Positions 1-35,907 of a stretch of 35,907 nucleotides of DNA are shown here, piece after piece. The translations under genes and the position numbers were made by a program. The stretch comes from Rhizobiaceae bacterium. Its GTDB lineage: Bacteria; Pseudomonadota; Alphaproteobacteria; Rhizobiales; Rhizobiaceae. Where the stretch lies: the NCBI GenBank assembly GCA_029212415.1, contig JARGOF010000012.1, positions 1 through 35,907 on the forward strand, written 5' to 3'. Below the pieces are notes generated by a model. That model made no database searches. It saw only the letters and a program-made list of their open reading frames with translations, and was not told the DNA's origin. Numbering within the stretch: the stretch's first letter is position 1; every line of letters begins with the position of its first letter.

Positions 1-594
1 CATGAAGATATTGGAGGAACCGGTTTCAGCAACATTGCCGAGCATGTCGAGGACCAGGGCGTTGTCAAAACCGCGCGATTTTGCTTCATGGATGGCTCGG
101 CCATTGTTCGGATAAAGACAGCCGCTCTTGGCATTGGTCGGCATGGTCTCGGCGGTCGGCCTTCGAAATGGCGACACTGTTACCGAAAAACCCTTGGATT
201 CCAACATCGGCGCCTCATAGAGGCAAAGGCAAAAGCGGGTCGATTCAGGATCGGCGGGCACCGACATGTAGCCACCATGCTCTGCCCAATACATCGGCCG
301 GATATAGACCGCCGTCTTGCCGTCAAATTTTTTCAACCCCTCATGCGCCAGCTTGACGATGGCATCGGGGTTCATGGTCGGCTTGAGACCAAGCGCCAGC
401 GCAGAATCATTGACGCGGGCGCAATGGCGATCGAGATCCGGGGCAACGTTTTCAAACCAGCGGGCACCGTCAAACACCGAGGTCCCGAGCCACATGGCGT
501 GCGAACGGGGTCCCAGAAGCGGGACGTTGCCCTCATGCCAATCACCCTCCACATAGGTCCAGGTGATGGTCTGCGCACTGGTATTCACGGTCAT
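1..594 (-). CDS. Class IV aminotransferase, branched-chain type (5' part, runs off window)
   Basis: This is the first 198 codons of a PLP-dependent fold-type IV aminotransferase. It most likely transaminates branched-chain amino acids (IlvE-like) in the cytoplasm. The frame stays open to base 1, so the C-terminal third is outside the window. The ATG at 594 follows a good GAGGA ribosome site about 7 nt upstream. Visible family features are the N-terminal segment with GTSVFDGARWFE (about 38-49), the PLP lysine K156 in NAKSGCLY, and the EAKSRGFDNALVLD stretch followed by GNVAETGSSNIF (about 170-197), which binds the cofactor phosphate in this fold. Related class IV enzymes (D-amino-acid aminotransferase, aminodeoxychorismate lyase) share the fold, so the exact substrate is inferred. 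It diverges from the dehalogenase gene. Confidence 0.85.
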   Translation of the reverse strand, partial: MTVNTSAQTITWTYVEGDWHEGNVPLLGPRSHAMWLGTSVFDGARWFENVAPDLDRHCARVNDSALALGLKPTMNPDAIVKLAHEGLKKFDGKTAVYIRPMYWAEHGGYMSVPADPESTRFCLCLYEAPMLESKGFSVTVSPFRRPTAETMPTNAKSGCLYPNNGRAIHEAKSRGFDNALVLDMLGNVAETGSSNIFM

Positions 595-899
595 GACTGT
601 TTCCTCAAAATGGATTGACCTCTCCGGGTTGCTCCAGAGATCAAAGCTGATCCATGCACTGAAAGTGATTGTCGATGCAAGGTCAAGAGACCAGGGATGG
701 ACCTGTTGTCTCAGGTGGCCTTTCACAGGCGCGTTCGCAGGCCACCATCTCTTGTCGGCGAACCACGTCACCGGGTTACACAGACAGCCCCCTCAGCGTG
801 TCTCAAAGCTTTGCTACCGACCTGAAACATGCGCAGCATGCCCTTGACGCAGACGGCGCGCCAGAACATGCTGCAGCGCACGATGAAAGGACTTATATC
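595..899. other. Divergent intergenic region between aminotransferase and dehalogenase
   Basis: These 305 bases separate two divergently read genes and should hold both promoters. I see no convincing coding frame. The only clear structure is an inverted repeat of 8-bp arms, GGTGGCCT (714-721) and AGGCCACC (739-746), with a 17-bp spacer. No clean -35/-10 pair could be assigned to either gene. Confidence 0.4.
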
Positions 900-1562
900 A
901 TGCCGCCCGCTATTCAACACGAGGCCTATGTTTTTGATGCCTATGGCACGCTTTTCGATGTTCATGCGGCCGTGCGCCGCCATGCCTCGGATATCGGACC
1001 GGATGGCCTACTGCTGTCGGAAATCTGGCGTAACAAACAATTGGAATATTCCTGGGTTCGCTCACTGATGGGTGCCTATGTCGATTTCTGGAAGCTGACC
1101 GAGCAGGCGCTCGATTTTGCCATTGAACGCGTCCCCTCCGTTGCTTCCTCGCATCGCGATACCCTGCTGGAAGCCTATTGGAAACTGGACTGTTACGAGG
1201 AAGTCCCAACTGTTCTGAAGGCTTTGAAGGATCAGGGTGCAAAGCTTGCCATCCTGTCCAACGGCTCCAGGGAAATGCTCGAATCGGCCGTGCAAAACGC
1301 GGCACTGGATACAATTCTTGACGACATTTTCTCGGTTGAAGATGTCGGCACATTCAAGACGGCACCTGCCGTCTACGAAATGGCCACCACGGCCTACCGT
1401 CTCTACCCTAACGCCGTTTCATTTCAATCGTCCAATCGATGGGACATTGCCGGCGCCAGCAAATTCGGTTTCAGGACCGTATGGATCAATCGCGCATCCA
1501 ATCCGGACGAATATCTGGATTTTCCACCGGATGTTGTTCTTCCCAGTCTGCAGCAATTGTAA
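900..1562 (+). CDS. HAD-family haloacid dehalogenase, type II (L-2-haloacid dehalogenase)
   Basis: This 220-aa protein of the haloacid dehalogenase superfamily is predicted to hydrolyse L-2-haloalkanoic acids to D-2-hydroxy acids. The ATG at 900 has AAAGGA 8 nt upstream; the open frame reaches back to 669 but has no homology there. Residues match the L-DEX catalytic set: nucleophile D13 and T17 in FDAYGTLFD, R44 in WRNKQLEYSW, S120-N121, K153, Y159, and S177/N179/D182 in SSNRWD. The set seen in the well-studied Pseudomonas L-DEX enzyme (D10, T14, R41, S118, K151, Y157, S175, N177, D180, from memory) keeps the same spacing, so the enzyme should be active as a dehalogenase rather than a generic phosphatase. 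It stands alone, with the MarR-GNAT gene 96 bp downstream on the same strand. Confidence 0.9.
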   Translation: MPPAIQHEAYVFDAYGTLFDVHAAVRRHASDIGPDGLLLSEIWRNKQLEYSWVRSLMGAYVDFWKLTEQALDFAIERVPSVASSHRDTLLEAYWKLDCYEEVPTVLKALKDQGAKLAILSNGSREMLESAVQNAALDTILDDIFSVEDVGTFKTAPAVYEMATTAYRLYPNAVSFQSSNRWDIAGASKFGFRTVWINRASNPDEYLDFPPDVVLPSLQQL

Positions 1563-1600
1563 TCGGCCACCCGGTTCACTGACAGCAGCCTTTCCGGGCA

Positions 1601-1650
1601 TTGACTTTAACACGCATCTCCATATGTTGACAAAAGCAACATATGGAGAT
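1601..1650 (+). promoter_or_regulatory. Promoter with 14-bp-arm palindromic operator for MarR-GNAT gene
   Basis: A -35-like TTGACT (1601-1606) is followed after 16 bp by TATGTT (1623-1628). The -10 lies inside a perfect inverted repeat: arms ATCTCCATATGTTG (1616-1629) and its reverse complement (1637-1650), with the 7-bp spacer ACAAAAG. The core GTTG-N7-CAAC is typical of winged-helix (MarR-type) operators. The right arm also contains the GGAG ribosome site (1645-1648) of the GTG start at 1659. Autorepression by the MarR-GNAT protein is the inference. Confidence 0.7.
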
Positions 1651-1658
1651 TTATCACC

Positions 1659-2609
1659 GTGAACGATCATTCAGGCAGCAAGATTGGTGATGCGGCTATC
1701 GCATCGGTGCGGCAATTCAATCGGTTTCACACACGCCTGGTTGGCGCGTTGAATGACCGTATGCTGGCCTCCGACTACACGTTGCAGCAGGTGCGTATCC
1801 TTTACGAGATCGCCAATGCCCGGCCTGATGCCCCGCCTTCGGCGCGCCAGCTTGGTGTTATCCTGCGCATGGACAATGGCTACCTCAGCCGTCTGGTATC
1901 CGGCCTGGAAAATGATGGATTGATCGCAAGAACGCCGTCGCCCGACAACGCCAAGCGGCTTGCCCTGACGCTGACAGACAAGGGCCGCGACGTGTTCAAT
2001 GACCTGGACCTTGCATCAGCGCAGGAAGTGGCCGCACTCCTTGCCCCCCTTTCGGACATCGAGCGCGGGAAACTCACGGGCGCCATGGGCCACATCAGAA
2101 GGTTGCTTGGCGATGATGGTCTCGCAGAGAGAGGCTTCACGCTGCGTGACCCGAGACCCGGTGACATGGGTTGGATCGTGCACCAGCATGCCATCCTTTA
2201 TCACCAGGAATATGGATTGGACTGGACCTTCGAGGCACTGGTGGCCGAGATCGTCGGAAATTTTATCCGTCATTTCAATCCGGAAAAGGAACGGTGCTGG
2301 GTTGCAGAGATGGAGGGCGAGGTTGTCGGTTCGGTCTTCGTCATGCATCAGGACGATGAGACGGCCAAGCTGCGTCTCTTGTATGTGGATGCCTCAGCAC
2401 GCGGCCTTGGACTGGGTTGGCGACTGGTGGATGAAGCCATCGGCTTTGCCCGGTCCAAAGGCTACAAGCGGATGGTTCTTTGGACCAATGATGTGCTGGT
2501 ATCAGCCTGCCGCATTTATGAGACCGCCGGATTTGAATTGCTGGAAGAAGAGCCGCATCACAGTTTCGGCAAGGTTCTGGTCGGCCAGACCTGGGGGCGC
2601 GATCTGTGA
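1659..2609 (+). CDS. MarR-GNAT fusion: winged-helix regulator with acetyltransferase domain
   Basis: This 316-aa bifunctional protein has an N-terminal MarR winged helix (about 15-150, with the HTH near 60-92 and the wing around SPDNAKRLALTLTDKG) and a C-terminal GNAT domain (about 160-310). In the GNAT domain, LRLLYVDASARGLGLG (238-253) carries the R/Q-x-x-G-x-G/A acetyl-CoA loop and YETAGFE is the usual last strand motif. The start is GTG at 1659 with GGAG 11 nt upstream. Such fusions are known as regulators whose acetyltransferase part may sense or modify a small molecule or protein; the substrate here is unknown. A long palindrome over its own promoter implies autoregulation. It converges on the HerA-like gene. 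Confidence 0.9.
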   Translation: MNDHSGSKIGDAAIASVRQFNRFHTRLVGALNDRMLASDYTLQQVRILYEIANARPDAPPSARQLGVILRMDNGYLSRLVSGLENDGLIARTPSPDNAKRLALTLTDKGRDVFNDLDLASAQEVAALLAPLSDIERGKLTGAMGHIRRLLGDDGLAERGFTLRDPRPGDMGWIVHQHAILYHQEYGLDWTFEALVAEIVGNFIRHFNPEKERCWVAEMEGEVVGSVFVMHQDDETAKLRLLYVDASARGLGLGWRLVDEAIGFARSKGYKRMVLWTNDVLVSACRIYETAGFELLEEEPHHSFGKVLVGQTWGRDL

Positions 2610-2616
2610 TTCTCGA

Positions 2617-2646
2617 ATCTCTGCCCGCCAATGTGGGGACAGAGAT
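2617..2646. terminator. Stem-loop between convergent genes (candidate bidirectional terminator)
   Basis: ATCTCTG (2617-2623) pairs with CAGAGAT (2640-2646). The stem can extend with CCC/GGG across a one-base bulge. It is followed by CTTTCC on the plus strand. It sits between the stops of the MarR-GNAT gene (2609) and the HerA-like gene (2666). The T-tract is short, so confidence is moderate. Confidence 0.4.
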
Positions 2647-2665
2647 CTTTCCGGGGATTGTCGGA

Positions 2666-4300
2666 TCAAAGCCCTTTCTTGAGGCTTCCCAGAATGCCAC
2701 GCACCAGTGCACGCCCCAGAGAACTGGCGACGGAGCGGGCGGCGGATTTCATCGCCGCTTCGGCAACCGACTGGCGTCTGGCCCGCGGGCGCGTGGACTT
2801 GGGCTTTTTGCGTTTGGATGATTTTTTCCGACCGCGGTCATCATAGTCATCATCATCTTCCTCGTCGCCAAAACCGGGCAAAGTCCAGCGACGACTCTCC
2901 TGAATTTCCTCTTCGTCCTCTTCTTCGTGCCGGCGTTTTTCCTCTTCGGCCCTGGCCGCGTCTTCGGCACGTTTTTTCAGGATTTCATAGGCCGAGTTGC
3001 GATCAAGGTCCTCGTCATAGATATTGGCAACCGGGCTGACGGCCATCACCTTGCGGCGCTCGCTTTCATCCACCGGGCCAAGCCGGGAGGCCGGTGGCCT
3101 GATCAATGTACGCTGAACAATCGAGGGTACGCCCTTGGATTCAAGCGTTGAGACAAGCGCTTCGCCGACGCCGAGCTGGGTGATGGCTTCAAAACAATCA
3201 AAATCGGGATTGGGACGAAAGGTCGAGGCGGCGATCTTGACCGCCTTTTGCTCACGCGGCGTATAGGCGCGCAGCGCATGCTGGATACGGTTGCCCTGTT
3301 GGGAAAGAACAGTCTCCGGAACATCCAGCGGATTCTGCGTCACAAAATAGACGCCGACACCCTTGGACCGAATGAGGCGCACCACCTGTTCAACCCGATC
3401 AATCAATATCTTGGGGGCCTCATCAAACAACAGATGGGCCTCATCGAAAAAGAACACAAGGCGGGGTTTTTCCGGATCGCCGATTTCCGGCAGCTCTTCA
3501 AACAGCTCGGAAAGCAGCCACAGAAGGAATGTGCCATAGAGGCGCGGGTTCATCATCAACTGGTCTGCAGCCAGAACGCTGATCGCGCCACGACCATCGG
3601 GTGTTGTACGCATGATGTCACTGATTTTCAGCGCCGGTTCACCAAAGAAATTTTCCGCCCCCTGACGCTCCAGAACCAGCAGATCGCGCTGGATGGCGCC
3701 AACCGATTGTTTGGAAATATTGCCATAGATGCCGGAGAGTTCCTTGGAATGTTCAGCCAGATAGGCCAGCATCGCCTGCAGGTCCTTCATGTCCAGCAGC
3801 GCAAGGCCGTTTTCGTCGGCAATCTTGAAGGCAATATTGAGCACGCCCTCCTGCGCATCGGTCATGTCCATCAGTCGGGCGAGCAGCAGCGGGCCCATTT
3901 CGGTGAGCGTGGTGCGGACCCGGTGTCCCTTGGCGCCGAACAGATCCCAGAAAATGACGGGGAATTCCTGAAAATCATAGGGATCAAGGCCAATCATATT
4001 GGCGCGTTTTTCCAGAAAATCCTTGTATTCGCCGATGGCGGCAATGCCTGAAAGATCGCCCTTCACATCCGCACAGAAGACCGGCACACCGGCATTGGAA
4101 AAGCTTTCTGCGAGAATTTGCAGGGTCACGGTTTTACCGGTTCCCGTCGCGCCCGTGATCAGTCCATGACGATTGGCGTAGCCCAGGTCGAGATATTCAC
4201 CCTTGTTGATGGAATCATCCGCATTGCGGCTGGTTCCCAGATATATTTTTCCGTCCTGAAGCATGATCGCGCTTTGCCCTTTGCCATTCGATAGGTCCAT
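2666..4300 (-). CDS. HerA-like ATPase (helicase HerA C-terminal-like / DUF853 family)
   Basis: This 544-aa P-loop ATPase of the HerA/FtsK type is usually annotated as an ATP-binding protein or putative helicase; its cellular role is poorly defined. Walker A is GATGTGKT (50-57) and Walker B is LVFFFDEAH (281-289). The downstream segment RLIRSKGVGVYFVTQNPLDVP (308-328) matches the conserved ring-ATPase sensor region. From about residue 435 the protein becomes a charged tail: a Glu/Arg-rich helix likely to form a coiled coil, an Asp/Glu run (about 493-500), a Lys/Arg-rich stretch, then a short conserved-looking end rich in small residues and LGRALVRGILGSL. The ATG at 4300 has no good ribosome site; M13 is a possible alternative, so the start is uncertain. 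It diverges from the VOC gene. Confidence 0.9.
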   Translation of the reverse strand: MDLSNGKGQSAIMLQDGKIYLGTSRNADDSINKGEYLDLGYANRHGLITGATGTGKTVTLQILAESFSNAGVPVFCADVKGDLSGIAAIGEYKDFLEKRANMIGLDPYDFQEFPVIFWDLFGAKGHRVRTTLTEMGPLLLARLMDMTDAQEGVLNIAFKIADENGLALLDMKDLQAMLAYLAEHSKELSGIYGNISKQSVGAIQRDLLVLERQGAENFFGEPALKISDIMRTTPDGRGAISVLAADQLMMNPRLYGTFLLWLLSELFEELPEIGDPEKPRLVFFFDEAHLLFDEAPKILIDRVEQVVRLIRSKGVGVYFVTQNPLDVPETVLSQQGNRIQHALRAYTPREQKAVKIAASTFRPNPDFDCFEAITQLGVGEALVSTLESKGVPSIVQRTLIRPPASRLGPVDESERRKVMAVSPVANIYDEDLDRNSAYEILKKRAEDAARAEEEKRRHEEEDEEEIQESRRWTLPGFGDEEDDDDYDDRGRKKSSKRKKPKSTRPRARRQSVAEAAMKSAARSVASSLGRALVRGILGSLKKGL

Positions 4301-4429
4301 CTATAGAGGCGCAAAGGGCCGCAAACAATTGCCGATTGCAATTTATACCAGTGGAGCAAGGGATTGATGCGGGAATTGTTCGGCGTTATCCTTCTTCGCG
4401 AGACTGTCGGACAGCAGAATGGATGCACG

Positions 4430-4798
4430 ATGGAAAAAGTATTGGGCATCGGCGGCGTGTTTTTTCGCGCAGGCGATCCGCGCGCATTGGCGCGATGGTA
4501 CGACAGACATCTGGGCGTCGGAGAAGCACCGACAGACTACGATGCGCCGTGCTGGCAGCAAAACGCGGGCCCGACGGTCTTTGCCCCTTTCGAACAGGGC
4601 ACCGACTATTTTGGCGCAACCTCACAACAATGGATGATCAATTTCCGGGTTCACAATTTGGATGCCATGGTCGCTCAGCTGCGCTCGGCAGACATTACCG
4701 TCGAGATTGATGAAGAAACCTATCCCAATGGCCGTTTCGCCAGATTGTGCGATCCGGAAGGCAATCCGATCCAGCTGTGGGAGCCCAGTGGCGCCTGA
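4430..4798 (+). CDS. VOC-family (glyoxalase/bleomycin-resistance-like) protein
   Basis: This 122-aa single-module vicinal-oxygen-chelate protein has the typical opening VFFRAGDPRALARWYDRHLG (about 10-29) and closing DPEGNPIQLWEP (108-119), whose glutamate is the usual metal ligand. Two such modules, by dimerisation, form a metal site in the family, so it probably acts as a homodimer. Members include glyoxalases, antibiotic-sequestering proteins and dioxygenases; the substrate cannot be told. I chose the ATG at 4430 because the family begins about five residues before the first strand; the frame is open to 4364 without homology. It is transcribed away from the HerA-like gene and converges on asparaginase. 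Confidence 0.85.
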   Translation: MEKVLGIGGVFFRAGDPRALARWYDRHLGVGEAPTDYDAPCWQQNAGPTVFAPFEQGTDYFGATSQQWMINFRVHNLDAMVAQLRSADITVEIDEETYPNGRFARLCDPEGNPIQLWEPSGA

Positions 4799-4913
4799 TG
4801 GCGACGGGCTCTGCGCGGATCACAATGTGAATCAACAGACCATGCTATCGGGTTGATATCAGAATCATTCTTGCTGCCTGAAGCGCGTCCGATCGCAGCC
4901 CGATAAACCGGGT

Positions 4914-5918
4914 TCACAGCAAGGCGTCTGTTACCCGAATGGTTCCAACGTCCAGGCCGTTGCGGTTTTTCAGGGGCCTGTTGGCCTGCGCCATCAATGC
5001 TTCGTTTATCGCGGCATCCGATTTGCAATAGCGCGCCAGCAGGGCCGCGACCATGGCTTCGGCCGCCCTATCAGCGCCATCATCGCATTTGAGCGCAATG
5101 GCAATGCCCTGGCGAGGCAGGGCAGCACAATAGACACCTTCGGCGCCAAATTTTGCAAATATCCTGCCCGGTGCTGTCTGCATCAAACGCGTACAGGCTC
5201 TTTTGCTGCCGGCGACATAGAAGGGTTCGGCCATGCAGGCATCCATGAGCGTTTTGGATGCGCCTGCCCGAATGGGCTCCAGACCGGTGCCGCTGGCCAT
5301 CTTTGCAAAGCCATGGGCAATGGCCTGAAGCGGCAAGGCAAAAGTCGGAATGCCGCAACCGTCTATGCCGCTGTTTTCGACACCAAGCGACACGCCGGTC
5401 AGCTCTGCCATCGTATCCTTTACCGTGGTCTGTATGGCATGGTCATAGTGGATATAGCCTGCAGGATCGATGCCTCTGTGGCAGGCAGCGCAGAGGAATC
5501 CTGCGTGTTTGCCGGAGCAATTGTTGTGCAATTGTGATGGTTCCGCTCCGGTTCTTGCCAGTTCAATGGCGGCCATTTCGCCCATGGGCCAATGGCAACC
5601 GCATTCCAGCGCCGCTTCTGACAGTCCCGCCTTGGCCAGCATGGCGGCGGCCAGTTCGGCGTGTTCTGGTTCACCGGAATGGGAGGCGCAGGCAAGGGCA
5701 AGCTCTCTGGCACCAAAACCGTAGTGGTCAGCCGCGCCGCTTTCGACCAGAGGCAAGGCCTGCATGGCCTTGACGGCAGAACGCGGATAGACGGGCGTTT
5801 CAATGGCACCCAGGCTGAACAGGCTCTTGCCGCGATCATCCACGACTATGGCGCAACCGCGATGCCTGCTTTCCACACGCCCTGCCCGGGTCACTTCCAC
5901 CAATAGGGGATTGCTCAT
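4914..5918 (-). CDS. L-asparaginase, Rhizobium etli type II (Asparaginase_II family)
   Basis: This 334-aa enzyme is predicted to hydrolyse L-asparagine to aspartate and ammonia. It belongs to the Rhizobium etli-type family, unrelated to E. coli AnsA/AnsB. Family motifs visible are PRSAVKAMQ (45-53), ASHSGEPEHAEL (78-89), HNNCSGKHAGFL (131-142) and DGCGIPTFALPL (186-197). The reactive and zinc-site residues of the R. etli enzyme (Ser48, Lys51, Cys135, Lys138, Cys189, from memory) align with S47, K50, C134, K137 and C188 here, so it looks active. The ATG at 5918 has GAGGTGA just upstream; the frame extends 11 codons further without homology. It is last in the minus-strand run, 76 bp after the methyltransferase gene. 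Confidence 0.93.
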   Translation of the reverse strand: MSNPLLVEVTRAGRVESRHRGCAIVVDDRGKSLFSLGAIETPVYPRSAVKAMQALPLVESGAADHYGFGARELALACASHSGEPEHAELAAAMLAKAGLSEAALECGCHWPMGEMAAIELARTGAEPSQLHNNCSGKHAGFLCAACHRGIDPAGYIHYDHAIQTTVKDTMAELTGVSLGVENSGIDGCGIPTFALPLQAIAHGFAKMASGTGLEPIRAGASKTLMDACMAEPFYVAGSKRACTRLMQTAPGRIFAKFGAEGVYCAALPRQGIAIALKCDDGADRAAEAMVAALLARYCKSDAAINEALMAQANRPLKNRNGLDVGTIRVTDALL

Positions 5919-5994
5919 GATCTCACCTCGAATTCCAACGTCACGTGCCAACTGCCCGGAATGTTCGGCGGGTAAAGATTATCCCCATGTGCAG

Positions 5995-6621
5995 CTAGAC
6001 CTGAGGTTTCCGGGCTATGATGAAGACAGATTTTGCCGAACCGGGTTGCCATTGATAGTCGATATGAAAACCGGCCTTCTTCAATTCGTCGCAAAGCTGA
6101 TGGGCACGAAATATGTCGATACTGGGTATCAGTCCCAGAAAACCGCCGAGAGGCAACAGGCTGCGCACCACAAAATTCAGTTCGCCGGCGCAAATGGTTG
6201 ACGATACGAAGATCCCGCCTGGTTTCAAAAGGCGCATGACAGCCTGCAGTGCCGCCGTCTTGTCCGCCAGCAAATGCAGCACATTGAGCCCCAGCACCGC
6301 GTCGAACTGGTTTTGTGATGGCGGCAGGTCTTCGATGGCCATGACCTTGAAATCGACATTTGTTATGCTCTGATCCATGGCCTTCTGGCGGGCGATGTCG
6401 ATCATCTTTTCAGCAAAATCAATGGCCAGGATCGAGCCGACATGGGGTGCATGGGCCAGCGCGGTCGAACCGGTTCCACAACCGAACTCGAGCACCTGCA
6501 TGTCGCTGTCCAGATATTCCTGCGTCTTGGCCAATTTGAGTTGATAGGATTTTTCATCGCCGACCGGTTGCCGGGCGTAACGGGCAGCAATCCAGTTCCA
6601 GAATCTCGGTGTATAGCCCAT
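5995..6621 (-). CDS. Class I SAM-dependent methyltransferase
   Basis: This 208-aa methyltransferase has a Rossmann-like SAM fold: motif I VLEFGCGTG (43-51), the acidic residue D68 ending strand 2 (ILAIDFAEKM), a motif around IEDLPPSQNQFDAVLGLNVLHLL (about 96-118) and the LLKPGGIFVSS strand (131-141). The conserved N-terminus resembles small-molecule or quinone/lipid methyltransferases of the Methyltransf_11/25 group; the acceptor is unknown. The ATG at 6621 has GGGAG 7 nt upstream. It lies 72 bp downstream of galE and 76 bp upstream of asparaginase on the same strand. Co-transcription is possible, but no functional link is evident. Confidence 0.87.
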   Translation of the reverse strand: MGYTPRFWNWIAARYARQPVGDEKSYQLKLAKTQEYLDSDMQVLEFGCGTGSTALAHAPHVGSILAIDFAEKMIDIARQKAMDQSITNVDFKVMAIEDLPPSQNQFDAVLGLNVLHLLADKTAALQAVMRLLKPGGIFVSSTICAGELNFVVRSLLPLGGFLGLIPSIDIFRAHQLCDELKKAGFHIDYQWQPGSAKSVFIIARKPQV

Positions 6622-6693
6622 GACGTGCTCCCGGCATCGGTTTGAATTGCTTCTGGCGATGGGCTCAAAGACCGCATCGCCTTCCTGAAGATG

Positions 6694-7689
6694 TCAGGCC
6701 TTATTGTTGCGGCGCTCCAGTGCAGCCTCCCAGGCGAGCGCGTGTGTCACAATCTCCTGCAGGTTGTCATGCCCTGGCTGCCATCCAAGTTGGCGTTTGA
6801 TCAGACTGGAATCGGCAACGACGCTGACGGCGTCTCCGGCGCGTCGATCCGACAGCACAACGTCAAAATCCTGACCACTGACCTGTTTGACCATGTCAAT
6901 GACCTCGAAAACCGAAAGACCATGCCCATAGCCGCAATTGGCAATGAGATTGCCACCCTCATTACGCAGGTGCTGAAGCGCCAGATAATGCGCCTCGATG
7001 AGGTCGGTTATATGGATATAGTCGCGAATGCATGTGCCATCCGGCGTTGGATAGTCGGTGCCAAAGACCCGCATTTCGGGTCGTTTCGACAAGGCAGCCT
7101 CGCAGGCTGCCTTGATCAGATGGGTCGCCTTGGGCGTCGATTGGCCGGTGCGGCCCAAAGGATCGGCGCCGGCCACATTGAAATAGCGCAAGCAGGCGTA
7201 GTGCAGCGGATGGGCCGCCGCGACATCGCGCAACATCATTTCGGTCATCAGCTTGGAATTGCCGTAGGGCGATTCCGGCCGAAGCGCGGCGTCTTCCTTG
7301 ACCGGGATGGCCTCAGCCGGGGTGCCGTAGACAGCCGCTGTCGAGGAGAAAATGAACTCGCTGACACCCTGATGCACGCATGCTTCGATCAGGGTGCGGG
7401 ATTTGACCGTATTGTTGAGATAGTAGCTGAGCGGGTCGCTGACGGAATCAGGCACAACCACCGAGCCAGCAAAGTGAAAGACTGATTTTATCTCATTTTC
7501 GCCAAGCAAAGTTTCCACCAGATCCTGATCGCCGATATCACCAACCACCAGTTTCGCCTCTGCGGGAACAGCCCAGTCAAAGCCGGTTGACAGACGGTCC
7601 AGCACGATGACGCGCTCGCCTGCATCCAGCAATTTCCAGACCATGTGACTGCCGATATAGCCGGCGCCACCGGTCACCAATATGGTCAT
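6694..7689 (-). CDS. galE: UDP-glucose 4-epimerase
   Basis: This 331-aa extended short-chain dehydrogenase interconverts UDP-glucose and UDP-galactose with bound NAD, supplying UDP-galactose for exopolysaccharide and LPS. The NAD-binding GGAGYIGSH is at 7-15, the SST of the catalytic triad at 115-117 and YxxxK at Y142/K146. Also present are the family segments FHFAGSVVVPDSVSDPL (71-87) and YFNVAGADP. The ATG at 7689 has GAGAGGAACGAG in front; the longer frame to 7719 adds ten residues without homology. In rhizobia this gene is often called exoB. The polysaccharide genes at 15.7-19.6 kb could use its product, but they are not linked in one operon. Confidence 0.93.
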   Translation of the reverse strand: MTILVTGGAGYIGSHMVWKLLDAGERVIVLDRLSTGFDWAVPAEAKLVVGDIGDQDLVETLLGENEIKSVFHFAGSVVVPDSVSDPLSYYLNNTVKSRTLIEACVHQGVSEFIFSSTAAVYGTPAEAIPVKEDAALRPESPYGNSKLMTEMMLRDVAAAHPLHYACLRYFNVAGADPLGRTGQSTPKATHLIKAACEAALSKRPEMRVFGTDYPTPDGTCIRDYIHITDLIEAHYLALQHLRNEGGNLIANCGYGHGLSVFEVIDMVKQVSGQDFDVVLSDRRAGDAVSVVADSSLIKRQLGWQPGHDNLQEIVTHALAWEAALERRNNKA

Positions 7690-7712
7690 CTCGTTCCTCT
7701 CAAGGGGTTGCC

Positions 7713-7728
7713 GGGGCAAGGGTGCCCC
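7713..7728 (-). terminator. Hairpin between thiolase and galE
   Basis: GGGGCA (7713-7718) and TGCCCC (7723-7728) form a perfect 6-bp stem with a 4-nt loop in the 75-bp gap after the thiolase stop. No T-tract follows on the minus strand, so it may be an attenuator or mRNA-stabilising hairpin instead of a full terminator. Confidence 0.35.
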
Positions 7729-7764
7729 TGTTCAACACATGTACAATCAGCAAAATTGGCACAA

Positions 7765-8931
7765 TCAGCGAACACGTTCCATGATGGAAACATAATTGGC
7801 AACCGCCGCGCCGCCCATATTGAAAATGCCGCCCAGCTTGGCGCCGGGAACCTGAATATCACCCGCCTCGCCACACAGCTGCATGGATGTCAGGACATGC
7901 ATTGATACGCCGGTTGCGCCGATCGGGTGTCCCTTGGCTTTCAGACCGCCCGATGGATTGACCGGCAGGCGTCCATCCTTGGCAGTTTCACCGGACAGGG
8001 CGACGGCGCCACCCTGGCCGCGTTTGGCCAGGCCCATCGCCTCATATTCAATCAGTTCGGCAATGGTGAAGCAGTCATGGGTTTCCACAAAGGACAGATC
8101 ATCCAAAGTGATACCGGCATTTTTCAAGGCGCGCTGCCAGCCCAGTTCACAGCCTTCAAAAAGCAGGATATCGCGTTTGGACATGGGCAGAAAATCCTGA
8201 ACATGTTCGGCGGCGCGGAACATGATGGCGCGCGGCGCATGCATGGCGGTTTCCAGATCGGTGAGGACAACGGCCGCCGCCCCGTCGGAGACCAGCGAGC
8301 AGTCGGTCCGCTTCAACGGGCCTGCAACAAAGGGGTTCTTCTCACTTTCGGTGCGACAGAAATCAAACCCCAGATCCTTGCGCATCTGCGCATAGGGATT
8401 GCCGACGCCATTCTTGTGGTTTTTTGCGGCCAGCATGGCCAGAGCATCGGACTGGTCGCCATGGCGCTGGTAATAGGCATCAGCGATCTTGCCGAAGACG
8501 CCGGCAAAGCCACCGGGTATTGAATCGTCTTCCGGCAGATAGGAGGCGCGTTTGAGGTTTTCACCAATCTGCGGTCCGGGCGTTGTGGTCATCTGCTCGA
8601 CGCCGACGACCAGAACATTGCGCGCGCCGCCGGCGCGGATGGTCTTCAATCCCTGATGGATCGCCGCCGAACCGGTGGCGCAGGCATTTTCAACCCGTGT
8701 GGCCGGTTTGAAACGCAAGGCATCATCGGCCTGCAGCACCAGGCTTGCGGTGAAATCCTGCCGACTGAAACCGGCATTGAAGTGCCCCAGCACGATTTCA
8801 TCCACATCGCCGGGTTCAAGCCCGGCATGTTTCATCGCCTCGGATGCAACCCCGACCACCAGAGACTCAATGGTCTCGTCGGCGTGCTTTCCGAATTTCG
8901 AGTGTGCCCAACCTGTAATCGCTGCAGTCAT
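7765..8931 (-). CDS. SCPx-type thiolase / acetyl-CoA acetyltransferase family
   Basis: This 388-aa thiolase-fold enzyme is expected to cleave or condense acyl-CoA thioesters. The nucleophile is C84 in NACATGSAAI. It carries the HDCF motif (285-288), NPSGG (325-329) and GHPIGATG (334-341). The classical C-terminal Cys motif is replaced by NMGGA, which marks the SCPx/non-specific lipid-transfer subclass, where the HDCF cysteine takes over. The substrate is probably a branched or unusual acyl-CoA and is not determinable. The ATG at 8931 has GGAGG 8 nt upstream. The aldehyde dehydrogenase lies 179 bp upstream on the same strand. Together they could oxidise an aldehyde to an acid and then shorten its CoA ester, though no CoA ligase is seen. 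Confidence 0.9.
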   Translation of the reverse strand: MTAAITGWAHSKFGKHADETIESLVVGVASEAMKHAGLEPGDVDEIVLGHFNAGFSRQDFTASLVLQADDALRFKPATRVENACATGSAAIHQGLKTIRAGGARNVLVVGVEQMTTTPGPQIGENLKRASYLPEDDSIPGGFAGVFGKIADAYYQRHGDQSDALAMLAAKNHKNGVGNPYAQMRKDLGFDFCRTESEKNPFVAGPLKRTDCSLVSDGAAAVVLTDLETAMHAPRAIMFRAAEHVQDFLPMSKRDILLFEGCELGWQRALKNAGITLDDLSFVETHDCFTIAELIEYEAMGLAKRGQGGAVALSGETAKDGRLPVNPSGGLKAKGHPIGATGVSMHVLTSMQLCGEAGDIQVPGAKLGGIFNMGGAAVANYVSIMERVR

Positions 8932-9015
8932 GCCTCAGCCTCCGCAATGCCCGGCAATGCGCGACCAGGCCCGTTGATCTACGCCCGACCCGACTGGGGA
9001 TGGACGGTGCAAGAA

Positions 9016-9033
9016 CGGGCAAAAGCTTGCCCG
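9016..9033 (-). terminator. Candidate terminator of the aldehyde dehydrogenase gene
   Basis: A perfect 7-bp GC-rich stem, CGGGCAA (9016-9022) and TTGCCCG (9027-9033), with a 4-nt loop. On the minus strand it is followed by TTCTT. It lies between the ALDH stop (9111) and the thiolase start (8931), so the two may be separate transcripts. Confidence 0.5.
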
Positions 9034-9110
9034 CCCATATTTGTTCAACCTTTAACAATATCCGCAGGCGGATGCAATATCTCTATTGCACCGCACCCTT
9101 CAAAACTGTC

Positions 9111-10538
9111 TCAGTATCCGCTTATGGCTTTGACTTCGAGGAAATCCTCAAGACCCCAGCGGCCGCCTTCACGGCCTATACCGGACTGCTTGTAGCCGCC
9201 AAACGGGCTTCCGGCCGGACGACCGGCGCCATTGATCAGCACCATGCCGGCGCGCAGCTGGCGGGCAACGCGGCGGGCCTTGGCCTGATCACTGCTTTGC
9301 ACATAGGCAGCCAGCCCGTAGGGTGTATCATTGGCAATGGCGATGGCCTCTTCTTCGGTATCGAAGGGAATCATCGCCAGCACCGGCCCGAAAACCTCTT
9401 CACGCGCAATGGTCATCTGATTGTCGACATCGGCAAAGACTGTCGGACGCACAAAATAGCCGCGATTGAAACCGGCAGGACGCCCGGTGCCACCGGCAAC
9501 CACACGGGCACCTTCGTCAATGGCAATCTGGATGAGTCCCTGAACCTTGTTGTACTGGGCTTCGCTGACCAGCGGACCGATATGGCGACCTTCGACGGTC
9601 GGATCGCCCACCTGGACGCTTTCGGCTGCTTCACCGGCAAGCGTGACGGCATCTTCATAGACGGACCGTTGCACCAGCATTCTGGTCGGCGCATTGCAGG
9701 ATTGACCGGTATTGTTCATGCAACTGCGAACGCCGCGTTTGATGGCTGCCGGAAGATCCACATCGTCAAAGATGATATTCGGCGATTTGCCGCCCAGTTC
9801 AAGGGTTACCCGCTTGACGGTTTCAGAGGCCGCACGGGTGACCGCCGTACCGGCGCGTGTCGATCCGGTGAAGGACATCATGTCAATATCGGGATGGCGC
9901 GACATGGCTTCGCCGACGACCGGGCCCTCGCCGTTGATCAGGTTGAATACACCCTTGGGGAAACCCGCTTCGTCGATCATCTTGGCAAAAACCAGGGCCG
10001 ACAGGGGCGCAATCTCGCTGGGCTTGAGCACACAGGTGCAACCAACGGCCAGAGCAGGCACGACTTTCAGCGCCATCTGGTTGACCGGCCAGTTCCAGGG
10101 GGTAATCAGACCGCAGACACCGATGGGCTCATGAACGATATGTTCGCCGCTATCGTTGTAGTCTTCCTCGAATTTGTATTCGGAAAGGGCTTTGATGAAC
10201 CCGCCGACGTGGAACGGACCAGCTCCGGCCTGATCGCCTCTGGCAAGACTGATCGGCGCACCCATCTCCTGGGAAACAGCCTGTGCCATCTCTTCATTGT
10301 ATTTTTCCATAACGACCAGAAGTTTCTGGACAAGCGCCAGGCGCTCTTCCCGGCTTGTCTGGCTGTAGGTGACAAAAGCCTTTTTCGCAGCCGCGACCGC
10401 GCGATCGACATCCGCCTTGGAACCCAGAGAAATGGTGCCACAGGCTTCTTCAGTGGCCGGATTGATGACGTCAAAATCATTCGGCACCGCAGGAGCCACC
10501 CAGGCGCCATCAATGTAAAAATCGGTTGTCTTGTGCAC
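9111..10538 (-). CDS. Aldehyde dehydrogenase family protein
   Basis: This 475-aa NAD(P)-dependent aldehyde dehydrogenase has all catalytic residues: N149 in TPWNW, general base E247 in LELGGKSPN and nucleophile C281 in NTGQSCNAP. The cofactor loop SFTGSTRAG (222-230) and the C-terminal SPFGGYKQSGIGREGG are standard. The start is GTG at 10538 with GAGGTGAAAC directly upstream. It is a general-class enzyme, distinct from the BetB on the other side of the divergent promoter region, with a different N-terminal sequence and a GQSC rather than a GQVC cysteine loop. Its substrate is unknown. Its place next to betCBA may be chance or may mean shared control. Confidence 0.9.
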   Translation of the reverse strand: MHKTTDFYIDGAWVAPAVPNDFDVINPATEEACGTISLGSKADVDRAVAAAKKAFVTYSQTSREERLALVQKLLVVMEKYNEEMAQAVSQEMGAPISLARGDQAGAGPFHVGGFIKALSEYKFEEDYNDSGEHIVHEPIGVCGLITPWNWPVNQMALKVVPALAVGCTCVLKPSEIAPLSALVFAKMIDEAGFPKGVFNLINGEGPVVGEAMSRHPDIDMMSFTGSTRAGTAVTRAASETVKRVTLELGGKSPNIIFDDVDLPAAIKRGVRSCMNNTGQSCNAPTRMLVQRSVYEDAVTLAGEAAESVQVGDPTVEGRHIGPLVSEAQYNKVQGLIQIAIDEGARVVAGGTGRPAGFNRGYFVRPTVFADVDNQMTIAREEVFGPVLAMIPFDTEEEAIAIANDTPYGLAAYVQSSDQAKARRVARQLRAGMVLINGAGRPAGSPFGGYKQSGIGREGGRWGLEDFLEVKAISGY

Positions 10539-10743
10539 GTTTCACCTCAAAATCTATATTCATGATTTGCTACCAACGGCATAGCGGCTTTCCCGCCAAA
10601 ATCAATCCATAAACGATCCTGAGGGCGGCATCAGCATTCAAATGCAATGAATTTCGCTCAGGCGCCATCGGAAGAATTCCGCTTTAGCACACGTGGGCAT
10701 GTGCGGCGTGGCAATCAAGCCATGGGCGTCAGAGAATTTTTTC

Positions 10744-10770
10744 TTGAATGAACATTCAATTAAAAATAAT
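10744..10770 (+). promoter_or_regulatory. BetI-like palindrome and promoter elements upstream of betC
   Basis: TTGAATG (10744-10750) and CATTCAA (10753-10759) form a palindrome with a 2-bp centre. It overlaps a possible -35 (TTGAAT) with an AATAAT -10 (10765-10770), though the 15-bp spacing is short. The site resembles TTGAACGTTCAA-type boxes recalled for the choline-sensing TetR repressor BetI. The rest of the 10539-10887 region, shared with the divergent ALDH gene, holds only a weak nested repeat (CCTGAG 10618-10623 with CTCAGG 10657-10662, and ATTCA/TGAAT inside it). Confidence 0.55.
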
Positions 10771-10887
10771 AGATGGTATGTTGTCCCGGGCAGGACACGC
10801 ACGCAACCGTGCAGCAAGCCTGAAAACGCGCTGCCAAAGCCGCAATCGCCTTGCGACAACGCGCAAACAAACCAAAGGCCGTGGATC

Positions 10888-12417
10888 TTGAGCACCAGCA
10901 ATCCGAATATTCTGATCATCATGGTTGACCAGCTCAATGGCACCCTGTTTCCAGACGGGCCTGCCGACTGGCTGCATGCGCCGCATCTCAAGGCGCTGGC
11001 CGCGCGCTCGGCCCGTTTTGCCAACAATTACACCGCCTCACCGCTCTGTGCCCCCGGCCGCGCCTCCTTCATGTCCGGGCAATTGCCAAGCCGCACCCGC
11101 GTCTTCGACAATGCCGCCGAATTCGGCTCCGACATTCCGACCTATGCGCATCATCTGCGCAGGCACGGCTATTACACATGCCTGTCGGGCAAGATGCATT
11201 TTGTCGGGCCCGATCAGCTGCACGGCTTCGAGGAGCGGTTGACGACCGATATCTATCCGGCGGATTTCGGTTGGACGCCGGATTATCGCAAACCCGGTGA
11301 GCGCATTGACTGGTGGTATCACAATCTGGGCTCGGTGACGGGTGCCGGCATTGCGGAGACCTCCAACCAGATGGAATATGATGATGAGGTGGCCTTCTAC
11401 GCCACCCAGAAACTCTATCAACTCGCCCGCCAGTCCGATGAAGACAAGGCCCGGCCCTGGTGTCTGACGGTCTCCTTTACCCATCCCCATGACCCCTACT
11501 TAGCGCGGCGCAAATATTGGGACCTTTATGAAGATTGCCCGCATCTGGAACCGGAGATCGGGCCGATCCCCTTTGATGAACAGGACGCCCATTCGCAACG
11601 TCTTTACCTGGCCAATGATTACCGCAAGTTTGATATTACCAAGGACAATGTGAGACGAGCGCGGCGCGGCTATTTCGCCAATATTTCCTATCTCGACGAC
11701 AAGGTCGGCGAACTGATGGCGGTGCTCGAGGCCACCCGCATGCGCGATGATACGATGATCCTCTTCTGCTCGGATCACGGTGACATGCTGGGCGAGCGCG
11801 GCCTGTGGTTCAAGATGAGCTTTTTTGAAGGGTCATCGCGGGTGCCCCTGATGATCTCGGGTCCGGGCATTGCGCCCGCCCGCATCGATGCGCCGGTGTC
11901 CAATCTGGATATCAATCCGACCCTTGCCGATCTGGCCGGCGCCAGTCTGGAGGCCATCATGCCGTGGACCGATGGGGAAAGCCTCCTGCCCCTGATGCAG
12001 GGTGAAGAGCGGCTATCGCCGGTGCTGATGGAATATGCGGCCGAGGGGTCCTATGCGCCGCTGGTGTGCATCCGGCAGAACCAGTTCAAATATGTCGCCT
12101 GCGCATTGGATCCGCCGCAGCTGTTTGATCTGCAAAACGACCCGTTGGAACAGGTCAATCTGGCGGCAACGACCGATCACGCAGACATTGCTGAAATATT
12201 TGCCGCCATGGCCAGGGCGCGCTGGGACCTGGAGCAATTCGACGGCGCTGTGCGCGAAAGTCAGGCGCGGCGTTGGGTGGTCTATGAGGCCCTGCGCAAT
12301 GGTGCCTATTACCCCTGGGACTACCAGCCGCTGCAAAAGGCATCCGAACGTTTTATGCGCAACCACATGGACCTCAACATCCTGGAAGAAAGCAAACGCT
12401 TTCCCAGAGGAGAATAG
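10888..12417 (+). CDS. betC: Choline-sulfatase
   Basis: This 509-aa type I sulfatase hydrolyses choline-O-sulfate to choline and sulfate in the cytoplasm, feeding glycine-betaine synthesis. The opening NPNILIIMVDQLNGTLFPDG, the segment ERLTTDIYPADFGWTPDYRK and the W-rich C-terminus match the rhizobial BetC family. The formylglycine site is C54-A-P-G-R58 and the metal site includes CSDHGD. I chose a TTG start at 10888 with AAAGG 9 nt upstream. It puts the catalytic cysteine at 54, as I recall for Sinorhizobium BetC; the frame is open to 10693 but that stretch is promoter DNA. It is first gene of betC-betB-betA. Activity needs a formylglycine-generating enzyme encoded elsewhere. Confidence 0.95.
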   Translation: MSTSNPNILIIMVDQLNGTLFPDGPADWLHAPHLKALAARSARFANNYTASPLCAPGRASFMSGQLPSRTRVFDNAAEFGSDIPTYAHHLRRHGYYTCLSGKMHFVGPDQLHGFEERLTTDIYPADFGWTPDYRKPGERIDWWYHNLGSVTGAGIAETSNQMEYDDEVAFYATQKLYQLARQSDEDKARPWCLTVSFTHPHDPYLARRKYWDLYEDCPHLEPEIGPIPFDEQDAHSQRLYLANDYRKFDITKDNVRRARRGYFANISYLDDKVGELMAVLEATRMRDDTMILFCSDHGDMLGERGLWFKMSFFEGSSRVPLMISGPGIAPARIDAPVSNLDINPTLADLAGASLEAIMPWTDGESLLPLMQGEERLSPVLMEYAAEGSYAPLVCIRQNQFKYVACALDPPQLFDLQNDPLEQVNLAATTDHADIAEIFAAMARARWDLEQFDGAVRESQARRWVVYEALRNGAYYPWDYQPLQKASERFMRNHMDLNILEESKRFPRGE

Positions 12418-12432
12418 ACGCGGAGAATGATA

Positions 12433-13905
12433 ATGACAGACCTTCGAGCACAACCCAAAGCCTCGCATTTCATCAATGGTGAATTTGTCGAGGATACGAA
12501 TGGTCCATTGATCGAATGCATCTATCCGGCCACCGGTGAGGTGATTGCCAGATTGCATTCCGCCACGCCATCCATCGTCGAGCAGGCCATCAAGGCTGCT
12601 GTCGAGGGCCAGAAGGTCTGGGCCAAAATGACCGGGACGGAGCGCGGCCGGGTGCTGCGCCGGGCCTGCGACATCATGCGCGAGCGCAACCGCGCCCTGT
12701 CTGAACTGGAAACGCTGGACACCGGCAAGCCCATTCAGGAAACTCTGGTGGCCGATGCCACATCAGGCGCCGATGCGCTGGAATATTTCGGCGGGCTGGC
12801 TGCAACGATCAACGGCGAATACATCGATCTGGGTGGTGATTTTGTCTATACGCGGCGCGAGCCGCTGGGCGTCTGTGTCGGCCTTGGCGCGTGGAACTAT
12901 CCGACCCAAATTGCCTGCTGGAAAGGCGCACCGGCGCTGGCCTGCGGCAATGCGATGATTTTCAAACCCTCGGAAATCACACCGCTGTGCGCCCTGGAGG
13001 TTGCCAAGATCCTGCATGAGGCCGGATTGCCTGCGGGCGTTTACAATGTGATCCAGGGCTACGGCGATGTGGGCGCGGCGCTCAGCACCCATCCACAGGT
13101 CGACAAGGTTTCACTGACGGGATCAGTGCCCACGGGCAAGAAGGTCATGGCGGCGGCCGCTGCCGGCATTCGCCATGTGACAATGGAGCTCGGTGGCAAG
13201 TCTCCGATCATCGTTTTTGAAGATGCTGATCTGGATGATGCCGTCGGCGGCGCGCTGCTGGGCAACTTCTACTCCAGCGGACAGGTCTGTTCCAATGGTA
13301 CGCGGGTCTTTGTGCAGAAATCACGTCTCAATGAATTTCTGGACAGGGCCATTGCCCGCACGCAGTCCATTCGCATCGGCGATCCGGGTGACGAGGCCAC
13401 CCAGATGGGACCGCTGGTCAGTGCCGCCCAGCGCGACAAGGTGATGGACTATGTCGCCATCGGCCGCGATGAGGGCGCGAAACTCGTCACAGGCGGCAAT
13501 CGCCTCAATTTGCAAGGCATGGAAGAGGGTTTCTTCATGGAACCCACCATTTTTGCCGATGTAACCGACGACATGCGCATTGCCCGCGAAGAGATTTTCG
13601 GGCCGGTGATGAGCGTCCTGGTGTTTGAGGACGAAGACGAGGTGATCGCGCGCGCCAATGATACGGAGTTTGGTCTTTCGGCGGGTGTCTTTACCCGGGA
13701 CCTTTCACGCGGCCACCGGGTCATTGCCCAGCTCAAGGCCGGCAGTTGCTGGATCAACACCTATAATCTTGCACCCGTGGAAGCGCCCTTCGGGGGCTAC
13801 AAGCGCTCCGGTGTCGGGCGGGAGAATTCCCGCGCCGCGCTTGAATATTACAGTCAGATCAAAAGCGTCTACGTGGCGACCGGCCCGGTTGACAGCCCCT
13901 ATTGA
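12433..13905 (+). CDS. betB: Betaine-aldehyde dehydrogenase
   Basis: This 490-aa NAD(P)-dependent enzyme oxidises betaine aldehyde to glycine betaine, the second oxidation step from choline. The general base is E252 in MELGGKSP and the nucleophile is C286 in [11 protein letters not shown]. These are the same numbers known for bacterial BetB and support the ATG at 12433 over the ATG at 12427; GGAG at 12422-12425 is also 7 nt from 12433 but only 1 nt from 12427. The ending [13 protein letters not shown] is typical. It lies 15 bp after betC and 23 bp before betA, so the three are clearly one operon. Confidence 0.95.
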
Positions 13906-13928
13906 GCCAGACAGAAACGAGTTCAAAC

Positions 13929-15578
13929 ATGCAAGCGGATTTTGTCATTATCGGTTCGGGTTCCGCCGGATCAGCCATGGCCAGCCGGCTGTCCGAGGAC
14001 GGCAAGAATACAGTCATCGTGCTGGAATATGGCGGCACCGATGCCGGACCCTTCATCCAGATGCCGGCCGCCCTGTCCTATCCCATGAGCATGGGAATCT
14101 ACGACTGGGGGTATGAAACCGAACCGGAACCGCATCTGGGCGGGCGTCGGCTCGCCGCGCCGCGCGGCAAGGTCATTGGCGGCTCCTCCTCCATCAACGG
14201 CATGGTCTATGTGCGCGGCCATGCGGAAGATTTTGACGGCTGGGCCGAGGCCGGCGCCGACGGCTGGGCCTATGCGGATGTGCTGCCCTATTTCCAGCGC
14301 ATGGAACATGCCCATGGCGGACAGGAGGGCTGGCGCGGCACCAAAGGCCCGCTGCATATCCGCCGTGGCGATCAGAAAAACCCGCTCTATGAAAGCTTCA
14401 TCAAGGCCGGACAACAGGCCGGGTTTGAGGTGACCGAAGACTATAACGGCGAGAAGCAGGAAGGCTTCGGACCGATGGAACAGACGATCTATCGGGGACG
14501 GCGCTGGTCGGCGGCCAATGCCTATCTCAGGCCTGCGCTGAAGCGCTCCAACCTGCAATTGGTCAAAGGCCTGGCGCGCAGGATCATCATCGAAAACGGC
14601 CAGGCCGTCGGTGTTGAAATCCAGCGCGGCGGCAAGATCGAGACAATCGGCGCAAACCGTGAGGTCATTGTCGCAGCCTCGTCCTTCAACTCGCCCAAAT
14701 TGCTGATGCTGTCTGGCATCGGCCCGGCGGCGCATCTGCGTGACATGGGCATCGAGGTCATCGCCGACCGCCCCGGGGTCGGCGCCAATCTGCAGGACCA
14801 TCTGGAGCTTTATGTCCAGCAGGAGAGCATCAAACCGATCACGCTCTATTCAAAACTGAACCTCTTTTCCAAGGGGCTGATCGGCGCCGAATGGCTGTTT
14901 TTCAAGACAGGCCTTGGCACCTCCAATCATTTCGAGGTGGCGGCCTTCCTGCGCTCGCGCCCCGGCATCAAATATCCCGACATTCAATACCACTTCATCC
15001 CGGTGGCCATTCGCTACGACGGCAAGGCCGCCGCAAAGTCCCACGGCTTTCAGGCCCATGTGGGTCCGATGCGCTCAAAATCGCGCGGCAATGTCACCCT
15101 GCGCTCGGCAGAGGCGACAGATGCGCCTGTCATCCGCTTCAACTATATGAGCGCGCCTGATGACTGGGCGGAATTTCGCCATTGCATCCGGCTGACACGC
15201 GACATCTTTCAGCAGAAGGCTTTTGATCCCTATCGGGGGGCGGAAATATCGCCGGGCGCCGCTGTGCAAACGGATGATCAGCTTGATGCCTTTATCGCCG
15301 AACATGCGGAAAGCGCCTATCACCCCTGCGGCACCTGCAAAATGGGCAGGACAGACGACCCGATGAGTGTGGTTGATGCGCAATGCCGGGTGATTGGTGT
15401 TGACCGGCTGCGGGTCGCCGATTCCTCGATTTTTCCGGAGATCACCAACGGCAACCTCAACGGTCCGTCCATCATGGTCGGCGAGAAGGCATCCGATTAT
15501 ATTCTCGGCAAATCGCCCCTGCCCCGCTCCAATCTGCAACCCTGGATCAATCCGCGCTGGGAGACGTCTGACCGGTAG
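13929..15578 (+). CDS. betA: Choline dehydrogenase
   Basis: This 549-aa GMC-family flavoprotein is membrane-associated. It oxidises choline to betaine aldehyde and can also carry out the second step. The FAD loop GSGSAGSA is at 9-16; the GMC signatures [18 protein letters not shown] and [16 protein letters not shown] are present; the active-site region is [12 protein letters not shown]. The length equals the usual 549 residues of rhizobial BetA when started at the ATG 13929. The frame also opens at a TTG (13902) that overlaps the betB stop, which would add nine residues without homology. It is the last gene of the operon; betI and choline transporter genes are absent from the window. Confidence 0.95.
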
Positions 15579-15602
15579 CTTGACCTTCAATCAGGCCCCT
15601 CG

Positions 15603-15619
15603 CAGCGTATAATCCGCTG
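15603..15619 (+). promoter_or_regulatory. Candidate -10 inside a short palindrome, upstream of O-antigen-ligase gene
   Basis: A consensus TATAAT (15608-15613) is framed by CAGCG (15603-15607) and CGCTG (15615-15619). No good -35 is seen at 16-18 bp. If used, it would give the gene at 15729 a leader of about 110 nt and separate it from betA. Confidence 0.35.
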
Positions 15620-15728
15620 TCTGGATACGAAGCGTTAACCATATTCGGCAAAGGTCTTGGCACGCATGCCATTCCTGAAGGATAAATGCTGAGAAGACTT
15701 GGGCAAGCGAAGGACTGACCAGAGGGCC

Positions 15729-17060
15729 ATGGCGACGATAATTCCTGATCAGGACCTGGATTATTCACTTCCTGCGCTGGTCCGTGAGAATGCCGATCGC
15801 ATCGAAGAACTCAAGCGCGCCCTGGCAAGCCTGCTCGCCCTTTGTGCCTTCCTGTTGCTGATGCTCTCGCTGCGCCCGTTCAACGCCAGCAGCGTCATCG
15901 TGCTGGAACCGGTGCACGGAGACCTGCTCAACCAGGTCGGATTTGCCATCGCCGGTCTTGTTGTCGCCCTGGCATTGACGACGCTGATCAGCACCCGTCT
16001 GCTGGGCCTCTTTGCCTCGCCCGCCTGGATCGGCATTGCGCTTGTGCTGAGTATTTCCATTGTCGTGGCGCCCGATCCCGGCGGTGCCGCCCGTTCCGTC
16101 ATACTGACCCTGGTCGGCATGCTGATTGCCGCCAGCTTCGTGCTGCTGCCGCCGAGCGAGCGGGCCTTCCAATATATATGTGCAACCGCCATTCTCATGC
16201 TGCTGGCGATCAATTATCTGGGGGTTTTCCTTCGCCCTGATCTGGCAATCCACGGCGCAGAAGGCCGCGAAGCGCAACATGCGGGCCTGTGGCGGGGCCA
16301 TTTTGCCCACAAGAACCTGGCCGGTCCGGTGATGTCCGCCTATGTCATGTTCGGGATCTATCTGTGGCGGTCGAAATTCCGCTTTATAGGCGCGCTGATC
16401 GCCATTCTGGCGCTTTTCTTCCTGCTGCAAACGGGCTCCAAGACAACGACAGCCCTGTTGCCCATTGCCATCCTGATCGTCACCGCAGGCCGGCTTCTGG
16501 CGCTTCCGGCGCTGACGCTGGTGCTTTATGTCGTTACGCTGCTGGGCATCGGCCTGTTGACAATCGGAACACTCTATTCGCCAACCCTTGCCGATATAAC
16601 CGCCATGATCCTGGAGGATCCGACCTTTACCGGGCGCGTCACCCTTTGGGGTTTTGGCATCGAGAACATCGCCCAGCACCTGTGGTTTGGCACAGGCTAT
16701 GACAGTTTCTGGGGCACGCCGACGGTCACCGGTCTGGAGTTTCCATACGAGGCTGAATGGGATTTTCGCGGCATCATCCATGGACATAACAATTATATCG
16801 ACATGCTTTTGACCATGGGCGTCATCGGGGCGGGTGTGGTCTTCTGGGCGCTGATTGTCATGCCCTGCATTCATTATGTTCGCTCGGAGCGTTTCCCTTC
16901 CAACAGGAATCTGGCCGATCTGTTCATGATGATTCTGGTCTTCATGACCCTGCTTTCCTTTCTGGAGACCTTCTTCCTGCGGCGCATTGATCCCATGTGG
17001 CTGCTGATGGTCATCGCCATCGTCGGCCTGCAACTGACCGCACGGTTTCGCGTCACCTGA
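15729..17060 (+). CDS. O-antigen ligase / Wzy-type polysaccharide polymerase family membrane protein
   Basis: This 443-aa inner-membrane protein has a short cytoplasmic N-terminus and about 10-12 hydrophobic spans. A large periplasmic loop ends in IIHGHNNYIDMLLTMGVIG, the HxHN-type segment typical of the Wzy_C/O-antigen ligase domain. The family joins or polymerises lipid-linked oligosaccharides for LPS or exopolysaccharide (WaaL, Wzy, ExoQ-like). The ATG at 15729 has AGAGGG very close upstream; the TTG at 15699 is a weaker alternative. Together with the acyltransferase after the tRNA it suggests surface-polysaccharide work, but no glycosyltransferase is adjacent, so the polymer is unknown. 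Confidence 0.85.
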   Translation: MATIIPDQDLDYSLPALVRENADRIEELKRALASLLALCAFLLLMLSLRPFNASSVIVLEPVHGDLLNQVGFAIAGLVVALALTTLISTRLLGLFASPAWIGIALVLSISIVVAPDPGGAARSVILTLVGMLIAASFVLLPPSERAFQYICATAILMLLAINYLGVFLRPDLAIHGAEGREAQHAGLWRGHFAHKNLAGPVMSAYVMFGIYLWRSKFRFIGALIAILALFFLLQTGSKTTTALLPIAILIVTAGRLLALPALTLVLYVVTLLGIGLLTIGTLYSPTLADITAMILEDPTFTGRVTLWGFGIENIAQHLWFGTGYDSFWGTPTVTGLEFPYEAEWDFRGIIHGHNNYIDMLLTMGVIGAGVVFWALIVMPCIHYVRSERFPSNRNLADLFMMILVFMTLLSFLETFFLRRIDPMWLLMVIAIVGLQLTARFRVT

Positions 17061-17116
17061 TCGCACGGGATCGCCGCAACCCCGGTTGATTGTTGATTGA
17101 ATGAAAAAACCGTCCA

Positions 17117-17145
17117 TTTTCAACACAGAGTGCTTGAAATATTAT
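17117..17145 (+). promoter_or_regulatory. Candidate promoter for tRNA-Gln
   Basis: TTTTCA (17117-17122) and TATTAT (17140-17145) are spaced 17 bp apart. The predicted start near 17152 would leave a leader of about 43 nt before the tRNA. Confidence 0.45.
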
Positions 17146-17194
17146 CCGGAGATGCTAAACGCTGGTTCCGGTCGGCCCAAGGGGTCTGACTGAT

Positions 17195-17268
<74 letters not shown>

Positions 17269-17553
17269 TTTTCCTTTGATGCGTGACGAGCACGACTGGC
17301 TCCATAGCGCGTAGCCACTTGCCATCTGGTTTTCATTCATAATCCACGCGAGCGGCGGCCTTTGTGTAGCGCCCTGTGTCAGCTTTTGGATATTCACAAA
17401 ATATCAATGACTGACAGGAGCGGAACAGTTCACATTCGACATGCCGAGCGGTAGATACATCTCGCACGCGGCGCCTATACCGGATGGGAATTGCCTGTGA
17501 CAAAGTTGGGCGATGTTTTTGAGGCTTTCTCTGGTTGACGCGCGCGCGACTGT
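17269..17553. other. Intergenic region after tRNA-Gln with nested inverted repeat
   Basis: There is no coding frame. A nested hairpin is visible: outer stem TGTCAG (17377-17382) with CTGACA (17411-17416), extended by CC/GG across a 2-nt bulge, and inner stem GATATT (17389-17394) with AATATC (17400-17405). No repeat of the tRNA 3' end was found, so there is no sign of an integrated element here. Confidence 0.4.
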
Positions 17554-19626
17554 ATGGTGTCGAATGCAGGTTCGTTCGTGCTCATTTGGGGGAGAGCGAA
17601 ACGAACGGGCCAGTGCGATCCAGACAAGAGCAAATCATTGGAATCTCATTTGATAAACAAGACCAACAATGATTCTGATTCCGGACAATGGCAATACCGG
17701 AGTGACATTGACGGCCTGCGCGCCATTGCGGTCATTGCCGTCATTGCAGGCCATGCCTTTGAGACCTGGTTTCCAGGCGGTTTTCTTGGCGTGGATGTTT
17801 TCTTCGTCATTTCGGGCTTTGTGATCACCCAGTCTCTATTGCCCCAAAAACGCAGCGATGCAGGCGCGTTTTTATCCGCGTTTTTATTGCGCCGCATCAA
17901 GCGATTGCTGCCGGCGCTGCTTGTCTGTGTTGCAATAACGAGCGGCGTGACACTGCTGATTGACCCGACACCTGCGGCTTCAATTCAAACAGGCATGGCC
18001 GCATTGCTGGGCTTTTCGAACCTGTCCCTGTATTTTCAGGAACTCGACTACTTCGCAGCCACGGCCAGATACAATTCATTTACCCATACCTGGTCGCTGG
18101 GGGTCGAGGAACAATTCTATCTGCTGTTTCCAGTGCTGTTCTGGTTGGCAATGCAGCGCTCTTCCACCAGCAGAAACACGATTTTCACAACAAGCATTGC
18201 ACTGCTCGCTGCGGCATCTTTTGGCGCATTTGTCGGATTTCACGACAGCCATCCGGTCGCCACCTATTACTGGATGGGGACACGGTTCTGGGAGCTTGGA
18301 ACCGGCGTTCTGGCGGCACTGTTTGTTCACAGGAGTGGATTGTGCTTCCGCCTGCCGTATAGCCGCGGGCTGGCGATGGTGCTCCTTGCACTGCTGTTTA
18401 CTCTGTTCCTTGTACCGGCACGTCTGGTCCCCTGGAACAATCTGGCCGCTGTCACCTTTGTCTGCCTTCTGCTGGTCATTGGCGCATTTCCGCAAAATCA
18501 GCTGCCCATTTTGACCAATGGCGTGGCCAGGTATCTGGGTAAAACCTCCTATTCGCTCTACCTTTGGCACTGGCCGTTTCTGACCTTTGGCCTTTTGGCG
18601 CCCAGAAGCTTCTTCGCATCAAAAGCGCTGGCCATTGTTTGTGCTGTTGTTGCCGCCAGCATTTCCTATCATTTTGTCGAGCAGCCTTTCCGCCGTGCTC
18701 CCTTGCCGAGAAGAAAGCGAAACTATTTCGCTTTCGCCGTTGCATCCGTTGGCCTTGCATGTCTGCTGATCGCAGCCAGCCTCGACTATAGAAAACAGCT
18801 ATTGGCTGCCATTGGCATCAATCATGCCGTCATTGAAAAAGCATTGGGTGAAGGGTTTCTGCCTCTGCCGGAAAGTGGGCTTTCCTTTGTGCACACATGT
18901 GCCATCGATGGCGATGGTCGACGCCTCAAGGACAATACGTTTGCGGCCTGTACGTTTCCGCCCATACCGGGGGGCGATGCCAGAACCCTTTGGGTAATGG
19001 GAGACAGCCATGCAGGCCATCTGCAGGGGATGCTGATTGAGCTGCGCACCCGTTACGGGCTCGGTTTTCACCTGGTCGAGACGCCGGGAAAGAGGTTTCC
19101 GAATGACAAAGACACAGACTTTGCCCCGCGCCTTGCCCTGTATCAGGATGCCAGGGCCGTGTGGAAACCTGGTGATGTGGTTGTCCTGTCACGTTTGTAT
19201 ATCAGAAGAAATGAAAGAATGACCATTCATGAGACCGTGCCCCGATGGCTGGATGCGGTCAACGTTCTGGCAAAAGATCTCAAGGCTGAGGGACTGAATC
19301 TCATGCTGGTCGGACCACCGCCGATGTTCGATTTTGAAGATATCCGAGCCTGTAATCCGTCCTATCCATTGATCTGTGCAAAGAACCGCGCGGCGCTGCT
19401 GAAACCGGTCGCGCAAATCCATGCGCAAATTCGCACAATCGTTGAAGAAAATGACAATGTTGCTCTGTTTGAGACATTTCCACATCTGTGCCCTGACAAT
19501 GAGCCAACCTGCTCCCCGGCGGATGAAGGTTTTTTCCTGTTTCGCGATCGCGACCATCTGAACGCACAGGGCGCAGCGCGTCTGGCACCGGAATTCTACA
19601 GGGCCCTGAGCCTTTTCGAACGGTAA
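17554..19626 (+). CDS. Acyltransferase-3 / SGNH-hydrolase fusion (OafA-type surface polysaccharide acyltransferase)
   Basis: This 690-aa inner-membrane protein is predicted to add acetyl or other acyl groups to LPS O-antigen, exopolysaccharide or another surface glycan. The acyltransferase-3 domain (about 48-400) has about ten spans, beginning with YRSDIDGLRAIAV and the catalytic H67 in IAGHAFETWFPGGFLGVDVFF. A periplasmic SGNH domain follows, with GDSH at 483-486 (S485 nucleophile) and DRDH at 665-668. The 47 residues ahead of YRSDIDGLRA are longer than usual and the ATG at 17554 lacks a ribosome site. A TTG at 17650 (codon 33) is an alternative start, so the first residues are uncertain. 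Confidence 0.9.
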   Translation: MVSNAGSFVLIWGRAKRTGQCDPDKSKSLESHLINKTNNDSDSGQWQYRSDIDGLRAIAVIAVIAGHAFETWFPGGFLGVDVFFVISGFVITQSLLPQKRSDAGAFLSAFLLRRIKRLLPALLVCVAITSGVTLLIDPTPAASIQTGMAALLGFSNLSLYFQELDYFAATARYNSFTHTWSLGVEEQFYLLFPVLFWLAMQRSSTSRNTIFTTSIALLAAASFGAFVGFHDSHPVATYYWMGTRFWELGTGVLAALFVHRSGLCFRLPYSRGLAMVLLALLFTLFLVPARLVPWNNLAAVTFVCLLLVIGAFPQNQLPILTNGVARYLGKTSYSLYLWHWPFLTFGLLAPRSFFASKALAIVCAVVAASISYHFVEQPFRRAPLPRRKRNYFAFAVASVGLACLLIAASLDYRKQLLAAIGINHAVIEKALGEGFLPLPESGLSFVHTCAIDGDGRRLKDNTFAACTFPPIPGGDARTLWVMGDSHAGHLQGMLIELRTRYGLGFHLVETPGKRFPNDKDTDFAPRLALYQDARAVWKPGDVVVLSRLYIRRNERMTIHETVPRWLDAVNVLAKDLKAEGLNLMLVGPPPMFDFEDIRACNPSYPLICAKNRAALLKPVAQIHAQIRTIVEENDNVALFETFPHLCPDNEPTCSPADEGFFLFRDRDHLNAQGAARLAPEFYRALSLFER

Positions 19627-19657
19627 GTCAGGGCAAAGGGCCAGGCATCCCCCTCAA

Positions 19658-20506
19658 TCATATCTCATAGGCATTGAGATCTTCGATGATTTCCGCAGGC
19701 CCGGCAAAATGGTCTTTAAGGTCCGCATGGGCACTGGCGTGCCCCTCTTCTGTGTCCATGTGAATGCGAAAATGGCTGAGCAGGAGTTTTTTCACACCAG
19801 CGGCCTCAGCCATCCTGGCCGTGTCTGCCGGAGTGGGTGACATGGCGCTGATGGCCGGGTGGATCGGATCGATGGACAGGCGATAGCACCAGTGCAGCAG
19901 CACATCGGCATTTTGAGCCAGCGTTTTGAGCGGGTCGCAGATTGCGGCATCTCCGGAATAGACGAATTTTTTGCCCCCGGCCTCAACCGAAAACGCCATG
20001 CAGTCGAAGGCCGGCTGGGCGTGTGGCACGGCGCAGGATTTCAAGGTCCAGCCATTGCCTTGATAAGCAAATCCCGGGGCAATCTCGGTGACGACGGGCG
20101 CTGGCCAGGCGCGCGGCAGGGTGCCGCCGCGCGAGACCCAGACTTCCTGACTGGGCTTGAGTTCCGTGCGGGCGATCAGATCGGGCGCCAAGACGCCATT
20201 GCGGCCGAAATAGCCTTCACTCTGACGGGCAATGGGCTTTGGTCCCCAGACCTTCAGCGGCGGCGCGCCTTCATCCCATGCGGCATGCACCAGACGCGCA
20301 TAATCCATCATGTGATCGGAATGCAGATGGGTGAAAAACAGATGGGTGATATCGCGCGGCAGACGCCCTGATCGCAGCAGATTGTCAAAAACCCCGCCGC
20401 CGCAATCAAACAGGATCCTGTCTTCGCCGACTTCCAGCAGATAGCCGCTGGAGGCCCGGCGCACACAGGCTTCCGGCGAGCCGGAGCCGAGGATCGTCAG
20501 TTTCAT
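19658..20506 (-). CDS. MBL-fold metal-dependent hydrolase (RNase Z-like)
   Basis: This 282-aa metallo-beta-lactamase-fold protein has the metal motif THLHSDH (59-65: H60, H62, D64, H65), a SGDA strand and a late HFRIH. It resembles the RNase Z/arylsulfatase-like group of MBL hydrolases, whose members act on nucleic acids, phosphoesters, sulfate esters or lactones. It lacks the length of SdsA-type alkylsulfatases. The ATG at 20506 has GGAG 8 nt upstream and sits one base after the TGA of the sulfatase gene, so translation is coupled. The frame is open back to 20614 without homology. As third gene of the marR-sulfatase-MBL operon, a role in processing the desulfated or sulfated substrate is inferred. 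Confidence 0.88.
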   Translation of the reverse strand: MKLTILGSGSPEACVRRASSGYLLEVGEDRILFDCGGGVFDNLLRSGRLPRDITHLFFTHLHSDHMMDYARLVHAAWDEGAPPLKVWGPKPIARQSEGYFGRNGVLAPDLIARTELKPSQEVWVSRGGTLPRAWPAPVVTEIAPGFAYQGNGWTLKSCAVPHAQPAFDCMAFSVEAGGKKFVYSGDAAICDPLKTLAQNADVLLHWCYRLSIDPIHPAISAMSPTPADTARMAEAAGVKKLLLSHFRIHMDTEEGHASAHADLKDHFAGPAEIIEDLNAYEI

Positions 20507-20507
20507 G

Positions 20508-21941
20508 TCATATCTCCGGTGGCGGGGTGGCGGCTTTCGGGCCGAGACCCTTGACGATGTCCGGTCCGCCCAGTTGGGTGACCAGCGCGGCCTGGTCGGC
20601 CATGGCCTGCGCATTCACCGCATCCGGGTCGACAAACAATCGCAATTGCCTTTCCATCTCGCAAACCACGTCGCGGTGCGCGGGATCGGCTGCCAGATCA
20701 GTCAGTTCTTCGGGGTCGGTTTCCAGGTCGAACAGTTCGGGCGGGAAACCGACATAATGGTGGTATTTCCAGCGCCCCTTGCGCAGCATATAGCCACCCG
20801 AGACGGAACCGATGGCGTGATATTCGCTGAAGGCAGGCCTGTCCGGCTGGTTTTCCTGCCCGGCCACGTCTGTGAGCGAGGCCAATTGCGGGGTGCCTTC
20901 GATATCCGTGCCAAAATGCAGGGCAATGGTTTTCGACAGGTCAAGCAGCGAGACCGGCGTTTGACAGACCCCCACCGGAATATCCGGGCCGGCCATGATC
21001 AGCGGAATATTGACGCTCTCCTGGTAGAGGTTGGACTTGCCCCAAAGACCGCGCGCCCCGACATTGTCGCCGTGATCGGAGGTATAGACGACCGTGGTGT
21101 CGTCCAGATAGCCGTTCTCCTGCAGCGCCGAAAGAATGTCACCAACATTGAAATCAAGCCAGGAGCACAGGCCGAAATAGGAGGATATAGCGCGCAGCCG
21201 CTCCTCCTCGTCGACGAAATGCGCCTCGGTGTCCATCACCGCGTTGAGCTTTTCCACCCAGGGGTGTCGCCGATATCCGTCCTTGGGCCGCAGTTTCGTC
21301 GGCGCCAGTTGATCGGCGGGATAGAGATCAAAATATTCCTGCGGAACGATCAGCGGAAAATGCGGCGCGACGAGGCCAACATAGAGGCACCAGGGCCGTT
21401 CATCATCGGATGCGGCGCGTGTCTCAAGCCAGCTTCGCGTATGCCGGGTGACGGCCTGATCATAGTCCGTATACTTGCTGTGGCCAGCGCCGATGTGGTC
21501 ACCCAGCATGCGTTTGCCCGGCTGCAGCCTTTGATCTTCATCGCGGATCAGCGCCCAGGCCATTCCAATGCCATCCTGCACCATCATCGGGATATGTTCG
21601 ACGTCGAAACCGGCCGGATCTTCGGCGTCGCGGTAATGCAGCTTACCGATGGATTCCACCGGTACGCCCTTTTCCTGCAGGGCGTGGCCCCACCCCTTGA
21701 TGCTGCCCGTATAGGGCATGGCATTGTCCCAAAGCCGGGTCTGGTGCACATAGCGCCCGGTGGCGAAACTGGCCCGTGCCGGTACGCAGATGGGGCTCGG
21801 CGTATAGGCGTTTTCGAAGCGCGTGCCGCGGCTGGCCAATGCATCCAGATGGGGTGTGCGCACCAGCGGATGGCCGGCGCAGCCGAGCGCCCGCCCCTGG
21901 TGTTCATCGGACATGATGACCAGTAGGTTGGGTCGTTTCAA
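20508..21941 (-). CDS. Sulfatase (type I, Cys-type), arm 1 of the TTT cluster
   Basis: This 477-aa alkaline-phosphatase-fold sulfatase has the formylglycine signature C52-V-P-A-R56 in PSPICVPARASFATG, the metal ligand D12 near the N-terminus (NLLVIMSDEHQG) and YTSDHGDNVGARGLW with the second metal residues. No signal peptide is visible, so it acts in the cytoplasm after substrate uptake. It resembles choline-sulfatase or arylsulfatase-A-like members but lacks the BetC-specific ending. The start is a TTG at 21941 whose last two bases are the first two of the TGA of marR, with GGAGGAAGAGG in front. The real substrate is unknown; the divergent TTT transporter suggests an anionic organosulfate. 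Confidence 0.92.
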   Translation of the reverse strand: MKRPNLLVIMSDEHQGRALGCAGHPLVRTPHLDALASRGTRFENAYTPSPICVPARASFATGRYVHQTRLWDNAMPYTGSIKGWGHALQEKGVPVESIGKLHYRDAEDPAGFDVEHIPMMVQDGIGMAWALIRDEDQRLQPGKRMLGDHIGAGHSKYTDYDQAVTRHTRSWLETRAASDDERPWCLYVGLVAPHFPLIVPQEYFDLYPADQLAPTKLRPKDGYRRHPWVEKLNAVMDTEAHFVDEEERLRAISSYFGLCSWLDFNVGDILSALQENGYLDDTTVVYTSDHGDNVGARGLWGKSNLYQESVNIPLIMAGPDIPVGVCQTPVSLLDLSKTIALHFGTDIEGTPQLASLTDVAGQENQPDRPAFSEYHAIGSVSGGYMLRKGRWKYHHYVGFPPELFDLETDPEELTDLAADPAHRDVVCEMERQLRLFVDPDAVNAQAMADQAALVTQLGGPDIVKGLGPKAATPPPEI

Positions 21942-22417
21942 GCCTCTTCCTCCAATTGATCCACCCTTTGCTCGAGCTTGTCGAGAACGGCGTAAAAAGT
22001 CTTGCGTTCGGCTTCACTCAGGCAATTGAGCAGCGAAGCCTGGCGGCCCCGCATGGACGGCCGGGCCTTTTCAAAGGTTGCGCGCCCCAGATCCGTCAAC
22101 CGCAGTTCCTGCGTCCTTTGATCCTTGGTGCCGATTTCACCGATCACCAGACCGGCCCGCACAAGTTCCTTGACGGTGCGGCTCATCTGCCCCTTGTCAA
22201 ATCCTGAAAAGCGCACGAATTCGGCCATTGTGGCGCTTTGGCGCTGGTTCAGGAAACTGACGATGCGCCATTGGCTCAGCGAGAGATCACTGGTTTCCTT
22301 GAGGATTCTGGCGGCCTGTGCCGTCATTTTGGCGTTCAGGCGGGCAAATTTGTAGGTCATCAGTTGCTGAAGCGGATACATGCTGTCGGCAACATCAATT
22401 TTTACAGTTTGTGACAT
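21938..22417 (-). CDS. MarR-family transcriptional regulator of the TTT/sulfatase cluster
   Basis: This 159-aa winged-helix regulator has the HTH around ATMAEFVRFSGFDKGQMSRTV and the wing with D-Q-R (about 60-112), flanked by dimerisation helices. The ATG at 22417 has AAGGGG about 7 nt upstream. The frame stays open to 23002 only as antisense shadow of tctC. It is first gene of the leftward operon and divergent from tctC, with palindromes and TTAGTTGAC repeats in between. Local regulation of both arms in response to the transported compound or its product is the natural inference. Confidence 0.92.
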   Translation of the reverse strand: MSQTVKIDVADSMYPLQQLMTYKFARLNAKMTAQAARILKETSDLSLSQWRIVSFLNQRQSATMAEFVRFSGFDKGQMSRTVKELVRAGLVIGEIGTKDQRTQELRLTDLGRATFEKARPSMRGRQASLLNCLSEAERKTFYAVLDKLEQRVDQLEEEA

Positions 22418-22452
22418 TTTCAGCCCCTTCTGGTGCTGCAGATTGGCAGCTA

Positions 22453-22493
22453 TTAGTTGACCCGTCAACGAATTTAGTTGACAGATCATCTGT
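22453..22493. promoter_or_regulatory. Divergent operator region: GTTGAC palindrome, direct repeat and second palindrome
   Basis: GTTGAC-CC-GTCAAC (22456-22469) is a 14-bp palindrome. TTAGTTGAC occurs twice, at 22453-22461 and 22474-22482, 21 bp (two helical turns) apart. A second palindrome, ACAGAT-C-ATCTGT, spans 22481-22493. The second repeat contains a consensus -35, TTGACA (22478-22483), for the tct operon, though no clear -10 follows. This is the likely binding region of the adjacent MarR protein. Confidence 0.6.
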
Positions 22494-22532
22494 TTTTGGC
22501 TTTCGTACAGGCATAACAACCGGGAGAAGAAC

Positions 22533-23486
22533 ATGAAAGTTTTCAGGAGAATTCTGGTCGCGGCCGTGGCCCTGACCGCCAGCACCGGCGCCACGCTGGC
22601 CGCCGACTGGACACCGCCAGGGCCCATCAAACTGATGATCGCTTTTCGTGCCGGCGGCGGCGCTGACACCCAGGCGCGGCTGATCGCCGAAGCGCTTGAG
22701 GCAAAGCTGGGATGGAAATTCATCCCCGAACAGGTCACCGGCAAGGGCGGCCTGAATATGGCTGCGGCGCTGAAGGACGCTGCCAATGATGGCACCGCCA
22801 TCGGCATGACGGTGACCGAGACCTTTGGATACAATATGGCGGCTGCACCGAAAGCCGGTATGAAACCTGCCGATTTTACCGGCCTGACCACCACAGCCGG
22901 TTTCCAGATGGGTGTCGTGGCGCCGAGCTCCAAGGGGTGGACGTCCTTTGGTGACATGGTTGCTGCCGGCAAGGGCGGCGAGCAAATCCGGTTCGGCGTC
23001 ATGAGCCCGAAACTGGCTGATCTGGCCTATTTGCTCGGCAAGGCGCAGGGCGTCTCGCTGAACATTGTTTCGGTCAGGGGCGGCAAGGCCGTGATGGACG
23101 GGGTGAATGCCGGCGATCTTGACGTCGGCTTCATGGCCGGCATCCAGGCCAAGGGCGTCGCAGCTGGCGATCTGGTCAACCTGGCGTCAGGGCTTTCCGA
23201 ACCTCTGAATCAGACGCCCGACGCACCGACTTTGGCGGATCTGGGGGTTGCCTTCAATGCCGATGGCCAATTCGTGTTTGTCGGCCCTGCGGGCATGCCT
23301 GAGGATGCAAGGACAGCGCTGATTGATGCCATTGCGGGTGTTGTTACCGACGACACCACCAAGGCCGGCGGCTACATCAAGAAAGCCTTCGGCAGTGCGG
23401 TGGTGATCAGTGGCAGTGATTTGGACGCCATGCTGCAGACGAGTTACGATGCTGCCGGCGCCTTGCTCAAAGCGGCCTCTGAATAA
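22533..23486 (+). CDS. Tripartite tricarboxylate transporter substrate-binding protein (TctC/Bug family)
   Basis: This 317-aa periplasmic binding protein has a signal peptide ending near ATLAADW (cleavage around residue 24). The family segment LMIAFRAGGGADTQARLIAEAL (about 33-54) and the GKGGLNMAAALKDA loop are typical of Bug-type proteins, which bind carboxylated or other anionic ligands. The start has GGGAGAAG just upstream. It captures the substrate for TctA/TctB encoded downstream. The ligand is unknown; the flanking sulfatases suggest a sulfated or sulfonated organic acid. It is first gene of the rightward operon, divergent from marR, and followed by an intercistronic hairpin that may set a high level of the binding protein. 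Confidence 0.92.
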   Translation: MKVFRRILVAAVALTASTGATLAADWTPPGPIKLMIAFRAGGGADTQARLIAEALEAKLGWKFIPEQVTGKGGLNMAAALKDAANDGTAIGMTVTETFGYNMAAAPKAGMKPADFTGLTTTAGFQMGVVAPSSKGWTSFGDMVAAGKGGEQIRFGVMSPKLADLAYLLGKAQGVSLNIVSVRGGKAVMDGVNAGDLDVGFMAGIQAKGVAAGDLVNLASGLSEPLNQTPDAPTLADLGVAFNADGQFVFVGPAGMPEDARTALIDAIAGVVTDDTTKAGGYIKKAFGSAVVISGSDLDAMLQTSYDAAGALLKAASE

Positions 23487-23495
23487 TCCCAAAAC

Positions 23496-23528
23496 CCTGT
23501 CGGGCCGGCCACTGGCCTGTCCGGCAGG
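23496..23528 (+). other. Intercistronic hairpin between tctC and tctB
   Basis: CCTGTCGG (23496-23503) pairs with CCGGCAGG (23521-23528) through one G-U, and inside it GGCC (23507-23510) pairs with GGCC (23514-23517). There is no T-tract. Such structures commonly protect or partly terminate the binding-protein message so it is made in excess over the membrane subunits. Confidence 0.5.
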
Positions 23529-23541
23529 ATCTGTATTCGTT

Positions 23542-23572
23542 AAATCCCGTTTCCGCCAAATCCCGTTTCCGC
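23542..23572. repeat. Tandem duplication of a 15-bp unit (period 16)
   Basis: AAATCCCGTTTCCGC occurs at 23542-23556 and again at 23558-23572, in the gap ahead of tctB. It looks like a recent slippage or duplication and has no evident function. Confidence 0.85.
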
Positions 23573-23601
23573 GACGCCCATTGCAGTGACCCACCGGATC
23601 C

Positions 23602-24177
23602 ATGATGAAAAAGCCGCTTTTTCAAAACACCAACGTCATGACCGGTCTGTTTTTTACAGCTCTGGCGCTGTTGCTGCTGTTTGTCTGGATACCGCTCGAT
23701 TCCGACACGGGTTTGATTGAGAAGGTGCGCCGACAGGTGGCAATCGGTGATGCCCTTGCCCCCACCGTAGCCGCTCTGTTTCTGCTGATCGGGGGCGGGC
23801 TTTTGATGCTGCTGGAAGGCAAGAGCGACACGCCCCCCGCGATCGACGCAGCAAGCGTGAAATTCGTTGCCCGCATTTTTGCGATGTTGGTCCTGAGCTT
23901 TGTGCTGATGCGCTATGCCGGCCCTCTGGCCGTCCAGGTGGTCAACGCCATACAGGGCAATGACCTTGAATATCGCCTGCTGCGCGACACAGCGCCCTGG
24001 AAGTGGCTTGGTTATGTGCTGGGAGGCACCCTGGCCATCTGCGGCACGATCAGCCTGACCGAGGGCCGCTTCAGCCTGCGCGCGCTGGTCGTGGCCCTCT
24101 TGGCAATTGCCGCAATGATCGCCATTTTCGATCTGCCGTTCGATGATCTTCTGTTGCCCCCGAACGGCGACTTATGA
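23602..24177 (+). CDS. Tripartite tricarboxylate transporter small membrane subunit (TctB)
   Basis: This 191-aa membrane protein has about four hydrophobic helices (near 14-30, 55-72, 85-103 and 133-185 in two spans). It has the low sequence conservation usual for TctB; identification rests on size, topology and position between tctC and tctA. It partners TctA in importing the TctC-delivered substrate. Two adjacent ATGs (23602, 23605) can serve as start and the ribosome site is weak. The stop overlaps the tctA start by four bases (ATGA), so translation is coupled. Confidence 0.85.
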   Translation: MMKKPLFQNTNVMTGLFFTALALLLLFVWIPLDSDTGLIEKVRRQVAIGDALAPTVAALFLLIGGGLLMLLEGKSDTPPAIDAASVKFVARIFAMLVLSFVLMRYAGPLAVQVVNAIQGNDLEYRLLRDTAPWKWLGYVLGGTLAICGTISLTEGRFSLRALVVALLAIAAMIAIFDLPFDDLLLPPNGDL

Positions 24178-25766
24178 TGGGCACACTTGACTATATCTGG
24201 TTGGGTGTACTGGCGGTTTTTCAGGGCCCCGAGCTCTTTTCAATCTTCGGCCTGCCGATTTCCATCACGCTCTTGATGATCCTTTGCGGCTTTCTGCTGG
24301 GCATTGTCGTTGGCGCGACACCCGGGCTGGCCGGCCCCGTTGCCATGGCCATTTCACTGCCGATCCTGATTTCGGTCTTCGGCTATACGCCGGACGCCCT
24401 TTTGCCGGTCATGGGCTTTCTCATCGGCATCATGAAGGGCGCAACAATTGGCGGCGCGGTTCCGGCGATCCTGTTCAACACGCCGGGCACGCCCGACGCC
24501 TATATGACGACGCTTGACGGTTACCCCATGGCACAGAAGGGCCATGCGAAAAAGGCCCTGCGCGTGGCGCATTTCGCCTCCGTCAGCGGCGATACGTTTT
24601 CGGATGTCGTGCTGGTCATCTGCGCGCCGTTTCTGGCGCTGCTGGTGGAGCAATATCTGGACCTGCCGGAAAAGACTGCCCTGCTGATCCTGTCGCTGTC
24701 CTTTATCGCAGCCGCCGTCGGCGGTTCGGCTGCCAAGGGACTGATCTCGACCGGGCTTGGCCTGCTTGTCGCGTTCATCGGTACGGGCGCAGATTTTTAT
24801 CCACGGCTGTCGATGGGAACCGAAGCCTTGAGCCAGGGAATCACGCTGGGGCCGGCCATCCTCGGTGTGCTGATCATTGGCGCCGTGTTTCATGAACTGG
24901 CCGGGCAATGGCGCCATAGGGACGTTGCTTCCCGCCCGGTGCCGCAGATCGAAATCGGCAGTGACAGGCTCAGCCTTGGCGATATCCGCAAATTGATGCC
25001 CTATATCGGCAGGTCAGCGATCGTCGGCACCATGGTCGGCGCCCTGCCCGGCATCGGTTCAACCCTGGCGGCAACCATCGGCTATACGATGGGCCAGCGG
25101 CGGCACGAAAAAAGGGCCAAACTCGACGAACCCGCCTTTGGCGAGGGGGCCATGGAGGGCATTGCAGCGACAGAGGCTGCCAATTCCTCCGTCTCGGGTG
25201 CAAACCTGATCCCTGTCCTGTCGCTGGGCATCCCCGGCAATACCGCCGCCGTGTTTCTGATCCTGGCGGCCGATAGTATCGGCGGCTTCAATCCCGGACC
25301 GTCGGTGTTCAAGTTCACAACCGATGCGGTCAACCCGGAACTGGTCATCGCGTTTGGCCTGTTCACCGCCATGTTCGTCGCCAATTTTCTCAACTGGACG
25401 ATTGGCGGATTGTTCATGCGCTCCATGGGCGTCATGGCAAGGGTGCCGAAGCAATTGCTGCTGCCCGTGGTGCTATTGTTGACGCTGACGGCCATTTACG
25501 TTCAGGAAACGCGCCTTGAGGTGATCTGGTTCACATTGGCCTTCGGGCTGCTCGGTTATGGCATGCGCCTGCTGGCCATCTCTCCCCTGCCCTTCGTGAT
25601 CGCCTTCATTCTCGGCGGCAAGCTGGAGGCAACGGCACGTCAGGCCTTCGATGCAACCGGCAGCGATCCATTCTTTCTGCTTAATAATCCCATTGCGGCA
25701 GCCTTCATGGTGCTGTCTGTCGCGATCATTTTCCTAGCGTCACGTAAAAAACCGGAGTCCAAATGA
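24174..25766 (+). CDS. Tripartite tricarboxylate transporter large membrane subunit (TctA)
   Basis: This 530-aa protein has about 11-12 membrane spans and both TctA signature loops: GIVVGATPGLAGPVAMAI (about 43-60) and GALPGIGSTLAATIGYTMG (about 287-305). It forms the secondary-transport channel of the TTT system. The start ATG overlaps the tctB stop, and its own stop overlaps the start of the downstream sulfatase (ATGA again), tying uptake and desulfation into one translational unit. Confidence 0.95.
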   Translation: MMGTLDYIWLGVLAVFQGPELFSIFGLPISITLLMILCGFLLGIVVGATPGLAGPVAMAISLPILISVFGYTPDALLPVMGFLIGIMKGATIGGAVPAILFNTPGTPDAYMTTLDGYPMAQKGHAKKALRVAHFASVSGDTFSDVVLVICAPFLALLVEQYLDLPEKTALLILSLSFIAAAVGGSAAKGLISTGLGLLVAFIGTGADFYPRLSMGTEALSQGITLGPAILGVLIIGAVFHELAGQWRHRDVASRPVPQIEIGSDRLSLGDIRKLMPYIGRSAIVGTMVGALPGIGSTLAATIGYTMGQRRHEKRAKLDEPAFGEGAMEGIAATEAANSSVSGANLIPVLSLGIPGNTAAVFLILAADSIGGFNPGPSVFKFTTDAVNPELVIAFGLFTAMFVANFLNWTIGGLFMRSMGVMARVPKQLLLPVVLLLTLTAIYVQETRLEVIWFTLAFGLLGYGMRLLAISPLPFVIAFILGGKLEATARQAFDATGSDPFFLLNNPIAAAFMVLSVAIIFLASRKKPESK

Positions 25767-27289
25767 AACAGCCGAACATATTGCTCATCTCCGCCGACCA
25801 GCAGCGCGCCGATTGTTTTGGTTTCAAAGGTCGCGCAGTCAAAACGCCACATCTTGACCTGCTTGCTGCCCAGGGCACCCATTTTGACGCCTGCATCACG
25901 CCCTGTGTGGTCTGTCAGCCGGCGCGCGCCTCGATCCTGACCGGACAGCTATGCCGCACCCACGGCGTTCACGATAATGGCATCGACCTGGCCCCTGAGA
26001 TCGGGTCAAAGGGATTTGCCGGCAGCCTTGGCGGCAACGGCTATGAGACATCCTTTTTCGGCAAGGCGCATTTTTCGACGTTCCACACATTCGAAAAAAC
26101 CGGAACGCCCGAATGCCTGAAATCCTCGTCCGATTACCCCGACACCTGGTTCGGCCCCTATATGGGCTTCGAACATGTCGAGCTGATGCTGGTCGGGCAC
26201 AATTGGTTCCTGCCCGAAAAGCCACCGGCAGGCCAGCACTACGAGCGCTGGTTCTATGCGGATGGCCGCGGGGACGAGAAAAACGAATTGTACCGCCGCA
26301 ATGCGGGCGATACCAAGGGCGCCGCACAGACCTGGCATTCGGAGCTACCGGTTGCCTGGCACAATTCCACCTGGACGGCAGACAGGGCCATTGAATGGCT
26401 CAAACACGGGCGTGATGCGGAGCAGCCGTTTTGCTCCTGGGTCAGCTTTCCGGACCCGCATCACCCCTTCGATGCGCCCGAGCCCTGGTCACGGCTGCAT
26501 GATCCAGCGGATGTTGATCTGCCCGAACACCGGACCCGCACCTTTGAAAACCGGCCCTGGTGGCACGAGGCCGTTCTCTCGTCCGAGCCGACCGGACGCA
26601 AGCAGGATGCAGAAATCCGCAAGGCCTATAGTCGCATACAGGAACAGTCCGACGAACAGTTGCGCGAAATCATTGCCAATACCTATGGCCAGATTTCCCT
26701 GATCGATCACAATGTCGGGCGCATCCTGATGGCGCTGGACGATGCCGGCCTGGCGGACAATACGCTGGTTTTCTACATTTCCGACCATGGCGACTGGCTG
26801 GGAGATCATGGCCTGATCCTCAAGGGCCCGATGCATTATGAAGGACTGCTGAAGGTGCCGATGATCGTCAAGGGTCCGGGCGTGCCCGCAGGCAAGCGCG
26901 TGGAGGAGCCGGTTTCAACACTGGATCTGGGGGCTACATTTGCCGATTATACCGGCTCTGCACCGCTGCTGGACCAACACGGTCAATCGCTGCGGCCTCT
27001 CATCGAGGGCGACGCCACGCGCGACTTTGCCCTGAACGAATGGGAGTTGCTGCCGACACGCGCCGGTGTGGCGCTCAGCCTTCGCACCGTGCGCACAAGG
27101 ACCCACAAGATGACCATCGATCTCAATTCCGGCGCTGGGGAATTGTATGATCTGACAAAGGATCCGCACGAGCTGAACAATCTATTTGATGACGATGCGA
27201 GCCAGGAAATCCGCAAGACCCTTGAAGCCGCCATCGCCAGTCGTCCCGATGATGCCGGTCCCATCCACGCCCAGGTGGGCCTTGCCTGA
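25763..27289 (+). CDS. Sulfatase (type I, Cys-type), arm 2 of the TTT cluster
   Basis: This 508-aa sulfatase has the formylglycine site C51-Q-P-A-R55 (VVCQPARASILTG), D12 at the N-terminal metal site (NILLISADQQR) and ISDHGDWLGDHGLILKG for the remaining metal ligands. No signal peptide is visible, so it is cytoplasmic. It differs clearly in sequence from the sulfatase at 20.5-21.9 kb and from BetC, so the two cluster enzymes are not a recent duplication. The start overlaps the tctA stop. The gene lies at the end of the tct operon and converges, with a 12-bp gap, on the channel gene. It presumably removes sulfate from the imported ligand. Confidence 0.92.
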   Translation: MKQPNILLISADQQRADCFGFKGRAVKTPHLDLLAAQGTHFDACITPCVVCQPARASILTGQLCRTHGVHDNGIDLAPEIGSKGFAGSLGGNGYETSFFGKAHFSTFHTFEKTGTPECLKSSSDYPDTWFGPYMGFEHVELMLVGHNWFLPEKPPAGQHYERWFYADGRGDEKNELYRRNAGDTKGAAQTWHSELPVAWHNSTWTADRAIEWLKHGRDAEQPFCSWVSFPDPHHPFDAPEPWSRLHDPADVDLPEHRTRTFENRPWWHEAVLSSEPTGRKQDAEIRKAYSRIQEQSDEQLREIIANTYGQISLIDHNVGRILMALDDAGLADNTLVFYISDHGDWLGDHGLILKGPMHYEGLLKVPMIVKGPGVPAGKRVEEPVSTLDLGATFADYTGSAPLLDQHGQSLRPLIEGDATRDFALNEWELLPTRAGVALSLRTVRTRTHKMTIDLNSGAGELYDLTKDPHELNNLFDDDASQEIRKTLEAAIASRPDDAGPIHAQVGLA

Positions 27290-27301
27290 CGGCTTTGCGG
27301 C

Positions 27302-28450
27302 TTAAGGATCATCGCCGAAATAGCCCTTGCGAAGCTTTTCGATCTGCTCCTGTTCGCGGGCGCCGAGAATCTCGACGGTCATGCGCTTGGTGTAGGGACT
27401 GTCGCGGGTCAGGGCAAAACCGTATTTGTCCGGCGCAAAGATCTTGCCGACCACATTGAGCGGCAGGTTCGGATGGGTCGTGGCATAATATTCCAGCACC
27501 GGGGCGTCGCCGATCACGGCTTCGATCTCTTCGCTCAACAGCGCCTTTGCCAAAGCTTCGATGCCCGGATAGGTGCTTATGGACAAGCCGTCTTCACGCG
27601 CCTGTTCCTCAGCGGTGCTGCCGGATTGCACGCCAACCGGCCTGTCACGAAGATCGGCATAACTGTTTATATTGTTGGTCAGCGACAGTGAGGTCATGAC
27701 ACTTGTCACCGAGGAGGTGACATAGGCCAGAACCGCGATACCGCATACCAGCCAAAGAGCCTGCATGATGCGGCCAATCCAGCCGAAAAGATTTGGCCGA
27801 CCCGGCATGCGCCCGGAGGTCGCCACCGACATCACCACGTAGAAGCTTTCCGCTACACCTTCCCGCCAGGCCGAGGGGAATTGTTTGTTGAACCGGCGGT
27901 CGAACAGAGTGAGCAGCAAGGTTGACCCGATGATGACCAGAGCCAGCCAGCCATAGGCGCGCAGATAGCCGGCATTCGACAGGCCTTCGACCAGCGCTCG
28001 AAAACCGACACCGCGGTCCTCATTGACCATGATCCTGAGGCCTGAATCAAACCACGGCTGGGTAAAATCAACCCGCTCGGCCCGCGCCCGCGTAATGGTG
28101 ACATTGGTGACTGCAACATCCACCGTGCCCGCTGCAGTCTCATCCAGCAAATCGCCAAAATTCTCGAAATTGCGGTATTCGAAATCCAGATCAAGTTTGC
28201 GCGAAAGATTCTCCCAGATGTCGATCGCCATGCCCGTATAGGCGCCGTTTTCCTCCATGACGAATGGCGGACTGACATAAAGGCCTACGGTCAGAGGCGC
28301 GTCGGAGGTTTTCTCCTGAGCCAGAACGGCCGCCGGGGCAATGAGTGTAAAAAGAGCCAGAAGCAGAGCGAGGGAGCAGGTGATCTGGGCGAGACTGCGA
28401 AAAAATCGGACGGCAAGCTGCCAGGCCACAGTAGAAGAAAATAAGCGCAT
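27302..28450 (-). CDS. Prokaryotic glutamate-receptor-like ligand-gated channel (GluR0-like), atypical filter
   Basis: This 382-aa protein starts with a signal sequence (cleavage near AVLAQ, about 44). The ligand-binding half S1 (about 52-150) contains TITRARAERVDFTQPW, the alpha-carboxylate-binding arginine region. Helix M1 (about 164-184), a pore loop (200-218), the inner helix M3 with AYVTSSVTSVMT (242-253) and half S2 (about 255-375, VGVQSGSTAEE) follow. This S1-M1-P-M3-S2 order is the bacterial ionotropic glutamate receptor architecture. The pore loop reads SVATSGRMPGRP where GluR0 has TVGYGD, so potassium selectivity is doubtful. The start is taken as the ATG at 28450; a TTG three codons upstream is also possible and neither has a strong ribosome site. 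Confidence 0.85.
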   Translation of the reverse strand: MRLFSSTVAWQLAVRFFRSLAQITCSLALLLALFTLIAPAAVLAQEKTSDAPLTVGLYVSPPFVMEENGAYTGMAIDIWENLSRKLDLDFEYRNFENFGDLLDETAAGTVDVAVTNVTITRARAERVDFTQPWFDSGLRIMVNEDRGVGFRALVEGLSNAGYLRAYGWLALVIIGSTLLLTLFDRRFNKQFPSAWREGVAESFYVVMSVATSGRMPGRPNLFGWIGRIMQALWLVCGIAVLAYVTSSVTSVMTSLSLTNNINSYADLRDRPVGVQSGSTAEEQAREDGLSISTYPGIEALAKALLSEEIEAVIGDAPVLEYYATTHPNLPLNVVGKIFAPDKYGFALTRDSPYTKRMTVEILGAREQEQIEKLRKGYFGDDP

Positions 28451-28686
28451 GGATACCAATCGTGATCTTGAACCGAATCGAAATTACAGTGGCATAACCC
28501 AACATACCGCCGCATTAATCCAAAGCCTAAATTGCGGAAAAGGTTTATGGAATGTGAGTTTTGAAGACGGAACCGGTACGCAGCCATCAATTCGGATTGA
28601 TCCAGTATGATTGCCAATAGGCAGGATAGAATCCTGTGTTGTTGAAGAAACCGGGAGCAAATTCAAGACAGCTCGCATGTGCGTCT

Positions 28687-28702
28687 TTGAATTAATATTC
28701 AA
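28687..28702. promoter_or_regulatory. Palindrome TTGAAT-N4-ATTCAA upstream of the MHYT-GGDEF-EAL gene
   Basis: TTGAAT (28687-28692) and ATTCAA (28697-28702) with a TAAT centre lie 125 bp before the start at 28828. The same TTGAAT-N4-ATTCAA pattern occurs upstream of betC. The remaining part of the AT-rich gap 28451-28827 shows no coding frame and no clear promoter. Confidence 0.45.
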
Positions 28703-28827
28703 TAAACCGTAAATCGTACTTTTCCAATGAAGAGAAAAACATATGGGATGATTGCACGAATCTGTCCGGTTTCCTGTTAACTCATTAACCCGCTTTGCTT
28801 CACAATACCTGAAACAAATGGTGGCCC

Positions 28828-30924
28828 ATGCAAAACCTGTTCAATTGCGTCGTTTATCAGCACGATCCTATCCTATTGGTTTGGGCCGTCCTTACCCTGG
28901 TGATTGGCTCAGTCGTCACAATGCGGCTGTTCACCCGCGCTCAAGACACCAACAAAGACATCCAGATACTCTGGCTGATACTCGCCGGCATGATCGGCGG
29001 CGGCACCATCTGGAGCACCCACTTTGTTTCGATGCTTGCCTATAAAAGCGATATTATTCTTGGCTATGAACTGACGTTGACGATCTCGTCCCTGATCATT
29101 GTCATTTGCATGACCATGCTTGGTTTCGCAATTGCAATCCGGAAAGCAAACACACTGCGCATCGTGACTGGCGGCGCGATACTGGGTTTGGGTATCAGCC
29201 TGATGCACTACACGGGTATGGCCGCGATGAAAATTCAGGGCGGCATGCAGTGGGACGTTGCAAGCGTGATCGTCTCGTTCGTGCTTGGCACTGTCACTGG
29301 TGGTCTATCCGTCTCAATCACGGCACGACGGCTCACCAAATATTTCAGTTCCCTTGGCCCAGTCCTCTTTGTTGCTGCTGTCGCCCTGATGCACTTCACC
29401 GGCATGAATGGCCTGACGTTGGTGCCAGCGCAGTTGGACGCTGAAGCCGTGAAGCTTATTTCCAATGCCACACTTGGCGCCGGCATTGTTGTTTTGATGG
29501 GATGCCTTTATCTGACGACATTCATCACCAGCCTCATTGACATGAAGAACGCGGACGAAACGTCGGCACACTACAAGTATCTCGCGTTGCATGATCAGCT
29601 CACAGGTATCCCCAATCGCTACGGCTGCGAGAAACACCTGAAAGACCTGATATCGGCGCCACTGCAGGATGGCACGGGAATCGCCGTTGTTGGGATAGAT
29701 CTTGATCGCTTCAAACGCATCAACGACGTTTATGGGCACTTTGCCGGTGACCATCTCTTGAAAACAATCAGTTTCCACATTTCAAATATACTTGGAGAGG
29801 GGGAATTGATCGGACGTTTCGGGGGTGATGAATTCCTGGCGCTCAAAACCGGCATTCGTGGCAAAGACGATGCCAACGAATTTGCAGAGCGTATTTTGAC
29901 AGCAATTCGGCAGCCTGTCCTGTGGAATGACGCCGACATTTCAACAAGGGCCAGCATCGGCTATTCATTGTTTCCCTGGGACAGCCTGGACCCGATCAAG
30001 CTGATGGAAAATGCTGATTTGGCAATGTACCATGCAAAGAGTAGTGGCAAGGACAGTGTTGTTGGCTACGACATGGCGATGAACAGAGCAAACAAGGAAC
30101 GCACGACCCTTGGAATGTTGCTCGCATATGCAATTGAGAACAACGAACTTTCTGTCCATTACCAATTACAAAATGATGCCCAAACCCGAAAAATTGCCGG
30201 TGTGGAAGCCTTGGCGCGTTGGCATAATCCGGCAAAAGGGCACGTAGCTCCAGACGTATTCATTCCGATTGCCGAGGAGACGGGCTTCATCAATGAATTG
30301 GGTGCGTGGGTGCTGCGCGAAGCCTGTTCGCAAGCTGCGCAGTGGACAGTTCCGGTAAAGGTTGCCGTCAATGTCTCGGCCAAGCAGCTTGCTGACCCCG
30401 GTTTTCCCGATCAGGTAAAACAGGTTCTGGAAGACACGGGACTTGCCCCAACGCGCCTTGAACTCGAGGTTACCGAAAGCGGTATCATCAGTGTTGCCTC
30501 ACTGGCGCTTAATGTCATCCGCAAACTCAAAGAGCTGGGTGTTCAAATCGCCATCGATGACTATGGCACCGGATACTCAACACTCGCGACACTGCACAAT
30601 TTTCCTTTCGACAAGATCAAGATTGATCGCGAATTCATCAAGGACATCGATACGAATGCGCATTCTTCCGCAATCTTGAAGTCCACGATGATCCTGGGAA
30701 ACAGTTTGAAGATTCCCGTTCTGGCCGAAGGCGTGGAAACCGAAGAACATTTGAATGCTCTCAACAAGGAAGGCTGCCAATTGGTCCAAGGCTTTTTGTT
30801 TGGAAAGCCAATGCCGAACGAGCTGCTTGTTGAATTGCTGACCAAGCAGATTGAAGCCGGTCTGTGGGAAGAGCAATTAGCGCAGAAGAAAAATACGAAT
30901 GCTGGTATCAGGTTGGTGTCATGA
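28828..30924 (+). CDS. MHYT-GGDEF-EAL cyclic-di-GMP signalling protein
   Basis: This 698-aa membrane protein opens with an MHYT sensor domain of seven spans (about 15-240). It has three repeats, STHFVSM (63-69), MHYTGM (126-131) and MHFTGM (188-193), proposed to bind copper and sense O2, CO or NO. A diguanylate cyclase domain follows with an intact GGDEF (332-336), then a phosphodiesterase domain with EAL (460-462) and the catalytic segments NVSAKQL, ELEVTES, IDDYGTGYS, KIDREFI and LAEGVE. The inhibitory I-site RxxD is replaced by GEGE (323-326). Both domains look catalytically complete, so it may make or break c-di-GMP in response to the sensor. The gene is monocistronic, with ATG at 28828. 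Confidence 0.95.
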   Translation: MQNLFNCVVYQHDPILLVWAVLTLVIGSVVTMRLFTRAQDTNKDIQILWLILAGMIGGGTIWSTHFVSMLAYKSDIILGYELTLTISSLIIVICMTMLGFAIAIRKANTLRIVTGGAILGLGISLMHYTGMAAMKIQGGMQWDVASVIVSFVLGTVTGGLSVSITARRLTKYFSSLGPVLFVAAVALMHFTGMNGLTLVPAQLDAEAVKLISNATLGAGIVVLMGCLYLTTFITSLIDMKNADETSAHYKYLALHDQLTGIPNRYGCEKHLKDLISAPLQDGTGIAVVGIDLDRFKRINDVYGHFAGDHLLKTISFHISNILGEGELIGRFGGDEFLALKTGIRGKDDANEFAERILTAIRQPVLWNDADISTRASIGYSLFPWDSLDPIKLMENADLAMYHAKSSGKDSVVGYDMAMNRANKERTTLGMLLAYAIENNELSVHYQLQNDAQTRKIAGVEALARWHNPAKGHVAPDVFIPIAEETGFINELGAWVLREACSQAAQWTVPVKVAVNVSAKQLADPGFPDQVKQVLEDTGLAPTRLELEVTESGIISVASLALNVIRKLKELGVQIAIDDYGTGYSTLATLHNFPFDKIKIDREFIKDIDTNAHSSAILKSTMILGNSLKIPVLAEGVETEEHLNALNKEGCQLVQGFLFGKPMPNELLVELLTKQIEAGLWEEQLAQKKNTNAGIRLVS

Positions 30925-31036
30925 TCTCATACAACTCCCATGGTTATGGCAACCGCCGATCTCCCTGGAAATATGTTGAATGCATACGTCTCTAGCACGC
31001 ACGAATGACATGCCCGAAAAAGCCTTGATCAAAATT

Positions 31037-31103
31037 TGACAGATTGCCGTTTTTGAGAGCTTCCTTGCCTACGGCACAACTGTCAGAACCCGATAATTTT
31101 TTT
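31037..31103 (+). other. Structured intergenic element with T-tract (possible terminator or small RNA end)
   Basis: This lies in the 365-bp gap after the c-di-GMP gene. TGACAG (31037-31042) pairs with CTGTCA (31080-31085), and inside it TGCCGT (31045-31050) pairs with ACGGCA (31071-31076). A run of seven T (31097-31103) follows 11 nt later. The distance to the T-run is too long for a standard terminator. Nothing else was found in 30925-31289; a small open frame at 31111-31308 has no ribosome site or recognisable homology. Confidence 0.35.
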
Positions 31104-31289
31104 AAGACCGATGCGCAACGCCAGCCTCTCCACAAACCCTGTCAGAGCGCTGCGCGAGAGCTTTGACCGATGCTACGGTTTTCCGAAAATAGGCGTTCTC
31201 ATCAGCAATATTTGGATGGAGCACGAAAAACCAATAATCCATGAATTGCTTTTCAGTTTCTCATCGAACCGAAAAACAACACGTGGAGT

Positions 31290-31767
31290 ATGGAACCGAT
31301 GGCTCTGAAGTCTGCAGAACCGAGCGAGAGCGAACTTGATGAATTGCAGGGTTTTCTGGCCCGCATCAAGGCCGTCTGGTGCCCAATGTCGAGGCACTTG
31401 ACGGGTTTCTCGCGGCGCTTGCCTGTTGCCCGGATACCATCCTGCGCAGTGAATATATTCCGATCATTCAAAGCGGATCGAGCGCAGATGGCGATCTTGT
31501 CTTTGAAGACATGGATGAGGCCACCCGTTTCATGACGTTGGTCGGCAGGCAGTGGAACCATGTGAATGCCCAGTTGAGCAGTGGTGAGGGGTATTTGCCA
31601 TTGTTGGTGGAGAGGTAACAGCAAAGGTCAGCACCAGCGCCTGGGCCAACGGTTTTGTCCGTGGCACGGAATTGCGCAAGGAAATCTGGTCAGACATGTT
31701 TGAGAATGGGCCTGATTTTTTGCCTGATCGGCCGCAATGGCTGCCATCGGCCTGTTTACACATTTGA
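31290..31767 (+). pseudogene. UPF0149 (YgfB/YecA-like) family, broken by two frameshifts
   Basis: The reading begins with ATG 31290 (GTGGAG just upstream): residues MEPMALKSAEPSESELDELQ and GFLARIKA match the family N-terminus. Around 31360-31379 it must shift to the next frame, which reads VPNVEALDGFLAALACCPDT and so on to a TAA at 31616-31618. It then shifts again to a frame starting near 31615, reading STSAWANGFVRGTELRKEIW through a stop at 31765-31767, the family C-terminus. Both shifts are in the same direction, as after single-base losses. LDGFLAALA and WANGFVRG are the family hallmarks. The function of the family is poorly known; YecA-type members carry a C-terminal metal-binding SEC-C motif, absent here. 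Sequencing errors are the main alternative to true decay. Confidence 0.75.
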
Positions 31768-31906
31768 GCCCGGTTCGACCTGCCCGCACATGGCCATCTC
31801 TGTTTGATGTGAACCAATGCGACCTTTCGGACGTAACCCTACCATATCGATTTGGTTGGAGGCCCTGCCCCATCAATCTGGTTACTCAGGTGCGAAAGGA
31901 ACAGGC

Positions 31907-32530
31907 ATGTACAACACCACAGCGAAACGCCACGAAAGCAACGGGCCACGCGCTCTGGCGAAGGCTGGCAGCCTCGACAAGCACAAGCTGCTTTCAGGGT
32001 TTCTCATGGCCAATCTCCTCGTCGCACTTTTGCTGCTCGTGACCCTGTTTCATGGGCCTGCGCGGGCTGAATTGCGCGTTGCATCGCTGCATGTTCCTGC
32101 GGCAGAACTGGTCGGCAAGGCGCGGTTGAAGTATCTGGTCTGGAACGTCTTCGACGCCCGGCTCTATGCGCCATCCGGCCGCTGGAGCGCCGATGCGCCC
32201 TATGCCTTGACGCTTTCCTACCTTCGCAAAATATCCGGGACGCAAATTGCCGAACTGTCGGTGTCGGAAATGCGCAAACAGGGTTTCAACAACCAGGCTG
32301 TGCTGAATAGATGGCAACGGCAAATGGACGGCATTTTTCCAGATGTAGCGCCGGGCATCAGCATCACCGGTATACGGGACGAAAAGGGACACGCGATCTT
32401 TTATCGAAATGGCAAGAAAATCGGTCAGATCAACGACACGGAATTTTCCAGGCGCTTTTTCAATATCTGGCTCGGTCAGGCTGCATCTGATCCCGGGTTT
32501 CGAAGAAGGCTGCTTGGGACAAATTCTTGA
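31907..32530 (+). CDS. Secreted chalcone-isomerase-like domain protein
   Basis: This 207-aa protein has a long N-terminal region and signal sequence (hydrophobic stretch about 28-48, likely cleavage after GPARA, residue 54). The mature domain carries LVWNVFDARLYAP (about 70-82), ALTLSYLRKISG and a C-terminal FFNIWLG, as in the bacterial chalcone-isomerase-like (Chalcone_3) family. Bacterial members usually lack chalcone-isomerase chemistry and may bind fatty acids, so the role is unknown. The ATG at 31907 has AAAGGA 6 nt upstream; M34 is a secondary possibility. The TGA overlaps the TTG start of the MFS gene, so the two proteins probably act together. Confidence 0.85.
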   Translation: MYNTTAKRHESNGPRALAKAGSLDKHKLLSGFLMANLLVALLLLVTLFHGPARAELRVASLHVPAAELVGKARLKYLVWNVFDARLYAPSGRWSADAPYALTLSYLRKISGTQIAELSVSEMRKQGFNNQAVLNRWQRQMDGIFPDVAPGISITGIRDEKGHAIFYRNGKKIGQINDTEFSRRFFNIWLGQAASDPGFRRRLLGTNS

Positions 32531-33822
32531 CAACAGAACCGAAGGTCGGCCTGACAAGGGCGGCGCTGCTCATGTATGGCGCGCTTGCCTTTCCATTGGC
32601 TTTTGCCGGCATACCGATCTATCTGCACGCGCCTGATTTCTATGCCAGCGAATTGGGCGTTCCGCTCACCACCCTGGGTGCGACGCTCTTGCTGTTGCGG
32701 ATCATTGATGCGGTTCAGGATCCGTGGATCGGGCGCACCAGCGATCTGTTCAGCCGCTGGCGCAAGCAAACCATGGCGCTTGGCATCGCCATGCTCGGCG
32801 GCGGGTTCTGGATGATCTTCCACCCTATCGCGACCTGGCCGCTGATCTGGTTTGCACTTGGCGTTTTCATTTGCACGACCGGGTTCAGCATCGTCAGCAT
32901 CAATTTCCAGGCGCTTGGCGGGCTGTGGCATGCAACGCAAAACGAGCGTACCAGCATCACAGCCTGGCGCGAAGCGCTCGGGCTGGTCGGCCTTCTGGCC
33001 GCTGCCATTGCGCCCACCCTTCTGGGAAGCCTGGTCGACGCGCCGGCCGCCTTTCACACGTTGAGCGTGATCTACATCCCGATTCTTGCCCTGACCTCAT
33101 GGCTGTTCCTGCGGTGGATGGGAAAGGCCACCATTGACGTGCCGGCAAGGGCAGTGAAACCCGTCGCGATGCTATCGCTGCTGAAATCCGCCTGGATACG
33201 GCATTTTTTCGGCATCACATTCCTCAACGGCTTCGCCAGCGCGGTGCCTGCAGTGCTGGTGATTTTCTACATCCGCGACTGGTTGCAGGCCGAAGCCGAC
33301 ACGGGCCTCTTCCTGCTTCTGTATTTCCTCAGCGGCGCACTCGCCATGCCCCTGTGGCAACGGGTTTCGCGGTCTGTCGGCAAGTATCGCTGCTGGATCT
33401 TCAGCATCACGCTGGCCATAGCAACCTTCAGTTGGGCCGCCCTGCTGGGGCCGGGTGACCGGGAAGCCTATGCTGCCATCTGCATTCTGTCTGGCATTGC
33501 GCTTGGCGCGGACCTGTCCCTGCCACCATCGATGATGGCCGATTACATTGCACACCGCGGCGACCAGGCATCCGCCTCCAGCCATTTCTCCATCCTGACA
33601 TTCCTGTCAAAAGCCTCACTGGCGCTGGCCACCGGTCTGATGCTGCCGCTGCTGGGGCTGCTCGGCTATCAGCCCGGCAGTCTTGGCGGCGACGGCGTGA
33701 CGGCCACGCTTGGTCTGTCCTATGCCCTGGTTCCCTGCCTGGTGAAAATGGTCGTTGTCTTCTGGCTGTGGCGCAAATTGCCGCTGCTCCAGACGCTTGG
33801 CGAAGCAAGAGCGCCATTATGA
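32527..33822 (+). CDS. GPH/MFS-type transporter (MFS_2 family)
   Basis: This 431-aa inner-membrane transporter has 12 predicted helices. The LRIIDAVQDPWIGRTSDLF segment after helix 2 (about 58-76) is the hallmark DAxxDPxxGxxSD motif of the glycoside-pentoside-hexuronide/cation symporter branch of MFS. The start is a TTG at 32527 overlapping the stop of the chalcone-isomerase-like gene. In other proteobacteria such a pair often sits in clusters with FAD oxidoreductase, DUF1365 and cyclopropane-fatty-acid-synthase-like genes linked to modified membrane lipids; those partners are not present here. Cargo is unknown. Confidence 0.88.
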   Translation: MTTEPKVGLTRAALLMYGALAFPLAFAGIPIYLHAPDFYASELGVPLTTLGATLLLLRIIDAVQDPWIGRTSDLFSRWRKQTMALGIAMLGGGFWMIFHPIATWPLIWFALGVFICTTGFSIVSINFQALGGLWHATQNERTSITAWREALGLVGLLAAAIAPTLLGSLVDAPAAFHTLSVIYIPILALTSWLFLRWMGKATIDVPARAVKPVAMLSLLKSAWIRHFFGITFLNGFASAVPAVLVIFYIRDWLQAEADTGLFLLLYFLSGALAMPLWQRVSRSVGKYRCWIFSITLAIATFSWAALLGPGDREAYAAICILSGIALGADLSLPPSMMADYIAHRGDQASASSHFSILTFLSKASLALATGLMLPLLGLLGYQPGSLGGDGVTATLGLSYALVPCLVKMVVVFWLWRKLPLLQTLGEARAPL

Positions 33823-33851
33823 TAGGTTCGGCCTTGGTATCATCAGGCCAT

Positions 33852-33881
33852 CGTGGTGGCACATCAACCAATGCCACCACG
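33852..33881. terminator. Stem-loop with 10-bp perfect arms between convergent genes
   Basis: CGTGGTGGCA (33852-33861) pairs with TGCCACCACG (33872-33881) around a 10-nt loop, 29 bp after the MFS stop. It is probably a terminator-type hairpin usable in both directions, although no T-tract follows on either strand. Confidence 0.5.
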
Positions 33882-33891
33882 CAGAGAGGCT

Positions 33892-33913
33892 GGGATGCCT
33901 GATCAGGCATCCC
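33892..33913. terminator. Perfect 22-bp palindrome next to the autotransporter stop
   Basis: GGGATGCCTGA (33892-33902) is followed directly by its reverse complement (33903-33913). It lies 8 bp beyond the autotransporter stop codon (33922-33924). It could act as a terminator hairpin or, as DNA, as a protein-binding site. There is no T-tract. Confidence 0.45.
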
Positions 33914-33921
33914 GCATATGC

Positions 33922-35907
33922 CTAGTATTTGAGCGCAACGCGGCCTTTGAGAGAACCGCCGAGCGTGCTGTCACCATATATACCATTTGCCGAAAAACCG
34001 ATTTCCAGACTGTCGCTTGAAACCAGATCCAGAGCAAAACCGGCATAGGCAGATGATGTATTGTCAAACAGGAAGGAAACGTTCTGGGTCTGCCCGATCA
34101 TGCCCACACTGACGCCATCGTCACCCAGATTGGCCAGATAGCGATAGCCGATCCGGCTCGAAAGGACCGCGTTGCCGACATGCTTGCTGCTTGCCAGTTC
34201 TGCCTTGATCTCTCCGACGGAAACATTCCTGCTGCCCACCTGGGCATTCGCGTTGGTTCCGGTTTCTTCATAGCCATCGATGAATTGTGACGAATACATC
34301 GCCTGCACGCTCGGCATTATTGAAATATCGCCATCCATAGCATAGGTGCGGGCGACCTTCAGCTTGTGGCTGAACCACCAACTGTCATAGTCGGCGGCTC
34401 CGTAGGACTGCCCCAATGTCTGTCCGTTGTTGTCCGCCAGATTGTCGTTGACGAAGCGCGAGTCCTCATGGGCCAGATGACCGCCGGAAAGCGATGCATC
34501 GATGATCCATCCGTCAAATTCCCTGGTGCCGTGGACGCCGCCGAAAAGCCCCTTCGTCTCGTTCGAATAGGAGGATGCAATGTCTGACGATACATCCAGT
34601 CTCTGCCAGCCGTAACCGATCATTGCGCCCAGCGTTCTGTCGTCTTCCGCGATCAGGTTTGCGCCGAGCGCCAGGGCTGTCGTATCCACATCCTGATCCA
34701 GTGTCGCGGAGCCGTCACCATCGTAGTTCATCAAAGCGCCATAGGTGCTGAACCAGACATTGCGTGCCCGTGCATTGTCCGACAACAGCGCCGATGACAT
34801 GCCGGAAAAATCCGCCAGCATGTTTGGCGCCGCCGCGAAGGCGCTCGGATCGATCGTCGCAAACTGCATCGATGCGTTGAAGAAATAGGGAACGTCGCCG
34901 CTGACATCTGGAACAACGCCGCCGGGCATGCTGGAGAAATCCCACAATGCCGACTGGCTGGCACCTGTCGTGATGTTCAAGACGTCAAGAAAGGTCAGGT
35001 CCATGGCGCCGCCAATATAGGATGGCGCAAACAGATTGAGCGTATTCAAGTCGCTGTCGTCGAACTTGATGGCGAAGGATTGCGTGCTGACGACACGGCC
35101 ATAATTGTTGATCGTGTTTGTTCCGGCCGTTGGCGGATCGGCATAGATGCCGAAAGCATCGACGCCATGAACAAGCACAGACCCGTTGTTGGTGATTGTG
35201 TTGCTGCCGGTGTTGAACTGCGTATAAACGCCATGCGCCCCATCACCGCTGGTCGTCACGGTGCCATCCACGGTGACATTGTTTTCACCATCATTTGTCA
35301 CTGCCCAAATACCATGGGCGCCTCCGCCCAGAGTTTCGATCCGTCCGGAAGCATAAACGATGTTGTCGCCATCATTGACCCAGCCATAAAAGCCTTGTGC
35401 GCCATCACCGCTGGTGTGAATATCCTGGAGATAGGCCACATTCTGTCCCATTCCGCTGACATACGCATAGATGGCATCGGCTCCATTCTCCAATGTCACG
35501 GCGCTGTTGACGCGAATTGTATTGACGCCATTGTTCACCTGAGAATAGACACCTTCCGCGCCAAGCCCTGTCGTTCTGACACTGCCCACAGTGACGATGT
35601 TGTCACCGGTACCCGAGATGATTGAATCAACGCCGCGCGCGCCCATACCATCCGTTTCAATGGCATTGACGACGATGGCGCTGTTGCCGGTCGCGACCCT
35701 TACATAAACCGCCTCCGAACCCTGTCCCTGCGTTTGAATCATGTTGGCTGTCACAGAACTGTTGCCAGTCGTTTTGATTTCGGACTTGATTCCTTCCGCC
35801 CCGTCACCCTTTGTCGAAACATTATGGACAGTGATCTGGCTTGCTCCCGCCATCACATAGGAATCAACGCCGGCAACACCCGAGCCGGACGTTTGAATGT
35901 CGTTTGC
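33922..35907 (-). CDS. Autotransporter (type Va) C-terminal part with repetitive passenger, runs off window
   Basis: The frame is open to the window edge, so at least 662 residues of the C-terminal part are visible and the signal peptide lies outside; the GTG at 35856 is internal. The visible passenger consists of at least ten repeats of 26-28 residues of the form T-x-G-x-G-A-x-G-V-Y...G-x-N-x-I-x-V, the pattern of a parallel beta-helix exported to the cell surface. A linker follows, then a C-terminal beta-barrel of about 280 residues starting near RNVWFSTYGALMNYDGDG and ending in the aromatic-terminated GRVALKY, as outer-membrane barrels do. Such proteins act in adhesion, biofilm or surface display; the specific role is unknown. 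Confidence 0.92.
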   Translation of the reverse strand, partial: ANDIQTSGSGVAGVDSYVMAGASQITVHNVSTKGDGAEGIKSEIKTTGNSSVTANMIQTQGQGSEAVYVRVATGNSAIVVNAIETDGMGARGVDSIISGTGDNIVTVGSVRTTGLGAEGVYSQVNNGVNTIRVNSAVTLENGADAIYAYVSGMGQNVAYLQDIHTSGDGAQGFYGWVNDGDNIVYASGRIETLGGGAHGIWAVTNDGENNVTVDGTVTTSGDGAHGVYTQFNTGSNTITNNGSVLVHGVDAFGIYADPPTAGTNTINNYGRVVSTQSFAIKFDDSDLNTLNLFAPSYIGGAMDLTFLDVLNITTGASQSALWDFSSMPGGVVPDVSGDVPYFFNASMQFATIDPSAFAAAPNMLADFSGMSSALLSDNARARNVWFSTYGALMNYDGDGSATLDQDVDTTALALGANLIAEDDRTLGAMIGYGWQRLDVSSDIASSYSNETKGLFGGVHGTREFDGWIIDASLSGGHLAHEDSRFVNDNLADNNGQTLGQSYGAADYDSWWFSHKLKVARTYAMDGDISIMPSVQAMYSSQFIDGYEETGTNANAQVGSRNVSVGEIKAELASSKHVGNAVLSSRIGYRYLANLGDDGVSVGMIGQTQNVSFLFDNTSSAYAGFALDLVSSDSLEIGFSANGIYGDSTLGGSLKGRVALKY
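35089..35892 (-). repeat. Ten or more degenerate 78-84-bp coding repeats (autotransporter passenger)
   Basis: The encoded units run from TSGSGVAGVDSYV at the window edge to VHGVDAFGIYADPP, each 26-28 residues long with conserved Gly, Ala and aromatic positions. At the DNA level they are diverged, so this is an old repeat expansion. More copies probably lie beyond base 35907. Confidence 0.85.

Follow-up and report, generated by a model that had tools for sequence, protein, structure and literature searches.

TTT systems carry anions, and one of them, SlcHFG, has been proposed as the importer of 3-sulfolactate. D-lactate-2-sulfatase, which we take to be EC 3.1.6.17, was reportedly described by Crescenzi in 1984 from Pseudomonas syringae GG. 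According to a 2007 orphan list (PMC1940265), EC 3.1.6.17 was among the validated orphans ranked "good" and was thus without a sequence at that date. In choline sulfatases such as BetC of Sinorhizobium meliloti (SmCS, PDB 6fny), Glu386 binds the quaternary ammonium and is fully conserved (excerpts of PMC5870055). A small anion is also desulfated by the acesulfame sulfatases, of formylglycine type in Shinella and MBL type in Bosea (excerpts of PMC11500405 and PMC10413263), the same two fold types that SulA/SulB and the MBL gene represent in the cluster presented here. This cluster lies in a Rhizobiaceae bacterium (GCA_029212415.1, contig JARGOF010000012.1) within a stretch of 35,907 nucleotides, hereafter the window, and all seven of its open reading frames, at 19658-27289, are present and uninterrupted:

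19658..20506, minus strand: MBL-fold hydrolase, 282 aa (PF12706; HxHxDH motif intact)
20508..21941, minus strand: SulA, formylglycine-type sulfatase (PF00884), BetC-like, without signal peptide; proposed D-2-(sulfooxy)carboxylate sulfatase
21938..22417, minus strand: MarR-family regulator (PF12802/PF01047); most likely start 22417
22453..22472, no strand: probable MarR operator TTAGTTGACCCGTCAACGAA, a palindrome match recurring upstream of tctC in relatives
22473-22482: extra half-site TTTAGTTGAC, directly after the palindrome TTAGTTGACCCGTCAACGAA
22533..23486, plus strand: TctC, periplasmic receptor of the TTT importer (PF03401; alignment A3; signal peptide judged by eye)
23602..24177, plus strand: TctB, small membrane subunit (PF07331, 23.1 bits, under the cut-off)
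24174..25766, plus strand: TctA, large membrane subunit (PF01970, 313.9 bits)
25763..27289, plus strand: SulB, second formylglycine-type sulfatase (PF00884), without signal peptide; proposed L-2-(sulfooxy)carboxylate sulfatase

The MBL gene most likely starts at 20506, as in the annotated relative L089, rather than at 20614. For marR the most likely start is the ATG at 22417, with an AAGGGG stretch ahead of it as read from the sequence; the longest open reading frame has 23002, and the Pfam search was run on 21938-22450, that is, 11 codons beyond the likely start. Neighbouring genes overlap by 4 nt at marR/sulA, tctB/tctA and tctA/sulB, and a single nucleotide separates sulA from the MBL gene. 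The two divergent, translationally coupled operons described in an earlier note on this DNA are therefore tight at four of five junctions, the exception being the 115 nt between tctC and tctB.

The importer is recognizable as a TTT transporter from a TctC receptor (PF03401, 38.7 bits, cut-off 27) with TctB and TctA encoded together, TctB itself scoring below its Pfam cut-off (29.1). Both sulfatases keep the CxPxR motif, as CVPAR and CQPAR, together with the conserved metal and sulfate ligands, and the host genome holds one FGE match, which identifies them as formylglycine-dependent. Their Pfam domains begin at residue 4, leaving no space for a signal peptide, in agreement with the earlier note. 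Import and desulfation are well supported, and a conserved MarR-controlled TTT importer beside two cytoplasmic sulfatases strengthens the earlier suggestion that an intact anionic sulfate ester would be taken up and cleaved inside; transport of the ester itself is the probable reading of these sequences. TctCBA and SlcHFG would then both be TTT systems proposed for a sulfur-bearing 2-hydroxyacid, but the substrate of SlcHFG is a sulfonate and no sulfatase accompanies it.

The divergent promoter carries a GTTGA-N4-TCAAC palindrome. Allowing spacers of 2 to 6, this is the single match in the window, where 0.12 were expected and 12 of 100 shuffles gave one. Of 74 regions upstream of tctC, 37 contain the same pattern, at a density of 52 sites in 22,940 bp compared with 14 in the remaining 1,323,494 bp of the same loci. 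When the spacer was fixed at 4 and 140 loci were scanned, three other sites were found, each adjoining sulB and sulA/marR at loci without the TTT genes. The palindrome is specific to the gene set within these 140 loci, which supports the proposed MarR control of the cluster, probably by repression. A search for a wider regulon in the host genome gave two further one-mismatch operator places, no more than the reversed control, and a sigma-70 scan of the promoter found none.

Conservation was scored on the fetched stretches, a gene counting as present when its match covered over 25% of the query. All seven genes were matched in 33 of 80 SulA loci, window included, and the individual partners were found in 60 (TctC), 60 (TctB), 59 (TctA), 44 (SulB) and 38 (MBL) of them. 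This places the gene set beyond chance and outside this strain alone, one of the points on which the earlier note had let its proposal depend. SulA also occurs without SulB and SulB without SulA; in Paracoccus seriniphilus two modules are split over plasmids, with tctCBA//marR-sulA-DLDH on p599725 and tctCBA-sulB-lldD on p420573, and in L010 and L020 a ComA-like gene occupies the expected place of SulB. The system may be undescribed, as had been supposed, since a literature search of titles and abstract openings, with subscription papers outside its reach, returned no such pathway.

The closest hint to the substrate comes from relatives, where flavin 2-hydroxyacid oxidases lying directly downstream of a sulfatase were counted in 145 loci. 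Those behind SulA are D-type (17 loci) and fall into two subfamilies, 6 LDHD-like (alpha) and 11 D2HGDH-like (beta), while all 8 counted behind SulB are LldD-like L-type oxidases; among these 25 directly linked oxidases there was no same-strand crossover of type between SulA and SulB. The alpha oxidase is closest to mitochondrial D-lactate dehydrogenase (468 bits), and the beta oxidase to an unnamed oxidoreductase (290 bits) and then D-2-hydroxyglutarate dehydrogenase (277); the 11 beta loci are interrelated and show no TctA or TctB. With a score of 420, the L-type oxidase passes the NCBIfam cut-off for the L-lactate dehydrogenase subfamily (376), and it is 55% identical to genes annotated lldA. 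Its best single-domain PDB scores are 231 for hydroxyacid/glycolate oxidases and 219 for (S)-mandelate dehydrogenase, compared with 143 per domain for L-lactate oxidase, so that its acid may or may not be lactate; the full score of 303 bits to L-lactate oxidase comes from a fused chain with two domains of 143 each and was not counted as support for lactate. In a reverse search, the L-type subfamily gave two matches across the 390 genomes of the order to which genome G583 belongs, both adjoining SulB, and all four plasmid matches of at least 76% identity did the same, two of these four being near copies. The alpha D-type family also occurs apart from SulA, since 21 of its 24 matches in the order sit elsewhere and one of the three linked to SulA is the seed locus, L067.

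No linked oxidase was found, at the thresholds used, in the branch of the window, represented by the 38 MBL-bearing loci among the 80 SulA loci, which means that the substrate is deduced from related loci and could be different in this branch. A D-type homologue does occur in L028 and L032, but it is more distantly related and lies kilobases away, and the plasmid locus L089 is the only one with both MBL gene and oxidase, its D-type gene being convergent with SulB. The host carries an LDHD-like gene (56%) and an LldD-like gene (54%) elsewhere in its genome.

Taken together, the genes and their conservation, the palindrome, the enzyme families, the missing choline determinant (see below) and the oxidase linkage in relatives form the sequence basis for a probably MarR-repressed cluster that would serve catabolism of small 2-(sulfooxy)carboxylates, with SulA and SulB acting on opposite enantiomers and lactate-2-sulfate as the simplest candidate; we regard this as about evenly poised between right and wrong. 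Where the earlier note expected two sulfate positions or two related substrates, a pair of enantiomers of a 2-hydroxyacid sulfate is the better reading, given the pairing of D-type oxidases with SulA and L-type with SulB. It is from this linkage that we infer the enantiomer split; lactate as the acid is likewise tentative. TctCBA would import the intact dianion of the ester; in the cytoplasm SulA would take the sulfate off the D form and SulB off the L form, and the freed 2-hydroxyacid would be oxidized to the 2-oxoacid. This last step would fall to a flavin dehydrogenase of the D or L type encoded in the same operon in some relatives, and perhaps to the unlinked D- and L-lactate dehydrogenase homologues in the host of the window. 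The full proposal, an undescribed pathway for racemic lactate-2-sulfate (or an analogue, e.g., glycolate or aryl-lactate sulfate) in which each sulfatase is evolutionarily paired with a stereospecific flavin dehydrogenase, SulA being EC 3.1.6.17 and SulB its L-counterpart, is tentative and on balance rather doubtful. With lactate-2-sulfate as the simplest substrate, and judging from the D-2-hydroxyacid dehydrogenase-like genes to which it is linked in relatives, SulA is a candidate for orphan EC 3.1.6.17, the reaction of the Pseudomonas syringae GG enzyme being the one proposed for it.

The same machinery could instead serve an aromatic substrate, a sulfated aromatic 2-hydroxyacid or amino-acid derivative (aryl-lactate, tyrosine or kynurenine-type sulfates) whose acid would enter tryptophan/tyrosine breakdown. 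MarR regulators often sense aromatics, the L-type oxidase scores higher to (S)-mandelate dehydrogenase than to L-lactate oxidase (see above), and kynureninase-cluster genes occur at 5 of 116 clustered loci, with tryptophan-dioxygenase-cluster genes at 3 of those 5 (the Pfam search covered the L078 pair). In L068 such genes directly follow SulB, and in L078 they directly follow the SulB-LldD-FGE operon; HisC-type aminotransferases adjoin the D-type oxidases of L091 and L094, and homogentisate genes stand beside a paralogous set in L096. However, 111 of the 116 loci have no kynureninase on the fetched stretch, and the L-lactate dehydrogenase cut-off and lldA identity pull the L-type oxidase the other way; we consider the aromatic substrate unlikely. 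Equally, each sulfatase might have a different substrate, served by a broad TTT importer and with the oxidases as co-located salvage enzymes free of any enantiomer logic. The low SulA/SulB identity (30%), the loci with one sulfatase alone and the use of the alpha family in other clusters would agree with this, but the absence of crossover and the adjoining of all examined L-type subfamily members to SulB would not, and we think it improbable.

Both sulfatases could also be misnamed, or SulA could be a second BetC engaged in choline-sulfate or osmolyte use. The top solved match of SulA is indeed choline sulfatase 6fny (237 bits), it reaches 290 of the 433 bits of the choline-sulfatase model TIGR03417, it resembles BetC in its catalytic residues and lack of signal peptide, and bet-like genes lie nearby at 10693-15578. 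The equivalent of Glu386 was nevertheless kept in none of 92 SulA orthologs (A 52, V 28, I 11, T 1) and the PF12411 C-terminal oligomerisation tail is absent from SulA, while the window's own BetC has both; transporter and regulator differ, and a TTT importer points to an anion. A choline sulfatase identity for SulA was rejected on the missing Glu386 and PF12411, and this reading has hardly any probability left. The earlier view that the sulfatases are far from BetC is imprecise, SulA being a BetC relative without the choline determinant. Phosphodiesterases or phosphonate monoester hydrolases belong to the same superfamily and their PehA model matches both proteins, but the scores, 147.5 and 166.3 bits, fall far short of its cut-off of 900, and FGE genes linked at several loci fit sulfatases, though not exclusively; we judge this very improbable. 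The acesulfame pathway, tried as both fold types occur there, was set aside because the Bosea MBL gene comes with an ABC importer and amidase, unlike the TTT cluster, and "tripartite" is absent from the main texts of PMC11500405 and PMC10413263.

The MBL-fold protein (PF12706/PF00753) has residues H60, H62, D64, H65, H162, D186 and H245 invariant across 12 aligned sequences, window included. Its predicted model (pLDDT 86.3) finds its best fold match, among the PDB matches listed, in the MBL-fold arylsulfatase 8gyg of Pseudoalteromonas atlantica (E 8e-20, TM 0.77), which shares the fold at 19% identity; the scores of YhfI, PNGM-1 and RNase Z are almost as high. The earlier idea that it might open a lactone found no support: no lactonase-named chain occurs among 18 matches or in the listed 50 of 1049 fold matches, the closest being 8gyg and RNase Z-like hydrolases, the latter in family models as well as in chains. 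The MBL enzyme may possibly be a third sulfatase. On plasmids, copies of this gene also occur away from SulA, adjoining a TTT receptor in Variovorax and a SulP transporter and a sulfatase in Sulfitobacter; the surroundings of two further copies were uninformative, and none of the four decided between roles.

To our knowledge, no uptake-and-degradation genes are known for glycolic and lactic acid sulfates. These are often among the top five organosulfates of fine aerosol, and at one Beijing site they made up 47% and 11%, respectively, of the quantified organosulfate mass (excerpts of PMC12224290). If the preferred reading of 2-(sulfooxy)carboxylate catabolism is true, the cluster would point to consumers of these compounds, supply a gene for the sequence-orphan EC 3.1.6.17 and provide an example from nature of enantiospecific sulfatases working as a pair, and marine and soil bacteria carrying it could consume aerosol- or biota-derived organosulfates.

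The seven-gene set of the Rhizobiaceae bacterium very probably forms a conserved, specifically regulated import-and-desulfation cluster. All seven open reading frames that the earlier note had claimed were found in place and in the families given, with the starts of the MBL-fold hydrolase (MBL) and MarR genes most likely at 20506 and 22417, respectively. The features of the window that matter here are:

10693-15578: betC-betB-betA-like set (choline sulfatase, aldehyde dehydrogenase, GMC oxidase), a few kb from the cluster
17554-19626: flanking gene, acyltransferase-3/SGNH protein
19658-27289: the seven-gene set, marR-sulA-mbl (-) divergent from tctC-tctB-tctA-sulB (+)
22453-22472: TTAGTTGACCCGTCAACGAA, in the divergent promoter
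27302-28459: flanking gene, periplasmic-binding-domain protein with an ion-channel-like match (PF00497 + PF00060)

The translational coupling proposed for the two operons would fit four of the five junctions, which are tight, but not that between tctC and tctB, where the gap is 115 nt. The sulfatases indeed have no visible signal peptide: the catalytic domain begins at residue 4 in both SulA (BetC-like) and SulB, and therefore both should be cytoplasmic, judging from sequence. TctC has a signal peptide, as judged by eye. The host genome holds 12 PF00884 matches and one FGE match. Neither flanking gene was found by tblastn in the loci of 80 relatives.

A SulA scan recovered 142 relatives, from which the 80 best loci were retained; one second copy was dropped and the window added to give a scored set of 80 loci, and matches were sought on the fetched stretch. 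The check for conservation elsewhere that the earlier note had called for recovered all seven genes in 33 of the 80 SulA loci, window included (MarR, TctC and TctB 60 each, TctA 59, SulB 44, MBL 38). MBL is placed between tctA and sulB in the related loci L048 and L052, L051 has the order sulA, MBL, then SulB, and SulB immediately follows sulA in L063; such identical content in differing gene orders argues for a functional unit. A universal stress protein follows tctA in several relatives' loci. SulA relatives are uncommon in the host's family (9/199 genomes, E <= 1e-100), and across 385 genomes from the class a SulB-seeded search matched in 15, the host's own genome being counted in both. SulA was also present on six of 14 foreign SulB stretches (L126, L127, L130, L133, L134, L135), and no TTT gene was seen on four of these six, thus linkage between the sulfatases can persist in the absence of this importer.

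Control of the set by MarR is well supported at the sequence level, because a candidate operator palindrome is concentrated at this gene set. TTAGTTGACCCGTCAACGAA is the sole match to GTTGA-N2-6-TCAAC in the window's 35,907 bases, against a chance level of 0.12 expected (present in 12 of 100 shuffles). Of 74 regions upstream of tctC, 37 contain the palindrome, with a spacer of 4 bases in all listed cases, and the other half lack it; in L019 a LysR gene occupies that place and the palindrome is missing. With spacers of 2-6 bases, there are 52 sites in 22,940 bp upstream of tctC versus 14 in 1,323,494 bp elsewhere in the same loci. When the spacer is fixed at 4, just three other sites appear in 140 loci (L037, L130, L133), each between sulB and sulA/marR in a locus without a TTT receptor. 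In the host genome, the 13-base form has a single exact copy, at this cluster.

The closest solved relatives of SulA are choline sulfatases, and the window's BetC served as positive control for choline-sulfatase features. The PF12411 tail is present in this BetC but absent from SulA. Glu386 of SmCS is described in a passage of PMC5870055 as fully conserved among choline sulfatases. At the aligned site (numbered from the alignment to the solved relatives, in which chain positions exceed residue numbers by 3 at the formylglycine cysteine (54), Lys309 and Glu386 alike) the window's BetC has E, whereas 0 of 92 SulA orthologs, window included, do (A 52, V 28, I 11, T 1). The missing tail and missing glutamate argue strongly that SulA is not a BetC. 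The catalytic residues C52, R56, D12, K100, H102, H194, D289, H290 and K302 are retained in SulA.

FAD enzymes of the LDHD, GlcD and D2HGDH kind (D-type) act on D (R) 2-hydroxyacids and FMN enzymes of the LldD kind (L-type) on L (S) 2-hydroxyacids. In plasmid relatives, FAD-linked oxidases or an alpha-hydroxyacid oxidase lie near the sulfatases, and a count over 145 loci gave 49 oxidases above set identities, those within 300 bp being called directly linked. Same-strand genes immediately behind SulA comprise six LDHD-like genes (L067, L071, L090, L092, L199, L205) and 11 D2HGDH-like genes, the latter in betaproteobacterial loci, while all eight directly downstream of SulB are LldD-like (L019, L078, L093, L191, L192, L221, L222, L224; L093 and L224 are near copies). 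A single D-type gene is convergent on SulB in L089; the rest do not lie within 300 bp, namely 22 D-type genes (21 via reverse search, one from the host) and the D2HGDH-like gene of L095, which one MFS gene separates from SulA. The alpha D-type protein matches mitochondrial D-lactate dehydrogenase (468 bits), and the beta one an unnamed oxidoreductase (290 bits) and D-2-hydroxyglutarate dehydrogenase (277); as their best matches differ, two subfamilies have ended up next to SulA. For the L-type protein, the score is above the NCBIfam L-lactate dehydrogenase subfamily cut-off but under that of the stricter LldD model (369 of 550), and it shares 55% identity with plasmid genes annotated lldA. Ranked by total score, its top PDB match is L-lactate oxidase at 303 bits, but this chain is a fusion with 143 bits per domain, less than the per-domain scores of hydroxyacid and glycolate oxidases (231) or of (S)-mandelate dehydrogenase (219). 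In this oxidase-bearing branch an AbrB-family-annotated protein, possibly a membrane protein and perhaps an anion exporter, recurs with an FGE gene near the SulA or the SulB arm (L090, where the FGE gene is a fragment, L093, L191, L192, L199, L224).

Reverse searches covered 390 genomes from the order to which G583, the source of L067, belongs. At E <= 1e-155 the L-type subfamily had two matches there, both directly downstream of SulB, and the four plasmid records of at least 76% identity are all SulB-linked, the remaining six standing at 55-57%. G584 and G585 hold a second, 54% identical copy elsewhere, which makes the SulB-linked copy look like a dedicated paralog. For the alpha D-type family there were 24 matches in 21 genomes; three adjoin SulA (in L199, L205 and L067, the last being the seed locus) and 21 do not, at least six of which adjoin TRAP transporter genes by eye. 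Plasmid alpha D-type records of at least 70% lie in sulfatase loci in three of three cases. D-lactate-dehydrogenase-like genes 81-85% identical to that of L089 sit beside TRAP transporter subunits in L193-L198, where acyl-CoA ligase-like or amidase-like genes also adjoin (by eye). A search with TctA only, using neither SulA nor LldD, found tctCBA-sulB-lldD operons in two further records. One Paracoccus seriniphilus plasmid has tctCBA divergent from marR-sulA-DLDH and another plasmid has tctCBA-sulB-lldD, so that here a D module and an L module are naturally separated.

The lactone-opening role suggested earlier for MBL is not indicated, as its sequence is RNase Z-like and its AlphaFold2 model (11 sequences, pLDDT 86.3) is nearest to 8gyg, an arylsulfatase of the MBL fold (E 8e-20), although YhfI, PNGM-1 and RNase Z follow closely; the enzyme may be a third sulfatase. 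Among the 80 scored loci, MBL (38) and the counted oxidases (15) avoid each other, with no overlap. Both occur in L089, on a plasmid, and in L028 and L032 MBL is accompanied by a more distantly related D-type homologue located kilobases away. This avoidance may reflect phylogeny or a real alternative, and is our main reason for caution on the window's own substrate. A second MBL copy (64.5%) in a Sulfitobacter sp. SK012 plasmid (L217:8001-8849), away from SulA, adjoins a SulP anion transporter and a sulfatase.

The common product would most simply be a 2-hydroxyacid, so that the common substrate would be its sulfate ester; such a dianion could be carried by a TTT system. Lactate would be the simplest choice: both the alpha D-type and the L-type enzymes look like lactate dehydrogenases, and homologues of each are encoded elsewhere in the host genome (56% and 54%, respectively), which could make a linked oxidase dispensable. 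Lactate-2-sulfate in particular is a tentative and rather unlikely assignment. We take EC 3.1.6.17 to be D-lactate-2-sulfatase, the purification of which was reportedly published in 1984. A passage of a 2007 paper lists this number as a validated orphan ranked 'good' (PMC1940265), and parts of PMC7029141 contain both "tripartite tricarboxylate" and "sulfatase", treated apart. Among the papers found around lactate sulfates and their breakdown (aerosol, enzyme-survey and others), no title or abstract opening described such a pathway.

Other neighbors include a ComA-like gene of the phosphosulfolactate synthase family directly after tctA, the usual place of SulB (L010:5425-6237 (-), with PF02679 at 171.6 bits; L020:5418-6317 (-), assigned through similarity), and an MTTB (trimethylamine methyltransferase)-like plus a reductase-like gene directly downstream of SulA in L062 and L064 (Pfam on L062 only). 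Aromatic 2-hydroxyacid sulfates are possible substrates too: five of 116 loci, from five taxa, have kynureninase-cluster genes close to the sulfatases (L013, L022, L045, L068, L078; a raw count), accompanied by tryptophan dioxygenase in three (L022, L068, L078), and homogentisate genes flank a paralogous set. For the broader class, we see about an even chance that the cluster serves 2-(sulfooxy)carboxylates, with SulA and SulB dividing the substrates by enantiomer, the D form for SulA and the L form for SulB.
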